From: Candidatus Gastranaerophilales bacterium
GTDB taxonomy: Bacteria; Cyanobacteriota; Vampirovibrionia; Gastranaerophilales; Gastranaerophilaceae
DNA length: 64,000 nt
Direction: 5' to 3'
Assembly: GCA_947630045.1 (NCBI GenBank)
Contig: CANRGC010000008.1
Span: 34,076 to 98,075, forward strand
Part shown: one piece after another, positions 1 through 64,000 of the stretch
Layout of the letters: each line of letters begins with the position of its first letter
Position numbering within the stretch: the stretch's first letter is position 1
Translations under genes and position numbers: made by a program
The notes under the pieces: generated by a model
The model's input: the letters and a program-made list of their open reading frames with translations, nothing else
What the model was told of the DNA's origin: nothing
The model's database searches: none

Positions 1-1765
1 TTGCGGCACGACCTCTGAGTTGGTTGTCAATTCTTCTTGATTCGTGTCTTTCGGTGCCTATAACGTGCAAACCGCCAAGTTTAACAACCTCATCGTGTTC
101 TTTTTCGGTTATTTCTCTTGCTTCCATAAGGGCTTTATCTCTAAGCTCCGAATAATTTGGAGCGTCAGGCGTAACACCCATGGAATCAAGTTTTTCTTTC
201 GCAAGATATTCGGGGTTTCCGCCAAGCAAGATGTCGGTACCACGGCCCGCCATATTGGTTGCAATCGTAACCGAACCCAATCTGCCCGCCTGAGCAATAA
301 TGTAAGCTTCTTTTTCATGGTGTTTGGCGTTTAAAACGTGATGTTTAATTCCTCTTTTTGATAAAAGGGCAGATAAAATTTCAGATTTTTCAATACTGAT
401 TGTACCTGCAAGGACGGGGCGCCCCGTTTTTGAAAATTCTTCAATTTCATTAACAACATTTTGATATTTTGCCATTTGAGATTTATATATAATATCGGGC
501 AAATTAACCCTTATGTCAGGCTTATTTGTGGGAATTGCCGTAACTTCAAGGTTATATATCTTTCCGAATTCGGCTTCTTCGGTCATGGCGGTGCCTGTCA
601 TACCGGAAAGTTTGGGGTAAAGTCTGAATAAATTTTGAAAAGTAATGCTTGCAAGGGTTTGTGTTTCATCTTGTATGGGAACGCCCTCTTTTGCTTCAAT
701 TGATTGGTGAAGCCCCTCGGACCACCTTCTGCCTTGCATAAGACGTCCCGTAAATTCGTCAACAATCATAACTTCGTTATTTCTGACAACATAGTCGGTG
801 TCTTTAATAAAAAGCTCTTTTGCCCTCAGCGCCTGAGTTAAATAGTGAGCATACTGGGTGTTAATATCATATAGGTCATCAACTCCGAGAAGCTCTTGAG
901 CCTTATCAATACCGTCTTCGGTGAAAATAATGTTTTTTGCTTTTTCATCAACCTCATAGTGAACATTTTTTTCAAGCATGGGGGCAATTTTTGCCATTAA
1001 GATATAAGTATCGGCAGACTGTTCAAGGCGCCCCGAAATTATGAGAGGAGTTCTTGCTTCGTCTATCAATATACTGTCAACCTCGTCTATAATTGCATAA
1101 TTATACGCTCTTTGAACAAGCGCCTCGTTAGATTTAGCCATATTGTCACGAAGATAATCAAACCCGAATTCGTTATTTGTTCCGTAGGTTATATCGCACA
1201 TATAAGCATTTCTTTTTTGTTCAAAATCGAAGCCGTTTGCGGAAGAAAGAATAACACCGACGGAAAGCCCTAAAAATTCATAGATTTTGCCCATCCAATC
1301 ACGGTCACGCTTTGCAAGGTAATCATTAACGGTGATTATATGAACCCCTTTGCCCGTAAGCGCATTAAGATAGGCAGGGAGTGTTGCAACAAGAGTTTTA
1401 CCTTCGCCGGTTCTCATCTCGGCAATATGACCTTCATGAAGAAAAATTCCCCCAATCAATTGAACGTCAAAGTGGCGCATGTTTAAAACTCTTTTTCCCG
1501 CCTCTCTGACTGTTGCAAAGGCTTCGGGAAGAATTTTATCAAGCGCAGCCTTTTCAAGCGCCAAATCAGTTTTATAATCTGACGATTTTTCCCTTTTTGA
1601 TAAAATTTCTTTAAATTCGTCCGTTTTTGCACGAAGCTGTTCATCAGTCATAGCGGCAAATTCAGGCTCAAGATTATTTATATGGTCAACAATGGGAAGA
1701 ACCTTTTTAATTTTTCTGTCGTTCGGATCTTTAAAAATTTTAAGCAATACGTCAATAGCGCCCAT
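1..1765 (-). CDS. secA: Preprotein translocase ATPase SecA (C-terminal part lies beyond the left edge)
   Basis: SecA is the cytoplasmic motor that pushes unfolded preproteins through SecYEG. Reading the minus strand from an ATG at 1765, the frame stays open to the window edge and gives 588 residues. They include the Q-motif region with [11 protein letters not shown], the Walker A GEGKT (lysine near residue 123), the DEAD-like segment [17 protein letters not shown], the preprotein cross-linking domain, and [18 protein letters not shown] and NQLRGRA of the second motor domain. The IRA/scaffold regions and C-terminal tail are outside the window. The ATG sits 159 bp from the divergent permease gene. 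Family identity is certain; only the C-terminal architecture cannot be judged. Confidence 0.97.
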
Positions 1766-1860
1766 GGCGTGTAAACCCTCATATTTAAATTGATATAAAA
1801 AATAATAACATGAAAAAGAAATTTAAAACATATAAGCAAGATTTAAATATATCCTTTGCT

Positions 1861-1888
1861 TTGACATTATCGGTTGATTGTATAGAAT
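1861..1888 (+). promoter_or_regulatory. Putative sigma-70 promoter for the permease-ruvB operon
   Basis: TTGACA at 1861-1866 matches the -35 consensus exactly and is followed after 16 bp by TAGAAT at 1883-1888. Transcription would start near 1895, about 30 nt before the permease ATG, with AGAAAGGGGAG as ribosome-binding site. TAGAAT also serves as the -10 in the promoter at 6704. Seen directly; activity is inferred. Confidence 0.65.
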
Positions 1889-1924
1889 AAACATGATTAA
1901 TACTTTTTATCAGAAAGGGGAGTT

Positions 1925-3241
1925 ATGGAACATTTACATGCGCTGGTTCAACAGAATGCAGTTATGATTAGCGCAATAATACTTATTGTGTCCTACATTT
2001 TCATTGCGTGGGAAAAAATTTCAAAAGTTACAATTGCGCTTCTTGGCGCTTCAATTACATTGCTTGTCGGCTTACTGGAAACCGAAAAAACGGAAAATCT
2101 GGCGAGGTATTTTGTAAATCATATAGATTTTAACGTTATTTTTCTTCTGGTTTCAATGATGATAATTGTGCATATTGCTGCACGTTCCGGAATTTTTAAA
2201 TGGCTTGCGAACGAAATTTTAAAATTAACAAAAGGTAAACCGAAACTCGTTCTTGCGGCTTTGGCAATATTTACCGCAGTTGCAAGCGCATTTTTGGATA
2301 ACGTTACAACAGTCATTCTCGTTATGCCGATTACATTTGCGGCTTGTAAAAAACTCGATATTAACCCTGTAATTTTCCTTTTAACGGAAATTTTATGCTC
2401 AAATATCGGCGGCACGTCAACCTTGATTGGTGACCCGCCAAACATCATAATCGGCTCGGCTGCGGGCTTTTCATTTATGGATTTTATAAACGAATTAACA
2501 CTGATTGTTGCAATAATTATGGTTGTTACAATCGGAATAATGGTTTTTCTTTTCAGAAAACAACTTAAATCAACTCAGGAAAAAATGGATGAAGTTGCAA
2601 AAATTGATAATTCACGTTCAATCAGAAGCGTTCCGCTTGCAGTGCGCTCGGTAATAGTTCTTGCACTAGTAATTTTAGGCTTCGTGACACATGATTTAAC
2701 GCACGTTCCGACATATCTTGTAGCTATGATTGGCGCAAGCGTTCTTCTGGCTTTTGAAAAACCTGCCAAAGTGCTTGTTAACGTTGAATGGAACACAATT
2801 TTCTTCTTTATCGGTTTATTTATAATTATTGGCGGGCTTGAAGCCTCAGGCGGAATTGACATAATGGCAAAGTGGCTTTTGGACGTTGCAAAAGGTTCAC
2901 AAGAAACCATGGCGTTTATTATTCTTTGGGCTTCGGGAATTTTATCGGGAATTATCGACAATATTCCTTACACGGCGACAATGGCTCCCATGCTTGCAAG
3001 TATTCAAAATATTGAAGGTCCGCAATATACTCACCCTCTTTGGTGGTGTTTATCACTCGGCGCATGCCTTGGCGGAAACATGACAATAATTGGCGCCGCT
3101 GCAAACGTTATTGTTTGTGAAACCGCTCACAAACACGGATATAAAATTTCATTCCTTGAATATTTGAAATATGGTGTTACAATAACCTTTATCTCACTTG
3201 CATTAAGCAGCGTATACATCTATCTCAGATATTTAAGATAA
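1925..3241 (+). CDS. ArsB/NhaD-type ion transporter (IT superfamily permease)
   Basis: This 438-residue polytopic membrane protein has about eleven hydrophobic segments. It carries the two related half-motifs typical of the ArsB/NhaD/P-protein branch: [17 protein letters not shown] with [18 protein letters not shown] in the first half, and [14 protein letters not shown] with [14 protein letters not shown] in the second. Relatives are Na+/H+ antiporters (NhaD), arsenite pumps or SLC13-like anion carriers; the sequence does not decide between them. A strong AGAAAGGGGAG ribosome-binding site precedes the ATG. Its stop codon overlaps the ruvB start by one base, so the two genes are likely co-transcribed. 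No ars regulator or reductase is nearby, which argues mildly for an ion-homeostasis role. Confidence 0.85.
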
Positions 3242-4320
3242 TGATAATTGACGATAACGAAAAACATAATAAACTTTTTTCTAAGCCGCCTGTTGAAAAA
3301 TCGGGCGACTTAGAAAAAAATGAAACGGAATTTGACAGAACTTTTGATAAAAACATTCGCCCCAAAACTTTTGAAGATTATATCGGTCAAAATTCCGTAA
3401 AAGAAACCCTTAAAATCACGATTGCGGCTTCAAAGAAAAGGAATGTTCAGCTTGACCATATTCTTTTGTATGGTCCTCCCGGTCTTGGAAAAACCACTCT
3501 TGCAAATATAATTGCGAACGAATGTAATGTAAATATTAAAATAACTTCCGCACCGGCACTTGAGCGCCCGAGAGATATAATCGGAATTTTAATGTCTTTA
3601 AAAGAGGGAGAAATGCTTTTTATAGACGAAATTCACAGGCTTAACAAGGTCGCCGAAGAAATTTTATATCCCGCAATGGAAGATTTTGCGCTCGATTTAA
3701 CCACGGGCAAAAGCCAAACCGTTAAAACCATGAGAGTTCCTTTAAAAAAGTTTACATTAATCGGCGCCACTACAAAAGCAGGCGCGCTTTCAGGACCACT
3801 TCGGGACAGATTTGGCATTATTCACAGACTTGAATTTTATTCGGTCGAAGAATTGAGCAGGGTAGTAAAAAGAAGCGCAAAAATTTTAAATGTCGAAATT
3901 GATGATTTAGGCGCTCTTGAAATAGCAAAAAGGTCAAGACAAACCCCAAGAATAGCAAACAGACTTATAAAAAGGGCTTCCGATTGGGCGCTTGTTAAAG
4001 AAAGCGGAAAAATTACAAAAGAAATTGCAAAGGATGCGCTTGACGCCTTAAATATAGACGATTTTGGGCTTGATGTTACGGACAGAGAGCTTTTAAAACT
4101 AATAATAAATAATTATGAAGGCGGCCCTGTCGGAATTGAAACTTTAAGCGTTGCTTTAGGTGAAGATATAAGGACAATTGAAGATGTTATCGAACCTTAC
4201 CTTTTGCAGTCGGGCTTTTTAAAGCGCACCCAAAGAGGGCGTGTTGCCACAAGAAAAGCTTATGAACATTTGGGCATAAAATATAATAACAACGGTCAAA
4301 TCGGGCTTTTTGAACAGTAA
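3241..4320 (+). CDS. ruvB: Holliday junction branch-migration ATPase RuvB
   Basis: RuvB is the AAA+ hexameric motor that, with RuvA, drives branch migration of Holliday junctions. The 359-residue protein contains [12 protein letters not shown], Walker [10 protein letters not shown] at residues 78-86, Walker B FIDEIHRL at about 127-134, the sensor region [17 protein letters not shown], and the C-terminal winged-helix segment [13 protein letters not shown] ending in [17 protein letters not shown]. The 30-residue N-terminal extension is charged and not conserved. Start and upstream stop overlap (TAATG). The fully diagnostic motifs make this certain. Confidence 0.97.
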
Positions 4321-5241
4321 CTATACTTGAAGGTGTTTTTTAATACACATAAAGCTTCCGAGAGCGCAACAGAATGTTCCAAGGGCAATAACACTTAATA
4401 TTGTAACCACTTGGAATATTACACAAACGCTTGTCGGCGCCATAAAAAATTCATGGAGTTTATACATGAAATTATTAACCGTATATACGGGGAAAAGCGC
4501 AAAAATCGCACCGATAAACCCGTAAATCGAACCTTGCAAGATTAAAGGAAATTTAATATACCAGTTAGAAACGCCCATGAGCCTCATTATTTCGATTTCT
4601 TCTTTTCTTGATTGAATAACAAGCTGAATTGTGTTGCTTATAATTGTCATTGTTAAAATAAATGCACCGATAACAACAACAATCGTGGCAACATGGCTCA
4701 ATTGGCTTAAGGCTTGGAATTTTTTAACCCAGTCTTTAACATAATTCGTATCTTTCACTCCTTTAACGGATTTAACCTGAGTTAAGACCCCTTCCAAATT
4801 TTTGACATCGTCCACTTTAATATGCAAAGTGTCGGGCAGAGGGTTTGAAACCTCGGGAACATCTATTTCTGTTTTCAAATCTTGCCAAGCTTTTTCTTTT
4901 GAAATGAATTTAATATTTTTAACATGGTCAATATTTTTGACATCTGATATAACGGCTTTTGAGTCAGCATTCGGCGCAAGATAAGCCGACACCTGTAAAG
5001 TTCCGCCAAGCTCGTTTAAAACTGATTGAAAAGAAAGAGAAGACCTTAAAAGCACGCCAAAAATGGTTAAAATTGCAAACATCGTGGAAACAATTGCAAT
5101 ATTAATAAGTCCGGCCTGTTGAATGCCTTTAAGTGTTTCCAAAATCATTCTGTAAAAAATTCTAATCTCAGTCAGCCAATCTTTTGGAATATGAGATTTA
5201 ACTTTCTGTTTTATTTTTCTTCTGGTTTCGCCGTTAGCCAT
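4321..5241 (-). CDS. ftsX: Cell-division ABC transporter permease FtsX
   Basis: FtsX is the membrane subunit of FtsEX, which couples divisome assembly to peptidoglycan hydrolase activation. The protein has a cytoplasmic N-terminus, one membrane segment (GLINIAIVSTMFAILTIFGV), a periplasmic loop of about 130 residues, and three C-terminal membrane segments with the SRKEEIEIMRLMG signature. An upstream ATG at 5259 exists, but the ATG at 5241 (MANGETRRK) has a better spaced GGCGGGA ribosome-binding site and overlaps the ftsE end by only 8 bp, so I prefer it (306 residues). It directly follows ftsE on the same strand, as in most genomes. Confidence 0.93.
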   Translation of the reverse strand: MANGETRRKIKQKVKSHIPKDWLTEIRIFYRMILETLKGIQQAGLINIAIVSTMFAILTIFGVLLRSSLSFQSVLNELGGTLQVSAYLAPNADSKAVISDVKNIDHVKNIKFISKEKAWQDLKTEIDVPEVSNPLPDTLHIKVDDVKNLEGVLTQVKSVKGVKDTNYVKDWVKKFQALSQLSHVATIVVVIGAFILTMTIISNTIQLVIQSRKEEIEIMRLMGVSNWYIKFPLILQGSIYGFIGAIFALFPVYTVNNFMYKLHEFFMAPTSVCVIFQVVTILSVIALGTFCCALGSFMCIKKHLQV

Positions 5242-5908
5242 ACGTTCCCGCCTGTACATCCTTAATAATTTGACCCTCGCTCAACGTGATGACCCTTTTT
5301 CTGAAATAATCAACAATAGCATGGTCATGCGTTGAGACAAGAATTGTAATTCCTCTTTGATTAACCTGATCGAGAATTTCCATAACTTCCATAGAGTTTC
5401 TCGGGTCAAGGTTTCCCGTCGGTTCATCCGCAATTAATAACGGCGGGCCGTTAACAATTGCTCTTGCAATTGAAACCCTCTGTTGTTCGCCGCCCGAAAG
5501 CTCAGTTGGTCTTGATTTTGCCTTATGTTCAAGCCCGACAATATTAAGAGCGCCATAAACTCTGGCTTCTATCTCTCTTGAAGAAATGCCCAGAGTTCTT
5601 ATTACGTAAGCAATGTTGTCGTAAACAGTGTGGTTTTGAAGAAGCTTAAAGTCTTGAAAAACAATACCCATACATCTTCTGAGGTTTGGAATTTTATTCG
5701 GGTGAAGGTTTCCGATGTTTATCCCCCCGATTAAAACTTGCCCCCTTGTCGGTTTTTCTTCCATATATAAAAGCTTCATTAAGGTAGATTTGCCGGCGCC
5801 TGATGCTCCTGTTAAAAAGACAAATTCCCCCGGCTTAATATGTAAATTTACGTTATAGAGGGCGGGTTTGCTTTTATACTGTTTAGTAACATCTTTTAAT
5901 ATAATCAA
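5234..5908 (-). CDS. ftsE: Cell-division ATP-binding protein FtsE
   Basis: FtsE is the ABC ATPase partner of FtsX. The 224-residue protein has Walker A GASGAGKST (residues 34-42), the Q-loop at VFQDFKLL, the signature LSGGEQQRVSIARA, Walker B LLIADEPTGNLDP and the switch histidine in STHDH. Length and motifs are standard. AGAGGAA precedes the ATG. It overlaps ftsX by 8 bp and lies 18 bp downstream of the TagA-type glycosyltransferase, so the three may form one minus-strand unit. Confidence 0.96.
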   Translation of the reverse strand: MIILKDVTKQYKSKPALYNVNLHIKPGEFVFLTGASGAGKSTLMKLLYMEEKPTRGQVLIGGINIGNLHPNKIPNLRRCMGIVFQDFKLLQNHTVYDNIAYVIRTLGISSREIEARVYGALNIVGLEHKAKSRPTELSGGEQQRVSIARAIVNGPPLLIADEPTGNLDPRNSMEVMEILDQVNQRGITILVSTHDHAIVDYFRKRVITLSEGQIIKDVQAGTYG

Positions 5909-5926
5909 ATTAAAAAATTCCTCTGA

Positions 5927-6658
5927 TTAGTCTTTTGAAACTATACTATCAATTATACTTTGAAAAAAGAATATTGGCAAAGTCGGAAAAATTCTTTTAA
6001 ATCTTTCGGGCTGTTTTATGGTTCTGTAGAGCCATTCAAGCCCCAATTTTCTGTAAATTTCCGGCGCAAGCTTAACGCACCCCGAAAAAACGTCAAAAGT
6101 GCCGCCGACACCAATCATAACTCCGCATTGCATTCTTTTTTTCAGTTCGTATATAAAAAGTTCCTGTTTGGGAGCACCCATGGCGCAGAGAATAAATTTG
6201 GCGCCCGAGTTAACAATCTTATCTATGATTGGTGAAAAGTCTGAAAAATAGCCGTCATTTGTGCAAACTATATTAATATTGGGGTGTTTTGTTTTAATGT
6301 TTTGAGTTGCAAGATTTAATATTTCAGGCTTTGCGCCGATAAGTGCAACAGGAATTCCCGCTTTTTCGCACTCATCAAGCATTCTATAGCTTAAGTCAAC
6401 TCCCGTAACTTTTTCTTGAGAAATTCCTTTTAATTTAAGCGCAATTTGAATGCCAACCCCGTCAGGAGTAACAATTTCAGCTTCATGTAAAACTTTTTTA
6501 AGAACGGGGTTTTTCTTCGCCTGTTGAATAATTTCGGGATTTATGGTTTCCAGATGAACGACTTTGTTGTTTTTAATTGAATCAAGACACTCAAAAATAA
6601 CCTCGTCAAAAGTCATTAAATCAACGTCATACCCTTGAATTTTTGCTCTCTTTTCCAT
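5927..6658 (-). CDS. WecG/TagA/CpsF-family glycosyltransferase (GT26)
   Basis: This 243-residue enzyme belongs to the GT26 family, which transfers ManNAc or ManNAcA from UDP onto undecaprenyl-PP-GlcNAc in teichoic acid or enterobacterial common antigen synthesis. Family features are LETINPEIIQQA near the N-terminus, VTPDGVGIQIA, GAKPEILNLA, ILCAMGAPKQE, GVGGTFDVFSG and APEIYRKLGLEWLYRT near the C-terminus. It lies just upstream of ftsE on the same strand, outside the glycan locus, so it probably serves a conserved envelope polymer. The exact acceptor cannot be told. Confidence 0.9.
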   Translation of the reverse strand: MEKRAKIQGYDVDLMTFDEVIFECLDSIKNNKVVHLETINPEIIQQAKKNPVLKKVLHEAEIVTPDGVGIQIALKLKGISQEKVTGVDLSYRMLDECEKAGIPVALIGAKPEILNLATQNIKTKHPNINIVCTNDGYFSDFSPIIDKIVNSGAKFILCAMGAPKQELFIYELKKRMQCGVMIGVGGTFDVFSGCVKLAPEIYRKLGLEWLYRTIKQPERFKRIFPTLPIFFFQSIIDSIVSKD

Positions 6659-6703
6659 AATAAAAATAATAACAGATAAAAACCTATATTCAAGCGAAAC
6701 GGT

Positions 6704-6732
6704 TTGACTTATAAAAATTTTATTTATAGAAT
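6704..6732 (+). promoter_or_regulatory. Putative sigma-70 promoter of the Gfo/Idh/MocA gene
   Basis: TTGACT (6704-6709) and TAGAAT (6727-6732) are separated by exactly 17 bp and lie about 50 bp upstream of the chosen ATG at 6781. Good consensus match; function inferred. Confidence 0.65.
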
Positions 6733-6780
6733 AAATATGATATTTTATTGTCAGGACTGATTTTAAGGAAGTTTAATAAT

Positions 6781-7782
6781 ATGACAAACGGCAAAATTGT
6801 TGGGGTAATAGGCTGCGGAATTTGGGGCAAAAACATTGTAAGAAACTTTTATAATTTAGGCGCCCTTCACACCGTTTGCGACTTGGATGATGATACTTTA
6901 AAAATGATAAATGAAACCTATAAAGGAACATCCACCACAAAAGATTTTAACACTCTTTTAAACAGCAAAGAAATCAAGGCAATTTGTGTTATCACCCCAA
7001 GCCACACTCATTTTAATCTTGTAAAACTTGCTCTTGAACACGGAAAACATGTTTACGTTGAAAAGCCGATTTCAATTAAAGCGGATGAAGCATTAAAATT
7101 AAAAGAAATTGCCGAAGAAAAAAATCTTGTTCTTATGGTGGGACACCTTCTTTTATATCACCCCGCCGTAAACAGATTAAAAATGCTCATAGAAGACGGC
7201 GTTTTGGGCAAAATTAAATATGTACAAAGCGACAGATTGAATATAAACTATTTTAAAAATGACAGAAGCGTTATGTGGGACTTAGCTCCCCATGATGTTT
7301 CAATGGTTTCTTACGTCATTGATTCTGAGCCTGAAAAGGTTATTTCCGCAACCGGAACAAGCACGGAAGATAACAACATTTTCGATATAACTCATATCAC
7401 AATAAAATACAAAAATGGCGTTATAGCTCAACTTTCAGACAGTTGGATACACCCTCAAAAGCGTGTAACGCTTATGGTTAGAGGTGATAAAGGAAGCGCA
7501 ATTTTGGATGACACCCTTCCTGATCACAAATTACTTGTATATGACAACACAAAACCGGGGCAGCAAAACATTGAAATTCCCGACTATATTGAAATTGAAC
7601 CGTTAAAACTCGAATGTCAACATTTTCTGCACTGCATAGAAACGGGCAAAACTCCACGTTCGGGCGGCGAAAACGGTTACATGACGGTTAAAGCTCTTGA
7701 GGATGCCGAAAAAATAATGCTTGGCGCTCACAGAGGCGAACTTGATAACGTTGATTTTCTTTTATCAAGGTCAAAAAAATAA
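6781..7782 (+). CDS. Gfo/Idh/MocA-family NAD(P)-dependent sugar oxidoreductase
   Basis: The protein has an N-terminal Rossmann fold (GVIGCGIWGKN at residues 6-16), the EKPIS motif and HLLLYHPAV typical of the family's catalytic region, and a C-terminal alpha/beta domain. WbpB-type nucleotide-sugar 3-dehydrogenases and inositol dehydrogenases are relatives. The frame is open upstream to a TTG at 6748, but the ATG at 6781 has AAGGAAG about 9 nt upstream and starts right at the fold, so I take it (333 residues). The gene stands alone between a good promoter and a terminator. Substrate unknown. Confidence 0.87.
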   Translation: MTNGKIVGVIGCGIWGKNIVRNFYNLGALHTVCDLDDDTLKMINETYKGTSTTKDFNTLLNSKEIKAICVITPSHTHFNLVKLALEHGKHVYVEKPISIKADEALKLKEIAEEKNLVLMVGHLLLYHPAVNRLKMLIEDGVLGKIKYVQSDRLNINYFKNDRSVMWDLAPHDVSMVSYVIDSEPEKVISATGTSTEDNNIFDITHITIKYKNGVIAQLSDSWIHPQKRVTLMVRGDKGSAILDDTLPDHKLLVYDNTKPGQQNIEIPDYIEIEPLKLECQHFLHCIETGKTPRSGGENGYMTVKALEDAEKIMLGAHRGELDNVDFLLSRSKK

Positions 7783-7803
7783 TATATTTATAAAATTTTA
7801 TAC

Positions 7804-7842
7804 AAAAAAAATAATGCCTTGAAATATAAGGCATTATTTTTT
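7804..7842. terminator. Bidirectional intrinsic terminator
   Basis: An AATGCCTT/AAGGCATT stem (7813-7820 and 7828-7835) with a 7-nt loop is flanked by an A-run on the left and a T-run on the right. It sits between two convergent genes and can end transcripts in both directions. Confidence 0.85.
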
Positions 7843-7863
7843 AAATTTTAGAAGCAAATCTGA

Positions 7864-8307
7864 TTAGTAACGACCTAAAATATCGTTAATTTTTTTGTTG
7901 CTTACCGTGTCATTGATATCATGTGCATACGGAACTGATGAAACGAATTTTTGCATTTTTTCATCAAATTCCTTGTCTGTAGCATCATCGCTGATTTCGG
8001 TCTTAGCTATAAGGCGTTGTCCGTCATTTTCGTTTCTTGTAACATATAAAGACCAGTGTGATTTTTTGGGAGCAGGTACGTTATACCCCATGTTTAATGC
8101 GCCATAGAATTCATCTTTAGCTGAATTAACATGAAGTGTGTAATTTGCGCCGATTGATTTTGTATTGATTGAAGCCAAGCTCTTATCAAGCGTATCAATT
8201 TTACCTGCACTGTTTTCGCATATTGATTGCGCAGCTTTTTCAAATTTTGCCTTGTTTGCAATGTGTAATCTTCCAAACGAAGCGGAATTAACAGGTGATA
8301 TCTGCAT
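7864..8307 (-). CDS. Small uncharacterised protein with an ISP...FG leader
   Basis: This 147-residue protein begins MQISPVNSASFGRLHI. The frame is open to 8412, but the ATG at 8307 has a perfect AAGGAGAG ribosome-binding site, so the longer form is rejected. There is no hydrophobic signal peptide and no domain I recognise. The body is soluble, rich in Lys, Asp and Asn, and ends in an amphipathic segment. I associate the short ISP...FG start with many unrelated Gastranaerophilales proteins (recall, not checked). A similar leader starts the kinase at 10646. It lies 49 bp downstream of proC on the same strand. Function unknown. Confidence 0.72.
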   Translation of the reverse strand: MQISPVNSASFGRLHIANKAKFEKAAQSICENSAGKIDTLDKSLASINTKSIGANYTLHVNSAKDEFYGALNMGYNVPAPKKSHWSLYVTRNENDGQRLIAKTEISDDATDKEFDEKMQKFVSSVPYAHDINDTVSNKKINDILGRY

Positions 8308-8356
8308 ATCTCTCTCCTTTAAAAATGTGACATTAAGTAAAAACACGAAAAAAAAT

Positions 8357-9163
8357 TTATTTGCTATTTCCCAATTCAACGGCACGATTGTAAGTTTTTT
8401 CAACCGTTTCATAAAGTATATCCTGAATATCGGAGTTTTCTAAAACTTTATTTCCTTCCGCCGTTGTTCCGTTTGGGGTTGTAACAGCCGTAATTAAATC
8501 TGTAGGGGAAGTTCCCGTTTCTAAAATCATTTTTGCTGCGCCAAGAGCGGTTTGAGCCGACAATTTGAGCGCCGTTGAATAATCAAGTCCGAGTTTTTCT
8601 CCGCCTCTTGCAATTTTGTCAATAATATAATAATAAAATGCGGGTCCCGAACCTGAAACGGCAGTGACGGCATTTATCATATCTTCATTTAAAATTTCGG
8701 CGCTGCCTAATGTGGAAAACATTTTGCGGACAAATTCAATGTCAGATTTATTTGCCGTTTTGCCGCCGCAAACAACGCTCATTCCTTCGTTTACCATAGC
8801 GGGCGTGTTTGGCATAACTCTGACAATTCTTGCGCCTTTTATGGAATTTTCGTATTTTTCGGTTTTAATTCCCGCCAAAATTGAAATAATAAGTTTGTTT
8901 TCCGATAAATCTTTAATGTTGTTTATAACCTCATCAACCACAAAAGGTTTTGTTGCAACCAAAACAACGGACGATTTTTCCAATAATTCTTTAACCGTTT
9001 TAACAGAATTAACTCCGAGAGCGGATGTTGCTTTTGTTAAATGTTCAAAATTAACATCATAGGCAAACACGTTTTCTTTTTTCAAAAAACCTGATAATAC
9101 TGCGCCTTTACAGATAGCATTAGCCATTTTGCCAAAGCCGATAAAACCGAATGTTATATCCAT
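8357..9163 (-). CDS. proC: Pyrroline-5-carboxylate reductase ProC
   Basis: ProC catalyses the last step of proline synthesis, NAD(P)H reduction of pyrroline-5-carboxylate. The 268-residue protein has the Rossmann motif GFIGFGKMANA at its N-terminus, VKP-type ATKPFVVDEV, ISILAGI, RVMPNTPAMVNEGM, and the family signature region DMINAVTAVSGSGPAF with TALGAAKMI. The length is normal. An AAGGAGTTTAATTA ribosome-binding site precedes the ATG. It is divergent from rpmH. Confidence 0.95.
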   Translation of the reverse strand: MDITFGFIGFGKMANAICKGAVLSGFLKKENVFAYDVNFEHLTKATSALGVNSVKTVKELLEKSSVVLVATKPFVVDEVINNIKDLSENKLIISILAGIKTEKYENSIKGARIVRVMPNTPAMVNEGMSVVCGGKTANKSDIEFVRKMFSTLGSAEILNEDMINAVTAVSGSGPAFYYYIIDKIARGGEKLGLDYSTALKLSAQTALGAAKMILETGTSPTDLITAVTTPNGTTAEGNKVLENSDIQDILYETVEKTYNRAVELGNSK

Positions 9164-9187
9164 TAATTAAACTCCTTCTTGTCAAAC

Positions 9188-9216
9188 TTGACAGTAAATT
9201 TTGTCTAATTTATCAT
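9188..9216 (+). promoter_or_regulatory. Putative promoter of rpmH-rnpA
   Basis: TTGACA (9188-9193), 17 bp, then TATCAT (9211-9216); the predicted start near 9223 gives a leader of about 34 nt with AAGGAG before the rpmH ATG. Confidence 0.65.
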
Positions 9217-9256
9217 AATAAAGTTATAATCAAAAATCAATATCAAGGAGTAATAT

Positions 9257-9409
9257 ATGCGCCGCACACTAGAAGGTACAAAAAGAAAAAGACAAAAAGT
9301 TTCAGGTTTCAGAGCAAGAATGGCAACGCCGGAAGGTCAAAATACCATTAACAGACGCCGTGCAAAAGGTCGTCATCAAGTTGCAATAACAGCTAAGAAC
9401 CGTGCTTAA
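9257..9409 (+). CDS. rpmH: 50S ribosomal protein L34
   Basis: This 50-residue basic protein starts [18 protein letters not shown] and contains [23 protein letters not shown], the L34 signature split here as [10 protein letters not shown] and [15 protein letters not shown] lies 7 nt before the ATG. It precedes and overlaps rnpA by 8 bp (GTGCTTAA), the nearly universal L34-RnpA coupling. No DnaA-box cluster was seen around it, so I do not infer an origin. Confidence 0.96.
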
Positions 9410-9758
9410 TAAAAAAAACAGACTTACATCAAACTCATCTTTTAAGGCAACTTATTTTCAAAAAAATGTTGTTTCGGATGAGTTTTTTGTTTTATATGCC
9501 GGAAAGGCTAAAGAAAACAAGGACACGCAAACAAAATTCGGTTTTGTTGTAAGCAAAAAAGTTCACAAAAGAGCAGTAATAAGGAATAAGATTAAAAGAA
9601 GACTCAGAGAGTCAGTTCGGAAATATTTAGCGGAAGTAAACCCGATATTTATGAGTGCAATATTTATAGCAAAAGAAAAAAGCAGCGAGGCTACTTTTTG
9701 CGAGATATTAAAAAGTGTTTACAAACTTATAGATAAAATGGCAAATAAAAGATTTTAG
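9402..9758 (+). CDS. rnpA: Ribonuclease P protein component
   Basis: RnpA is the protein cofactor of RNase P, which matures tRNA 5' ends. The 118-residue basic protein starts at a GTG inside the end of rpmH, has [11 protein letters not shown] at the N-terminus (substrate-binding face) and the RNR-type signature [23 protein letters not shown] split over residues 45-67. Length and position are standard. Unusually, the next genes are kinases and not the yidD/yidC genes that usually follow. Confidence 0.95.
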
Positions 9759-9773
9759 GAGTTTTGTTCAACT

Positions 9774-10631
9774 ATGAACGCACTAATAGAAGCATTTGAC
9801 TCAAAAACAAAAGATAAAATTCAAAAACCCGATTTTGATACGAGAATCGGCAGAGAACTTTTGGCTTTTTATCTTCAAACAAAATTTAAACAGATTATAA
9901 ATTTCGATAAAAAGTCTGAAAAACAAATGTTTATCGAAATAAAAGACGATTTTCTCTCAAACTTTTTGGAAAGACTTGTTAACAACCCCAAAAAACATAT
10001 TTTAATCGGAATAACAGGCGAGTCTGCCTCGGGAAAGTCCACAATCTGTAAAGAAATTCAAAAAATTGTTGATGAATACAATATGCCCATTTGTCTTTTA
10101 AATGCAGACAATTATTTTAAAGACATTTCAGATTTAATCAAAAAGTGCGGTTCTTTTGACAAACTTCGTGATATGGGTCATGACGTTGACGCACCCGAAA
10201 ATTTCAGATTAGATTTATTAAAAGAACATGCAATCAAGCTTCAAAACGGGGAAGACGTTAAAATTCCAAAATATTTAACTAACGGCACGGGCGTTTCGGT
10301 TTTAAACGCAACATTTGTAAAATCAAAGAAAATCATCGTTATTGAAGGAATGGCAACCACTTTTGAGGCGGTCAAAGACCTTTTTGATATTAAAGTTTAT
10401 GTCGAAGTTGATAAAAAAATAAGGCGCAAACGCTTTTTAGACAGGGCAAAAGAAAGAAATCAAGATATGGAAAATGCCCTTAAACACTGGGAATATGTTT
10501 TAAAAGCCGGCGAAAAATATATAATACCCGCAAAGAAAGAGGCTGATATTATTATAGACGGCGGCTGCGATTTAAAATATTTTTCACAAATTATTGAATT
10601 TATTAATCATATTACAAATTCATTTGAATAA
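9774..10631 (+). CDS. Uridine-kinase-like P-loop kinase (paralogue 1)
   Basis: The 285-residue protein has an unassigned N-terminal helical region of about 75 residues, then a P-loop GITGESASGKST near residues 78-89 and a uridine-kinase-like active-site strand LNADNYFKD. It continues with DVDAPENFRLDLL, IEGMATTF and the arginine-rich lid KIRRKRFLDRAKER. The Udk/PRK fold family phosphorylates uridine, cytidine, pantothenate or ribulose phosphate; the substrate here is undefined. An AGGAG ribosome-binding site follows rnpA by only 15 bp. The next gene is a clear paralogue, so this is a tandem duplication. Confidence 0.82.
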   Translation: MNALIEAFDSKTKDKIQKPDFDTRIGRELLAFYLQTKFKQIINFDKKSEKQMFIEIKDDFLSNFLERLVNNPKKHILIGITGESASGKSTICKEIQKIVDEYNMPICLLNADNYFKDISDLIKKCGSFDKLRDMGHDVDAPENFRLDLLKEHAIKLQNGEDVKIPKYLTNGTGVSVLNATFVKSKKIIVIEGMATTFEAVKDLFDIKVYVEVDKKIRRKRFLDRAKERNQDMENALKHWEYVLKAGEKYIIPAKKEADIIIDGGCDLKYFSQIIEFINHITNSFE

Positions 10632-10645
10632 AGAAAGGCTGTAAA

Positions 10646-11617
10646 ATGCTTATTTCGCCCATTACCGGTAAAAATTACATACCGTTTGGAAGGAACAACA
10701 CAACAACAATTGACAAAAATAAAAATAAAAAGAAGCAGGATATTAATTCGGAGCATATTTATGCAGTAAAATATTATCCTCCGAATGCATATACTGTTAT
10801 AAAATATGGAGTTGTGCCAATCGGTCCAAACACCACGCTTAAAAGAAATTTGAACTCTATTTTTACAAAAAATCAACAAGGTGAAAACCCGATAATTTTA
10901 AACTTTAACAGCGATGTTTTAGAAAAAATTGAAAACAAATTAAACCAAACGCCAAAAAGGGGGCTTGTTATAGGAATAACCGGAAAGTCCGCCGCAGGAA
11001 AATCAACCCTGACGGAAAAATTTGTGAACCTTGCAAAACAAAAGGGGGTTGATATTACCGTTGTGAATGGTGATTCTTATTTTAAAGACACGCAAAAACT
11101 TGTAAAAGAAGCGGGCAGTTTTGATAAACTAATTCAAAACGGTTTTGAATTTGACGCACCTTCAAACTTTAGGCTTGACCTTTTGAAAAAACATTTAAAT
11201 ATGTTATCGGAAGGAAAAGAAATAAAAACTCCGCACTATGTAGGAAACGGCACAGGCATTTCTAACTTAAACGTTCATCCGATAAGCCCCGCCCGTGTAA
11301 TAATTCTTGAAGGTTTGCCTTCCATGTATCCGAAAGTTAAAGACGCTCTTGATGTTAAAGTTTATATTGACACTAACAATGAAAACGAAAGGCTCAGAAG
11401 ATATAAAGAGCGTGCGCCTTTCAGACACCCCGAACAAACCGAAGCGGACATTTTAAACCAGTATACTTCAACAACAAAGGCTGCGGATAAATATATTGCG
11501 CCTCATAAAGGTGAAGCGGACATTGTTTTAAACAGCGGTGTTCCCTTAAATGAACTTGAAGAATTTTTTGACAAATTGACAGATACAATTGCAAAATCAA
11601 AGAAAAGCAACCTTTAA
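10646..11617 (+). CDS. Uridine-kinase-like P-loop kinase (paralogue 2) with ISP...FG leader
   Basis: The 323-residue protein starts MLISPITGKNYIPFGR, then has about 100 low-complexity residues, then the same kinase core as its upstream neighbour: GITGKSAAGKSTL, VNGDSYFKD, FDAPSNFRLDLL, GNGTGIS, ILEGLPSMY and a basic lid RLRRYKERAP. The gap to paralogue 1 is 14 bp, and a GAAAGG ribosome-binding site is present. The N-terminal leader is absent from paralogue 1, so it was probably added after or lost since the duplication. The last 21 bp overlap the convergent kinase gene. Substrate unknown. Confidence 0.8.
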   Translation: MLISPITGKNYIPFGRNNTTTIDKNKNKKKQDINSEHIYAVKYYPPNAYTVIKYGVVPIGPNTTLKRNLNSIFTKNQQGENPIILNFNSDVLEKIENKLNQTPKRGLVIGITGKSAAGKSTLTEKFVNLAKQKGVDITVVNGDSYFKDTQKLVKEAGSFDKLIQNGFEFDAPSNFRLDLLKKHLNMLSEGKEIKTPHYVGNGTGISNLNVHPISPARVIILEGLPSMYPKVKDALDVKVYIDTNNENERLRRYKERAPFRHPEQTEADILNQYTSTTKAADKYIAPHKGEADIVLNSGVPLNELEEFFDKLTDTIAKSKKSNL

Positions 11618-12118
11618 TTTTTCGATAAGGGGTTCTGATTTTGTTAAAAGCTCATCATAAGTGGAGTTGTTATCTATGATATAGTCAAACTTGGCGTAAT
11701 TATCAAGTTCAACTTCCGTTCTGTCATCAGCATTGGTAATTACCCCTCTTTTTAATCTTGTTTCATATGAAGCTTCAACCCTGATTAAAAAAGCGCCCGC
11801 ACTTTTAAAAACTTCCGCCTCATGCAAAAGCCTGACATCCGTAACTACTATGTTTAAATCTGTTTCAATAATTTTTTCAAGCCAAAAATCGGGGTTTATT
11901 GACCTTCCTTTGTTTCCGAGCTCAATTAAACCCGTTCTGTATTTTCCTTTATTTGCTTCTATTTCTTCATAAGTTAAATTATGAATTTTCCCGTATTCAA
12001 TTTTGATTGCGTCGCCAATTCCGATACGCACAAAATCGGGAAATTTTTCAAGAATAATTTTTGCGACGGTATCTTTACCGCTATACTGTTTTCCGGACAA
12101 ACAAATCAACTTTTTCAT
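11597..12118 (-). CDS. P-loop nucleotide/CoA-type small-molecule kinase
   Basis: This 173-residue protein has Walker A GKQYSGKDT (residues 9-17), VVTDVRLLHEAEVF with the DxR motif, and a C-terminal FDYIIDN strand. This layout is shared by dephospho-CoA kinase, deoxynucleotide monophosphate kinases of phages and phosphomevalonate-kinase-like AAA proteins. Length is shorter than CoaE. Which substrate it uses cannot be decided. A TTGTAT-N16-TATAAT promoter-like pair lies just upstream on the minus strand and overlaps a hairpin. It is convergent with, and overlaps by 21 bp, the uridine-kinase-like gene. Confidence 0.7.
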   Translation of the reverse strand: MKKLICLSGKQYSGKDTVAKIILEKFPDFVRIGIGDAIKIEYGKIHNLTYEEIEANKGKYRTGLIELGNKGRSINPDFWLEKIIETDLNIVVTDVRLLHEAEVFKSAGAFLIRVEASYETRLKRGVITNADDRTEVELDNYAKFDYIIDNNSTYDELLTKSEPLIEKLKVAFL

Positions 12119-12436
12119 ATAAGAATTATATTATAAAAAAAATCGCATTTTATACAATGCGATTAATACCTTTTTTCTCCATAAGTCCGTAGCCATTATT
12201 GGCGTTTATATAACATTTTTAATTAATTTTCATTTTAATGGGGAATACAGTTTGGTGATACATTTATATAAAAACATGTAGTATCTTATTATTTCAATTT
12301 TATATATTAATGTTACAAAACTTAATATTAAAAGAATAAAAAAGCAATTTTTTAAAACAGAAATTTTTTACATGATTGTACGAGAGATTAAAACTTAATA
12401 GAGAGACCAACTAAACCGATTGAGGAGTAGAGAACA
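12119..12436. other. AT-rich intergenic region with one perfect hairpin
   Basis: This 318-bp region holds no credible gene. A perfect 9-bp stem (AATCGCATT/AATGCGATT at 12141-12149 and 12156-12164) lies at its left end and is followed on the minus strand by a T-run. It overlaps the likely -35 region of the kinase gene at 11597, so it may be a terminator for stray minus-strand transcription or an attenuator. No clear promoter with good spacing was found for the following plus-strand gene, although its ribosome-binding site (TGAGGAG) is strong. Confidence 0.5.
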
Positions 12437-12925
12437 ATGGGCTGGATAACACTATCCCTGAGAAAACTTGTTCTAACTCAGCGGGTTTCAGAACTGGAAC
12501 ACAGACTGACGAAGCTGAGTCAGGAGCAACAAACATTATCAAATAGTTCAAGCTATTCCGAACGAGTAATCGGGGTAGAGAAGTCAGAAGCTTATAAGAA
12601 CATAATCGCAAATTACTCAAACAGTATAAATTCAATATCACAAAATTTCCAAAACGGGCCTGTAACGGATATAGGCATAACAGGTCAATACTATACAGAT
12701 ATTCAAAGCGCAGGGCTGGAGTATCTGTACAACAAAATGAATACCGACTCGATATTCACGGCAAAAGAACAAGCCCTGCAAGACGAAGTAAATCAAAAAC
12801 AAACTCAACTCGATCTTGAGCAGGAACAAATAGAAACACAGCTTGAGGCGGCACGAGCGGAAAAAGAAAAACTCGATGAAGCAATTTCACAAGACATCAA
12901 ATCAAGCACGATAAGCTTGGTTTAA
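12437..12925 (+). CDS. Coiled-coil protein of unknown function, tandem paralogue 1
   Basis: This 162-residue protein begins MGWITLSLRKLVLTQRVSEL and is mostly alpha-helical: an N-terminal heptad segment, a Ser/Asn-rich middle, and a C-terminal coiled coil rich in Gln and Glu (QTQLDLEQEQIETQLEAARA). No signal peptide or membrane segment is present. Its paralogue starts 37 bp downstream with the same MGWxxLSLRK start and the same helix. The TGAGGAGTAGAGAACA leader suggests strong translation. Size, repeated paralogy and coiled coils recall structural or secretion-filament/needle-type proteins, but no secretion genes are nearby, so function is left open. Confidence 0.75.
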   Translation: MGWITLSLRKLVLTQRVSELEHRLTKLSQEQQTLSNSSSYSERVIGVEKSEAYKNIIANYSNSINSISQNFQNGPVTDIGITGQYYTDIQSAGLEYLYNKMNTDSIFTAKEQALQDEVNQKQTQLDLEQEQIETQLEAARAEKEKLDEAISQDIKSSTISLV

Positions 12926-12962
12926 CATAACACCAAAACACTAACACCAAAAGGAGGACACT

Positions 12963-13448
12963 ATGGGCTGGGCAGCATTATCATTAAGAAAAATGACGCT
13001 TAAGCAAAGAATCAACAATCTGGAGCAAAGGCTTACCACTATAAGCCAAGAGCTTCAAACGATGTACGATTCATCATCTTATGCGCAACAAGCGGCAGGG
13101 GTAGAACAATCTCAAGCGCTTGCAAGTATTATGCAGACTTATCAGAATAATACTTCTACAATTACAAACAATTACCAAGGTGCAACAGACTCCGCAGCAT
13201 TAGCAGAGTACAACACAAAGCTTCAACAGGAACAATTGACCTACGCTTACAGTAAAATGGTAAACGATTCTATGTTTACTGCAAAATCTCAAGCAATGCA
13301 AGATGCAATTAACCAATCTGAAACACAGCTTGAGCTTGAACAAGAACAGGTTGAAACACAGTTGGAAGCAGCAAGAGCTGAATACGAAAGTCTTGATAAA
13401 GCGGTAAGCCAAGACATTCAGCAAGGCGCTATCAAACTTACGGCGTAA
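12963..13448 (+). CDS. Coiled-coil protein of unknown function, tandem paralogue 2
   Basis: This 161-residue protein is homologous over its whole length to the upstream gene: MGWAALSLRKMTLKQRINNL at the start, SSYAQQAAGVEQSQA, NDSMFTAKSQAMQD, and the same C-terminal coiled coil QLELEQEQVETQLEAARAE. A strong AAAGGAGG ribosome-binding site precedes the ATG. The middle (Asn/Thr/Ala-rich) is the most diverged part. The pair probably makes related subunits of one structure. No known domain recognised. Confidence 0.75.
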   Translation: MGWAALSLRKMTLKQRINNLEQRLTTISQELQTMYDSSSYAQQAAGVEQSQALASIMQTYQNNTSTITNNYQGATDSAALAEYNTKLQQEQLTYAYSKMVNDSMFTAKSQAMQDAINQSETQLELEQEQVETQLEAARAEYESLDKAVSQDIQQGAIKLTA

Positions 13449-13465
13449 GCTTTGATAAATAACTT

Positions 13466-13494
13466 GTGACACAAATTTTTATTTCATCTATAAT
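13466..13494 (+). promoter_or_regulatory. Putative promoter giving a leaderless glcD mRNA
   Basis: GTGACA (13466-13471), 17 bp, then a perfect TATAAT (13489-13494). The glcD ATG begins only 8 nt after the -10 box, so transcription would start at or within a nucleotide or two of the A of ATG. No ribosome-binding site is present, consistent with a leaderless transcript. Confidence 0.6.
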
Positions 13495-13502
13495 AGCAAA
13501 TT

Positions 13503-14879
13503 ATGAATGCTATTGATGAATTAAAATGTCAAAAAATAGAGACACTGTATTCAAAGGCAGAGGTATACCCTTACGCTTTCGATACGGCACCTCTAAAAGA
13601 TGATGTCACCCCACCTTATGCGGTTGTTATTCCGCAGAGTGTTTTTGATGTACAAAAAATTGTAAAAATAGCAAACAAATATAATTTAAAAATAATTTCA
13701 AGAGGTTCCGGAACTTGCCACACTTCAGGTTGCAAGCCGACGGAAAATAGTATAATAATTCATTTTTCAAAAATGAATAAAATAATTGAAATTAATAAAG
13801 AAAATTTAACAGCAATAGTGGAATCAGGTGTTATACTCGGTCAACTTCAATATGAAGCTGACCGTTTTGGTCTTTTTTTTCCGCCTGACCCTTCTAACTT
13901 GAAAGTTTCAACAATAGGCGGTGCAATTGCCCTTTCTTCAGGCGGCCCGAGAACTTTTAAATACGGAAGCATAAAAGATTATGTTATTAACCTTGAAGTT
14001 GTTCTTGCCGACGGCACAATCATAGAAACCGGAAAAGATGTTGCAAAAAATGTAACGGGGTATAATCTTACAAGCCTTTTTACAGGCTCCGAAGGTACAC
14101 TTGGAATAATTACAAAGGCAACTCTCAAATTAATTCCGAAACCGGAATATAAACTTGTTACAATGGCATATTTTGACAGTTTAAACGACTGTGCAACATG
14201 TGTAAATAAGATTATAGATTCAAGAATAACCCCAAGCACAATCGACCTTATCGACAAAAACACAATTGATACAATCGAAAAATTTAACCCTTCGGGGCTT
14301 TTATCAAAGGAAGGTATGCTTTTAATAGAGCTTGACGGCTCAAAAATAGAAGTAACATCTAAAAATGACGAATTAAAAAAAATATTGGAAAAATGGGGCG
14401 CAGTTGAGATTGTTCAGGCAAAAAACGAAGAAGAAAACGAAAGAATATGGAACGCAAGAAGAAGCGCTTTTGCTTGCACCGCAAAATTAAAACCAAACGC
14501 CATAACCGAAGATGTTGTTGTTCCGAGAGAACAAATTGTTCCCCTGATAAATCAAATATCAAAAATGTGCAAGGAAAATAATCTCACCGTCTGTATTATG
14601 GGACATGCGGGCGACGGAAACATTCACCCGAACTTTGCGCTTGATTTAAGCGACAAAGACGAAGTGGCAAGGTTTAATAAAGTTAAAGATGAACTTTTCC
14701 GCCTTGCCGTCACACTTGGCGGAACGCTTTCGGGCGAACATGGGATAGGATATGAAAAAAAGAAATATTTAGATTTTGGCATAGACCAAAATGCCTTTGA
14801 AATGATGAAAAAAATTAAAAAAGTCTTTGACCCTAAAAACATTTTAAATCCGGAGCTTATTTTTAATAATGACAATTGA
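13503..14879 (+). CDS. glcD: FAD-linked oxidase, GlcD/D-lactate dehydrogenase type
   Basis: The 458-residue flavoprotein has the PCMH-type FAD domain (VVIPQSVFDVQKIVKIA, SRGSGTCHTSG, then STIGGAIALSSGGPRTFKYG and TGSEGTLGIITKATLKL) and the FAD-oxidase C-terminal domain with GHAGDGNIHPNF and SGEHGIGYEKKKYL. It oxidises glycolate, D-lactate or a related 2-hydroxy acid. The partner subunits GlcE/GlcF are not in the window, so a D-lactate-dehydrogenase-like single subunit is equally possible. Its last codons overlap the start of the MATE gene by 11 bp. Confidence 0.9.
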   Translation: MNAIDELKCQKIETLYSKAEVYPYAFDTAPLKDDVTPPYAVVIPQSVFDVQKIVKIANKYNLKIISRGSGTCHTSGCKPTENSIIIHFSKMNKIIEINKENLTAIVESGVILGQLQYEADRFGLFFPPDPSNLKVSTIGGAIALSSGGPRTFKYGSIKDYVINLEVVLADGTIIETGKDVAKNVTGYNLTSLFTGSEGTLGIITKATLKLIPKPEYKLVTMAYFDSLNDCATCVNKIIDSRITPSTIDLIDKNTIDTIEKFNPSGLLSKEGMLLIELDGSKIEVTSKNDELKKILEKWGAVEIVQAKNEEENERIWNARRSAFACTAKLKPNAITEDVVVPREQIVPLINQISKMCKENNLTVCIMGHAGDGNIHPNFALDLSDKDEVARFNKVKDELFRLAVTLGGTLSGEHGIGYEKKKYLDFGIDQNAFEMMKKIKKVFDPKNILNPELIFNNDN

Positions 14880-16188
14880 GGAATTTAAAAAAACCTTAAA
14901 AGAACTTTTTATCCTTTCGTTTCCCATACTTGCGGGCAATATAGGTCAGATGTTGATTAATTTGGGAGACGTCTATGTTGCAGGGCATTATTCCACCGAA
15001 GTTTTAGCCTCAGTAAGCATAGGAAGCGCAATTTTTATGACCTATATCGTGGCGGGTTTTGGTTTAACAAGCGCAATTACACCCGTTCTTTCAAACTATC
15101 GGGGTCAAAATATTCAATCAAAAAAGTTTTTTAACTCAACCGTAATATTTTCTCAAATAATTTCAATTATTCTCTTTGTTTTTATATGGCTTATGATACC
15201 CTTGACGGAAAAATTTAACCTGTCCTATGAGGTTCAATCCGACACAATTTTATACCTCAAAATTTCAAGCTTTTCCGTCTTTTTTATTTTTCTTTTTCAG
15301 GCTTTAAGAGAATTTCTTCAATCTTACGAAATAGTCAAACTTCCAAATATAATGCTGATTGTTTCCGTAATTTTTAATATAATTCTTAATTTTCTTTTTG
15401 TGTTCGGATATGGAATTTTTCCCGAATTAAAAACTGCGGGTCTTGCACTTGCAAGCTTAATTGTAAGAATGGCGCTTTCAATAATTCTTTTTATCTTTTG
15501 TGCCCATTTTACAAAAAATCACAAAAGTCCAAATATTTCTTCATATATAAAAGATTTAATAAAAGTCGGACTGCCGATTTCAGGCGCTATGTTTATTGAA
15601 TTTTTCGGGTTTAATATCGTTGCCGTCCTTGTGGGAAAATTTGCTCCCGTATATCCCGCCTGTCACAACATAATAATTTCAATTGTAAGCTTGTGTTATA
15701 TGATACCCTTTTCCGTTTCATGCGCCCTTTCCGTTAAAATCGGATATGCAAACGGGTGTAAAAATTTAAAAGAAATTAAAAGATATTTGCTTTATGCCCT
15801 TATTTTTGCGGTTTGTTATTCTTTTCTTTGTGTTTTAATTTATCTTTTATTCAACAAACAGCTTATGCAAATTTTTTCAAACGACACAGAAGTCATTAAA
15901 ATTGGCTCTAATATTATGATTTTAGCCGCATGTTTTACAACTTTTGACGCCATACAATCAGTATGTATGGGCGCACTAAAGGGAATTAAAAAAACCGTTG
16001 AAGTTTTAATTGTTGATTTTTTGGCATATGCGGTTATAAGCATTCCGCTTGGAATATATCTTGCGTATAAAAAGAATTTAATGCTTGAAGGTTTTTGGAT
16101 GGGGCTTGCGTTTGGAATTTTTATGGCAGCGCTTGCGGCACTTTTCCTCTTTATAAAAAATTATTTTAAATTAAAAAAAATATATTAA
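14869..16188 (+). CDS. MATE-family multidrug/metabolite efflux transporter
   Basis: The 439-residue protein has twelve predicted membrane segments in two homologous halves, a typical MATE N-terminus (FPILAGNIGQMLINLGDVYVAGH) and the second-half counterpart GLPISGAMFIEFFGFNIVAVLVG. MATE proteins export cationic compounds in exchange for Na+ or H+. The start codon lies inside the end of glcD, so translation is likely coupled. Substrate unknown. Confidence 0.9.
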   Translation: MTIEEFKKTLKELFILSFPILAGNIGQMLINLGDVYVAGHYSTEVLASVSIGSAIFMTYIVAGFGLTSAITPVLSNYRGQNIQSKKFFNSTVIFSQIISIILFVFIWLMIPLTEKFNLSYEVQSDTILYLKISSFSVFFIFLFQALREFLQSYEIVKLPNIMLIVSVIFNIILNFLFVFGYGIFPELKTAGLALASLIVRMALSIILFIFCAHFTKNHKSPNISSYIKDLIKVGLPISGAMFIEFFGFNIVAVLVGKFAPVYPACHNIIISIVSLCYMIPFSVSCALSVKIGYANGCKNLKEIKRYLLYALIFAVCYSFLCVLIYLLFNKQLMQIFSNDTEVIKIGSNIMILAACFTTFDAIQSVCMGALKGIKKTVEVLIVDFLAYAVISIPLGIYLAYKKNLMLEGFWMGLAFGIFMAALAALFLFIKNYFKLKKIY

Positions 16189-16217
16189 ATATCCTTCTGA
16201 TTATATAAACGAGAACG

Positions 16218-16817
16218 ATGTCAGTTTATAAAATTGGCAATAAGTTTGTTTATATGAAAGACGAAAAAATAACAAACGAACTCATAGAACTGGCAAAAAA
16301 GGGAGATATTGACGCACTTGAAACCGTGCTGAAAGACACGGAAAAAGACGTCTACTCTTTTTTATATTACTTATCCAAAGACGAAAACGAGCTTTCGGAT
16401 ATGGTACAAGAGATACTTTTAAAGGTTGTTAAAAATATAAAAAATTTAAAAGACCCGAAACACTTTAAAGGCTGGCTGAATAAAATTATTACACGTCATT
16501 ATTATGACTGTATGAGAAAAAAAGAGAAAAATAAGAAAAAATTAAAACTCATAGACGAAGAGCCTGATGAAAAATTTCAAGATTTAAAACAGACCCCGAT
16601 TGACGATTGTATTGGAAGCGAGCTGATAGATGCAATTAAAAGCTCTGTCTTAAAACTTCCGGAGCCGTATAAAATGGCAATAATAATGAGAGAGTTTAAA
16701 GGGTTAACTTATGATGAAATTGCTCATCTGACAGACTCAAACGTCGGCACGGTAAAATCAAGAATTTCAAGGGCAAGAAACAGATTAAAAGAATATATTA
16801 AACCTTATATGGAGTAA
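16218..16817 (+). CDS. ECF-type sigma-70 family RNA polymerase sigma factor
   Basis: The 199-residue protein has sigma region 2 (ELIELAKKGDIDALE ... LSDMVQEILLKVVKNI, then HFKGWLNKIITRHYYDCMR) and region 4 (LPEPYKMAIIMREFKGLTYDEIA with the helix-turn-helix NVGTVKSRISRARNRLKEYI). No region 1.1 or 3 is seen, which is the ECF arrangement. The first ATG at 16218 is kept; a second at 16254 would remove 12 residues. The next gene starts 3 bp downstream and encodes a zinc-finger protein, the usual place for an anti-sigma factor. Confidence 0.92.
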   Translation: MSVYKIGNKFVYMKDEKITNELIELAKKGDIDALETVLKDTEKDVYSFLYYLSKDENELSDMVQEILLKVVKNIKNLKDPKHFKGWLNKIITRHYYDCMRKKEKNKKKLKLIDEEPDEKFQDLKQTPIDDCIGSELIDAIKSSVLKLPEPYKMAIIMREFKGLTYDEIAHLTDSNVGTVKSRISRARNRLKEYIKPYME

Positions 16818-16820
16818 ATT

Positions 16821-17300
16821 ATGCTAAAAGGATATTATAAATGTAGCGAAATAAATAAAATGCTTTTAAGATACATTCATTTTGACCTTCCGAAAAACGA
16901 AATGACAAGAGTTGCAAGGCATTTGAGAAATTGCCCGAAGTGTATGGAAAAATATTCAAGAATTCAAAACAGAAAAAAAGAATTAAAAGAAAAAATGTAT
17001 AAAATAGAAAAAAATTTGAGAATGCAAAGCGAAATATCAAGTTATATTGATAACGAATCAGACGAAAGACAAAAATTTATAACGGAAGGAATGCTTCTTG
17101 TGGATGAAAACTATAAAAAAGAGCTCTTTGCAAATGAAGAAATAAGCAGACTATTGAAACAGTGTTCAAGAGAATTAAAAAGAAAAAGAATTCCCCTTAT
17201 AACCGAAGAAATTATTGAAAAAATGAAAAAAGAACAAAAAAGGGACATGAACCCTATTGCTCAACTTTTTCAACTTTTACACCACGTTCTTGCAAAATAG
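16821..17300 (+). CDS. Putative soluble zinc-finger anti-sigma factor
   Basis: This 159-residue protein has the HxxxCxxC motif RHLRNCPKC (about residues 31-39), the core of the zinc-binding anti-sigma (ZAS) domain, preceded by FDLPKNEMTRVA. Typical ZAS proteins use this fold to cover sigma regions 2 and 4. No membrane segment follows, so unlike many anti-sigma factors it appears cytoplasmic. Directly following the sigma gene by 3 bp supports the assignment. The last 47 bp overlap the convergent gene at 17254. Target and signal unknown. Confidence 0.75.
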   Translation: MLKGYYKCSEINKMLLRYIHFDLPKNEMTRVARHLRNCPKCMEKYSRIQNRKKELKEKMYKIEKNLRMQSEISSYIDNESDERQKFITEGMLLVDENYKKELFANEEISRLLKQCSRELKRKRIPLITEEIIEKMKKEQKRDMNPIAQLFQLLHHVLAK

Positions 17301-17592
17301 AAATAAAATTATTTGCCGCCTGTCTTTGAATATCACGTGGCACAACTCTTAAAAGTTCAACCGTTAAAGACAATACAGGGTCTTTATCATACCACCTGTT
17401 TCCTTTAATCATCGGCTTAACAACGGAATAAAACCTGTCAATCGCTTCTTTTGAAACTCTTTCTTCGACTTTTTTAAGAAATATCTCGGCTTGAGATTTT
17501 AATTCTTCGGGATAGTCACGCAAAAGCTCAACCACCTGCAAAAGTAAAGGGTCATAATCATACCAGCGTTTATATTGTTTTTGTTCCGTCAT
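17254..17592 (-). CDS. Small protein made of two repeats of a RWYDxDP-helix unit
   Basis: The 112-residue protein consists of two copies of one unit: RWYDYDPLLLQVVELLRDYPEEL then a helix (residues 9-46), and RWYDKDPVLSLTVELLRVVPRDI then a helix (residues 66-103). The pattern RWYD-x-DP, six residues, VELLR is kept in both. I do not recognise a function. It lies 9 bp upstream-end-to-end of murA's minus-strand unit (murA ends at 17602), so it may be co-expressed downstream of... murA transcription. The 3' end overlaps the anti-sigma gene by 47 bp. Confidence 0.65.
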   Translation of the reverse strand: MTEQKQYKRWYDYDPLLLQVVELLRDYPEELKSQAEIFLKKVEERVSKEAIDRFYSVVKPMIKGNRWYDKDPVLSLTVELLRVVPRDIQRQAANNFISILQERGVKVEKVEQ

Positions 17593-17601
17593 ATTTTTCC
17601 T

Positions 17602-18927
17602 TTATAGTTGAGTGAGCTCTTGAGCCAATACATCTTCTTGTTGATAATCAACGGGAACACGCATAATATCAGCCCCAAGACCTTGCAATTTCGTTGTAAA
17701 TTTTTCATACCCTCTATCGATGTGCCTTAACGCCTTAACGGTAGATTCTCCCTTTGCGGCAAGAGCGGCAACAACAAGTGCGGCGCCGGCTCTTAAATCG
17801 GTACAGGTGACTTCAGTTCCTACAAGATAATCAACCCCTTTGATAATAGCGTGATTATTACTTTGTTTAATATTTGCGCCCATTCTCCAGAGTTCATTTA
17901 TATGCATAAATCTGTTTTCATAAAGACTTTCCGTGACGACAGAAATGCCGTTTGCAACCGATAAAAGAGTCATAGCAAGAGCTTGAAGGTCAGTCGGAAA
18001 CCCCGGATAAGGCTGAGTAATGAAATTCATCGGAGAAAGTCTTCTGTCAGCGGAAACTTCAATAATATGGGGCTCCACAAGCTTTATTTGCGCACCCATT
18101 TCAAGGAGTTTTCCCGTGAAAATAGTCAGGTGATTTGGATAAATATTTTTAATAAAAGCATGACCCATAGTGGCTATGACAGCGGACATATACGTTCCCG
18201 CCTCAATTCTGTCGGGAATTGTTGTGTGTTCAACCCCATGTAAATCGGAAAGGGTAACCCCGTGAACAGTAATCTGATTTGTGCCGGCACCTTCAATTTT
18301 AGCGCCCATTGCGTTTAGAAAATTAGCCAAATCAACAATTTCAGGCTCTTGAGCAGCATTTTGAATAACCGTGACACCGTCTGCAAGAACCGAAGCCATC
18401 ATAATGTTTTCGGTAGCGCCGACGGAAGGAATATCAAAGCAAATTTCAGCCCCTTTTAATTCTTTTGCAACAGCATAGACATATCCGTCTTTAATGTCAC
18501 ACTGGCAGCCCATGGCTTGAAGCCCTTTTATATGAAAATTGACACGCCTTTCGCCGATTTGACAGCCCCCCGGCATTGCAACGCAAGCTTCTCTCATTCT
18601 GCCGACCAACGGGCCGAGAACGACAAACGAAGCCCTCATTTTTGAAACAAAAATATCAGAGGCAACAACGCTTGTAATATTTCTTGAATCAATGGTTAAT
18701 ATTCCGTCAAGCTTGTTATAGTCAATAACAGCACCGAGTTCTGAGAGAACTTCAATCATGATTTCAACATCGGAAAGCTCAGGAACATTTTTTATGACAC
18801 AAATATCATTTGAAAGCAAAGAAGCCGCCATAAGCTTTAAAACTGCATTTTTGGCGCCTGAAATATTTACTTCGCCTTTAAGGGCGTTGCCCCCTTGAAT
18901 TATTAACTTTTCTTCTTTGTTTTGCAT
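17602..18927 (-). CDS. murA: UDP-N-acetylglucosamine 1-carboxyvinyltransferase MurA
   Basis: MurA makes the first committed peptidoglycan precursor by moving enolpyruvate from PEP to UDP-GlcNAc. The 441-residue protein has NISGAKNAVLKLMAA, the PEP-reactive cysteine C122 in MPGGCQIGERRVNFH, DRIEAGTYM and PTDLQALAMTLL. The cysteine is retained, so fosfomycin sensitivity is predicted from the family. It lies 77 bp downstream of murE on the same strand, next to the division/wall cluster. Confidence 0.96.
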   Translation of the reverse strand: MQNKEEKLIIQGGNALKGEVNISGAKNAVLKLMAASLLSNDICVIKNVPELSDVEIMIEVLSELGAVIDYNKLDGILTIDSRNITSVVASDIFVSKMRASFVVLGPLVGRMREACVAMPGGCQIGERRVNFHIKGLQAMGCQCDIKDGYVYAVAKELKGAEICFDIPSVGATENIMMASVLADGVTVIQNAAQEPEIVDLANFLNAMGAKIEGAGTNQITVHGVTLSDLHGVEHTTIPDRIEAGTYMSAVIATMGHAFIKNIYPNHLTIFTGKLLEMGAQIKLVEPHIIEVSADRRLSPMNFITQPYPGFPTDLQALAMTLLSVANGISVVTESLYENRFMHINELWRMGANIKQSNNHAIIKGVDYLVGTEVTCTDLRAGAALVVAALAAKGESTVKALRHIDRGYEKFTTKLQGLGADIMRVPVDYQQEDVLAQELTQL

Positions 18928-19004
18928 ATAAAAGTAACCTATATAATGTATTCTATTACATTTTTGTAATATTTAAAATAGGTAACAAAAAATTAATAAT
19001 TTTT

Positions 19005-20462
19005 TTAAGAAAAAACCTTTTGGACTTCTTCTCTGTCATCAAAGTGAATTGTTCTGTCTTTTAAAATTTGATAATCTTCATGTCCTTTGCCGGCAAGAAT
19101 AATAACATCGTTATCGGTTGAAATTTTCTTTAAAAGCTTGATTGCAAGATGTCTGTCAGGCTCTACAAAAACTGTTTTCGGGTTTATTAATTTCAAGCCC
19201 GCCAAAATATCGGTTATAATTTGTTGAGGGTCTTCGGAACGTGGGTTATCGGAAGTTATAACCACTTTATCGCTCAAAGCCTGAGCAATGGAGCCCATTT
19301 TTGGTCTTTTTGTCGCATCTCTGTCCCCGCCGCAGCCAAACATACAAATAAGTTCGGCATTCTTAGGGGTAAGTTCTCTTGCGGCTCTCAGAATATTTTC
19401 CAAACCGTCAGGGGTATGCGCATAATCAACGATAACCATCGGGTCAGTATGCACGATTTCAAAACGCCCCGCAACGGATTTTGTCGCCTCGAGTGCCTGA
19501 ACACAAGAAGTTAAAGATATATTCGACATTAAACCCACACCTATGGCGCAAAGCGCATTATAAACACTAAACATGCCGTTTAACATAAGCTTAATGTCAA
19601 CGCATTCATCTTTATAACAACAGGTGAAAGAAACGCCTCGGGAAGTAAATTCAATGTTTTTTGCCGTTAAGAGAGATTTATTTTTAACGCCGTATGTTAA
19701 AACTTTAACCTTGTCATCTATTTTGGACAAAAGCTTGTTTGCGTATTTATCATCTGCGTTAACAACGGCGAATGCGCCTTCTTCAAGAGAAGAAAAGAGT
19801 TTTGCCTTCGCATTAAAATAATTTTCCATAGTAATATGAAAATCTAAGTGGTCTTGAGTTAAATTTGTAAACGCAGCCCCCTTATATTTGCAGTTTTTTA
19901 CCCTGAACTGTTCAAGCGCATGAGAAGAAACTTCCATTGCAACGTTTGAAATGTCAGATTGCAAAATTTTAGATAAAGTAGCCTGTAATTCAGGCGCCTG
20001 AGGAGTTGTGTGTTTTGCTTGAAGATAATCGGAATTTGAATTTAATTTATAGCCCAAAGTCCCGATTAATGCACACTTTTTATTTTCATGTTCAAAAATT
20101 TTCTGCACAAGGTGAGTAACGGTGGTTTTGCCGTTAGTTCCCGTTATTCCAATCAAATTTAGCGAACGAGAAGGGTTGTGATAGAAACAAGCTGCCAAAT
20201 CGGCAATTTTTTCCTGAGTTGAAGAAACAATAAGCTGAGGAATTTCAATATTCAAAGGGTGTTCGGCCATAATTGCAACCGCACCTTTTTCAAAAGCCAT
20301 TTGAGCAAAGTTATGCCCGTCTACATGTTCGCCTTTAAGACAAACAAAAATTTCATGGCTTTTAATTGTTTGAGAATTGTAGGAAATTCCTTTTATATCA
20401 ATATTTTTAAAATTTAAAACCTCGTTTGGTTTCACACTGTTAACTATATCTTCAAGTTCCAT
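19005..20462 (-). CDS. murE: UDP-MurNAc-L-Ala-D-Glu:meso-diaminopimelate ligase MurE
   Basis: MurE adds the third stem-peptide residue in the cytoplasm. Seen motifs: ATP loop GITGTNGKTTVTHL, TTPQAPELQ, EVSSHAL, TNLTQDHLDFH, VDYAHTPDGLENIL and SDNPRSEDP. The DNPR motif is the known marker of enzymes that add meso-diaminopimelate and not lysine. The frame is open to 20492, but the ATG at 20462 (MELEDIVNSV) has GGAG 9 nt upstream and is preferred (485 residues). Confidence 0.95.
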   Translation of the reverse strand: MELEDIVNSVKPNEVLNFKNIDIKGISYNSQTIKSHEIFVCLKGEHVDGHNFAQMAFEKGAVAIMAEHPLNIEIPQLIVSSTQEKIADLAACFYHNPSRSLNLIGITGTNGKTTVTHLVQKIFEHENKKCALIGTLGYKLNSNSDYLQAKHTTPQAPELQATLSKILQSDISNVAMEVSSHALEQFRVKNCKYKGAAFTNLTQDHLDFHITMENYFNAKAKLFSSLEEGAFAVVNADDKYANKLLSKIDDKVKVLTYGVKNKSLLTAKNIEFTSRGVSFTCCYKDECVDIKLMLNGMFSVYNALCAIGVGLMSNISLTSCVQALEATKSVAGRFEIVHTDPMVIVDYAHTPDGLENILRAARELTPKNAELICMFGCGGDRDATKRPKMGSIAQALSDKVVITSDNPRSEDPQQIITDILAGLKLINPKTVFVEPDRHLAIKLLKKISTDNDVIILAGKGHEDYQILKDRTIHFDDREEVQKVFS

Positions 20463-20543
20463 AACTAACTCCAAATGACATACTGCAAACATATTTTACA
20501 ACAAGAACGAAAAAAAACTTTAAATTAAAATTTATTTACAATT

Positions 20544-22253
20544 CTAATCAGCTTTTTTTGCAATTTTATCCGGATTGAGGTTCATAATTCTCACTATTTC
20601 CGTTGCAACGTCTTTAAAAATAGGCGCCGCAACAGTTGAACCCCAAATTCCGCCCCCTTGAGGAGAATCAACTACAACATAAATTGTAACTTTCGGGTCA
20701 TGTGCGGGAAGAAAACCCACCATAGAGGTATAAAGCTTATTTGAATATCCGACTCCGTTATCGTTCGGACGTCTTGACGTGCCTGTTTTTGCGGCTATAT
20801 AATAATCGTCCATTTTTACAATGGATTTTCCCGCCTCAATGGAACCAACAAGCAAGTCTGTCATTTCTTTTGCCTGTTCATGGGTCATTATCCTTCTTCT
20901 TACAATTTTTTCTTCGGCCTGTGCTTCTGAATATTGAATTACATGCGGAGTAACCCAAACACCGTCATTTGCAATAGCATTAACCGCAGACACCATTTGA
21001 ATGGCAGTAACACTCGCCCCGTAGCCGTATCCCATGGAAGCGTGAGTGGCTACATCCCATGATGAGGGTTTCGGAAGAAGTCCTGTCGATTCCCCAGGAA
21101 GGTCGACACCCGTTCTTTGCCCAAAGCCGAAAAGTCGAAGTGCGTCATAAAATTCCTGAGAAGACATCATTTGCGCAACTTTTACGCTTCCGATATTACT
21201 TGAGTGTTGAAACAAATAAACTAAATCAATAAGCCCCGGAGCGCCTCTTTCGTTGTAGTCATAGTTTGAAATTTCCCACCAGCCTACTTTCATTTTGCCC
21301 GTGTCCATAATTTTTGAATTTTTGTTTATTTTGTTATTCAACATGGCAGAAGCAACAGTGATTATCTTAAAAGTTGACCCCGGAGGATAAACGTCAGTCA
21401 ACGCCCAGTTTTTCATCTCAAGTAAAGAATATTTTGCATAGTTGTTGGGGTTATAATAGGGATAAGCCGCAAAAGCAAGAATATCACCGCTTTGAGGCTG
21501 CATAACGATAACGGCACCCCTGAGAGCCCCTGTTTTTCTAATCATTTGATATAAATATTTTTCACAAATATGTTGAATGGGAGAATCAATGGTAAGTTTC
21601 AAAGTCTTACCCATAACAGGCTGGGTAACGTCTTTCGGGTCGACGGAAAGATTGTAGATTATATCTCCGTTAGGCATTTTTTCATATTTGATTGATTTAT
21701 CAATATATTTAAGATAATTCCCCGCAACATATTCAATTCCGCCCGCCATATCGGCGTCAGCGTTATAATAGCCGAGAACATGAGAAGCAAGAGAGCCTTG
21801 CGGATAAACACGTTTATTTTTAGCTTCAAGAGAGATTTCTCTCAGTTTTAAATCTTTTATTTTATTTGCGGTTTTTCTGTCCAGCCCTTTTTTGAGCAAA
21901 ATAACAGGGTTGGAAGATGAGAGCTTTGTTTTTAAATTCTGTTTTGAAATTCCGAGATACGGAGATAACTTTTCCGCAAGTTCATCGGTTGTGCTGTCAT
22001 AATATTGCGGGTGAGCGTATACGTTAAAAGAGGTGTTGTCGGAAGCAAGCTTAACTCCGTTTCTGTCAACAATTTCGCCCCTTAATACAAAGGGGGAAGA
22101 AAGGCGCTGAAATTTAGCCCTGTCACGATATCCTCTTATATCAAAAACCTGCGTTAAAAGAAGATAAATTAAAAGAAGAACAACAAAAAAGTTGAAAATA
22201 AACTGTAAACAGCCTATTCTTGACTCAAACTTTTTTTGAAACCCCCTTTTCAT
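20544..22253 (-). CDS. ftsI: Division-specific penicillin-binding protein 3 (FtsI)
   Basis: FtsI is the septal peptidoglycan transpeptidase. The 569-residue protein has a short cytoplasmic N-terminus, one membrane anchor (about residues 17-36), the PBP dimerisation domain with RGEIVDRNGVKLA, then the transpeptidase with S293 and K296 in PPGSTFKI, SSN in QHSSNIGS and KTG in AAKTGTSRR. The length is normal. It is followed downstream by murE and preceded by the FtsL-like gene. Confidence 0.95.
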   Translation of the reverse strand: MKRGFQKKFESRIGCLQFIFNFFVVLLLIYLLLTQVFDIRGYRDRAKFQRLSSPFVLRGEIVDRNGVKLASDNTSFNVYAHPQYYDSTTDELAEKLSPYLGISKQNLKTKLSSSNPVILLKKGLDRKTANKIKDLKLREISLEAKNKRVYPQGSLASHVLGYYNADADMAGGIEYVAGNYLKYIDKSIKYEKMPNGDIIYNLSVDPKDVTQPVMGKTLKLTIDSPIQHICEKYLYQMIRKTGALRGAVIVMQPQSGDILAFAAYPYYNPNNYAKYSLLEMKNWALTDVYPPGSTFKIITVASAMLNNKINKNSKIMDTGKMKVGWWEISNYDYNERGAPGLIDLVYLFQHSSNIGSVKVAQMMSSQEFYDALRLFGFGQRTGVDLPGESTGLLPKPSSWDVATHASMGYGYGASVTAIQMVSAVNAIANDGVWVTPHVIQYSEAQAEEKIVRRRIMTHEQAKEMTDLLVGSIEAGKSIVKMDDYYIAAKTGTSRRPNDNGVGYSNKLYTSMVGFLPAHDPKVTIYVVVDSPQGGGIWGSTVAAPIFKDVATEIVRIMNLNPDKIAKKAD

Positions 22254-22275
22254 CTTCCCCCAAAAAAGAGCGGCA

Positions 22276-22800
22276 TTAATAGCCCAAATATCTGTTAACG
22301 GTCAAATCATTAGTGCCCTTATCATATCTGACATCGGGCAAGTCAGCCGCAGAAAGTTCAATAACCTGTTTTGCACGCTGAAGAATATTCAGCTTAGAAA
22401 CCTGAAAGTCAACATTTGAAAAAGATTGAAGATTATCAAGTTTGTTTTGAAGGTCTGAATTGTCAAAATTTAAAGCAATTGTATCTTTACTGAGCTGGCG
22501 AAGTTCAATTTCGTTGGTGACAACAAAATAATAACTGATAAGACAAACCATAACCAAAAATGCCAAAACGCCGCAAAGCGCAGCATTTATTCTCGAAATA
22601 ATAATTTCTTTATAAGATTTTTCTTTAACAAAATATCCGCTTATAACAGGGTTTGCACCCATTTTATAAGCATTGGAACGAGAACTGTCAAGAACTTTCT
22701 TTTCGTGATAGGGGTTTCTTATGCGTCCTTCGGACAACACAGGCATACCCTGCCTTGCCGCAATAGAATTATTATTATAGTTATAATCTGAAGATTTCAA
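22276..22800 (-). CDS. ftsL: FtsL-like bitopic division protein
   Basis: The 174-residue protein has about 75 cytoplasmic residues, one membrane segment (LCGVLAFLVMVCLISYYFVV) and a periplasmic leucine-zipper-like coiled coil (IELRQLSKDTIALNFDNSDLQNKLDNL). Sequence similarity within the FtsL family is always low; the call rests on topology and on its place between rsmH and ftsI. It overlaps the rsmH end by 4 bp. The cytoplasmic region is longer than in E. coli FtsL. Confidence 0.75.
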   Translation of the reverse strand: MKSSDYNYNNNSIAARQGMPVLSEGRIRNPYHEKKVLDSSRSNAYKMGANPVISGYFVKEKSYKEIIISRINAALCGVLAFLVMVCLISYYFVVTNEIELRQLSKDTIALNFDNSDLQNKLDNLQSFSNVDFQVSKLNILQRAKQVIELSAADLPDVRYDKGTNDLTVNRYLGY

Positions 22801-23762
22801 ATTATTACTCCATTATCGGAAATTTTCATCGCCCCGCGCAGCTTTGCACTTCTTGACGGCGGGTTTTCTTTAATTTCGTCATCACTTGCACAAATCGGTT
22901 TTTTTGTGAGATTTGAAAGAATCTTACCGCCGCATACGCACTTTGGTTTGTTCATTGAACATCTGCATTCTTTGGAATATTCTTTGAAAAAGTGTTTTAC
23001 TATTCTGTCTTCCAAAGAATGAAAACTCAACACACTAATTATAGCACCACAAGATAATAATGTAAGCACATCTTTTAGAGTATTTTCAAAATTTAACAAC
23101 TCTTGATTAACTTCAATTCTAATAGCCTGAAATACCCGAGTTGCAGGGTGAATTGAAGATTTAATTTTCGGTGTGGAATTCTTTATAATTTCCGCTAATT
23201 GTAAAGTTGTGTAAATTGGACGAGATTGAACTATAGCCTTAGCAATTCTTTTAGAAAAGCGCTCTTCGCCGTATTTTGAAAAAATTTCGACAAGTTTTTC
23301 CTCGGAATATGAGTTAACAACATCGTATGCGCAAAATTTTTGTTCCGTATTAAAACGCATGTCAAGCGGAGCGTCTTTTAAAAAGCTAAAACCCCTGTTT
23401 TCTTTGGTTAACTGGTGATAAGAGGCGCCAAGGTCAAATATAACACCGCCCGTTATTTTTTCAATTCCAAGCTCGGATAAAACCTGTTTAATTTCAGTGT
23501 AGCTTCTTTTAACTATCGTAAGATTTTTATGCCCCGCCAAACGCTTACTTGCGGCGTTGATTGCGTCAGAATCGACATCAAAAGAAATTAAACGCCCTTT
23601 TTTAGATAATTTGGAAAGAATAAGTTCAGAATGTCCGCCCCCGCCAAGCGTAGCGTCAATATAAATTCCGTCAGGATTTTTCTCAATATTGAGCATATCA
23701 ACGGCTTCATTAAGCATAACCGTATAATGGGTAAAATTTTCGTCTTTAAATAAACTTTTCAT
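22797..23762 (-). CDS. rsmH: 16S rRNA (cytosine-1402-N4) methyltransferase RsmH
   Basis: The 321-residue enzyme has HYTVMLNEAVDML, the SAM-binding IDATLGGGGHS, GGVIFDLGASYHQL, RGFSFLKDAPLDMR and VLSFHSLEDRIVKHFF, all RsmH (MraW) signatures. The frame opens at a TTG at 23768, but the ATG at 23762 (MKSLFKDEN) is preferred. It starts 3 bp after the stop of the glycosyltransferase gene, so the dcw operon may begin with that glycosyltransferase. Confidence 0.95.
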   Translation of the reverse strand: MKSLFKDENFTHYTVMLNEAVDMLNIEKNPDGIYIDATLGGGGHSELILSKLSKKGRLISFDVDSDAINAASKRLAGHKNLTIVKRSYTEIKQVLSELGIEKITGGVIFDLGASYHQLTKENRGFSFLKDAPLDMRFNTEQKFCAYDVVNSYSEEKLVEIFSKYGEERFSKRIAKAIVQSRPIYTTLQLAEIIKNSTPKIKSSIHPATRVFQAIRIEVNQELLNFENTLKDVLTLLSCGAIISVLSFHSLEDRIVKHFFKEYSKECRCSMNKPKCVCGGKILSNLTKKPICASDDEIKENPPSRSAKLRGAMKISDNGVII

Positions 23763-23764
23763 AA

Positions 23765-24454
23765 TCAATCAACAAATTTATATTTTATAATTGCCCAAAT
23801 TGCCATTAGCCCGTCTTTGTAGGTAATTTTCTTGCCCGACTCATATCCTCTTGCGCTATATGAAATGGGAAGCTCTTTTATTTCGGCGCCGTTTTTAACA
23901 AGCTTTGCCGTGAGTTCGGGTTCCAAATCAAACTTTTTCGATTTAATATTAATGTTTTGAACAAATTCCCTTTTCATGGCTTTATAACAGGTTTCCATAT
24001 CCGTAAGCTTTGTGCCGTAGACAATATTGGTTAAAACGGTCAAAAATTTGTTTGCAAGAAAGCTTAAAAACATAAAATTTTTAACCGGATTATTTAAAAA
24101 CCTTGAGCCGAAAACAACATCGGCGTCATTTTTAACAATAAGTTCAAGAAGTCTTGAATAATCTTTCGGGTCATATTCCAAATCGGCGTCTTGAATAACA
24201 ACGATATCAGATTTTGCATTTTGAAAACCCAAAGAAACCGCTGAACCCTTTCCCCCGTTTTTATCCTTATATATAACCGTAAATTTGTCTTCGTATTTTT
24301 TTAAAATATTGCGTGTTGAATCATAAGAACAATCATCCACAATAATAATATTCTTTTTAAGCGAACAAAAATCGGTGTTATCAACAACTTCCAAAATCTT
24401 TTCAATAGTGTCTTCTTCGTTAAACACGGGAATAATAATATCAACAGAATTCAA
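23765..24454 (-). CDS. Family 2 glycosyltransferase, polyprenyl-phosphate-sugar synthase type
   Basis: The 229-residue protein has a GT-A fold: DIIIPVFNEEDTIEKIL, IIVDDCSYDSTRNIL, GKGSAVSLGF, IQDADLEYDPKDY (DxD region) and FGSRFL with a Q/RxxRW-like C-terminal region replaced by ISYSARGYESGKKI. Such DPM1-like enzymes charge undecaprenyl phosphate with a sugar. No C-terminal membrane segments are present. It is directly upstream of rsmH, an unusual partner. Substrate unknown. Confidence 0.87.
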   Translation of the reverse strand: MNSVDIIIPVFNEEDTIEKILEVVDNTDFCSLKKNIIIVDDCSYDSTRNILKKYEDKFTVIYKDKNGGKGSAVSLGFQNAKSDIVVIQDADLEYDPKDYSRLLELIVKNDADVVFGSRFLNNPVKNFMFLSFLANKFLTVLTNIVYGTKLTDMETCYKAMKREFVQNINIKSKKFDLEPELTAKLVKNGAEIKELPISYSARGYESGKKITYKDGLMAIWAIIKYKFVD

Positions 24455-24521
24455 CTTTAAAACCCTTTTTATAAATAAGCTAGGAAAATCTTAACATCCA
24501 AAAAAAGTCTGTGCAAGAATA

Positions 24522-24977
24522 TTAATAATAAGAGTCTTTTTTAGAAACCGGATTTGAAATAAGTCTTCGATTTTTATACATAAGAATGCCGTTATAATCT
24601 TCCTGAACAAGAACAGAGCCCGCCATATAGGGGTTATTACATTGAATTGAAATATTAAGCGGACTTTCATTTAAAATTAAAACGGGAGAATTGGGGCTTC
24701 CCGACACAACGGAATCGGTAAACTCAAAATCTCTGCCGAAATGTTTCCTTGCAAGAGGTCTTATGGCGTCTCTTACAACATCAATGTTAGAACAATTCTG
24801 AACATTTTGAAGCTTCACAAGAGCTTCGTCGCTAAAAGTTTGAAGCCTGTAGGGCGCTCTGAAAAAAAGACTCATATCAATAAATGAAACAAAAATAATA
24901 ATTAAAAGAAGGACAACAACACTAAATTCAATTGTAGTAAATGCACGACTTTTTCTTTTCACACCCACGGAATTCAT
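24522..24977 (-). CDS. TadE-like pilus-assembly/pseudopilin-type membrane protein
   Basis: The 151-residue protein has a basic N-terminus ending in SRAFTTIEFSVVVLLLIIIFVSF, which resembles the TIEF-plus-hydrophobic-segment of TadE/TadF minor pseudopilins. The rest is extracytoplasmic. It forms a three-gene minus-strand unit with the two upstream genes (overlap of 4 bp). No other tad genes are in the window, so a Flp-pilus link is only a suggestion. Confidence 0.6.
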   Translation of the reverse strand: MNSVGVKRKSRAFTTIEFSVVVLLLIIIFVSFIDMSLFFRAPYRLQTFSDEALVKLQNVQNCSNIDVVRDAIRPLARKHFGRDFEFTDSVVSGSPNSPVLILNESPLNISIQCNNPYMAGSVLVQEDYNGILMYKNRRLISNPVSKKDSYY

Positions 24978-25360
24978 AAATTAATAATTCTCCTAAGCCT
25001 CTTTATAATATTTTCCTTTGAATTTTTTTTGTAAATGAGGTCAGACTCATAAAAAACTTTATACTCATCAATAATATTCACAGGCAAACTTTCGCCTTTT
25101 AAAAGAGTTTCCGCCACACTTACAACAAACTCATCCTGAGTTTCTTTATATAGTTTATCTTTGCTTCTAAGCTCCTCATCGGCTTCATAATGCACTAAAA
25201 TATGAAAACAAGTGTTTACGGACAAATCGGAAGAATTGTCAGGAAAAGACTTGAGAGCCTGAAGAACCGAGATTTTTCCCAAAACGACATCAATAAGTAA
25301 TTTTGCTGTCTTTTTTCGAAGTTCAACAACACCTTGAGAAAAATTGAAACTATCCGACAT
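24974..25360 (-). CDS. Hypothetical soluble protein between a BlaI-type regulator and a TadE-like gene
   Basis: This 128-residue protein starts MSDSFNFSQGVVELRKKTAKL and appears all-alpha, with no signal, membrane segment or recognised motif. It overlaps the upstream regulator gene by 11 bp and the downstream gene by 4 bp, so the three are probably translated from one mRNA. Function unknown. Confidence 0.62.
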   Translation of the reverse strand: MSDSFNFSQGVVELRKKTAKLLIDVVLGKISVLQALKSFPDNSSDLSVNTCFHILVHYEADEELRSKDKLYKETQDEFVVSVAETLLKGESLPVNIIDEYKVFYESDLIYKKNSKENIIKRLRRIINL

Positions 25361-25730
25361 TAACCTTCATTTCGTTGTTTTCAACGACAATCGGTTCGTT
25401 TGCAACAGATCTTGCAACTTGAATTAATTTATTCATGTCATTGTTGCAATATTGCATAGCAATTTTTTTCAAAGAGTTAGAAATAATATCTACATTTGAA
25501 TAAGCCGTTCTGTAGAAAAATTTCTTTCCTTGTTTAATTCTTAAAAGAACCTCTTTTTCATAAAGTCTGTCCATGACGGTTTTTACCGTAGTATACGCTC
25601 TTTTGGTGGTCTCGGAAGCACAAATGTAATCAAAAACATCCTTGACGGAATTTTTATATACACCTGCGGCTTCAAGTTCCCAGAGTGCGTTCAAAATAAT
25701 ACTTTCAAGCGAACCGTGTCTGAAATTCAT
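25350..25730 (-). CDS. BlaI/MecI/CopY-family transcriptional regulator
   Basis: The 126-residue protein has the winged-helix layout of the family: LESIILNALWELEAAG, the recognition helix region AYTTVKTVMDRLYEKEVLLRIKQGKKFFYR, and a C-terminal helical dimerisation part. BlaI relatives repress beta-lactamase or copper genes and are cleaved by BlaR-type sensors. No BlaR-like metalloprotease and no beta-lactamase is nearby, so the regulated genes are unknown, perhaps its own operon. Confidence 0.8.
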   Translation of the reverse strand: MNFRHGSLESIILNALWELEAAGVYKNSVKDVFDYICASETTKRAYTTVKTVMDRLYEKEVLLRIKQGKKFFYRTAYSNVDIISNSLKKIAMQYCNNDMNKLIQVARSVANEPIVVENNEMKVNVG

Positions 25731-25809
25731 AAAAGTAAATCCTTATTTTTAAAAAACTACTACCATTATAACATACGATTGTAAAAAAGACAAAACCCAA
25801 AAATAAAAT

Positions 25810-27483
25810 TTATTGCAGCATTGTTTTATTTCTTTGTTGTCTGTGAAAAGTTATGGCAAACCTGTGAGCTTCATCCCTGATTCTTTGGAAAAAGTGAAGT
25901 GCGCCGGAATTGAGCGGAAATAAAACAGATTTTGAACAATTCGGCAAAAAAACTTCTTCTTCCCTTTTTGCAAGAGAAACCATATCTATATCAAGATTAA
26001 ATTCTTTCATAGCAGCATACGCACTTGATAATTGTCCTTTACCGCCGTCAATTATAATCAAATCGGGAATATAATCGTTTTTTTCAACAATTCTTTTAAA
26101 TCTTCTCGATAAAATTTCATTCATGCTTTTAAAGTCGTTAACTTCGCCCTTTTGAATTGTTTTAAGTTTATATTTTCTGTACAGGCTTTTTTTCGGGGCG
26201 CCGTTTTCAAAAACAACACCGCTTGCAACGGTATTTGTGCCTTGAATATGAGAAATGTCATAACATTCAACGATATGCGGAAACTTTTTTAGCCCCAACT
26301 TTTCTTTTATGTATGAGCCAACCTCGTTATAATCGTTTTGAATATCATGAATGGTTTTTAATTTTAGCTGTTCTAAGTTATAAACGGCATTTTTTCTTGA
26401 CAGTTCCAAAATTTCTTTATCTTTTTCACTTTTTGCAAGAAGAATTTTTACGCCGGAATTTTTTCTTTTTGAAAGCCACCCTTCGTAAATATCTTTTTCA
26501 TCGGGCAAAATTGAAACAACAATATTTTTCGGAATGTCCTCATCTCTTACAATTGAATAATATTCCCTCATGACGGCTTTTATAATTTCTTTCTCGTCAT
26601 GAATTTCATCAAGGTTTATTCCTTTAAAATCAAAGTCTTTCTTGTTTACAAGACAGCCTTCACGAACCTCTAACACGGCGGCGCAAAATATGTTATTTTC
26701 AGAAATTATGCCAATATAATCTTTATTGACGGAAGTGTTTTCGGAAACAATTTTTTGTTTTTCCATTGTTTTTTCAATGTCATTGTAAGAGTTTCTAAAG
26801 GTTGCCGCCTTTTCAAATTCCAATTTTGAAGAAGCCTTTTCCATTTCCTTTTTTAACATTTTTAAAAGTTCTGACCGTCTGCCCGTCAAGAAAAGTTCAA
26901 CATCCTTGATGATTTTTTTGTAATCTTCGGGCGAAATAAGCTTTTGACAGGGCGCAGTACACTGACCCATGTCGTAATAAAGACAGGGTCTTGACGAAAA
27001 TTTCGGGCGGGTGCACTTTTTTAAGGGGAAAATTTTGCCCAAAACTTCAAGTGTTGCTCTCATGGCTCTTGAATCGGTGTAAGGTCCGAAATATTTTCCT
27101 TTATACGGGTTTTTATTCGCCTTTCTTACCACGGTAATTCTGGGGTAATCTTCATCGGTAATAAGAAAATAAGGAAACTTTTTATCGTCTTTTAAAAGAA
27201 TGTTATATCTCGGCTTATATTTCTTAATAAGCTCAGATTCCAAAATTAAGGCTTCAACCTCGGAGTCAACAACAATACAGGTAATCTTTGCAATTTTCGG
27301 AACCATGACATTTACCTTGATTGAATCATTGGAAACAAAATAGCTTCTGACACGGTTAAAAAGGTTTTTTGCTTTGCCGACATAAATAACGTTTCCTTCC
27401 TTATCATAAAACTGATAAGACCCAGGAAGTTTAGGCATAAGCTTAACCTGATTTAATACATCTTCACTTATTTCTTTTCGCAA
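25810..27483 (-). CDS. uvrC: Excinuclease subunit UvrC, lacking the C-terminal HhH module
   Basis: UvrC makes both incisions in nucleotide excision repair. The 557-residue protein has the GIY-YIG domain (LPGSYQFYDKEGNVIYVGKAKNL, residues 18-40), the Cys-rich linker with CLYYDMGQCTAPC, the UVR motif region, and the RNase-H-like domain (VECYDISHIQGTNTVAS, LIIIDGGKGQL, RDEAHRFAITFHR). It then stops seven residues later (QQRNKTMLQ). The usual tandem helix-hairpin-helix domain of about 55 residues is missing and no out-of-frame remnant is seen after the stop. Confidence 0.93.
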   Translation of the reverse strand: MRKEISEDVLNQVKLMPKLPGSYQFYDKEGNVIYVGKAKNLFNRVRSYFVSNDSIKVNVMVPKIAKITCIVVDSEVEALILESELIKKYKPRYNILLKDDKKFPYFLITDEDYPRITVVRKANKNPYKGKYFGPYTDSRAMRATLEVLGKIFPLKKCTRPKFSSRPCLYYDMGQCTAPCQKLISPEDYKKIIKDVELFLTGRRSELLKMLKKEMEKASSKLEFEKAATFRNSYNDIEKTMEKQKIVSENTSVNKDYIGIISENNIFCAAVLEVREGCLVNKKDFDFKGINLDEIHDEKEIIKAVMREYYSIVRDEDIPKNIVVSILPDEKDIYEGWLSKRKNSGVKILLAKSEKDKEILELSRKNAVYNLEQLKLKTIHDIQNDYNEVGSYIKEKLGLKKFPHIVECYDISHIQGTNTVASGVVFENGAPKKSLYRKYKLKTIQKGEVNDFKSMNEILSRRFKRIVEKNDYIPDLIIIDGGKGQLSSAYAAMKEFNLDIDMVSLAKREEEVFLPNCSKSVLFPLNSGALHFFQRIRDEAHRFAITFHRQQRNKTMLQ

Positions 27484-27827
27484 AATTCCTCCAAGATAAG
27501 CTTTTCCCCCTGATTAAATTTAATCGAATTGTCAAAAAATTCAATTACATATTTTGCTCTCCAAACAGGGGGCAAAATTTTATTTGGTTTAACGTCATAA
27601 AAAACGCAAACAACATTAAAGTTTTTGTCTAAAAAGACGATATTAAATCTGACAAAACAGAAAAAGGAATGCATCCAGAAAGAATCCTTGAAAAGTAGCG
27701 CCTCGTAAGGCAAGTGACGTCTGAACATAATTCCCGCAAGTTTTGTCAAAAAGGTATCGGCCACCGTACAATTAAAAATGGTTTCACCGGAAGTTAACAT
27801 TACTTTACAATTTGAATCGCTAGACAT
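27468..27827 (-). CDS. DUF192-family protein
   Basis: The protein has the DUF192 pattern: FLTKLAGIMFRRHLPYEALLF, WMHSFFCFVRFNIVFLDKNFNVV and AKYVIEF. The family has a beta-barrel-like fold and unknown function. The frame is open to 27896, which would add a hydrophobic leader (LIISLLSFLLSIIFLTYC); the ATG at 27827 has GGAG at proper spacing, so I choose it (119 residues), while noting that a secreted form cannot be excluded. It overlaps the uvrC start by 16 bp. Confidence 0.78.
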   Translation of the reverse strand: MSSDSNCKVMLTSGETIFNCTVADTFLTKLAGIMFRRHLPYEALLFKDSFWMHSFFCFVRFNIVFLDKNFNVVCVFYDVKPNKILPPVWRAKYVIEFFDNSIKFNQGEKLILEEFCEKK

Positions 27828-27926
27828 TAAAACTCCAAAGCAATAAGTCAAGAATATTATACTCAATAAAAAAGATAAAAGGGAAATTATTAACACATGC
27901 CGCTATGCGGGCAAAGGAGCAATAAA

Positions 27927-28217
27927 ATGTATTTGGAATATCGAATTGAAAATGACGAATTACAAGATGCGTGGTTTGAAACGTTGCTTGGCTTAATTGA
28001 CGAGCTTAATTGCCGATACCAGATGACTTTTGAAGAAGGATACTCTTCAAAGAAAAAATGCTTCACACAAACCCGTGTTATTAAAATTACGGGCGCAAAC
28101 GCTATGCTCGGGTGGCTAAAACTCAGAATGGAAAGATATTCGCATATTATACAAATGTTAAACAACTATGCCGAATTGTACATCACAAAAATAGAAGATG
28201 ATGATGACATGACATAG
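27927..28217 (+). CDS. Hypothetical 96-residue protein
   Basis: The frame opens at 27897, but the ATG at 27927 has a perfect AAAGGAG 7 nt upstream (MYLEYRIENDELQDAWF). The protein is small, acidic at the C-terminus (KIEDDDDMT) and has no signal or membrane segment. It is flanked by divergent uvrC-unit and convergent L25-like genes, so it is transcribed alone. No family recognised. Confidence 0.65.
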   Translation: MYLEYRIENDELQDAWFETLLGLIDELNCRYQMTFEEGYSSKKKCFTQTRVIKITGANAMLGWLKLRMERYSHIIQMLNNYAELYITKIEDDDDMT

Positions 28218-28242
28218 TTGTTATAAGCTTTTTAATTTTTAA

Positions 28243-28524
28243 TTAAACAATTGCAAATTCTGCTGACAAAATTTCAGATGTTGCATAGTTAAGTTGAACA
28301 TTTTTTGTAACTGTAGAATATTTCTTTTTGTTGTAAGAAAATTCAAAGTTTGTTTCTTTATTTTTTTGATATGCAATTTTAAATTCATGAGTGTTAACAA
28401 CTACATTTAAGTTAACATCTTTTGAATACAAAGTAACGGGCAATAAGCCTTCTTTTCTTAATTGGCGAGGGTTTTTGCCTTCTTCTCTGTCTTTTGCTTC
28501 CAATTTAACGATAACGCTTTCCAT
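28243..28524 (-). CDS. Ribosomal protein L25-like 5S rRNA-binding protein
   Basis: The 93-residue protein begins MESVIVKLEAKDREEGKNPRQLRKEG and continues LLPVTLYSKD, close to the bL25 pattern (Lys-rich start, RxLRxxGxxPxVLYG). Length fits the short E. coli-type L25 without the CTC C-terminal domain. The YG of the motif is replaced by YSKD, so the match is not perfect. AAGGAGAATATAAA precedes the ATG. Divergent from folP. Confidence 0.75.
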   Translation of the reverse strand: MESVIVKLEAKDREEGKNPRQLRKEGLLPVTLYSKDVNLNVVVNTHEFKIAYQKNKETNFEFSYNKKKYSTVTKNVQLNYATSEILSAEFAIV

Positions 28525-28548
28525 TTTATATTCTCCTTGGATAATCTA

Positions 28549-28577
28549 TTGTTATTTTTTTATTGTACTTGTAAAAT
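28549..28577 (+). promoter_or_regulatory. Putative promoter giving a leaderless folP mRNA
   Basis: TTGTTA (28549-28554), 17 bp, TAAAAT (28572-28577), then only 6 nt to the ATG. There is no ribosome-binding site. Same layout as at glcD. Confidence 0.55.
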
Positions 28578-28583
28578 ATATAA

Positions 28584-29741
28584 ATGCAATTTACAGTCAA
28601 AAAAATCAAGCCCTTTTGTATAAAAGATGAACTCTTAAAAATCGGATTTGACCCGACACATGTTGATTTGGGCGCAAAAAAACACGAGTTTGTAAACATT
28701 AAGGTTCAAAACTTACCCTTTTATTGCGCAACAATAATAAAAGAGTCGGCTCTCTCTTCGGGCGCCGATTCCGCCGTAAACAGAGAGGTTTTAATGCACA
28801 ATGTCGAAAGTTCCGACTTAATTATTTCGGGAACGGTAAAACAGCTTGAAAACATTGCAAAAAGCCTTTTTAATCAGCCGTTCGGGCTTAAAAAAGTCGG
28901 GGAAGAAATTCTCTCAAATCTTAAAGAAAAAGAATATAACCCGCTAATAATGGGCATTTTAAACGTTACCGACGATTCATTCTCAGACGGTTCACGTTTT
29001 TTAGACACAAAAAGCGCAATAAATCATGCAAAAGAAATGGTGCAAGACGGTGCAGATATAGTTGATATAGGCGCACAGGCAACAAACCCCAATTCAAAAG
29101 GCATATCTCCCGAGGACGAAATAAAAAGGTTAAAACCGCTCATAAAAGAAATAAAGGCGATGAATTGTCTTGTTTCTATCGACACAAGAAGCGCAAAAGT
29201 TGCCGAATTTTCAATAAACGAAGGGGCTGACATAATAAATGACGTTTCTTTTTTAAATTTCGACAAAAATATGATTAATGTCATTAAAAATTCTGACGCC
29301 CATTATGTTTTAACTCACTCAAAAGGCGAACCTTCAACTATGGACAATATGTGCGATTATGAAAATTTGTGCGATGAAATTTATGAAAGTTTAAAAGAAA
29401 AAATTTCTTTTCTTGTTGAAAACGGCGTTTCAAAAGACAGGCTCTATGCGGATACAGGTTTTGGTTTTGCAAAAAATACAGAGCAAAATTTTGAATTGTT
29501 GAATAAAATTTATGAGTTTAATTCGCTTGGAATAAAAACCCTTGCGGGGGTTTCACGGAAAAGATTTTTAAAATCTCTTGAAAAAAACACAGCCTTGGAA
29601 ACTTTGGACACTCTAACCTCGCTTGCGTCATTTTACCTTTTTGAAAACAAAGTCGATATAATCAGGGTTCATAACGTTAAACAAACAAAACTCGCTCTCA
29701 AGTTATACAGGGCTATTTATTCGCAAAAGTCTTGTCCCTGA
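28584..29741 (+). CDS. folP: Dihydropteroate synthase with N-terminal extension
   Basis: The 385-residue protein has an N-terminal domain of about 118 residues of uncertain role, then a TIM-barrel dihydropteroate synthase: MGILNVTDDSFSDGSRF, VDIGAQATNPNS, VSIDTRSAKVAEF, INDVSFLNF, DTGFGFAKNTEQNF and LAGVSRKRFL. The enzyme condenses pterin pyrophosphate with p-aminobenzoate in folate synthesis. Two loops differ from the usual forms: TDDSFSDG in place of TPDSFSDG and GAQATNP in place of GGESTRP. These loops bind p-aminobenzoate/pyrophosphate and are where sulfonamide resistance arises. The 3' end overlaps the convergent gene by 29 bp. Confidence 0.88.
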   Translation: MQFTVKKIKPFCIKDELLKIGFDPTHVDLGAKKHEFVNIKVQNLPFYCATIIKESALSSGADSAVNREVLMHNVESSDLIISGTVKQLENIAKSLFNQPFGLKKVGEEILSNLKEKEYNPLIMGILNVTDDSFSDGSRFLDTKSAINHAKEMVQDGADIVDIGAQATNPNSKGISPEDEIKRLKPLIKEIKAMNCLVSIDTRSAKVAEFSINEGADIINDVSFLNFDKNMINVIKNSDAHYVLTHSKGEPSTMDNMCDYENLCDEIYESLKEKISFLVENGVSKDRLYADTGFGFAKNTEQNFELLNKIYEFNSLGIKTLAGVSRKRFLKSLEKNTALETLDTLTSLASFYLFENKVDIIRVHNVKQTKLALKLYRAIYSQKSCP

Positions 29742-30513
29742 CTTCTATTCTCAAGTTAGCAAACTCCATATCGTCATAGTCTGAATATTCGTACTGAAAA
29801 AGGTTTTTTCCCGTTTGGACTGTAAGGTCATTTGTTTCTCTGATTAAAGAATTCGGAATAACCACTTGTTGATTATCTCCGTTTAAATTAATTTCTGCAA
29901 TGGTTTGACCGTTAAAAATTATTTGAAGCGGAGAGGAATATACGCTTACAATGGCATTTTGCCCGAGTTCTTTTGCAAGCTTTGTATCAAGCCCGATTAT
30001 TGAGCCAAAAACAATAACGGCTTCTTTCCCGTTTTCGGGCTTATTCAGTTTTATCTTTTTATGATAATATGAGCCGTTTGATTTTAGTCTAAACTGTCTG
30101 CAATTTGCGGAATTTGGGGAAAAAATGTTATCTCCGAGATGAAAAACTCCCGTTTGAATGTATAAATCAAGCGGGCTTGTTTTTTCCAAACCCAGTTTTA
30201 GAGGGTTTGTTTCAACCATTCTGTCAATTGTTATTGAAAACGGTTTATATCCGTCTTTTTCAACCTGCAAAATAGCTTTATCTTCAATGTTTGCGTTTAG
30301 TTGAAATCTGCCGTCTTTGTCGGTTGAAGTATAAAAATCATACTGCGGTACGGAAACCTTTGCGCCCTGTATCGGCTTATTTGAAGCAGAATCAATAACC
30401 ATGTTTTTCTTTTGATTATATTCATCCTGTCTGACGTTTCCGGAAATTGTCTCAGAATAACAAGGCGCAGAAAAAAGAAAAATTAATAAAAAAGCTAAAA
30501 ATTTATATAACAA
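29713..30513 (-). CDS. Secreted protein with carboxypeptidase-regulatory-like (CarboxypepD_reg) domain
   Basis: The 266-residue protein has a signal peptide (MLYKFLAFLLIFLFSAPCYSE, cleavage after CYS or SET region) and a beta-sandwich module, ASNKPIQGAKVSVPQYDFYTSTDKDGRFQLNAN split over residues 44-76, typical of CarboxypepD_reg/CNA-B-like repeats. A second all-beta half of unknown identity follows. Probably periplasmic or outer-membrane associated. The frame has a convergent 29-bp overlap with folP. Partner unknown. Confidence 0.75.
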   Translation of the reverse strand: MLYKFLAFLLIFLFSAPCYSETISGNVRQDEYNQKKNMVIDSASNKPIQGAKVSVPQYDFYTSTDKDGRFQLNANIEDKAILQVEKDGYKPFSITIDRMVETNPLKLGLEKTSPLDLYIQTGVFHLGDNIFSPNSANCRQFRLKSNGSYYHKKIKLNKPENGKEAVIVFGSIIGLDTKLAKELGQNAIVSVYSSPLQIIFNGQTIAEINLNGDNQQVVIPNSLIRETNDLTVQTGKNLFQYEYSDYDDMEFANLRIEVRDKTFANK

Positions 30514-30582
30514 TTTAAAGTTCCCCGTTTTATAACAAATTAAGTTTAAAACGGGAGCAAATATGAAAAATCAGAAAACAAT

Positions 30583-32127
30583 TTATTGGACAACAGGCTC
30601 TTTTTCTCCAAAGCCGTCAACCGAGCCTAAAAATTCTTTTTCGCCCGTAATTTTTTCCGATACGAAATATTGAAATTTAGGAATTAAAAATGCCAGACCC
30701 AAAACAGCAAAAGCAATGCCCGACATGTGAAGCATAAGGTTTTTTCTGTTAAGGTTCTTTGTATACCTGTCAATTAATTCGGAATTTATTACGCCGTTAT
30801 TTGTCTTTTTGGCTGCATATTTTTGCAGACCGAAAGAAAATTTATCAAAACTTTCTCTGATATTTTCAAGTTTTCTTCTTGAAATAAAGGCACGAACGTC
30901 ATCTGATTTTCCGTTAGTTATATCGGAAATAGATTTTTTCAAAAATATCGGGTCGGATAACAGGCTGTCAGACATAACGTCAGCCGCTTGCTTTTTGGAA
31001 AGAATTGATTTAAACACACCGTCAGAAGAAAGATATTTGGGCTGTAATTCTGACATTAATTTGGCTTTTGCCGAATACAGTCCGTTCGTTTGCAAGTTAA
31101 AATCATCAAGCGAAATTGTTCCGTTTTTATTAAATTTAATCGTTGAGGTCAAATTGTTCTCTGCCGCTTTTGATAATATTTTTGAGGTAAAGAAATCGTT
31201 TTTGACGGATTTATTTCCGATAACATCTTTAAAATATTGTGCCGTTTGACAAGCGCCTTTCGGGTGAATATCGGGAACCCTGAAGGCTTTTCTTGCACCT
31301 TTTGCAAAAAGAGGAGCGGCAAAAACATAGAAAAGACTGGATATTGAATCTCTGACCGCATATTCAATTCCTTCTTTTTTTGTTCTTGAATTTGCAACAC
31401 GCCCCGTCAAGGTACCGAAATCGGTTGTTAAAAGACGCCATGCGGTATTATTTTCAAGGTTATAAGAAGCAAACAGCACACCGTTTATAAGAGGGTTTCC
31501 CCCTTTGAAAGCAAGGTTATCTAAACCGTTTGGCGAAGCGGACTTTGATTTTGACAAAAACTCATCCATTTTTATCATATTGTTCAGGTTTGTTTTTTTT
31601 CTGTTATCTTCATTTATAAAGAGCTTAACAAGCCTGTCTGCCCAGTTTTCCTTGTGAATGCCGTTTTTATCATTTCTGTCAGGATATGGATCAAGCCCCT
31701 GTTTTTTTCTTACCGCAGATGACATGGCAACTTTTATTTTTGGCACAACCGCCCCCATGGCAAGTGTTCCCAACACTGCGGAAGCAATGATTTTTGCAAA
31801 TTTGTATCCCGCAGTAAGCCCTTTTTTATCGCTTATATAAGCAAAAGGGTTTCTCAGAGAGTCTTTTCCGACATCAACATCCAAATCTTTAAGCCCGAGA
31901 GCCTTTTTCCCGATTACATCCCCTATTTTATTAAACGCCTTAATTCCAAACAGCCAAACAACAGCCCCGAGCGATTCTTCAAAAATTCTCTCTCCGGCTT
32001 CAGCTTTTCCGCCCCTTTTATAGCCTTGATACGTTCTTCCCGCAGAAGTAGGGACCTCAATCAAAAGCATGGGCGCAATTTTGGATGAGTCTGTAAGATA
32101 AGATAATAGTGGTGTTGTTATTGGCAT
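30583..32127 (-). CDS. Large lineage-type membrane-associated protein of unknown function
   Basis: The 514-residue protein has a Gly/Ala-rich N-terminal half with two weakly hydrophobic segments (ESLGAVVWLFGIKAF and AKIIASAVLGTLAMGAVV), a long polar middle rich in Lys, Ser and Asn, and one clear C-terminal membrane segment (MSGIAFAVLGLAFLIPKF). No signal peptide or known domain. It starts MPITTPLLSYLTDSSKIAP. It stands alone, 70 bp from its neighbour. I believe similar proteins occur in several copies in gut Melainabacteria, but that is recall only. Confidence 0.65.
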   Translation of the reverse strand: MPITTPLLSYLTDSSKIAPMLLIEVPTSAGRTYQGYKRGGKAEAGERIFEESLGAVVWLFGIKAFNKIGDVIGKKALGLKDLDVDVGKDSLRNPFAYISDKKGLTAGYKFAKIIASAVLGTLAMGAVVPKIKVAMSSAVRKKQGLDPYPDRNDKNGIHKENWADRLVKLFINEDNRKKTNLNNMIKMDEFLSKSKSASPNGLDNLAFKGGNPLINGVLFASYNLENNTAWRLLTTDFGTLTGRVANSRTKKEGIEYAVRDSISSLFYVFAAPLFAKGARKAFRVPDIHPKGACQTAQYFKDVIGNKSVKNDFFTSKILSKAAENNLTSTIKFNKNGTISLDDFNLQTNGLYSAKAKLMSELQPKYLSSDGVFKSILSKKQAADVMSDSLLSDPIFLKKSISDITNGKSDDVRAFISRRKLENIRESFDKFSFGLQKYAAKKTNNGVINSELIDRYTKNLNRKNLMLHMSGIAFAVLGLAFLIPKFQYFVSEKITGEKEFLGSVDGFGEKEPVVQ

Positions 32128-32193
32128 AAGATATTTGTATACAAATTAATATTCAGATAGTTTAAAAACAGAAAAGAAATTTTTTTGCAAAAA

Positions 32194-32868
32194 TTACGCA
32201 AGTTCATACCCAGTCATTTTTGCAATTTGCTTTCTCCAGTTGTCAATGATAGTGTCGTCGTCAAGCTCATATGAAATGGGTTCGCCGATTTGAACATTTA
32301 TGTTTTTCTTGTTAAAAAAGCTCCAGTTATATGATTCCACGCCGCTTATTCCGATTGGAACAATGTCAACTTTCATCATTTTGGCAATAACGACAAAGCC
32401 TTTATTTACAAGTTCGATTTTTTTATTTTTTCTGATTCCCCCCTGAGGAAATATACAGAGATGAAAACGGGCTTTAATTGCTTCTTTTGCGGTTTTTATC
32501 GTGGAAACTTCAAGCTTTTCACGGTTAACGGGAAAAGCCCCGAGGCAAGCAATGTTAGCCGCTACATACCATTCTATAAAAGAAGAATTTCTAAAAAGTT
32601 CTTTTTTTGCCATAAATGCAACGGGGCGAAGAGTTGACCAAAAAACAAGAAAAGCATCAAAATAAGAAATATGGTTAGCGGCAAGAATGCAGGGTTTATT
32701 TTTAAGACTGTTTCTGTCGCCAATAAGCTTGATATTATAAAAAGGGCGCCCGAAAAACGGGAAAAAGACAACATACAGAGCGTAAAGTTGAAAAAGATGG
32801 GTCAAAAAATTAAAATCTTTTGCACACTTTTTTGAATATTTTTTATACCATTCTTCATTCGCAGACAT
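32194..32868 (-). CDS. plsC: 1-acyl-glycerol-3-phosphate acyltransferase (PlsC family), copy 2
   Basis: The 224-residue protein has the HxxxxD catalytic motif in NHISYFDAFL, the substrate motif IFPQGGIRKNK and VPIGISG. PlsC-family enzymes make phosphatidic acid or acylate other lipids at the membrane. It is homologous to the gene 1 bp upstream, with shared NREKLEVSTIKTA. Two adjacent copies suggest different acyl-chain or acceptor preference. It carries a hydrophobic N-terminal region (LFQLYALYVVFFPFFG). Confidence 0.88.
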   Translation of the reverse strand: MSANEEWYKKYSKKCAKDFNFLTHLFQLYALYVVFFPFFGRPFYNIKLIGDRNSLKNKPCILAANHISYFDAFLVFWSTLRPVAFMAKKELFRNSSFIEWYVAANIACLGAFPVNREKLEVSTIKTAKEAIKARFHLCIFPQGGIRKNKKIELVNKGFVVIAKMMKVDIVPIGISGVESYNWSFFNKKNINVQIGEPISYELDDDTIIDNWRKQIAKMTGYELA

Positions 32869-32869
32869 A

Positions 32870-33499
32870 TTATTCTTCCCCCGAGCTTAGTTCGGCAAGT
32901 TTATTTATCCAGATGTTAATCATTTCATGAGTATCTTCCATATAAGGAATGGGTTTTCCGATTTTTATTTTAATTCCCGTCTTAAAAGGGTGTCTTTCCC
33001 CACGGGAAGCCCCGATAATTGCAACAGGCAAAATATCTGACTTTGTGGCTTTTGCAATTGCGGCAAAACCCCTTGAAACATTTTCCATATTGCCTTCTCT
33101 TTCTCTCGTTCCTTGCGGAAAAAGCCCGAGAAGCCAGTCTGTTTCTTTAATTCCGATTGCCGTTTTAAAGGTGGAAACTTCAAGTTTTTCACGATTAACG
33201 GCAAACGCCCCGAGCAAATTTAAGAAAAATCTGCCTATTTTTTTATCAAACAACTCTTTTTTTGCCATATATGCAATGGGTCTTCTTACGGCATAGACAA
33301 CAAGAAAGGGGTCTATTGCACTTACATGATTTGAAGCAACAATAAGAAAACCTTTTTTCGGAACATTTTCTCTGCCCGCAACTTCAAGATGAAAGGCTAT
33401 TTTATAATAAAGCCCGTATACAAGGTTGCAAGTCAGCCATGTAAAAATTTTTCTGAAAAGATTATATTCGCAAGGTTTTCTGTGAGAATAATTTCTCAT
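32870..33499 (-). CDS. plsC: 1-acyl-glycerol-3-phosphate acyltransferase (PlsC family), copy 1
   Basis: The 209-residue protein has NHVSAIDPFLV (HxxxxD), YMAKKELF, GAFAVNREKLEVSTFKTA and FPQGTREREGN, all standard PlsC motifs. The stop is one base before the start of the second copy, so the two are co-translated. The FPQGTR motif is canonical here but altered to FPQGGI in the downstream copy. Confidence 0.9.
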   Translation of the reverse strand: MRNYSHRKPCEYNLFRKIFTWLTCNLVYGLYYKIAFHLEVAGRENVPKKGFLIVASNHVSAIDPFLVVYAVRRPIAYMAKKELFDKKIGRFFLNLLGAFAVNREKLEVSTFKTAIGIKETDWLLGLFPQGTREREGNMENVSRGFAAIAKATKSDILPVAIIGASRGERHPFKTGIKIKIGKPIPYMEDTHEMINIWINKLAELSSGEE

Positions 33500-33563
33500 C
33501 TTTAAAGCTCCAAAATTGCCTTAAAAAATTATACAAGAAAAATATATCAAAAAAAGTATTAAT

Positions 33564-33591
33564 TTGCGCACAAAGAAAAATTTGTTATAAT
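33564..33591 (+). promoter_or_regulatory. Putative promoter of the OmpH gene
   Basis: TTGCGC (33564-33569), 16 bp, perfect TATAAT (33586-33591); ATG at 33630 preceded by AGAGAGG. Confidence 0.6.
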
Positions 33592-33629
33592 CAAATTATG
33601 GGATATTAATTTATTAAGAGAGGATATTA

Positions 33630-34082
33630 ATGAAAAATAAATTTTTTGCAGCATTATTACTTTTAGCCGCTTGTTCACCCGTTTTTGCAGACACTATAGG
33701 AACGGTTAACTACAGAGAAGTTATTTCAAACTATTCAAAGGCAAAAAGCGCAATGAGCGAACTTGAAGACAAAGCAAACGAAATGCAAAGATATTTGCTT
33801 GATAAAGAAAAAGAATTCAAAAGCATAGATTCTGCGGTTCAAAGAAAAACTTTTGAAGACCAGACGGCAAAAGCTTTTGCACAAAAACAAGACGCTCTTG
33901 ACAAATACAGACAGAAAAAAGAAGTTGAAATTGATAACGCAATTAACAATGCAATTAAACAGGTTGCGATTGAAAATAAAATTGACAGGGTTGTTGATTC
34001 AAGAGTTATGTTCTACGGCGGGATTGATATCACGGATAAAGTGTTGAAAAAGCTTAATTTTTCCGCTCCCGCAGCCAAATAA
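33630..34082 (+). CDS. OmpH/Skp-family periplasmic chaperone
   Basis: The 150-residue protein has a signal peptide (MKNKFFAALLLLAACSPVFA) and then the OmpH pattern: GTVNYREVISNYSKAKSAM, a long coiled-coil hairpin (Lys/Glu/Gln-rich), and a C-terminal strand GGIDITDKVLKKLN. Skp holds unfolded outer-membrane proteins in the periplasm. It lies directly before a very large autotransporter, a likely client, though a terminator separates them. The Cys in LAACSP could also suggest a lipobox, but it is not followed by a typical mature start. Confidence 0.88.
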   Translation: MKNKFFAALLLLAACSPVFADTIGTVNYREVISNYSKAKSAMSELEDKANEMQRYLLDKEKEFKSIDSAVQRKTFEDQTAKAFAQKQDALDKYRQKKEVEIDNAINNAIKQVAIENKIDRVVDSRVMFYGGIDITDKVLKKLNFSAPAAK

Positions 34083-34111
34083 TTAAATCAACTTAATAAA
34101 AAATGTTTAAT

Positions 34112-34146
34112 ATCCGCCATATTTCTTTTATATGGCGGGTTTTTTG
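34112..34146 (+). terminator. Intrinsic terminator after ompH
   Basis: Perfect 9-bp stem CCGCCATAT/ATATGGCGG (34114-34122 and 34130-34138) followed by GTTTTTTT. Confidence 0.92.
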
Positions 34147-34337
34147 TAAAGAAAAGTTAAATTTTTCATATATAGCCTAAAGTTTTTACTTTTTCGTGAC
34201 GATGTTTTATTCAAAAGGTAATTTTTTATTTTGTCCTTAATTTAAGGGCATGGTGTTACTAAGGTTTTACTACTATAAAAAGCACGAAACTTTCAGGAAA
34301 CTGATTGAGTTTAGGGTTAGTAAAAAAAGAGGCGAAT

Positions 34338-37300
34338 ATGAATTATAAATGTATCCTTGCTGCAAGCTTAATCGTTGCAACAAGCGTATCAATCTCATGG
34401 GCGCAAGACGTTACAATAAATTCATGGAGTGATTTAAATAGCCACGCAAAAGACTATACAGATCATTTAATAATAAAAAGTAATATCAGTCCTGACCAGC
34501 ACATTAAAGTCGGTGAATGGGACAGCACTACAAAAGGAAGCTGGTATTTAGACGGCGGAAACCACAAACTTGAAGTAAATTATCAGAATAACGGCTTTTC
34601 TATTGAAAACAACATTACGTCTTTTGTTTTTAAAAACATGAACATGGTCAATTTTAAAAACGACGGCAGTTCAGGCGGTGTTTTTTGGAACGGCGGCAAC
34701 GGCGGACAGATTTTAAGTTCTTATTTTAACCATAATGGCGCAAAAGATGGCGGTGTTTTATATAACACGGCAGGAATAAGTTTAATTCAAGGAACAACTT
34801 TTTACGACAGCTTTGTAAACAATGGAAACGGCGGGGCAATTTATAATAATTCAGGCGCAACCATAGCTTTAATAGAAAATTCCCACTTTAGAAAAAATCA
34901 GGTTTATGACGGCGGAAACGGCGGAGCAATCTATAACGAAGGAAAAATAACAGAAATTAAAAGCACTGATTTCGGAGATGAAGGAACGGAAGGAAACAGA
35001 AACATAGCTAAAGATGAAGGCGGAGCAATTTATAACGCTTCTCAAGGCACAATTGATAAAATAAATAACTCAGGTTTTTATTATAACGGCGTAAATAATG
35101 ACGGCAAAAACGGCGGTGCGATAAATAACCAAGGAAAAATTAAAACCATAACGGAAAGCAAATTTAAAGGCAACGGAAAAGGAGTAAACGGAACAACACA
35201 AAATGCTTCGGTTGGGGGCGCCATTTATAATAACGGAACAATCGGCGAAAACGACAGCGAAGGCATTATAAATTCAACCTTTGAAGATAACCTTGCAAAA
35301 TGCGGCGGCGGGGCAATTTTTAATGACAGTCAAGGAAAAATATCCAAAATTATATCGTCAGTATTTAAAAAGAATTATAGCGGCGATGAAGGCGGCGGTG
35401 CCATAAAAAATAAAGGTAAAATCGGAAAAATTACAGAATCAACATTTGATTCTAACAGCTCAGACACAAAACTAAACGGCACACTTGATTCAAAAGGCGC
35501 AGCAATATATAACTCTGACAACGGCACAATAGATGAAATCAGCAATTCAACATTTACATCTAACACATCTGAAGACTATGGCGGCGCAATCGGAAACAAT
35601 AAAGCAACCATAACAAAAATCACGGGAAACACTTTTGGTGATGAAAATGACACATCAAAAGGAAACAAAGGTTCATCAGGCGGCGCTATTAATAACCAAG
35701 GCGGCGTTGATTCCGGAGACAACGGAAAAGCAACAATAAGTGAAATTTCAAATTCTAATTTTTATAATAACAAAGCTGAAGAAGCAAACAGCTACCCCAG
35801 AGGAAACGGCGGTGCCATAAGCAATCACCACCATGCAACAATTACAAAAATTGTTAACTCGATTTTTAAAGGAAACAATGCAAACGGGCTTAAAAAAGCC
35901 GAGGTTTTAAGTCAAGACAGCGAAGCCCATGGCGGTGCAATTTATAATAACAATGACTCAACTATAGGTGAAATTACAAATTCAACATTTGAAAATAACT
36001 TTGCCCACGCCGAACACAACTCAAGTTCAAATCACGTCGGACGTGCATTTGGCGGCGCTATTTATAATGGCGAAAATTCAAAAATCGGAAAAATTGTTGC
36101 AGATTTTTCAGGCAACTATGCAAAAGGCACAAACGCTTTTGGCGGTGCAATATATAATGACCACAAAAGTAACGGAATAGGCGAAGTTTACGGAACGTTT
36201 AAAAATAATTATACCCAAACCGAAGAAACAAAAGGGCTTGCTCTCGGCGGCGCAATTTATACGGGAAAAGATTTAACCCTTGCAGCGGACGGCAGCGACG
36301 AAAAAAAGGCAAACACCATTGTTAGCGGAAACTATACCAAACAATTGAACGGAACAAAAGATAATAACGGTATCTTTGTCGAAACGGGAAACAATTCCAC
36401 AAACTCATATAAAACAAAATTAACCTTAAAAGCAATAAACGGCGGTAATATTCAAATTGATGATAAAATTGACGGCGGAAAAGTTTCAACAACAAGCTCA
36501 TCAACAACCGTTACAAGAGACGGTCATAAATACGATTTAAATATAGACGGCGACAGCACAGGGGTTGTCACCTTAAACGGACAAATTATAAACGGGGACA
36601 CTACCTTAAAAAATGTATTATTAAAGCTTGGTGTCGATGAAAATAATACATCAAACGTTTTATCAGACAGCTCAACCACATTTAAAGCGGAAAGCGGCGC
36701 TATAACATTTATAGACAATAAAATTTCAAATTATAATATAAATAAATTAACTTCAAGCGACACAAAATGGAGCGCCGATATTGATTGGAAGACCCAAACC
36801 GCAGATACAATTACCCTTTCAGATAATGCTTCTAGCGGAAAAGTAAAACTTTCTTCATTAAATTCATTAAACACACCAACCAAATTTGAACAAAAAGACT
36901 ATGTCTTCCAAATTTTAAAAGGGGTAAACGGAACAAAAGAAAAAGGCAATGTTGAACTTGATATATCTGACCTTGATATTAAAAACATTGGTGCAGAAGG
37001 CATTTATTACACCGAAGTTTATTCTGATACCGTATTAACCTCACTTGACAGCAACATTAAACTCGGAACAACAGACACGCATAATGACAGCATTATAATT
37101 GACGGTATAATTTATAATACGCTTGAATATATAAGCGAACTTGAAACCCATGACCACGAAGCAAAATTCTTTGAATTTGATGACGGTCTGCCCGTTTACG
37201 CATACAGCAACAAAACGGAATTGGATGTAGCCGGAAATTTAACAATATCGGGCGAAAAAGGAAATTATATTGATTTTCAGGAAACTACAGATTTTACGGT

Positions 37301-39182
37301 AAGTAAAGGTTCAAGCCTCAATGTTGAAAACGCAGGAATTGTCAATGCAAACGGAATTGATAACGACGGCAAAGTAAAATTCAGCGGTTCTGTTCTTGCA
37401 AACTTTAAGACCTTAACAAATGACGGTTATGCTGAATTCGACGGCGTAAACTTTGGCAGAAAGGAAGATACCAAAGATGAAAAAATCGTAAATAACGGCA
37501 AAAATGAAACAACACAAAGAGCAAAAAGAAGCCTGTATAATGCCGCAGCGAATGAAGCGCCCGAACAAAACGGAATGAAATTTTCAAATACAAACGTAAC
37601 CGTTGCGGTTGAAAACAACGGCGATTTAGAATTTAGCAAAGATAACAACATATTGGGCGGCGTTTCAGGTGAAGACGGCAATATGAAGCTTAGCAAAGGA
37701 ACCCAAAATATCGCAAGCAACATAGAAAACCAATCAATTAAAAATGAAGGCGCAACCACAAATATATATAATTCAGACAATTTAAGCGACAAAAATAACT
37801 CTCTTGAAGTTATAGAAGGCACAATAAATTTATATAACCTCGGAAGCAAGACACTTAAACTTTCTAGTTTATCAATGAAAGGCGGCGAAATTTATATTCC
37901 AAGGGTGGATGTTGACCTTGCAAGCAAAACAATGGGCAGAATAACGGCAGAAGGCGGAAGTTATACAAGCGGCACAATAACCGTTCAAGATATGAACCTT
38001 TTATCTGACAGCTTAGATTTGGTTACACCCGTTCAATTTGCGGATACTTCAGTAAAACAAGCCGTAAAATCAGGCGTAAGAGAAGCTGAAGGACCCGTAT
38101 ACAGATACACTGTAGATTATGTAAGCAATGGCGGCTACGGTGATGGCGGTTACTTTGTATATTCAAGAAAAAACGGCATGGACGGCTATAACCCTTCAGT
38201 GCTTTCAGTTTCCGTTGCAAACCTTGCCGCAAACTGGTCATCATTAAACGAAACTTTTAAATATGTCTTTGAACATCAAGACTCATTTACAAAACTTCCT
38301 CTAAGAGAAAGATTATCAAAAATAAACAAAGATAAATATTCAATAGCTGAAGAAGTAATTCCTCACGAACAATTAAAAGACGAAGGCGCTTGGGTCAGAC
38401 CTTATACAACCTTTGAAAGCATAGATTTGAAAAACGGACCGAGTGTTGATGCAATTACTTACGGAACGGTTGTTGGTATAGACGGCGACTTTAAACGCCT
38501 TAAAAAAGGTTGGTATAACGTCGGAACGGGATATATCGGCTACATTGGTTCAACCATAGACTATAAAGGCGTTGATTCAACAATAAACGGCGGTTTAATC
38601 GGCGCAACCGAAAGCTTCTATAAAGGAAACTTCTTTACGGCAATAACCTTAAGCGCCGGTGCAACTGCGGGTGAAACAAGTTCAAAATACGGAGATGACG
38701 AATTCAGTTCACTTCTTGCGGGCGTCGGAACAAAAACGGGCTACAACTTTGAATTTTTAGACGGCAAGCTCATTTTACAACCCTTACTTTTCTTGAGCTA
38801 CACCTATGTTAATACTTTTGATTACACAAGTGCCACGGGCGCAAAAATTGAAAGCGACCCGCTGCACACGGTTCAAGTTAACCCGAGCGTAAGACTCATC
38901 GGGAACCTGAACGGAGGCTGGCAACCATATCTTTCAGCCGGCTTTGTCTATAACGTTTTAAGCGAATCAAGCGTAACGGCAGGAAACATTGTATTACCGC
39001 ATATGAGTATAAAACCCTATGCTGAATACGGGGTTGGTATACAGAGAAATTGGAAAGACAGATTGACGGCATTCGGACAGGCAATGGTAAGAAGCGGCGG
39101 TAGAAAGGGCGTCGCACTTACATTCGGCTTAAGATTTGCTATCGGAAAAGACCACGCAAACAAAAAGAAAGAAAACCTTTAG
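34338..39182 (+). CDS. Giant autotransporter adhesin with Pmp-like GGAI/FxxN repeats
   Basis: A type V secretion protein of 1614 residues. The frame opens at 34305, but the ATG at 34338 has GAGG upstream and begins a signal peptide (MNYKCILAASLIVATSVSIS, cleaved near WAQ). The passenger (to about residue 700) carries some 17 copies of GGAIYN-like and many FxxN motifs (FKGN, FENN, FDSN), the hallmark of chlamydial polymorphic membrane proteins; it should form a beta-helix. A Ser/Thr/Asn-rich stalk follows, then a C-terminal beta-barrel (from about residue 1335, GAWVRPYTTFESIDL, to GVALTFGLRFAIG). An unusual basic tail KDHANKKKENL follows the last strand in place of a terminal aromatic residue. 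Confidence 0.92.
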   Translation: MNYKCILAASLIVATSVSISWAQDVTINSWSDLNSHAKDYTDHLIIKSNISPDQHIKVGEWDSTTKGSWYLDGGNHKLEVNYQNNGFSIENNITSFVFKNMNMVNFKNDGSSGGVFWNGGNGGQILSSYFNHNGAKDGGVLYNTAGISLIQGTTFYDSFVNNGNGGAIYNNSGATIALIENSHFRKNQVYDGGNGGAIYNEGKITEIKSTDFGDEGTEGNRNIAKDEGGAIYNASQGTIDKINNSGFYYNGVNNDGKNGGAINNQGKIKTITESKFKGNGKGVNGTTQNASVGGAIYNNGTIGENDSEGIINSTFEDNLAKCGGGAIFNDSQGKISKIISSVFKKNYSGDEGGGAIKNKGKIGKITESTFDSNSSDTKLNGTLDSKGAAIYNSDNGTIDEISNSTFTSNTSEDYGGAIGNNKATITKITGNTFGDENDTSKGNKGSSGGAINNQGGVDSGDNGKATISEISNSNFYNNKAEEANSYPRGNGGAISNHHHATITKIVNSIFKGNNANGLKKAEVLSQDSEAHGGAIYNNNDSTIGEITNSTFENNFAHAEHNSSSNHVGRAFGGAIYNGENSKIGKIVADFSGNYAKGTNAFGGAIYNDHKSNGIGEVYGTFKNNYTQTEETKGLALGGAIYTGKDLTLAADGSDEKKANTIVSGNYTKQLNGTKDNNGIFVETGNNSTNSYKTKLTLKAINGGNIQIDDKIDGGKVSTTSSSTTVTRDGHKYDLNIDGDSTGVVTLNGQIINGDTTLKNVLLKLGVDENNTSNVLSDSSTTFKAESGAITFIDNKISNYNINKLTSSDTKWSADIDWKTQTADTITLSDNASSGKVKLSSLNSLNTPTKFEQKDYVFQILKGVNGTKEKGNVELDISDLDIKNIGAEGIYYTEVYSDTVLTSLDSNIKLGTTDTHNDSIIIDGIIYNTLEYISELETHDHEAKFFEFDDGLPVYAYSNKTELDVAGNLTISGEKGNYIDFQETTDFTVSKGSSLNVENAGIVNANGIDNDGKVKFSGSVLANFKTLTNDGYAEFDGVNFGRKEDTKDEKIVNNGKNETTQRAKRSLYNAAANEAPEQNGMKFSNTNVTVAVENNGDLEFSKDNNILGGVSGEDGNMKLSKGTQNIASNIENQSIKNEGATTNIYNSDNLSDKNNSLEVIEGTINLYNLGSKTLKLSSLSMKGGEIYIPRVDVDLASKTMGRITAEGGSYTSGTITVQDMNLLSDSLDLVTPVQFADTSVKQAVKSGVREAEGPVYRYTVDYVSNGGYGDGGYFVYSRKNGMDGYNPSVLSVSVANLAANWSSLNETFKYVFEHQDSFTKLPLRERLSKINKDKYSIAEEVIPHEQLKDEGAWVRPYTTFESIDLKNGPSVDAITYGTVVGIDGDFKRLKKGWYNVGTGYIGYIGSTIDYKGVDSTINGGLIGATESFYKGNFFTAITLSAGATAGETSSKYGDDEFSSLLAGVGTKTGYNFEFLDGKLILQPLLFLSYTYVNTFDYTSATGAKIESDPLHTVQVNPSVRLIGNLNGGWQPYLSAGFVYNVLSESSVTAGNIVLPHMSIKPYAEYGVGIQRNWKDRLTAFGQAMVRSGGRKGVALTFGLRFAIGKDHANKKKENL

Positions 39183-39185
39183 AGA

Positions 39186-39220
39186 TTAGCCCCTTATAAA
39201 AAGGGGCTAAAATTTTTTTT
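39186..39220 (+). terminator. Intrinsic terminator of the autotransporter gene
   Basis: Perfect 10-bp stem TTAGCCCCTT/AAGGGGCTAA (39186-39195, 39201-39210), then AA and eight T. Confidence 0.95.
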
Positions 39221-39276
39221 GCTTTACAAATAAAAGTTTTTTTATAATAATAAAAAAAGAATTGAATAAACCAATT

Positions 39277-39364
39277 GGAGAAGTGCCGGAGTGGTTGATC
39301 GGAGCGGTCTTGAAAACCGTCGTACGTGAATAACGTACCAAGGGTTCGAATCCCTTCTTCTCCT
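39277..39364 (+). tRNA. tRNA-Ser (anticodon UGA)
   Basis: The acceptor stem GGAGAAG/CTTCTCC, D-arm region GCCGGAGTGGTTGATCGGAG, anticodon stem CGGTC/GACCG-like around loop CTTGAAA (anticodon TGA), a long variable arm (GTACGTGAATAACGTAC) and T-arm AAGGGTTCGAATCCCTT give a class II tRNA-Ser. CCA is not encoded. A T-run follows immediately. It separates the core chromosome from the glycan locus, a common integration border, but I see no duplicated 3' end of the tRNA within the window. Confidence 0.96.
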
Positions 39365-39456
39365 TTTTTATTTTTTGCCGTTTATGAAAAAATTTTGAAA
39401 AAAGATTAATATTTGCTAAAATAAGCAAAAAAATTGGGGGAGAGTTTTTATTCGAT

Positions 39457-40137
39457 ATGGAAAATAAAAAAGTGTTTCTAACGGGCGGCAGAGGGGATAT
39501 CGGAAGCGCCATAAAAAAAGTTTTTGAAGAACACGGCTACAGCGTCACGGCACCAAACAGTCAGGAGCTTAATTTAAAAAACAAAGATGAAATAGAAAAA
39601 TATTTTTCAAATAAAGAAAATTCATTTGATGTAATTGTTCACTGCGCCGGAATAAACAACCCCGATACAATTGATAATTTAACTTATGAAAATGTTGAAA
39701 CAACGGCAAAAATCAACTATATGTCATTTTTTGAAATAGTAAAAATTCTTTCGCCGAAAATGTCAAACGGAAAAATTGTCGCCATATCATCGCTTTACGG
39801 AACAATTTCAAGAAAAGGAAGGCTTGCATATACTGCAAGCAAAGCGGCGCTTGAAGGGTGTGTAAAAACATTGTGCTGCGAACTTGCAGACAAAAACATT
39901 CTTGTAAATGCGGTATCTCCGGGGTTTGTTGACACAAAATTAACAAGCAAAAACAACACAAAAGAAAAAATCAAACAACTCGAAGGAAAAATTCCTTTAA
40001 AAAGACTTGCAAAAACCGAAGAAATTGCAAATGTAGTATACTTTTTGTGTTCCGAACAAAATACATATATCTCGGGGCAAAATATCGTTGTGGACGGCGG
40101 ATTGCTTGCGGAAGGAGGACAAGGCTCATGGGAATAG
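39457..40137 (+). CDS. Short-chain dehydrogenase/reductase at the head of the glycan locus
   Basis: The 226-residue SDR has a cofactor motif TGGRGDIGSAI (residues 9-19), NAG-like HCAGINN, catalytic Ser in AISSLYG, YTASK with the Tyr and Lys, and PGFVDTKL. The C-terminus is typical (SGQNIVVDGG). Substrate probably a nucleotide sugar or cyclitol, inferred from the adjoining sugar-phosphate cyclase, which starts 10 bp before this gene's stop, so the two are translationally coupled. Confidence 0.88.
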   Translation: MENKKVFLTGGRGDIGSAIKKVFEEHGYSVTAPNSQELNLKNKDEIEKYFSNKENSFDVIVHCAGINNPDTIDNLTYENVETTAKINYMSFFEIVKILSPKMSNGKIVAISSLYGTISRKGRLAYTASKAALEGCVKTLCCELADKNILVNAVSPGFVDTKLTSKNNTKEKIKQLEGKIPLKRLAKTEEIANVVYFLCSEQNTYISGQNIVVDGGLLAEGGQGSWE

Positions 40138-41259
40138 AATTTTATATTGAAGACAAAACTTTTACCGTGGAAGATAATTTTCACGAGATAGCGGAATATA
40201 CCTTAAAATCTACCCCAAGACCGTATCCTGTGACCGTTAAAAACAATCCGAACGTTTTGGATGAAATTCAAAAACTTTTGGATGAAAACCCGAAAAATCT
40301 TTTGTTTGTAGACAAAAAAGTCTATAATCTCTATTTAAAAGACTTGAAAGTTGACAGTTCAAGGGTTTTTAAAGCGGAAGCAAACGAAAAATTTAAAACC
40401 TTGAAAAACGGTGTTTTAAAGCTGGTAAAATTCCTTGAAAAAAATGAATTTACAAAAGGCGAAACCCTTGTTGCGGTTGGCGGCGGAGTTATTGAAGATG
40501 TTGCCGCATTTGTCGGAGCAAGCTATAAAAGAGGAATTAAATGGACTTTTTATCCAACCACGCTTCTTTCAATGTGCGACAGCTGTATCGGCGGTAAAAC
40601 GGGAATTAACCATAACAAAGTAAAAAACCAGCTGGCTCTTTTTTCTGCGCCAAGAAGGGTAGTTATCAACACGGAATTTTTAAAAACGCTCACCGACTTT
40701 GATATTAAATCAGGCATGGGAGAAATATTAAAGCTCCTTATTTCGGGGGGGGGGTATTTTACGCTTATACCTTGAAAATGTAGAAAATGGCAAGGTAAAA
40801 AGTTTTGATTGTTATAAACCCCTTATTTTATCCTCATTAGCCGTCAAAAGAGCGGTTGTGGAAGAAGACGAATTTGAGCTCAATTATAGAAAATGTTTAA
40901 ATTACGGGCACACAATAGGTCATGCCATAGAAACCCTTTCAAATTATAAAATTCCTCACGGGCAAGCTGTCATAATCGGAATGGTGATTGTAAATAAAAT
41001 TGCCGAAAAAAGAGGAATTTTAAACGAAGAAGACTATGAGCTTACAAGAAAACTTGCGCTTGAACTTTTGGGAAAAAGCATAATAAGAAAAATTTCCCTG
41101 AAAGGTCTTTTAGACCTGTTAAAGAAAGACAAGAAAACCAAAGGTCACACGGTGGATCTTGTTGTTATATCAAAATTGGGCACAACAAAGTTTTTAAAAA
41201 CGGAAGTTAACGAAGAATTTGTTAAAGAGATAGAAGAAATTATTAAGGAGCAATTTTAA
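40128..41259 (+). CDS. Sugar-phosphate cyclase (3-dehydroquinate-synthase fold), phase-variable and out of frame here
   Basis: The gene starts at the ATG at 40128 (GAAGGAGG upstream). The first part has GETLVAVGGGVIEDVAAFVGA, YKRGIKW, PTTLLSMCDSCIGGKTGINH and SGMGEILKLLI, the DHQ-synthase-fold family that uses NAD+ and a metal to cyclise sugar phosphates. A run of ten G (40745-40754) then shifts the frame and gives a stop at 40775. With nine or twelve G the frame continues as ILRLYLENVENGKVK to the second half with NYGHTIGHAIE (metal-binding His) and the stop at 41259, a normal 376-residue enzyme. Next to an FGGY kinase it may act on a heptulose phosphate, but shikimate-pathway DHQ synthase is less likely given the context. 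Confidence 0.88.
40745..40754 (+). repeat. Poly-G tract, 10 nt, in the cyclase gene (OFF length)
   Basis: Ten consecutive G preceded by TTTC. In-frame lengths would be 9 or 12. The tract lies in the conserved core of the protein, so each shift is a null allele. Confidence 0.95.
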
Positions 41260-42572
41260 TGGAAAAATCACTCCTTGTTGATTTCGGCGCTTCAAGAATA
41301 AAAAGCGCAATTCTTGCAGACGATGAAATTTTTGACGTTCAAAGCCACCCTTCAATTTCGCCCTCAAGAACCGATAATTTTAAATTTGAGGTAAAAATCT
41401 CCGACATTTTAGAAAAATTTACTTCAATTTTTAAAAACTATCAGGAAAAATATGGGTTTAATTCGGTTTTTATCTGTTCCGAAATGCACGGTTTTGCACT
41501 CGTTGATGAAAATAACAATTTTTTAACCGACTATATAAGTTGGAAAGATGAAAGGTGCAAAAACGAGCTTGAGGGGGTTAAAACAATTGATTTAATGAAA
41601 GAAGCGCTTGGCGAAACTTTCTTACAAAAAACAGGGCTAAACGTCCGCCCGTGTTACCCTGTTTTTAATCTTTATCATATTTTAAGAAGTTTTGGAATAC
41701 AAAATGAAACAATAAAAGTAATCTCATTGCCCGAAATATTGTCACTTTCGGGGGGAAAATCAAAAAATACCTCTCATGTAACGATGAGCGCCGGACTTGG
41801 CTTTTATAACATCAATACCGAAGATTTCGACGAAGATATTCTTTCTCTTTTTAAAAAGTTTAAGAAAAAGATAATCTTTAATAAGCCCTCTAAAGAGGTT
41901 GAAATTGGCGGATATTTTGAATATAAGGGAAAAAATATTCCGATTTATACAGGGGTTGGCGACCACCAGTGTGCGGTTTTAGGCGCAGGAAACACAAAAG
42001 AAACAATTTCTCTTAACCTTGGCACGGGTTCACAAATTGGAGTAATTGGGGGAAATGTTAAAAATTCCGAAAAACGCCCGTTTTTTAGCAATGAAACCTT
42101 AAGCGTTATAACTCATATTCCCTCGGGCAGATGTCTGAACGCTTTTATAGGCTTTTTATCGGAAATTAACCCGAATAAAGACTTTTTTGAAAGCTTATCA
42201 AAAATTTCTTTGGAAGAAATTGAAAATTCAACCCTTGAATTTGATATGGCGCTTTTTTCAAGCGCATGGAACTATTCCTCGGGCGGTTTTATAAAAAATA
42301 TAGATGAAAATAACTTAACTTTAAAAAATTATCTCTCATCTTTGCTTTTAACATATCTTACACAATATGAAAAAGGGATAAAACTTTTAGACACAAACTC
42401 TTATCAAAAAAGAATTATTTTAAGCGGTGGAATTCCGCACAAATTGCCCGTAATTAAAGAATATTTTATAAAAAAAGGATACAAAACCGAAATAACGGAT
42501 GACGTTTATGAAGAAACCTTAATCGGGCTTAAACTTCTTCAAAAACAGGCGACAAATAAAGCTTTTGTATGA
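41259..42572 (+). CDS. FGGY-family carbohydrate kinase
   Basis: The 437-residue protein has the ASKHA fold: LLVDFGASRIKSAIL (phosphate-1), FICSEMHGFALVDENN, ISWKDERC, GVGDHQCAVLGAG, LNLGTGSQIG (phosphate-2) and ILSGGIPHKLP (adenosine motif). FGGY kinases phosphorylate xylulose, gluconate, glycerol or sedoheptulose. Beside a sugar-phosphate cyclase a heptulose is an attractive substrate, but that is inference. The start overlaps the cyclase stop by one base. A G6 run preceded by TTTC (41750-41755) resembles a short form of the other tracts. Confidence 0.82.
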   Translation: MEKSLLVDFGASRIKSAILADDEIFDVQSHPSISPSRTDNFKFEVKISDILEKFTSIFKNYQEKYGFNSVFICSEMHGFALVDENNNFLTDYISWKDERCKNELEGVKTIDLMKEALGETFLQKTGLNVRPCYPVFNLYHILRSFGIQNETIKVISLPEILSLSGGKSKNTSHVTMSAGLGFYNINTEDFDEDILSLFKKFKKKIIFNKPSKEVEIGGYFEYKGKNIPIYTGVGDHQCAVLGAGNTKETISLNLGTGSQIGVIGGNVKNSEKRPFFSNETLSVITHIPSGRCLNAFIGFLSEINPNKDFFESLSKISLEEIENSTLEFDMALFSSAWNYSSGGFIKNIDENNLTLKNYLSSLLLTYLTQYEKGIKLLDTNSYQKRIILSGGIPHKLPVIKEYFIKKGYKTEITDDVYEETLIGLKLLQKQATNKAFV

Positions 42573-42610
42573 TATTATAAAGGGGTCTTTTTTTAATAAA
42601 AGGAATTTTT

Positions 42611-43201
42611 ATGATATTTAACAAGCCAAAAGAGAATAATAATGCGGAAAATTTTATCATTTTTAATGATGAAGAAAATAAAGACAAATTAGTTTGCGGA
42701 AAATATTCTTGCGGAGAAATTAAGGCTTTATTTCACAGTGTTTACCCTTATAAACTCTATATAGGAAATTTTTGCACAATTGAAAGAGATGTTCTTTTCA
42801 TTGTAAGTTCGGAACACCCGTATAAAAATTTAACAACGTATCCTATTAAAGTAATGATTTTAAAAGAAGAAAAAGAAGCGTGCTCAAAAGGCGATATCAT
42901 AGTAAAAGATGACGTTTATATAGGCGCAAACTCGATTATTTTATCGGGGGTTACAATCTCTCAGGGCGCAATAATAAAAGCGGGGAGCATTGTTACCAAA
43001 GATATTCCGCCATATGCAATTGTGGGCGGGAACCCTGCCAAGATAATAAAATATCGCTTTGAGCCTGAAATAATTGAAAAATTATTAAAAGTTGATTTTT
43101 CAAAATTAACAAAAGAAAAAGTTCAAAAATTAGGAACAAAATTATATACGGAAATAACAAAAGATAACGTTGATAAAATCGTTGAAACGGTTAATCTTTA
43201 G
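42611..43201 (+). CDS. Left-handed-beta-helix acyltransferase (CatB/WbbJ-like)
   Basis: The 196-residue protein has hexapeptide repeats (YIGANSIILSGVTISQGAIIKAGSIVTKDIPPYAIVGGNPAK, residues about 97-139), the extended-loop histidine in SSEHPYKN and the C-terminal KYRFEPEIIEKLLK helix of xenobiotic-type acetyltransferases. In glycan loci such enzymes O- or N-acetylate nucleotide sugars. It ends 34 bp before the predicted invertible promoter, whose promoter currently points into it antisense. Confidence 0.85.
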   Translation: MIFNKPKENNNAENFIIFNDEENKDKLVCGKYSCGEIKALFHSVYPYKLYIGNFCTIERDVLFIVSSEHPYKNLTTYPIKVMILKEEKEACSKGDIIVKDDVYIGANSIILSGVTISQGAIIKAGSIVTKDIPPYAIVGGNPAKIIKYRFEPEIIEKLLKVDFSKLTKEKVQKLGTKLYTEITKDNVDKIVETVNL

Positions 43202-43235
43202 CCCGATTTTTTAATTTATTTTTTTTAACCAAAAA

Positions 43236-43383
43236 TGCACCATAATCTGACAATATGGTGCATTTAGTCGTTATGTCCAGTATATCCGGCTTTTTCTCAT
43301 GTGTCAATTTGTAAGTGTTATAAAAAAACCGGCCCAAAAGTCTTGCTTTTAGCTAAAGCACCATATTGTCAGAAATTGTTGCA
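43236..43383. promoter_or_regulatory. Candidate invertible promoter segment 1 (inverton 1)
   Basis: Two 26-bp sites face each other at 43236-43261 and 43358-43383, matching at 22 of 26 positions, with a perfect inverted 15-mer (CTGACAATATGGTGC at 43247-43261; its complement at 43358-43372). Each site is itself an imperfect palindrome of half-sites TGCAMCAW and ATGGTGC around an 11-bp core, the layout of a tyrosine-recombinase site. The 96-bp interior holds one strong promoter. It lies upstream of the glycosyltransferase operon (ATG at 43418). The same site family bounds the segment at 53731. Inversion itself is inferred. Confidence 0.75.
43279..43307 (-). promoter_or_regulatory. Strong sigma-70 promoter inside inverton 1, now pointing left
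   Basis: On the minus strand: perfect TTGACA (43302-43307), 17 bp, TATACT (43279-43284). It now fires away from the downstream glycosyltransferase genes and antisense into the acyltransferase. After inversion it would start near 43347 and read into the ATG at 43418. Confidence 0.75.
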
Positions 43384-43417
43384 AAAATGCTGTTTTAAAT
43401 TTTAAGCGAGGGGAAAT

Positions 43418-44818
43418 ATGAACACGGAAGAAAAATATCTGAACGATTTATACAAATTGGCTGAAGACAACAAAATTGATATAGATAAATCTAAAATGAA
43501 AAACTTAAACAGCTATAAAAAAATTTTAAGACTTCATAAGATAATATCAAAATCAAAGATAAATTTTTCAAACATAAAAAAATCAAAAGACAAAAAAACC
43601 GTTTTGTGTATAGAGCCAAACGTTGCGCATGATTTTTTGCTTCCGAGTTTTTATAAATATTTTCATGATTTAGGTTACGAAGTCGACTTCCTTTTATCAG
43701 AAGATTTTGATAAAAAAAGGTGGGACTTTTTTGAACATATTCCAAAAGAAAATTACAGAAAATTTATAGTCCCCTACGCTGTTTTAAATGCCTATATGTC
43801 CCTTGATTGCATTTCGGAATATGACGTTATTATGTTAAACACGGATATTATCTGGGACAAAATGTGGTACAGATTAAATCCTGTGAAAAATTATCTGCAC
43901 TATTTAAAAAATATTTTTAATATTGTTCCAAAAACTAAAAATAAAGTTTTAGAACTCATTGTTCATGTAAATATGGCAAGAACCGAAGATGAAATAAAGG
44001 TTATGCTTGAAAAACATCAGTTTTTAGACGGCAGCCCCATTTTTTCTCTTATCGGATATAAAGGCATTCCGATGTTAAGCGGTCAATATTTCGGAGATGT
44101 TAAAATTACGCCAAAATCACAAGATATATGCAAGTTTATCTCTCTTGGGTATGTAATACCGACTCAAAAAAATCATCACTTACTTATAGAGGCGGCAGAA
44201 AAACTTGTAGAAAACAATATCAAAAATTTTAAAATTATGGTCTTTGACGGGAAAAAGAGCAACAATGTTTTCAATGTTCCTGAACATTTGGCTGAATATT
44301 TTGAAATTTTAGGCGAAATGAAACCGCCTGAATTATTTAACTATATTGAAGAAGCCGACTTCATTACAACCCTGTGGGACAGTCAAAACGATTTTATGCG
44401 GGAAACTTTTGGCAGCGGCACCGGAAGCACAATGAATGCGTTCCAACTCGGCTTTCTAAAACCTGGGTTAATGGAAGACTTTTTTGTAAAACCCATGGGC
44501 TTTAGTGAGGAAAACGTTATTTCATACAAAGGAAACGACTTATATTCGGCAATGAAAAGAGCAATAGAGATGAGCGCTTCGGAATATGATGTTTTACAAA
44601 ATAATTTAGCTAAAGAAGCAAAAAGAAGATACAATCAAACAATAAACGACTTAAAGGAAGTTATCTCAAATAATGAAAAGAAAAAATATAAACGTGTAAT
44701 TATATTTAAAAACGAATTAAAATCATTCTTACAAAAGATATTTTCGACAGGAAACGAAAATAACCATAAACTTATCAGAATTTTAGGCTTTAAAATAAAA
44801 ATAAAAAAAGAAAAATAG
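43418..44818 (+). CDS. GT-B type glycosyltransferase
   Basis: The 466-residue protein has a N-terminal region (TVLCIEPNVAHDFLLPSFYKYFHDLGYEVDF, residues about 62-92) and a C-terminal half with ISLGYVIPTQKNHHLLIEAAEKL, FEILGEMKPPELFNYIEEADFITT and a GSGTGSTMNAFQLGFLKPGL segment, similar in layout to GT4 enzymes. It ends HKLIRILGFKIKIKKEK, a basic motif also found (YRIFGIKIKVKRLA) in the protein at 62816. GAGGGG precedes the ATG. It is the first gene after inverton 1 and should be off in the present orientation. Confidence 0.75.
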   Translation: MNTEEKYLNDLYKLAEDNKIDIDKSKMKNLNSYKKILRLHKIISKSKINFSNIKKSKDKKTVLCIEPNVAHDFLLPSFYKYFHDLGYEVDFLLSEDFDKKRWDFFEHIPKENYRKFIVPYAVLNAYMSLDCISEYDVIMLNTDIIWDKMWYRLNPVKNYLHYLKNIFNIVPKTKNKVLELIVHVNMARTEDEIKVMLEKHQFLDGSPIFSLIGYKGIPMLSGQYFGDVKITPKSQDICKFISLGYVIPTQKNHHLLIEAAEKLVENNIKNFKIMVFDGKKSNNVFNVPEHLAEYFEILGEMKPPELFNYIEEADFITTLWDSQNDFMRETFGSGTGSTMNAFQLGFLKPGLMEDFFVKPMGFSEENVISYKGNDLYSAMKRAIEMSASEYDVLQNNLAKEAKRRYNQTINDLKEVISNNEKKKYKRVIIFKNELKSFLQKIFSTGNENNHKLIRILGFKIKIKKEK

Positions 44819-44881
44819 TTAATAATTTCTTTTTTATTTAAGTTTTATGATAAGATTAAAAAGTTGCAGCGGAGAAATTTT

Positions 44882-45769
44882 ATGCAGGAAAATTTGCCTA
44901 CAATTTTACTTACAGGCGCCACGGGCTACCTTGGCGGATATTTGTTAAACACCTTTTTAAAAGAAGGTTACAACGTTCTTGCAGTTTGCCTGAACCATAG
45001 TGAAAAACTCGAATTTATTTCGGGGGGGGGGGGTAGTTGCGCCAAAATTTATCTCGATACAGATAATTTAGAAGATGTTTTTAAAAATAATAAAATTGAT
45101 TATATAGTTCATACAGCAACTCTGTATGGCAGAAATAATGAAAACTTAAGTAAAATTATACAGGCTAATGTTGAATTCCCCTTAGAAATATTATCTTTAG
45201 CCATTAAATACAATGTAAAAGCATTTATTAATACAAGCACAATATTGGTTAATAATATAAGCACTTATGCCATGACAAAGTGGCAGTTTGCCGAGTGGCT
45301 TGATTTTTATTCGGATAAAATAAAAGTAATAAATTTAAAACTTGACCATTTTTACGGTCCTAAAGATAAACCGGTAAAATTTGTTGCATGGCTTGTTGAA
45401 CAGTTTAAGAACAATGCGGAAAAAATTGATTTAACGGAAGGCTCTCAGACGAGGGATTTTGTTTACATTAAAGATTTAGTTAAGGTATATCTTTGTATTT
45501 TAAACAATATGGAAAGAATTCCAACGGGAAGAATGAATAATTTTGAAATAGGTTCAGGTCATAAAACATCAATAAAAACCTTTGTAAAACTTCTGAAACG
45601 AGAAATGAACAACGAAAAAACAACTCTTAATTTCGGAGCGGTGCCATACAGAAAAAATGAAGTTTTAGATTATGATGTTGATACTACGGCGATAAGTTTG
45701 TTAGGCTGGCATCCCGAATATACAATAGAAAAAGGGATAAAAGACCTTGCATTTGAGGAGGAAAAATAA
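44882..45769 (+). CDS. RfbS/RfbJ-like CDP-3,6-dideoxyhexose 4-reductase (SDR), phase-variable, in frame here
   Basis: The 295-residue extended SDR has TGATGYLGGYLL (residues 13-24), NTSTILV, YAMTKWQFAEWL with the active Tyr and Lys, and DFVYIKDLVKVYL. I compare it to CDP-paratose/abequose synthases, which reduce the 4-keto group made by RfbH; size and neighbours fit, but a general nucleotide-sugar epimerase is possible. The frame opens at a TTG at 44864; the ATG at 44882 has GCGGAG upstream. A 12-G run encodes GGGG near residue 50 and keeps the frame open. It is followed 2 bp later by the RfbE-like gene. Confidence 0.75.
   Translation: MQENLPTILLTGATGYLGGYLLNTFLKEGYNVLAVCLNHSEKLEFISGGGGSCAKIYLDTDNLEDVFKNNKIDYIVHTATLYGRNNENLSKIIQANVEFPLEILSLAIKYNVKAFINTSTILVNNISTYAMTKWQFAEWLDFYSDKIKVINLKLDHFYGPKDKPVKFVAWLVEQFKNNAEKIDLTEGSQTRDFVYIKDLVKVYLCILNNMERIPTGRMNNFEIGSGHKTSIKTFVKLLKREMNNEKTTLNFGAVPYRKNEVLDYDVDTTAISLLGWHPEYTIEKGIKDLAFEEEK
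45022..45033 (+). repeat. Poly-G tract, 12 nt, in the RfbS-like gene (ON length)
   Basis: Twelve G preceded by TTTC. The length is in frame, so the gene is predicted ON. Loss or gain of one G would truncate the protein. Confidence 0.95.
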
Positions 45770-45770
45770 T

Positions 45771-46801
45771 ATGAAGTACATGATTTCGGGGGGGGGGGAT
45801 TTTTAGGCTCAAACATTGCGTCTGAAATATTAAAAAACGGGGATGAATTAATTATTTATGATAATTTATCCAGAATTGGCGGAGAAGATAATCTAAAATG
45901 GCTTAAAAGTTTTGGCGATTTTGAGTTTCATAAAGAAAATACAAATAATTACGAAAAAATATCACAAGTTATAAAAAAGACCATGCCTGATGTTATATAT
46001 CATTTGGCGGGGCAAGTTGCAATGACAACTTCTATTCAAAACCCGAGACTTGATTTTGAAACAAATGTTCTCGGGAGTTTTAATGTTTTGGAGAGTGTAA
46101 GGCAGTTTTCTCCCGAAACAACGGTTGTATATTCTTCTACAAATAAAGTATACGGCGATTTTGAGTATCTTGATTATGAAGAAACAGACAAAAGATATAT
46201 ATGTAAACAATATCCTAAAGGATTTGATGAAAATGTCCGATTAGATTTTCATTCCCCATACGGATGTTCAAAAGGTGCTGCTGACCAATATATGCTAGAT
46301 TGGGCAAGAATATTCGGGCTTAAAACTGTTGTATTCAGACATTCTTCCATGTACGGAGCAAGACAGTTCGGAACATACGATCAAGGCTGGATAAGCTGGT
46401 TTTGTCAAAAGGCTGTTGAAACCAAATATAATAAAGATACAACTTTTACTATTTCGGGTAACGGCAAACAGGTTAGAGATGTCTTGCACGCAGAAGATAT
46501 GATTAAACTGTATTTAAGTGTTCCGAAGTTTATTGATAATGCAAAAGGTAAAGTGTTTAATATCGGAGGAGGAATAAATAACAGTTTATCATTGTTAGAA
46601 TTATTTGATTTTTTAGAGAAAAAACTAAATATAAAATTGAACTATACAAAACTTCCTCCGAGAGAAAGCGACCAAAAAGTTTTTGTTGCCGATATAAAAA
46701 AGGCGCAAGATACCTTTAATTGGCTTCCTAAAGTATCTTATGAAGAAGGCATAACCAAAATGCTTGAATGGGTAGAAAAAACCCAAATGGCTAAAATATA
46801 A
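45771..46801 (+). CDS. rfbE: RfbE-like CDP-paratose 2-epimerase, phase-variable, out of frame here
   Basis: The ATG at 45771 follows GAGGAGG. The start reads MKYMIS then a run of eleven G. With twelve G the protein continues [15 protein letters not shown], the NAD-binding loop, and runs 343 residues to 46801. With eleven G, as here, it stops after [11 protein letters not shown]. Later motifs: [68 protein letters not shown] (active Tyr and Lys), FRHSSMYG. These match CDP-tyvelose (paratose 2-) epimerase, which makes CDP-tyvelose for O-antigen. Confidence 0.87.
45788..45798 (+). repeat. Poly-G tract, 11 nt, in the rfbE-like gene (OFF length)
   Basis: Eleven G preceded by TTTC, seven codons into the gene. 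The tract itself codes the glycine-rich Rossmann loop. In-frame lengths are 9 and 12. Confidence 0.95.
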
Positions 46802-46845
46802 TTAATAAAATAAACAATAAATTTTTTTCATGATAATATAATTTT

Positions 46846-47053
46846 ATGTTTAACGATATATACAAAAACAAAAAGGTATTAGTTACGGGACATACGGGTT
46901 TTAAGGGAAGCTGGCTTTGTATGTGGCTTAAAATGCTTGGAAGTGAAGTATGCGGCTATTCTCTTGCCCCAAACACAGCCCTTTTTATATAGAGATTAGA
47001 CATTAAAAATGCCGGAAGTTGTATTTCAGACTGATACTTTAAAGAGCCGGTAA
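46846..47053 (+). pseudogene. rfbG: Remnant of CDP-glucose 4,6-dehydratase (rfbG)
   Basis: From the ATG at 46846 a 48-residue reading runs VLVTGHTGFKGSWLCMWLKMLG and GYSLAPNT, a near-perfect RfbG N-terminus, then stops at 46992. A second short piece in another frame (MPEVVFQ, around 46999-47020) corresponds to the MKPEVVFHLAAQ region that follows about 45 residues later in RfbG. Most of the gene is deleted. The loss would block CDP-4-keto-6-deoxyglucose supply to RfbH unless an intact copy lies elsewhere. Confidence 0.85.
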
Positions 47054-47076
47054 TACAAATTTTATAAGGAGAAGAG

Positions 47077-48153
47077 ATGAATTCTGTTTTAAAACAAGAT
47101 TTAGAAAAAATTTATACGGATATAAAATCCGAAGCGGGAAAATTCAGCGGTTCCAATATATTTATAACGGGCTGCTGCGGGTTTTTAGGATATTATTTCC
47201 TGCACTTTTTTAACAAATATAAAGAAAATCTTGGTATCAAATCAATCGTTGCCGTAGATAATTTTCAGGTCGGAAAACCTCATTGGCTTGATGAAATAAT
47301 TAAAGAAGGCAAAATTGATTTAAAAGAGTTTGATATTATTGACGGAGATTTGTCTTTAATTGAAAGAGATAAGACAAATTCCTTTGTAATTCACATGGCA
47401 TCAATTGCTTCTCCCGTGTTTTACAGAAAATACCCCATTAAAACAATTGAGGCTAATATATGGGGTTTGAAAAGACTTTTGGATGATTATAAAAACGAAA
47501 GTTTGAGAGGGTTTTTATTCTTTTCAAGTTCGGAAGTATACGGTGACCCTGTTCCCGAATATATACCAACACCTGAAACATACAGGGGAAATGTTAATAC
47601 AATAGGTCCAAGAGCTTGCTATGATGAATCAAAACGTTTCGGAGAAACTATATGCTATGAATATGCTAAAGAATATAATCTGCCGATAATGCTTGCCCGT
47701 CCTTTTAATAATTACGGGCCGGGGATGAAACTTCAAGATAAAAGAGTTCCCGCTGATTTCGCCAAGGCTGTTATCAACAATCAGGATATAGTTATTCTCT
47801 CTGACGGCAAGCCTACAAGAACTTTTTGCTATATTTCTGACGCAATAACGGGATATTTAAAGGTACTTCTCCACGGAAAATTCGATGTATTTAATATAGG
47901 CATAGAAAAACCCGAAATTTCGGTTCTTGAGCTTGCAAATATATATGCAAAAGTTGCAGAAAAATTGCTTAATTATACGGGCAAAGTTCAATATCAAAAA
48001 TCTGAAGAAAATAATTATCTAACGGATAATCCGAACCGAAGATGCCCGATAATTGATAAGGCTAAGGAAAAGTTAAATTATAACCCTAAAGTTTTTGTAG
48101 AAGAAGGGGTAGAAAGATTTCTTCAATATCTTAAAGAGGAGGGTTTAAAATAA
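47077..48153 (+). CDS. NAD-dependent nucleotide-sugar epimerase/decarboxylase (UDP-xylose synthase-like SDR)
   Basis: The 358-residue extended SDR has IFITGCCGFLGYYFL, HMASIASPVFYRKYPIKTIEAN, FFSSSEVYGDPVPEY, ACYDESKRFGETICYEYA (Tyr and Lys) and ARPFNNYGPGM. The PFNxYGPxM and SSSEVYGDP patterns resemble UDP-glucuronate decarboxylases. The next gene is a UDP-glucose-dehydrogenase-family enzyme, which would supply UDP-glucuronate. AAGGAG precedes the ATG; the stop overlaps the next start by one base. An epimerase role is the alternative. Confidence 0.8.
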   Translation: MNSVLKQDLEKIYTDIKSEAGKFSGSNIFITGCCGFLGYYFLHFFNKYKENLGIKSIVAVDNFQVGKPHWLDEIIKEGKIDLKEFDIIDGDLSLIERDKTNSFVIHMASIASPVFYRKYPIKTIEANIWGLKRLLDDYKNESLRGFLFFSSSEVYGDPVPEYIPTPETYRGNVNTIGPRACYDESKRFGETICYEYAKEYNLPIMLARPFNNYGPGMKLQDKRVPADFAKAVINNQDIVILSDGKPTRTFCYISDAITGYLKVLLHGKFDVFNIGIEKPEISVLELANIYAKVAEKLLNYTGKVQYQKSEENNYLTDNPNRRCPIIDKAKEKLNYNPKVFVEEGVERFLQYLKEEGLK

Positions 48154-49403
48154 TGATTACGGTAATAGGTCTTGGCTTTGTTGGTTTAACTACCGCTCTC
48201 GGGTTTAGCGAAAAAGGGCTTAAAGTTTACGGTTATGACATTAATAAAGAAAAAACAGCCCTAATTGCAAGCGGAAAAATTCCGTTTTTTGAAAAAGGCT
48301 TAGATGAAGTTCTTGCTAAAAATCTTAATAAAAATTTTTTAATTGCCCCATCTCTTGAAGAAGCTGTTAAAAATTCAAAAGTTATTATAATGTGTGTGGG
48401 AACTCCATCCGATGATAAAGGAAGGGCAGACTTAACATATATTAAATCTGCGCTTGATTCCATTTTGTCTTCGATTGATAAAAAAGATAAGAAAATTATT
48501 ATAACCAAATCAACAATTCCGCCTTCCACGACAAGAAATGAAATAATTCCTTACATTGAAAAATCGGGCTTTGAAACAGGTAAGGACATTTTTGTTGCAA
48601 ATAACCCCGAATTTTTAAGAGAAGGACATGCCTGGGATGACTTTATTAATCCGGACAGAATTGTTATCGGTACGGATGATGAATATACAAAAACAATAAT
48701 GAGCGAAGTATATTCAAAATTCAGCGTTCCTATCCATTTTGTAACTTTAAACACGGGGGAATTTATAAAATATTTGTCAAACACTTTTTTATCCACCTTA
48801 ATAAGTTATGCAAATGAAATGTCTATAATCGCCGATTCTATCGGAGGAATTGATATAAAAGCGGCATTTAAAATATTTCATGAAGATAAAAGGTGGTTTG
48901 GTAATCCTGCAAATATGCAAACATACGCATATCCGGGGTGCGGTTTTGGCGGTTATTGTCTTCCTAAAGACACACAAGCTCTTGTACAAAAAGCCAAAGA
49001 ATATAATTATGACGCAAAAATACTCGACGGAGTTTTAAAAGTTAATTCTGAAATTAAACCTCACTGGATAGAGAAAATAAAAAAATCAGTTTCCTCTGAT
49101 AAAAATATTGCGATTTTAGGGCTTTCTTTTAAACCCGAATCTGATGATATAAGGCAGACTCCCGCTTTAGAAGTTATAAGATTACTGCTTGAAAACGGAT
49201 ACAAAAATATTATTGCTTATGACCCCATATCAAACGATTTGTTTGATAAAACTTATAAACTTCCGTTAAAATATGCAAAATCTTTAGATGAAGCCGTAAA
49301 TAATTCTGACGCCGTTGTTATTGCAACGGGTTGGAGAGAATTTACGGAAAATAAAAACAAGTTCTGCAAAAAAACTGTTTTTGATTTAAGATATATTCTG
49401 TAG
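48153..49403 (+). CDS. UDP-glucose/GDP-mannose dehydrogenase family enzyme
   Basis: The 416-residue protein has GLGFVGLTTALGFSEKG (NAD loop), IIMCVGTPSDDKGRADL, TKSTIPPSTTRN, NPEFLREGHAW, the catalytic cysteine in FGGYCLPKDT, and LGLSFKPESDDIRQTPALEV. These enzymes oxidise UDP-glucose or a related sugar nucleotide twice to the uronic acid. GGYC replaces the more common GGSC at the active site. Overlap with the upstream decarboxylase-like gene suggests a UDP-GlcA to UDP-xylose route. Confidence 0.9.
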   Translation: MITVIGLGFVGLTTALGFSEKGLKVYGYDINKEKTALIASGKIPFFEKGLDEVLAKNLNKNFLIAPSLEEAVKNSKVIIMCVGTPSDDKGRADLTYIKSALDSILSSIDKKDKKIIITKSTIPPSTTRNEIIPYIEKSGFETGKDIFVANNPEFLREGHAWDDFINPDRIVIGTDDEYTKTIMSEVYSKFSVPIHFVTLNTGEFIKYLSNTFLSTLISYANEMSIIADSIGGIDIKAAFKIFHEDKRWFGNPANMQTYAYPGCGFGGYCLPKDTQALVQKAKEYNYDAKILDGVLKVNSEIKPHWIEKIKKSVSSDKNIAILGLSFKPESDDIRQTPALEVIRLLLENGYKNIIAYDPISNDLFDKTYKLPLKYAKSLDEAVNNSDAVVIATGWREFTENKNKFCKKTVFDLRYIL

Positions 49404-49419
49404 AATTATTGAGGATGTT

Positions 49420-50775
49420 ATGAAAGAAAAGTTATTAAGAAATCTGGTAAAAAAGGCAGCTAAAATTTACTACGATAATATTTATGCAAAGAAAAAAGAG
49501 TTGAAATATCTTCCGCCGTCAGGCAAGTTGCTTGGAGAAGAGGAACTGTTAAATATGATAGACGCCTCACTTGATATGTGGCTTACCACAGGAAGATTTA
49601 ATAACCAATTTGAAGAAGAATTTGCAAAATATTTGGGAGTAAAACATTGTTTAACCGTAAATTCGGGTTCCAGCGCAAATTTAGTTGCACTTTCAGCCTT
49701 AACTTCTTATAAACTTGGAGACAGACAAGTTAAAAAAGGCGACGAAGTTATTTCCGTTGCCGCAGGTTTTCCTACAACAATTAATCCTATTATAATGCTC
49801 GGGCTTGTTCCTGTTTTTGTTGATTGTGAAATCGGAACATGCAATATTGACGTAAGCCGCTTGGAAGAATATATTACCCCTAAAACAAAAGTTATAATGC
49901 TGGCTCATACTATGGGTAATGTTTATAATTTGGAAAAAATACAAGAGCTTTGTAAAAAATATAATTTATGGTTAATAGAAGATAATTGCGACGCCTTAGG
50001 CGCAAGATATAAAAGCAAATTAACGGGAACAATAGGCGATATAGGTACTTTCAGTTTTTATCCCGCTCATTTTATAACAATGGGCGAAGGCGGTGCGGTT
50101 GTTACCAATGACCCGTTACTTAATAAGATTATGAAATCATTTAGAGATTGGGGCAGAGATTGTTGGTGCGAACCGGGGCATGATAATACTTGTAATTGCA
50201 GGTTTGAACAACAATTCGGTAAATTGCCTTTCGGCTATGACCATAAATATGTTTATTCTCATTTGGGATATAATCTTAAAATTACCGATTGGCAAGCCTC
50301 TATTGGTCTTGCGCAATTGAAAAAAGCCGACTCTTTTATTCAAAAACGCAGAGATAATTTCAATTATTTATATCAAAAATTGTCTGACTTAACAGATTAT
50401 TTAATTTTACCTGAAATTGATAAAAATGCTCAGCCGTCATGGTTCGGCTTCTTAATTACCCTAAAAGAAAATTGCAGCTTTACTAAGCAAAATATGGTCG
50501 AATACCTTGAAAAAAACGGTATAGGAACAAGACAACTTTTTGCGGGTAATATTTTAAGGCAACCTTCTTTTGTAGAAAATAAAATTTCTCTCAGAATTAA
50601 TAATTCCGAGTTGCTGCAATCAAATGAATTAACGGAAGAACATTTTAAAATGCTTCCTAACACTGATTACATTATGAATCATACCTTCTGGGTAGGCGTA
50701 TTTCCCGCCCTTAATTCAAAAGATTTGGATAAAACTTCTGAGGTTATTCATAAATTTATTGAGGAAAATAAATAA
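49420..50775 (+). CDS. rfbH: CDP-4-keto-6-deoxy-D-glucose 3-dehydrase (RfbH/E1), PMP and [2Fe-2S] dependent
   Basis: RfbH removes the C3 hydroxyl of CDP-4-keto-6-deoxyglucose, the step that makes 3,6-dideoxyhexoses. The 451-residue aminotransferase-fold protein has His217 in FSFYPAHFITMGEGG where PLP enzymes have lysine, the marker of E1. Cysteines at 190, 248, 250 and 258 give C-X57-C-X-C-X7-C, exactly the spacing of the E1 [2Fe-2S] cluster. The E3-type reductase partner is not in the window. It links the rfbS- and rfbE-like genes into one pathway despite the broken rfbG. Confidence 0.95.
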   Translation: MKEKLLRNLVKKAAKIYYDNIYAKKKELKYLPPSGKLLGEEELLNMIDASLDMWLTTGRFNNQFEEEFAKYLGVKHCLTVNSGSSANLVALSALTSYKLGDRQVKKGDEVISVAAGFPTTINPIIMLGLVPVFVDCEIGTCNIDVSRLEEYITPKTKVIMLAHTMGNVYNLEKIQELCKKYNLWLIEDNCDALGARYKSKLTGTIGDIGTFSFYPAHFITMGEGGAVVTNDPLLNKIMKSFRDWGRDCWCEPGHDNTCNCRFEQQFGKLPFGYDHKYVYSHLGYNLKITDWQASIGLAQLKKADSFIQKRRDNFNYLYQKLSDLTDYLILPEIDKNAQPSWFGFLITLKENCSFTKQNMVEYLEKNGIGTRQLFAGNILRQPSFVENKISLRINNSELLQSNELTEEHFKMLPNTDYIMNHTFWVGVFPALNSKDLDKTSEVIHKFIEENK

Positions 50776-51959
50776 TGAGCACTGTTTTAGAGAAAGGCAG
50801 CGCCCTTGTGAATAAGATATACGACAGTATATCGAGAATGGATGTCTTTAATTTTATACGAGGGGTTGCGCTTCTTTGTGTAATCGGCTTCCATACACTC
50901 TGTGTAATTCAGCCGACATACCCTGATATTAAAGTTCCATGGATATTTATAACTCCGGCATGGTATGCAATGTGGGCTTTCTTTTTTCTTTCCGGATATT
51001 TATTGGGAAAAGGGTTTTTTAACGGAAAATATGAAAAAATTTCAACCTTTTATATCTCAAGAGCAATAAGAATAGTCCCTGTTTATCTTTTCTTTTTATT
51101 GGTTCTTTTCCTTTTCTATAAGCCGCTTTGGTTTATAAACAACCTAAAAACGCTCTATTTTCTTTTAACTTTTACATATAACGGGTGGCTAATGCCTTCA
51201 ATTACAGGGGTTGGCGCAACTTGGTTTATATCTACAATTGTGCAATTATACGCTTTTGCGCCTTTGGTATATAAGTTTGGTTTGGCTAAGGTCGCAAAAG
51301 ACAGAGAGAGAGAGAAGGGAAAATATCTCACAATTATTTTGTTTGTCCTTATTGCGCTTGGACTTATATGGCGCCTTTTAACAGATTTATTTGACCTTGA
51401 CTATCTGATATACTCATATTCGCCCGCATTTGCAAACGCAGATTTATTTTTTGGGGGAATGGTTATGAGCGGACTTACTAAAGACAGTTATGATACCCCT
51501 TTCAAAAAATATGTAAGAAAGCTTTCCATGTTTGCTTTCCTTGGGCTTATAGTATGCTTCACCGTTCCTGACATTAGAATTTCTTGGTGGATGTATCAAT
51601 ATCTATACCCCACTTTAGCTTTGGTTAGTTTATCGCTTGTCGTTTATTCATATGACACAAAAGACAAAAGAAAGCCCGACAAATTAACCTTTTCAAGCAT
51701 TGTAAAAAACCCGCTCAGGTTTGTTGAATATATCGGGACAATTTCTTTCACTTTTTATTTATACCATTCAAACTTTCTTGAAACATTTATGAAACTGTTT
51801 AAAGACCCCGCATTTCCGATTGTGGTCAAAGACGAATATCTCTATTGGCTGGTTTACATTTCAATGTTTATTGCGGCAACAATCTGGTCCGGAATACTGC
51901 AACGCTTGCTTGAAGCGCCGCTAAACTCACTTAGGGCAAAATTTATTCAAAAGCAATAA
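50775..51959 (+). CDS. Acyltransferase-3 family O-acyltransferase (OafA-like)
   Basis: The 394-residue integral membrane protein has about ten membrane segments and the family motifs FNFIRGVALLCVIGFHTL (catalytic His region), FFFLSGYLLGKGFF, RAIRIVPVYLF and FTFYLYHSNFLE. Such proteins acetylate or acylate O-antigen and capsule sugars. Start overlaps the rfbH stop by one base. A six-fold AG repeat (51303-51314) sits in a cytoplasmic loop coding RERE and could be a weak slippage site. Confidence 0.88.
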   Translation: MSTVLEKGSALVNKIYDSISRMDVFNFIRGVALLCVIGFHTLCVIQPTYPDIKVPWIFITPAWYAMWAFFFLSGYLLGKGFFNGKYEKISTFYISRAIRIVPVYLFFLLVLFLFYKPLWFINNLKTLYFLLTFTYNGWLMPSITGVGATWFISTIVQLYAFAPLVYKFGLAKVAKDREREKGKYLTIILFVLIALGLIWRLLTDLFDLDYLIYSYSPAFANADLFFGGMVMSGLTKDSYDTPFKKYVRKLSMFAFLGLIVCFTVPDIRISWWMYQYLYPTLALVSLSLVVYSYDTKDKRKPDKLTFSSIVKNPLRFVEYIGTISFTFYLYHSNFLETFMKLFKDPAFPIVVKDEYLYWLVYISMFIAATIWSGILQRLLEAPLNSLRAKFIQKQ

Positions 51960-51978
51960 TTAGATAACCTGATTTTAA

Positions 51979-52008
51979 GGGGGATTTGCATATAAAAGCA
52001 ATTCCCCC
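51979..52008. terminator. G/C-rich hairpin between convergent genes
   Basis: Stem GGGGGATTTGC/GCAATTCCCCC (one mismatch) between the acyltransferase and recombinase ends. No T-run follows, so it is a weak terminator call. Confidence 0.45.
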
Positions 52009-52030
52009 TCAATCATAGCAAAACATTTTA

Positions 52031-52576
52031 TTAAAGTTCAAAATTTTTATAGCTTACATCAATTTCATCCTGTTCTATTCCGAGATATCTTAGCGTGATT
52101 TTTTGGTTGCTGTGGTTGAAAATTTTTTGCAGAATAACGGCGTCTTTAAACTGTTGATAATGGTGATACCCGAAAGATTTTCTCATTGTATGCGTTCCGA
52201 CATTGACGCCTATTCCGACATTTTTACATGCAAGATTTATAAACCTGTAAACCTGACAGCGGTTAATTCTTTTTCCTCTTTTTCCGAGAAACAAAGGCTC
52301 ATTGGGGTTTCTTTCTTTTATATAGCTGTTTAGCGCCAATTTAAGTTTTTTATTTATCAGAAATTTTTTATGCTTTCCCGTCTTTTTTTCAAAAATTTCA
52401 ATATGGGTTCTGTTTAATACATCCGAGACGTTAAGGCTTATTATATCTGAAATTCTAAGCCCCGAATTAACCCCCAGAACCCAAATCATTCTGTCCCTTT
52501 TGTTGCGGCATTTCAAAAAGTTCTCAATTTGAAGAATTTGAGATTTGTTTTTAATTGGTTCAACTAAATGTTTCAT
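52031..52576 (-). CDS. Small tyrosine recombinase of FimB/FimE size, candidate promoter invertase
   Basis: The 181-residue protein is a minimal tyrosine-recombinase catalytic domain without the N-terminal core-binding domain of Xer or phage integrases, the size of FimB and FimE. All active-site residues are present: R41 (SGLRISD), a beta-hairpin lysine at about K66, H129 and R132 (HTMRKSF), H155 (FNHSNQ) and Tyr164 (TLRYLGI). It lies 47 bp after neuB on the same strand and 1.2 kb from inverton 2. AAGGAG precedes the ATG but is inside a stem-loop. No phage or conjugation genes are near, which favours a regulatory invertase. Confidence 0.85.
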   Translation of the reverse strand: MKHLVEPIKNKSQILQIENFLKCRNKRDRMIWVLGVNSGLRISDIISLNVSDVLNRTHIEIFEKKTGKHKKFLINKKLKLALNSYIKERNPNEPLFLGKRGKRINRCQVYRFINLACKNVGIGVNVGTHTMRKSFGYHHYQQFKDAVILQKIFNHSNQKITLRYLGIEQDEIDVSYKNFEL

Positions 52577-52583
52577 ATTTTTG

Positions 52584-52616
52584 CTCCTTCTTATTTAACA
52601 AAGTAAATAAGAGGAG
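52584..52616 (-). promoter_or_regulatory. Stem-loop that masks the recombinase ribosome-binding site
   Basis: On the minus strand CTCCTCTTATTTA pairs with TAAATAAGAAGGAG across a 6-nt loop with one bulge. The second arm contains the AAGGAG Shine-Dalgarno sequence of the recombinase, so folding would hide it. A role in limiting translation is inferred. Confidence 0.6.
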
Positions 52617-52623
52617 TAAAGAA

Positions 52624-53712
52624 TTAAACTTCTAGACCACGTTCATAAATTTTATCTTTAAGAGATTGATTGTAAGCATAAGGCGAATCAATGTCGTCAA
52701 TCATTATGGGGGCGTCTTTTTTAATGTCACTTAAAAGCACTTCGCCTCTCATAAGCTCACGGCAAGAAATTTGCCCCTTTTGAAGCGGAATTGCAAGATA
52801 AACATCATCATCCGAAATTGACTCACCCGCCTTGAAATCACGCTTTGCATAAACGCCCCTGACTAAAGCGTCAAGATATTTTGTTTCTTTGAAATCTGCG
52901 ACTTTTTTGTATCCTGCGGGCGCTCCGCATATTTCTTTTACTTTATGATAAGCTTTTATCCACCTGTCTAAATCTTCAGGCAGCGAACAATACGGGCTTA
53001 CCGCAACATTATTATAATCAATATCAATATGGCGCTCAAAGGTTCTTGCCCCTTTTGCATAAGCAATATACATCGGAATTTCTATATCTTTATTGTATTC
53101 ATGAGTTGAAAAACCGATTACATGGTTTGGATATCTGTTTTTGAGAAAATCAATTTGATTTAATTCCAATTCATTTTTTTCGGACGGATACTTTGAAATA
53201 CAATGATTTATAGCTAAAGGAATATTTCTGTTTTCAAAAAACGTTACCAAATCGTCTATATCTTTTAGAGATGAGCCGCCCGTTGAAACAATAACAGGCT
53301 TTCTTGTCTTTGCGATTTTTTCTATCAAAACCCAATCATTAATATCAGATGAGGCAATTTTTATAATTTGCACGCCCAAATTAACGCAAGTATCAACAGA
53401 TTTTTCATCAAACGGGGTGGACATTGTAATACATCCCGATTTTCTTATTGCGTCAATCAAAATGCCGTATTCATCATCCGTCATTTTTGTTGCAAGGGTT
53501 TTTTTAATATATCTGATATCATCACGGTTTTTAAAATCTTTATGGATAAAATGATCAACATCTCTGAATTGAAGTTTTATAGCGGCTTTAATGTTGTTAA
53601 ATCGCACCACTCTTGAAAAATCGGTTATGATTTTTTTGCCCCTTTCTATATCGCCCCAGTGGTTATTTGCAAGTTCAAGCACGAATAAATCTTCAAAAAT
53701 GTTGTTTTTCAT
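52624..53712 (-). CDS. NeuB-family sialic/legionaminic-type acid synthase with SAF domain
   Basis: NeuB enzymes join PEP to an amino sugar to make nine-carbon 2-keto acids. This one has ELANNHWGDIERGKKII, AAIKLQFRDVDHF, STPFDEKSVDTC, IKIASSDINDWVLIEKIA, VIVSTGGSSLKDID, NHCISKYPSEKNELEL, IGFSTHEY and GARTFERHIDID, then a C-terminal SAF antifreeze-like domain (GVYAKRDFKAGESISDDDVYL). The frame opens at 53748 inside the repeat; the ATG at 53712 (MKNNIFEDL) with a GGGGG ribosome-binding site is preferred (362 residues). The promoter inside inverton 2 currently points at it. Exact substrate unknown. Confidence 0.87.
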   Translation of the reverse strand: MKNNIFEDLFVLELANNHWGDIERGKKIITDFSRVVRFNNIKAAIKLQFRDVDHFIHKDFKNRDDIRYIKKTLATKMTDDEYGILIDAIRKSGCITMSTPFDEKSVDTCVNLGVQIIKIASSDINDWVLIEKIAKTRKPVIVSTGGSSLKDIDDLVTFFENRNIPLAINHCISKYPSEKNELELNQIDFLKNRYPNHVIGFSTHEYNKDIEIPMYIAYAKGARTFERHIDIDYNNVAVSPYCSLPEDLDRWIKAYHKVKEICGAPAGYKKVADFKETKYLDALVRGVYAKRDFKAGESISDDDVYLAIPLQKGQISCRELMRGEVLLSDIKKDAPIMIDDIDSPYAYNQSLKDKIYERGLEV

Positions 53713-53730
53713 ACATAAGCCCCCAAATTT

Positions 53731-53921
53731 TGCAACAAAATGTATCATTTTGGTGCAATTTTATCTTTGTTAATAATATCATAAAAACCAAATTTTAGTG
53801 TGTCATGCTCACTATCTTTATTTATTTGTTAACCGAAAATAAAACGGTGCTTATATACAAAGTGCCTTAATAATGCCGAAAATCAGACCTGAGTTGCACC
53901 AAAATGATACAAAATGGGTAA
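53731..53921. promoter_or_regulatory. Candidate invertible promoter segment 2 (inverton 2)
   Basis: A perfect inverted 18-mer, TGTATCATTTTGGTGCAA at 53741-53758 and its complement at 53894-53911, bounds 135 bp between the divergent neuB and aldolase genes. The full left site (53731-53756) starts TGCAACAA and ends TGGTGC over 26 bp, the same length and ends as the inverton 1 sites (19 of 26 identical to its right site). The right site (53896-53921) keeps the inner half but has a degenerate outer half. The interior carries one good promoter. Flipping would move transcription from neuB-recombinase to the aldolase operon. Confidence 0.75.
53778..53806 (-). promoter_or_regulatory. Sigma-70 promoter inside inverton 2, now pointing to neuB and the recombinase
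   Basis: Minus strand: ATGACA (53801-53806), 17 bp, TATGAT (53778-53783). No plus-strand promoter of similar quality is visible in the segment. It shares the TGACACA context with the inverton 1 promoter. After inversion it would start near 53880, 47 nt before the aldolase ATG. Confidence 0.7.
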
Positions 53922-53926
53922 AACTT

Positions 53927-54758
53927 ATGAACGATTTAGAAAAAAAGATGACAGACACGCTTATTGACCTTAAAGAAAATCACTCTGTGTGCGGAATTAA
54001 GGCAGAATTTGAAGCGGAAGGAACAAGGCTTGAAGAAGCTTTAAGATTAAAAGAAATTGTAACAAAAGCGGGGCTTGATTTAACAATTAAAATCGGCGGC
54101 TGCGAAGCAATAAAAGACATGTTTGACGCAAAAGTTATCGGGGTCGGAACAATCGTTGCACCTATGATTGAAACCGCATATGCAATGAAAAAATTTGTAA
54201 ATGCGGCAAGGTTTGTATTCTCCCCCCCCCCGAACGAAAACGCTTATAGGACAAGGGGGTGTAAAATTTCTTATCAATATTGAAACAGTAACAGGATTTA
54301 AAAATCTTGATGACATTATAAATACAAACGAATTTGCAGAAGTTTCAGGCATAGTGCTTGGCAGAGTCGACATGACAGGCTCAATGGGCTTAACAAGAGA
54401 AGATATTAACTCTGATGAAATTTTTGATATAGCAAATAAAATGTCTTTAAAAATGGCTGAATTGAAGAAAGATATGGTAATTGGCGGCGGAGTTTCGGCT
54501 CATTCATTACCGTTATTTAAAAAACTTCCTTATCTTTCAAGATTTGAAACAAGAAAAGTCATATTTAATGCCCAAAAAGCACTTGAAGGAAACAAGGCGG
54601 AAAGCGGAATATTAAAAGCTGTCGGTTTTGAATTGATGTGGCTTAAAAATAAACGGGATTTTTACGGCGTTATTTTTGAAGAAGACAGACAAAGAATAGA
54701 AATGCTTGAAGCAAGGTATAAAAGTTTAATTGAAAAAGCCGGAGGTCTGTACGCTTAA
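53927..54758 (+). CDS. HpcH/HpaI-type aldolase, copy 1, phase-variable, out of frame here
   Basis: The ATG at 53927 (MNDLEKKMTDTL) matches the start of copy 2; the frame from 53873 is rejected. The first part has ICGIKAEFEAEG-like CGIKAEFEAEG, LTIKIGGCEAIKDMFDAK and VAPMIETAYAMKKF (metal-binding Glu/His-region of the HpcH/HpaI/citrate-lyase-beta TIM barrel). A run of ten C (54222-54231) then shifts the frame to a stop at 54283. With nine or twelve C it continues into FLINIETVTGF, GIVLGRVDMTGSMGL, VIGGGVSAHSLPLF and FETRKVIFNAQKALEG to 54758, 276 residues. Its first 184 bp of shared coding are identical to copy 2. Confidence 0.85.
54222..54231 (+). repeat. Poly-C tract, 10 nt, in aldolase copy 1 (OFF length)
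   Basis: Ten C; on the complementary strand the G-run is preceded by TTC like the other tracts. In-frame lengths 9 and 12. Confidence 0.95.
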
Positions 54759-54807
54759 ATAAAACTTTCCAATGATGAAATTTCTGTAAAAAAGAAAAGG
54801 AGAAGAA

Positions 54808-55626
54808 ATGAATTCATTGGAAAAAAAGATGACAGACACGCTTATTGACCTTAAAGAAAATCACTCTGTGTGCGGAATTAAGGCAGAATTTGAAGCGGAA
54901 GGAACAAGGCTTGAAGAAGCTTTAAGATTAAAAGAAATTGTAACAAAAGCGGGGCTTGATTTAACAATTAAAATCGGCGGCTGCGAAGCAATAAAAGACA
55001 TGTATGACGCAAAAGCAATCGGGGTAAGCACTATTGTTGCGCCGATGATTGAGTCGCCTTATGCTGCAAAAAAGTATATTCAGGCGGTTGACAGAGTTTT
55101 TAATGAAGACGAAAGATTAAAAATCAAATTTTTAATAAATATAGAAACAAAATATGGCTTTAATTATTTGGAAGAAATTTTAACAAGCGATTTTTCAAAG
55201 AAAATATCCGGAATTGTGCTTGGAAGAACAGACATGACAGGTTCGCTTCATATGTCAAAAGACGATATTAACAGTGAAGTGATTTTAAATTATGCAAAGA
55301 AAATTGCAGACTTGACCTTGAAATATAATAAAGAATTTGTAATCGGCGGGGGAGTTTCAGCCGATTCGCTTCCGTTTTTTAACAAAATTCAAAAAAACGC
55401 CCTTTCAAGATTTGAAACAAGAAAAGTCATTTTTAATGCGAAAGAGGCACTTAAAAATGAACATATCTCAAAAGGAATTTTAAAAGCTGTCGGATTTGAA
55501 TTAATGTGGCTAAAAAACAAACGTGAGTTTTATGGTATGATATTTGAAGAAGACAACGAAAGAATTACCGTTTTAAAGAAAAGATATAAAACTTCAATTC
55601 AAGAAGCCGGCGGCATTTGTGATTAA
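54808..55626 (+). CDS. HpcH/HpaI-type aldolase, copy 2 (intact)
   Basis: The 272-residue protein is the intact paralogue: CGIKAEFEAEGTRLEEAL, LTIKIGGCEAIKDMYDAK, VAPMIESPYAAKKY, IKFLINIETKYGFNYLEE, GIVLGRTDMTGSLHM, VIGGGVSADSLPFF, FETRKVIFNAKEAL, VGFELMWLKNK. The AAAGGAGAAGAA leader is strong. In place of the poly-C stretch of copy 1 it has RVFNEDERLK and no homopolymer, so this copy cannot switch by slippage. The family cleaves or makes 2-keto acid aldols from pyruvate; with NeuB and a TPP enzyme beside it, a role in a keto-sugar of the glycan is likely. Confidence 0.85.
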   Translation: MNSLEKKMTDTLIDLKENHSVCGIKAEFEAEGTRLEEALRLKEIVTKAGLDLTIKIGGCEAIKDMYDAKAIGVSTIVAPMIESPYAAKKYIQAVDRVFNEDERLKIKFLINIETKYGFNYLEEILTSDFSKKISGIVLGRTDMTGSLHMSKDDINSEVILNYAKKIADLTLKYNKEFVIGGGVSADSLPFFNKIQKNALSRFETRKVIFNAKEALKNEHISKGILKAVGFELMWLKNKREFYGMIFEEDNERITVLKKRYKTSIQEAGGICD

Positions 55627-55671
55627 AACTTCGGGTGGATTTTTATGCAAACAAACAAAAAAGAAGAAGAA

Positions 55672-56460
55672 ATGAATTCCTTTCAAAAGGATATGTTATC
55701 AATTCTGTTTGACTTAAAAGAAAATCACCATATGACAGGTATTAAAGCAGAAATTCAAACGGAATGTATCACAGAAAAAGACATCCTTCTTTTAAAGAAT
55801 TTAGCTCAAAAAACAAAAACTGATTTAACAATTAAAATCGGCGGCTGTGACGCCATAAAAGACATATATGACACAAAAACAATCGGGGCAAACTCAATTG
55901 TTGTGCCTATGGTTGAATCTTGTTATGCGGCAGAAAAATTTATTAAAACGGCAAAGCCGGTTTTAAACACGGGAATAAATAAGGTTAAATTTTTTATAAA
56001 TATTGAAACAATAAGCGGGTTTAACTGTTTGGAAGAAATTTTAAAAAGCGATTTTTCAAATGAAATCTGCGGGGTTGTTTTTGGCAGAGGAGATATGACA
56101 GGTTCGCTTAAAATCTCTAAAGACGAGGTTGACAGTGAAATAATTTTAAACTATGCAAAAAAAATTGAAGATTTAACCTTGAAATATAATAAAGAATTTA
56201 TAATAGGCGGGGGTGTCACCACAAATTCGCTTTCATTTTTTAAAAAACTGCCGCTTGTTTCAAAATTTGAAACAAGAAAAATAATTTTTGACGCTAAAGC
56301 TGCACTGTCAGATAAAAAGGCTGATATTGGAATTATAAAAGCGGTAAAATTTGAGCTTTTATGGCTGGAAAACAAAAAAAATATCTATGGTAAAATTAAA
56401 AACGAAGAAGAATTAAGAATAAAAACACTTAAATCAAGGTGTTATAATTCTATAGTTTAA
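55672..56460 (+). CDS. HpcH/HpaI-type aldolase, copy 3 (diverged)
   Basis: The 262-residue protein is a third tandem paralogue: TGIKAEIQTECI, LTIKIGGCDAIKDIYDTK, VPMVESCYAAEKF, FFINIETISGFNCLEE, GVVFGRGDMTGSLKI, IIGGGVTTNSLSFF, FETRKIIFDAKAAL. The open frame starts at 55645, but the ATG at 55672 (MNSFQKDML) aligns with the starts of the other copies and its upstream A/G-rich leader is homologous to theirs. It lacks the near-identical block shared by copies 1 and 2. Confidence 0.82.
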   Translation: MNSFQKDMLSILFDLKENHHMTGIKAEIQTECITEKDILLLKNLAQKTKTDLTIKIGGCDAIKDIYDTKTIGANSIVVPMVESCYAAEKFIKTAKPVLNTGINKVKFFINIETISGFNCLEEILKSDFSNEICGVVFGRGDMTGSLKISKDEVDSEIILNYAKKIEDLTLKYNKEFIIGGGVTTNSLSFFKKLPLVSKFETRKIIFDAKAALSDKKADIGIIKAVKFELLWLENKKNIYGKIKNEEELRIKTLKSRCYNSIV

Positions 56461-56478
56461 AATATTTTGGGGTTTAAA

Positions 56479-58242
56479 ATGGGAAAAATAAAATTATCAG
56501 ATTACATTGCAAAAAGATTAAAAGAAAAATATAACGTTGACCGCTTTTTTATGGTATCGGGCGGCGGCGCAATGCACTTAAATGACAGCCTCGGAAGATA
56601 TATTCCATACACCGCATGTCACCATGAACAGGCATGTTCCATTGCGGCGGAAGGATATGCGAGAGTTAATGAAAAACTTGCCGTCGTTAATATTACAACA
56701 GGCCCCGGAGGGTTGAATTGCTTAAACGGAGTTTTTGGCGAATGGACAGACTCTGTTCCCGTGTTATATATTTCAGGACAGGTTAAATTTCAAACGACAA
56801 TGGCTTCATGCCCGAATATTCCCTTAAGACAGCTTGGCGATCAGGAAGTTGACATAATTTCCGTGGTAAAACCTTTGACTAAATATGCAAAAATGGTAAC
56901 CGAACCCGATGAAATTAAATATCATATTGATAAGGCAATATATGAAGCCACAACGGGCAGATTTGGACCCGTCTGGCTTGATATTCCGATGAATGTTCAA
57001 GCGGCAATTATTGAAGAAGACGACTTGAAGGAATTTGCTCCGCCAAAACCGCCTGTTTATGAACTTAAAATTGATGAAACGATTAATTGTCTTAAAAAGG
57101 CAAAACGTCCCGTTATAATAGCAGGTCACGGAATAAGACTTTCCAAACAGAAAGATAATTTTCTTAAGCTCACAGAAAAGCTCAATATTCCGGTATTAAC
57201 CACTCTTAACGGATATGACGCAATTGAAGAAGAAAACCCCTCATATATAGGAAGAATTGGAACAATCGGTCAAAGAGCGGGCAATTTTGCGCTTCAAAAT
57301 GCTGATTTACTCTTGTGTCTCGGCACAAGAAACAATATAAGACAGGTTAGCTACAACTGGGAAAATTTTGCGAAGAAGGCTTTTAAAATTGTTGTTGACA
57401 TTGATAAAGCCGAGCTTGATAAGCCGCTTGTAAAGCCTGATTTAAAAATTCAGGCAGATTTAGCCGAATATATTCCTTCTCTGTTAAATGCCGCAGGTTC
57501 CCTTAAAGTCGATGAAAGCTGGCTTAGCTTTTGTCAAAATTTAAGACAAAAATATTCTAAACTTGAACCCGAACAAAAAGAAGATATTATTGAGCCTTAT
57601 CACTTCACAAAAACGCTGTATGAATGTTTAAAGGGGGATGAAACGGTTGTTCTTGCAAACGGTTCGGCTCTGGTTTGCACTTTTCAAACCGCACAGGTAA
57701 AGAAAAATCAAAATTATATAGGGAACTCCGGTAACGCTTCAATGGGATACGGGCTTTGCGCCGCAATAGGAGCAAGTTATCAGGCAAAAAACGTTGTCTG
57801 TGTCGAGGGGGATGGCTCAATTATGATGAATATTCAAGAGCTTCAAACGATTTCATACAACAAACTTCCGATTAAACTTTTTATTATAAATAACAACGCT
57901 TACTCCTCAATCAGACAAACACAAAGAAACTTCTTTAACGGACATATGACAGGTTCGGGCGTTGACAGCGGAGTCAGTGTTCCCGATTTTGTTGAAGTCG
58001 GAAAAGCGTTTGGCATTAAAGCCCGCAAAATTTCTGACCCGAAAACGATGAAAGAAGAAATTATAAAAGTTTTGGAAGAAAAAGGTCCAATCTTGTGCGA
58101 AGTTATGGTTGAACAGGAATATAGCTTTATTCCGAAACTTTCTTCAAGAAAACTTGACGACGGAACAATGATTTCAGCTTCGCTTGAAGATATGTATCCG
58201 TTTTTAGACAGAAAAGAATTTGAAGCAAATATGCTAGATTAA
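56479..58242 (+). CDS. Thiamine-pyrophosphate-dependent enzyme, acetolactate-synthase-like
   Basis: The protein has the three-domain TPP layout: PYR domain with the catalytic Glu in CHHEQACSIAAEGYAR and ITTGPGGLNCLNGVFGEW; a central Rossmann-like domain (RPVIIAGHGIRLS, RIGTIGQRAGNFALQNADLLLCLG); and the PP domain with VEGDGSIMMNIQELQTI then IINNNAYSSIRQTQ (GDG...NN motif). Length about 587 residues from the ATG at 56479; an in-frame TTG at 56467 is rejected. Such enzymes in glycan loci make acyloins or branched or keto sugars. It ends the plus-strand run after inverton 2. Confidence 0.88.
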   Translation: MGKIKLSDYIAKRLKEKYNVDRFFMVSGGGAMHLNDSLGRYIPYTACHHEQACSIAAEGYARVNEKLAVVNITTGPGGLNCLNGVFGEWTDSVPVLYISGQVKFQTTMASCPNIPLRQLGDQEVDIISVVKPLTKYAKMVTEPDEIKYHIDKAIYEATTGRFGPVWLDIPMNVQAAIIEEDDLKEFAPPKPPVYELKIDETINCLKKAKRPVIIAGHGIRLSKQKDNFLKLTEKLNIPVLTTLNGYDAIEEENPSYIGRIGTIGQRAGNFALQNADLLLCLGTRNNIRQVSYNWENFAKKAFKIVVDIDKAELDKPLVKPDLKIQADLAEYIPSLLNAAGSLKVDESWLSFCQNLRQKYSKLEPEQKEDIIEPYHFTKTLYECLKGDETVVLANGSALVCTFQTAQVKKNQNYIGNSGNASMGYGLCAAIGASYQAKNVVCVEGDGSIMMNIQELQTISYNKLPIKLFIINNNAYSSIRQTQRNFFNGHMTGSGVDSGVSVPDFVEVGKAFGIKARKISDPKTMKEEIIKVLEEKGPILCEVMVEQEYSFIPKLSSRKLDDGTMISASLEDMYPFLDRKEFEANMLD

Positions 58243-58809
58243 ATTAACAAGACCTGTCGAATGGTCAAGATGACACTTTGCAATATAAAGCTGTTCGTTT
58301 TTAACAGCCTGATTAATTATGACGGAATGTTTCAGCAGATAATTTTCCACCCGGATTGTATGTTCTTTTGCAAAGAAATTGTGACAGGTTATATCTTCTT
58401 TATGGTCCAAAACAGGGTAAACACACTTTATAATTGAAGAAAAATTTGTGACAGGCTGAGGATAATGTTCCCTTGCATATTTCATAACCCCGCAATCATC
58501 ATGCCCAAGCAAAATTAAAAGCGGAACCTTTAACTTCATTACCGCATATTCAATGCTCTCAACGACATTTGCGCCTGTTGTCATTCCTGCAACTCTGACC
58601 GTAAAAAGTTCACCTATGCCGCAATCAAAAATAATTTCGGGAACAACCCTTGAATCGGAACAAGTTAAAACACAGGCATAAGGCTCTTGGTGAAACGCAT
58701 ATTTCTTAAGCGCCTCACAAGAAATATTTTTAAAATTTGCCCTGCCTTCAACGAAATTCTTGTTGCCGGAAAGAAGCTTTTCAAGCTCATTTTTTGCGAT
58801 TTTATTCAT
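58234..58809 (-). CDS. Beta-class carbonic anhydrase
   Basis: The protein has the zinc and catalytic motif CVLTCSDSRVVPE (Cys, Asp-Arg dyad) and LLGHDDCGVMK (His, Cys), with GIGELFTVRVAGM between them. It interconverts CO2 and bicarbonate. I take the ATG at 58809 (MNKIAKNELEKLL, 191 residues). The frame continues upstream with a strongly hydrophobic stretch (FLLQILIFILILSAIIFF) to 58866 or beyond, so a membrane-anchored form is possible. A perfect TATAAT lies 7 nt before the chosen ATG, which would fit a leaderless mRNA. The 3' ends of this and the TPP gene overlap by 9 bp. Confidence 0.88.
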   Translation of the reverse strand: MNKIAKNELEKLLSGNKNFVEGRANFKNISCEALKKYAFHQEPYACVLTCSDSRVVPEIIFDCGIGELFTVRVAGMTTGANVVESIEYAVMKLKVPLLILLGHDDCGVMKYAREHYPQPVTNFSSIIKCVYPVLDHKEDITCHNFFAKEHTIRVENYLLKHSVIINQAVKNEQLYIAKCHLDHSTGLVNLI

Positions 58810-58937
58810 AAAAAATATTATAGCGGATAAAATGAGAATAAATATTAAAATTTGTAACAAAAACATAAAATTACGAATAACGGATTTTAAAAAAACGTTT
58901 AATAAAGTGTGTGTATAAAACGGTGTGGAGATATGGA

Positions 58938-59204
58938 ATGGAATTTGTAATTTTACAGTCATGTTTTTATGAAAGATTTAAAAACTTTCTTTTAAAGTAT
59001 AGCGGCAATTGTCCCAAAAAGAGCACAACTTACGCAATTGACAGAGTAATAGAAAGTTTAATTGATGTTGGCTGTGATTTTTCCCTTGATTTAAGCGAAC
59101 CTGATTGTAACATCGACATAGATAAAATCGAAATTGGCGAAGAAGACCTTCTTGTCTGCGATAATCTGTCTAAAATAATTGAAAATATAAATCTGGCGTC
59201 ATAA
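58938..59204 (+). CDS. Hypothetical 88-residue protein
   Basis: The ATG at 58938 (MEFVILQSCFYERFKNF) has GTGGAG upstream; the frame opens at 58911. The protein is mixed alpha/acidic with DLSEPDCNIDIDKIEIGEED in the C-terminal half. No domain recognised. It lies 97 bp before the large acidic repeat gene and could be in the same operon. Confidence 0.6.
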   Translation: MEFVILQSCFYERFKNFLLKYSGNCPKKSTTYAIDRVIESLIDVGCDFSLDLSEPDCNIDIDKIEIGEEDLLVCDNLSKIIENINLAS

Positions 59205-59301
59205 TTGTAAAAGAATGTAACAGTTTTTCTTACAATATAAAGGTTTCATAGCAAAAGACCGATAAAAAGAGAGGTGTGTGTAAAAGTGGAAAGGGAAGGC
59301 T

Positions 59302-62300
59302 ATGAGCACCATTATAATTAATGGAACAAAGTACACATGTTCTGAAGAAAATTTTAAAGCTGTTAAAGAGTATCTTCTTGGATATGATTCTGTTGAGCGA
59401 AATGGCATACGAGAATACTCCAATGTTGACCATACTACTATTAATCAAATGGAACAGGAATACGGGCTTGAAGATAGTTTGGAAGACACGGATTTTGACG
59501 AAGGTGAAGATGATATAGATTTATCCGGTTCCGACTCTGACACTTCCGTAACTCTATTTATTAACGGTGAAATGTATTCATGTCCTAAAGAGAATTCAGA
59601 GGATGTTAAAAACTATCTTTCTGCTTATACGCATGCGACTGTTTTCAACAATAAGATATCAGCATACTACGATGTTAGTTCGTATAATTTAGAGTACATG
59701 AAAAGCCTATACGGACTTGAGCAGGAAGATACAGATTCTGACGACAGTTCCGATGATACAAATTCATCAAGTTCCGACTCTGACACTTCCACAATTGCAT
59801 CTACTGATGATAGCAACGATGACAATACAGACACCGAAGATTCCACTTCAGACTCAGAGTCTTCTTCAAGCAAAAGAACAACTCAAGACCCGACAATCAA
59901 ATATAAAGAAGATTCTGAATATTATGAAAAAGTTAAAAATATAAAACGAAAAAATTATAATTTGTCTTCAGATAGCAATAAGTCTTCGGCTAAAGATTTT
60001 GACAAAGCGGATGAAAAAATAAAAATTGAAGATGAATTTAACAAAAAAACTCCCCACAGCGTAACGGCATTTCTTGACTCCGAGAAATACTCCGAGTTCA
60101 GGCACGAAATGAAGCTTTATAACAGTGAAGAAGAAGATTATAAATACAAAGACAATTTAAATAAAGTTATATCGAATATAAACAAATATAACGAAGAGTT
60201 GGAACAAGAAATCAGCTCTCTCTGTTCAGATTCAACAAACTTGCTTGAGGAAGGCTCAAAAATTGGTGAATGCCTTGAAAAAACGGCAAACGTTATTGTT
60301 GCTTGCGAAACGCTGTCTGAAGGCGTAGGCGGAGATGTTTTAAGCGCAATAAATGCAATAAAATCAAACGCCGAAAACGCTAAGAAAAAAATAGACGACA
60401 AAGCAAATAAAGACTGCGGCGAAGTCATGGATAAGGCAAATGAAGACCTTGGCGACATTCTTGACGGAAAATTTGACTTTGAAGATATAACGGAAGTGTC
60501 AAGTATTGGCGATATGACAAAGAAAATTCTGGAATACAAAGACACTCTTGAACAATACGCCGAAGTTTGCTGGCCGTATGGCATTGAGATAAACAACGGA
60601 AAATATACTCTTGCATATATGATTGGCAAATTAAGAGCGGGAAGCTCTGACGGCAATCTTGCACAAAGTTATCTTGACGAATACGCTAAAAAAGCAAAAA
60701 CTGACATAGGAAACGGCGTAGTTAAAGACACAGAAACATTAAACAAATTTTATAAAGATATAGACACCCTTGCAGAAAAAGTAGAGGAACAAGGGCTAGA
60801 CTCGTCTTGTCTTGAAGAGTTAAAGACAAAAGCGAAAGATGACAACCAAAAAGAAGCAGACGATGCGGGCAATGACTATGCAAACGGCGGCGGCAACAAC
60901 GGTGGCGGCGGCAGTGTCGGTGGCGGCGGAAGCGTTGGCGGCGGTGGCGGAAGCTCGGTTGTTGACGATGTTAAAAACGCAACAGACAGCGCCCAAGAGG
61001 CAGCCGATACGGCAGATGCAATAGAAGATAATTCAAGCGAATATGACACTTCAACCGACACTTTAGATGAAGCGGAACAAACCCTAAAAGAAAAAGCTCA
61101 AGCCTCAGTCGATGAATATGTGGAAAGTTTGGAAATGCCGACTGAAGGAGCAACGCTGGCAGAAATTCAAGAAGCAATTGATAATGCAAACTTAACCAAA
61201 GCGGAATTGAGCGAAGTTTCTTCAGAGGTTGATTTAAGCGGAATAGACAGCGCAATTGAAGCTATGAAAGAAGCCCAACAAGGAATTATAAACAGACTTG
61301 CGGAAGAACTTTCACAAAGAGCTCAAGGCGCAGCAACATCAGAAGACAGAGAAGGTATAATGAACGAAATAAACTCTGTCGTGGGCGAAAGCGGTAATTA
61401 TGATGTTGACATATCGGCTCTGGAAGAAATTTTAAACGAAGTAAAAACCGCTCAGGAAGAATATATAAATCAGCTTGCACAAGATTTTTCAGCAAAACTC
61501 GAAACATATGAAACAAGCGAAGAAGCGCTGAATGATTTAAGCCTTGTGGACAACGAAATCAGCCTAAATAGCCATGTTGACACAAGCGCACTTCAAGAAA
61601 TAAAAACTGTTCTTGAAACAAAAATTCAAGAGCTTCAAGAAAAAGAAGAGCAACAAGCCCTTGTTCAAGAACAAGCGGAAGCACTTAAGGCTCAAGCCCA
61701 AAGCGCAACAACAACAGAAGAAAGAGAAGCTGTCTTAAAGGCTGCGACTGATATGGCTGAGGAATTTACCGCCCTTGGCGCAGATATTTCAAGCATAGAC
61801 GAAGTTTATAAAAATACATTAAATACACAACAGGCATATGTCAACCAAATTGCGCTGGATAAACTTGGAAAATATAAAACATACACATCAACCGAAGAAA
61901 TTCAAAACGATATAAACGAAATTGACCAAGAAATCCAAAAAAACAATTACGCCGACACAAGCGGACTTTTGACGGCAAAAACCATTCTGGAAGACAAGCT
62001 TGCCGAAATGAGCAATGAAAACGAAGAAAATCAGGATGAAACCGAAGGCGACGGCGAAGACACCGAAAATAAAGATGTTTCGGGCGGAATTGAACTTGTT
62101 CCCGACAGTGGCGAAACTGACGAAACGGAAAACAAAGGCGGAATTGAGCTTGTTCCGGACAGTGGCGAAACTGACGAAACGGAAAACAAAGGCGGAATTG
62201 AGCTTGTTCCGGACGAACAGACTGACGAAACAGGAAACGTTGAAGATACTGAAAACAACGATGTCACGGGCGAAAGCGAGTTTGTTCCGGACGAACAGAC

Positions 62301-62733
62301 TGACGAAACAGGAAACGTTGAAGATACTGAAAACAACGATGTCACGGGCGAAAGCGACTTTGTTCCGGACGAACAGACTGACGAAGCGGAAAATAACACT
62401 GTGACCTCAGATGACAGTTCTTGCGGAGATGAAGACGGTCTGAAGCCGGATGTAGTCGAAGATGAGCCGGTTAATCAACAAACAAATCAGGAAAATAAAC
62501 CCGCCCAAAGCAGTTTCCATTTTATGTTTAGAGGAAACTTCAACACAAGCCAACAAACACCAAGCACGGAAACGCATGATGAAACCGCCAAAACACCTGA
62601 AGAAGCTCCCAAGGTTGATGATTTCAAACCGAATAATGATACACAGATTTCGACAGAAACAAAAGATGTATCAAAAGAAGCTTCTCAAGATATTGAAGAC
62701 GACGATAAAATAGAAATTGAAATTGGCGAATAG
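59302..62733 (+). CDS. Large acidic repeat and coiled-coil protein of unknown function
   Basis: The 1143-residue protein has no signal peptide. It starts with two copies of one unit: STIIINGTKYTCSEENFKAVKEYL (residues 2-25) and VTLFINGEMYSCPKENSEDVKNYL (about residues 83-106). An Asp/Ser-rich linker (to about 200), a long helical region, a flexible (GGGS)-like stretch near residues 530-552, and three to four related helical repeats (QEEYINQLAQDFSAKL-type, about 640-890) follow. The C-terminus is very acidic with 18- and 26-residue tandem repeats (LVPDSGETDETENK; FVPDEQTDETGNVEDTENND). AAGGGAAGG precedes the ATG. Possibly a surface or exported filament or effector; nothing in the sequence proves it. 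Confidence 0.85.
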   Translation: MSTIIINGTKYTCSEENFKAVKEYLLGYDSVERNGIREYSNVDHTTINQMEQEYGLEDSLEDTDFDEGEDDIDLSGSDSDTSVTLFINGEMYSCPKENSEDVKNYLSAYTHATVFNNKISAYYDVSSYNLEYMKSLYGLEQEDTDSDDSSDDTNSSSSDSDTSTIASTDDSNDDNTDTEDSTSDSESSSSKRTTQDPTIKYKEDSEYYEKVKNIKRKNYNLSSDSNKSSAKDFDKADEKIKIEDEFNKKTPHSVTAFLDSEKYSEFRHEMKLYNSEEEDYKYKDNLNKVISNINKYNEELEQEISSLCSDSTNLLEEGSKIGECLEKTANVIVACETLSEGVGGDVLSAINAIKSNAENAKKKIDDKANKDCGEVMDKANEDLGDILDGKFDFEDITEVSSIGDMTKKILEYKDTLEQYAEVCWPYGIEINNGKYTLAYMIGKLRAGSSDGNLAQSYLDEYAKKAKTDIGNGVVKDTETLNKFYKDIDTLAEKVEEQGLDSSCLEELKTKAKDDNQKEADDAGNDYANGGGNNGGGGSVGGGGSVGGGGGSSVVDDVKNATDSAQEAADTADAIEDNSSEYDTSTDTLDEAEQTLKEKAQASVDEYVESLEMPTEGATLAEIQEAIDNANLTKAELSEVSSEVDLSGIDSAIEAMKEAQQGIINRLAEELSQRAQGAATSEDREGIMNEINSVVGESGNYDVDISALEEILNEVKTAQEEYINQLAQDFSAKLETYETSEEALNDLSLVDNEISLNSHVDTSALQEIKTVLETKIQELQEKEEQQALVQEQAEALKAQAQSATTTEEREAVLKAATDMAEEFTALGADISSIDEVYKNTLNTQQAYVNQIALDKLGKYKTYTSTEEIQNDINEIDQEIQKNNYADTSGLLTAKTILEDKLAEMSNENEENQDETEGDGEDTENKDVSGGIELVPDSGETDETENKGGIELVPDSGETDETENKGGIELVPDEQTDETGNVEDTENNDVTGESEFVPDEQTDETGNVEDTENNDVTGESDFVPDEQTDEAENNTVTSDDSSCGDEDGLKPDVVEDEPVNQQTNQENKPAQSSFHFMFRGNFNTSQQTPSTETHDETAKTPEEAPKVDDFKPNNDTQISTETKDVSKEASQDIEDDDKIEIEIGE
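62083..62394 (+). repeat. Two families of tandem DNA repeats (54-bp and 78-bp units) in the acidic protein gene
   Basis: Units of 54 bp start at 62083, 62137 and 62191 (last one partial), then units of 78 bp start at 62215, 62293 and 62371 (last partial). The second and third copies are nearly identical at the DNA level, so copy number may vary between strains. Both unit lengths are multiples of three, so changes keep the frame. Confidence 0.9.
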
Positions 62734-62750
62734 ACTTTTTTAAGATAATA

Positions 62751-62793
62751 AAATGGCGCACAAATAAACCGTGCGCCATTTGTATTAGTTTTG
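62751..62793 (+). terminator. Intrinsic terminator after the acidic repeat gene
   Basis: Perfect 11-bp stem AAATGGCGCAC/GTGCGCCATTT (62751-62761, 62771-62781) followed by a T-rich but interrupted stretch. Confidence 0.8.
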
Positions 62794-62802
62794 CTTGACG
62801 AT

Positions 62803-62831
62803 AAAAAAGATTAGCTTATGCTAATCTTTTT
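62803..62831 (-). terminator. Intrinsic terminator of the right-hand minus-strand genes
   Basis: Perfect 11-bp stem AAAAGATTAGC/GCTAATCTTTT with a 4-nt loop (62805-62830). On the minus strand it ends in a T-run. The loop contains the stop codon of the upstream reading frame. Confidence 0.85.
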
Positions 62832-63385
62832 ACTTTTATTTTTATCCCAAAAATTCTATATATTTTGTGCGTTTCTGTTTTTGTGTGCCCGTAAATTAAA
62901 AATTTGAATATATTTTTTAACACCCTGACCAATAAAAATGAAAGCATAATGACGTTTTGTTTAAAATTTAAATAGAAGAGTAATTCAATAATCTTTCTTG
63001 GTTCAAGCCCGATTTTAAACATTAAGTTTAACGAAAATTTTAAGTCTTCAGTCAGACACAAGACCTCATTTGCCTGATATCTTAATTTTTTATCTAAAAG
63101 CAGCCGGTTTTTTCTAAATATGTTGAAAACGGGGTTATAATCTCTGACGTCACTGTGCAAGAAGGGGTTTTTCTTGGCTGTATGGCTGTAATCTTTTTTA
63201 AAACTTTCCAAGCATAATTTTTTGGATGGCATATATATTTTTCCGTTTTCATTAATAATTTTTGCAACGGGAACACTGTGAGGATCAAAAGTAGTACAAT
63301 AGTATGCGGCATTAGCAAGCACATCGCTTGTTAAATGTTTTGTATTTACAATTGCGGTTGCAATAAAACCCGACTCATTAAGCAA
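62816..63385 (-). CDS. Uncharacterised glycan-locus protein, N-terminus uncertain
   Basis: The open frame gives 189 residues from a TTG at 63385 with no ribosome-binding site. It has KKNPFLHSDVRDYNPVFNIFRKN, a basic amphipathic C-terminal half and ends YRIFGIKIKVKRLA, like the glycosyltransferase at 43418. Upstream it stays in the same frame as the oxidoreductase gene, separated only by the TGA at 63419-63421 and 33 bp. It may be a separate glycan gene with an odd start, or the 3' part of a fusion split by a nonsense change. No known family recognised. Confidence 0.5.
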   Translation of the reverse strand: MLNESGFIATAIVNTKHLTSDVLANAAYYCTTFDPHSVPVAKIINENGKIYMPSKKLCLESFKKDYSHTAKKNPFLHSDVRDYNPVFNIFRKNRLLLDKKLRYQANEVLCLTEDLKFSLNLMFKIGLEPRKIIELLFYLNFKQNVIMLSFLLVRVLKNIFKFLIYGHTKTETHKIYRIFGIKIKVKRLA

Positions 63386-63418
63386 ATATTTTCTATCGTT
63401 TTTATCAGTATATCCATT

Positions 63419-64000
63419 TCATTTGATAGTGTCATATATTTCTCCAATCTCTCTATAACCGTCCATAAACGCTTGGTCTGACCACAAATAATCCCATTTG
63501 CCAAATCTGCCTATAGTTCTTATCCCTATAGAGTTTAGGTAATCAATAATTACTTTTCTTGATTCATAAATGTCAGAATTAAAGATTATATTGGCATATT
63601 CTTCAAATCTGATGTCTGAAAATTCTATATCTTCTCTGTTACAAATTCCCGTTTTTATAACCGCTTCAACCGTATTATCAAGTATTTCCCTCTCCGTCTT
63701 ATCAAGTTTTGACTTATTTGAAAAATAAATTTCAGCCTGAAGTGAGCTTTTACCGCTTGGAACATTTTTAGGCGTTTTTAAATGAGGGAAATAAATTCGT
63801 GAAGCCAAAATTTCTTCATCGTAAATATAATTCCATAAGCCTTTTGTATTAATTATTTTATTAAATCCTATTGATACCATATAACCTTTAGTCCACCTTA
63901 ACTTTTCTGTCGCCTTTTTTATCGGGGGGGGGGGGTAAATTAAACAAGAGACAATATCAGGTAAAGGCATGCTTGAAATTAACCAATCATAGCTTTCAAC
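63419..64000 (-). CDS. FAD-dependent amine-oxidase/UDP-galactopyranose-mutase-like oxidoreductase (5' part beyond right edge), phase-variable, in frame here
   Basis: The frame is open from the right edge (VESYDWLISSMPLPDIV) to the stop at 63419, 193 residues. It contains LIYPPPPIKKATEKLRW, YMVSIGFNKIINTKGLWNYIYDEE, RIYFPHLKTPKNVPSGKSSLQAEIY and a C-terminal GIRTIGRFGKWDYLWSDQAFMDGY, the last strand and FAD-binding tail (GRFGxWxYxWSDQA) seen in FAD oxidoreductases of glycan loci. The PPPP is coded by a run of twelve C (G on the plus strand). The missing part should hold the N-terminal FAD loop. Confidence 0.82.
   Translation of the reverse strand, partial: VESYDWLISSMPLPDIVSCLIYPPPPIKKATEKLRWTKGYMVSIGFNKIINTKGLWNYIYDEEILASRIYFPHLKTPKNVPSGKSSLQAEIYFSNKSKLDKTEREILDNTVEAVIKTGICNREDIEFSDIRFEEYANIIFNSDIYESRKVIIDYLNSIGIRTIGRFGKWDYLWSDQAFMDGYREIGEIYDTIK
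63924..63935 (-). repeat. Poly-C tract (minus strand), 12 nt, in the right-edge oxidoreductase gene (ON length)
   Basis: Twelve G on the plus strand, preceded by ATC. The present length keeps the frame open on both sides. Confidence 0.95.

Follow-up and report, generated by a model that had tools for sequence, protein, structure and literature searches.

We propose that a short segment lying between two divergent operons in a sugar gene cluster of a Candidatus Gastranaerophilales bacterium (53741-53911) is quite probably flipped by a recombinase encoded behind neuB, which would redirect a single promoter between a neuB-recombinase operon and an aldolase-TPP operon. The segment, here called inverton 2, was studied in a stretch of 64,000 nucleotides (the window; contig C8:34076-98075) from a genome of 1.70 Mb in 29 contigs, and features are given by their positions in the window (Table 1). 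Several features can be read directly from the DNA: the repeats with their matching 7-bp spacers, a promoter-like site on one side only, a recombinase gene linked to the segment, and short distances to both start codons. We are highly confident that inverton 2 is a real invertible promoter and consider a two-way output rather likely; strict self-gating of the recombinase seems doubtful.

Table 1. Positions of the features discussed in the text, numbered from the first nucleotide of the window.
Feature	Position	Strand	Details
Inverton 1	43236-43383		Same half-site type as inverton 2; spacer TCTGACA/TGTCAGA; 16-bp perfect arms, 96 bp between
Promoter-like site in inverton 1	43279-43307	-	TTGACA-N17-TATACT; faces away from the 43418 gene
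RfbH	49420-50775	+	NF011936, 681.5 bits, above the equivalog cut-off of 423
Stem-loop	51970-52015		Lies where the acyltransferase and recombinase genes converge; may act as a terminator against read-through
Short tyrosine recombinase, 181 aa	52031-52576	-	Second gene of the neuB operon; PF00589, 85.7 bits
NeuB-family synthase with SAF domain	52624-53712	-	First gene of the minus-strand operon; PF03102, 146.1 bits; PF08666, 22.1 bits
Left recombination site	53730-53758		Outer half TTGCAACAAAA, spacer TGTATCA, inner half TTTTGGTGCAA
Inverton 2, predicted invertible segment	53741-53911		Two 18-bp arms and 135-bp loop, 171 bp in total
Promoter-like site in inverton 2	53778-53806	-	ATGACA-N17-TATGAT; faces neuB; -35 at 53806-53801, -10 at 53783-53778
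Right recombination site	53894-53922		Inner half TTGCACCAAAA, spacer TGATACA (inverted copy), outer half AAATGGGTAAA
First HpcH/HpaI aldolase paralogue	53927-54758	+	Frame interrupted at C10 tract 54222-54231
Second HpcH/HpaI aldolase, intact	54808-55626	+	PF03328, 35.7 bits
Third HpcH/HpaI aldolase, intact	55645-56460	+	PF03328, 29.2 bits
Acetolactate-synthase-like TPP enzyme	56467-58242	+	Last gene of the plus-strand operon; PF02776, PF00205, PF02775
C/G runs, length 10-12, within 23 kb	40745-40754, 45022-45033, 45788-45798, 54222-54231, 63924-63935		

The arms of inverton 2 (53741-53758 and 53894-53911) match perfectly across 18 bp and enclose 135 bp, as a sequence-only reading of this DNA had described. 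At a separation of 60 to 600 bp, the window has one pair of perfect arms of at least 18 bp and two pairs of at least 16 bp; among 60 Markov sequences as long as the window, none had the former and 2 had the latter (mean, 0.03). Elsewhere in the genome, the 18-mer was found in no place at up to two mismatches and in five places at three. Each arm is made up of a 7-bp spacer and the 11-bp inner half-site of a tyrosine-recombinase-type site (TTGCACCAAAA-7 bp-TTTTGGTGCAA), which is the composition expected for a tyrosine-recombinase crossover. The features that define an inverton are present: an intergenic pair of inverted repeats around an internal promoter-like site, half-sites with identical inverted spacers, of which the right outer half-site, AAATGGGTAAA, is degenerate, and a tyrosine recombinase (PF00589) encoded nearby. 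The recombinase would bind TTGCACCAAAA half-sites in pairs and exchange strands within the 7-bp spacer, and inversion would leave the outer half-sites in place.

The promoter-like site that the sequence-only reading had described as facing neuB was found on the minus strand and is sigma-70-like. Using our own weight matrix with E. coli-like weights, we obtained a score of 9.3 for the minus strand of the loop and at best 4.3 for the plus strand; base shuffles of the loop reached 9.3 in 4 of 200 cases and 4.3 in 193 of 200. Therefore, no comparable promoter faces the aldolases, as had been claimed. A score of at least 9.3 is reached by 41 sites on the two strands of the 64 kb, so the neuB-facing promoter alone is unexceptional. 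No promoter-like site scoring above 5 was detected between arm and start codon on either side. The start codons of neuB and of the first aldolase, which we corrected from the earlier reading, are best placed just outside the repeats at 53712 and 53927, leaving 28 bp to the left repeat and 15 bp to the right one. Inversion of the segment (x to 107652-x) would move the -10 box to 53869-53874, which is about 50 bases upstream of the first codon of the aldolase. The geometry and the one-sided promoter agree with the two-way toggle proposed in the sequence-only reading, as a predicted output. As assembled, the segment would likely drive expression of neuB and the recombinase but of neither the aldolases nor the TPP enzyme; a flip would reverse this.

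The recombinase encoded by the second gene of the neuB operon is the probable invertase for inverton 2. As a query against its own genome it returned two other matches only, both longer proteins (28% and 25% identical), and a protein search found a recombinase 98% identical to it. Residues 22-170 aligned to solved Xer proteins, a span that includes the R, K, HxxR, H and Y residues which we take to be catalytic. Scores fell below the cut-offs of the FimB/FimE-type DNA invertase models PRK09871 and PRK09870 (46.7 versus 222 and 43.7 versus 221 bits) and of the XerA, XerC and XerD equivalogs (98 versus 220, 70.1 versus 335.15 and 71.9 versus 329.6 bits). The putative neuB product is assignable at the level of the NeuB superfamily only (PF03102). 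N-acetylneuraminate synthase and pseudaminate synthase were both rejected as its identity at the equivalog level, with 138.1 bits against a cut-off of 399.65 for TIGR03569 (NnaB equivalog) and 126.1 bits against 340.25 for TIGR03586 (PseI equivalog). The TPP enzyme in the opposite arm scored 339.4 bits against a cut-off of 538.35 for the acetolactate synthase large subunit (TIGR00118) and has one other match in the genome, 31% identical.

A second element of the same construction, inverton 1, is located upstream of the 43418-44818 gene. Each of the two loops contains one clear promoter-like site, on a single strand, and that of inverton 1 is the top-scoring site of the whole 64 kb on both strands; its direction gives inverton 1 an apparent OFF state for the 43418 gene. 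The full site pattern, with a free spacer, matched perfectly in two places in the 1.70-Mb genome, namely, the left sites of invertons 1 and 2, a result that is partly built in because the pattern was derived from these left sites. At three mismatches it matched in 77 places and the reversed pattern in 27, and the right site of inverton 1 departs from it by two mismatches. The recombinase gene lies about 1.2 kb from inverton 2 and 8.6 kb from the near edge of inverton 1, and the same enzyme likely serves, and would flip, both. The spacers are identical within each pair and different between the two elements; therefore, each element is expected to flip on its own.

Inverton 2 is known from one assembly and in one orientation, and we searched for the flipped segment and for the same site class elsewhere. 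The exact 18-mer had one match in viral contigs, without any neighboring genes. A search of the genus with the window DNA matched four of nine genomes, including our own; the matches in the others were to other elements of the class and none was an orthologous neuB element. At up to one mismatch, the site pattern occurred in 2, 7, 1, 0, 1, 14, 0, 144 and 1 places in genomes G000 (our own) to G008, and the reversed pattern was found in none of these nine. The best recombinase of G007, the genome with 144 places, is 67% identical to that of the window, and twelve stretches of G007 were fetched (loci L208-L219, L076 cited). The G007 sites form pairs 143-144 bp apart with inverted TNNNNNA spacers and adjoin open reading frames of about 323 aa; PF07963, the motif for N-terminal methylation, was detected in all three of those tested. 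A prepilin-like start was located no more than 450 bp away from 29 of 31 pairs. The promoter, taken as TTGAAC-N17-TATATT and variants in loops judged by eye, points away from the nearest prepilin-like start in 28 of the 29 oriented elements and is reversed, facing the start, in one. A prepilin start is found on one side only in 25 of the 29. Four elements lie between two divergent prepilin starts (L212:15259-15429, L210:9190-9359, L216:1494-1663 and L217:6889-7059), so that "away" from the nearer start means towards the other; these resemble inverton 2 in their two-way layout.

Genome-wide, the promoter-end pattern of G007 gave 95 matches, which were counted by hand; 21 were dropped (20 with opposite ends or unclear and 1, C15:43728, unclassifiable) and 74 were kept. 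The gene-distal outer half-site is abutted in 72 of the 74 and the gene-proximal one in 2, with gene adjacency checked within the fetched stretches and at the 2 gene-facing elements. In both of the latter, a prepilin start lies 23-25 bp beyond the faced site. G007 holds elements built like those of the window in both states, and the occurrence of both orientations indicates that the site class inverts in nature. The genome looks like that of an organism with a very large phase-variable pilin repertoire of which few members are on. The G007 prepilin elements are like those of the window in half-site type, 7-bp TNNNNNA spacers, a promoter near the site end and a related recombinase in the genome, but mostly serve one prepilin gene each and number about 74 copies rather than 2. 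Five genus-mates (G002, G003, G004, G006 and G008) have a recombinase of the window's family and zero to one site, and G001 (85% complete) has seven sites and no such recombinase at an E value of 1e-20, indicating that the enzyme and the site class are not strictly linked. In G001 and G005 we also observed a second inverted-repeat family, CTTTTAAAATCATCTGTC, with copies 111-247 bp apart (L013, L015, L018, L020, L021, L022 and L084). This family was set aside; the two loops scored were G/C-richer and had no clear promoter. The original claim of an invertible promoter at inverton 2 is strongly supported by the site anatomy, the linked recombinase, the half-sites of inverton 1 and the visible inversion of this site class in G007.

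Other explanations were weighed against this reading. The segment could act one-way, turning only neuB and the recombinase ON and OFF, with the aldolase operon transcribed from elsewhere, by antisense read-through or from internal promoters. The one-sided position of most G007 elements would fit such a switch, as would plus-strand promoter-like sites antisense to neuB (7.6 and 7.5) and before the TPP gene (7.0). However, no fixed plus-strand site scores as high as the invertible one, and the right repeat lies so near the aldolase start, at 15 bp, that a one-way switch is unlikely in our judgment. Transcription from the plus-strand sugar cluster (39457-51959) might run on, antisense, into the aldolases, with the stem-loop at 51970-52015 in between; by separating that cluster from the recombinase gene, the stem-loop also argues against the one-way switch. 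The region 51940-52050 folds at -22 kcal/mol (z, -3.24), and the stem-loop is without a long U-run and was missing from the terminator scan.

The sites might instead be a relic that formerly recombined, leaving the segment fixed with neuB on by the degenerate right outer half-site. The departure of AAATGGGTAAA from the TTTTGGTGCAA type and the single orientation in a single assembly are in keeping with this, yet the arms are still matched perfectly, the recombinase frame is open and its presumed catalytic positions align. Moreover, the outer half-sites of G007 vary as well (GATTGG, AATTGG and TTTTGG, which vary less than AAATGGGTAAA does) in a genome that has both orientations. We therefore regard a relic as very improbable. 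Less credible still is an ordinary divergent operator-promoter region in which the repeat binds a regulator and nothing inverts. Inverted repeats that flank divergent promoters can, in general, be operators, but two operators would need no 7-bp spacer matched only within its pair, and the same layout recurs at inverton 1 and at dozens of G007 elements in both orientations.

On the preferred reading, a promoter flipped between two operons, the position of the recombinase gene bears on how switching would be controlled. Inverton 2 precedes neuB and the recombinase gene, so that the recombinase gene lies downstream of the promoter; its place in the neuB arm would enable switching mainly in the neuB state. 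The sequence-only reading had gone further and tied the recombinase to the neuB state only. Expression in that state is possible, but the restriction is weakened by a promoter-like site inside neuB, at 52730, which faces the recombinase with a nearly equal score of 9.1 and could feed it in either state. We put forward only tentatively, as one joint proposal, a self-gated memory in which the neuB orientation would be write-enabled, with the recombinase expressed, and the aldolase orientation latched, with the recombinase silenced; the segment would then decide both the sugar arm and whether inverton 1 is rewritable, and the spacers would be addresses that separate the elements.

Relatives place the recombinase in other settings. 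Its family was detected at an E value of at most 1e-20 in 83 of 193 relatives, our own genome counted, and the named relatives nearest by recombinase are mostly Candidatus Gastranaerophilales metagenome assemblies, an order assigned to Melainabacteria. Inverted repeats that scored better than all 30 shuffles lay 3' of the recombinase gene in 10 of 29 relatives' loci and 5' of it in 1 of 31; no such 3' repeat was present in 19 of the 29 loci with enough sequence. The arrangement in the window, with the element upstream of neuB and the recombinase, differs from this and is shared by one relative: a unit of neuB, recombinase and site was identified in a rabbit-gut metagenome-assembled genome (L094, identical in sequence to L250), in which neuB is 92% and the recombinase 83% identical to those of the window and the site, TGCACCAAAA-TGATACG-TTTTGATGCA, lies directly ahead of neuB. 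No partner site was seen in the 208 bp preceding it. Among 51 loci in a scan of genome contigs, one had neuB paired with the recombinase, and it showed no partner site. Of the 26 neuB loci fetched, 19 were scanned; the two in which neuB is followed by a recombinase gene both have the site, which was seen in none of the other 17. The relatives' loci cover only about 1.5 kb on each side, and misses in them are therefore not absences.

The genes controlled by the two arms were also compared with those of relatives. The plus-strand cluster around inverton 2 encodes RfbH and a nucleotide-sugar dehydrogenase. In relatives, aldolase loci have an RfbH-like DegT gene upstream in 12 of 19 cases and a TPP gene downstream in 10 of 19, and neuB loci have a TPP gene downstream in 12 of the 17 scanned without recombinase and an RfbH-like DegT gene upstream in 5 of 18, our own excluded. 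In L254, genes for DegT, an aldolase (48% identical), neuB and TPP enzyme all run in the same direction as one operon. The earlier suggestion that the switch chooses between two carbohydrate pathways is thus not supported, since neuB and aldolase share an RfbH-X-TPP operon module and L254 has both in one operon; because of this shared module, the two arms seem more likely to provide alternative or cooperating steps within a single RfbH-linked sugar module. A possible lead is a connection with branched 3,6-dideoxy sugars, for example yersiniose. The confinement of the TPP gene to the aldolase arm is odd, because neuB is followed by TPP in the 12 of 17 loci mentioned above, and if the arms were exclusive, the neuB state would be without the TPP enzyme encoded at 56467-58242. 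Strong aldolases (at least 58% identity) were found in 27 of 193 genomes, our own excluded, and strong neuB genes (at least 59%) in 9 of 193; a weaker aldolase was present in 3 of these 9. Mutual exclusion of strong aldolase and strong neuB was considered but is not claimed: the overlap was 0 where about 1.3 would be expected by chance, and L254 holds both.

Inversion by tyrosine recombinases is well known, and the capsule loci of Bacteroides are examples of invertible promoters. In the fimS switch of E. coli, a short tyrosine recombinase of about 180-200 aa flips a promoter segment; inverton 2 is similar in its promoter segment and short tyrosine recombinase (181 aa) but differs in that the recombinase falls below both invertase cut-offs, in its predicted two-sided output and in having two distinct-spacer elements per enzyme. 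The Hin switch of Salmonella is run by a serine recombinase and controls one operon with a repressor. As with Hin, a flip of one invertible promoter would change which of two products is made; unlike Hin, inverton 2 would drive the second operon directly from the flipped promoter and has a tyrosine, not a serine, recombinase. E. coli fimS is named together with FimB/FimE in PMC11868660. According to PMC11892184, a study of a 125-strain gut community, invertons of gut bacteria have an intergenic promoter flanked by short inverted repeats, and genes for cell-surface products and for invertases are often close by; the invertases near them are generally "non-regulatable," with one potential exception group. 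Inverton 2 shares the short inverted repeats and the intergenic promoter but is unlike the typical gut inverton in placing one promoter between two divergent operons, with the recombinase downstream of the promoter that it would flip. In PMC11448393, the topic enters only through the citing of a Bacteroidales study. We found no account of invertible promoters in Gastranaerophilales in the literature searched, a scope outside of which two large inverton surveys lie. What is predicted to be new here is an arrangement both two-way and self-gated, and its presence in Gastranaerophilales, where inverton 2 sits in a sugar cluster and where the genus-mate G007 has about 74 elements of an expanded site class. 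If the proposal is true, a single segment that chooses between divergent operons and also governs the recombinase acting on it would form a compact natural latch.

The aldolase arm may be subject to a further kind of variation. Three tandem aldolase paralogues (53927-56460) were found, as the sequence-only reading had stated, but the first is frame-broken at its C10 tract. Paralogues 1 and 2 are about 85% identical across the first 100 residues. C/G runs of at least 9 number ten in the genome (34 overlapping hits), five of them within the window, and a reading frame is interrupted at three of these five (40745, 45788 and 54222) and not at the other two. This suggests slipped-strand variation on top of inversion; homopolymer assembly error is also possible. 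An ATTTC lead-in before the G run is common to 40740-40754, 45017-45033 and 45783-45798, in different genes, and these tracts give the impression of repeated use of a single tract type.
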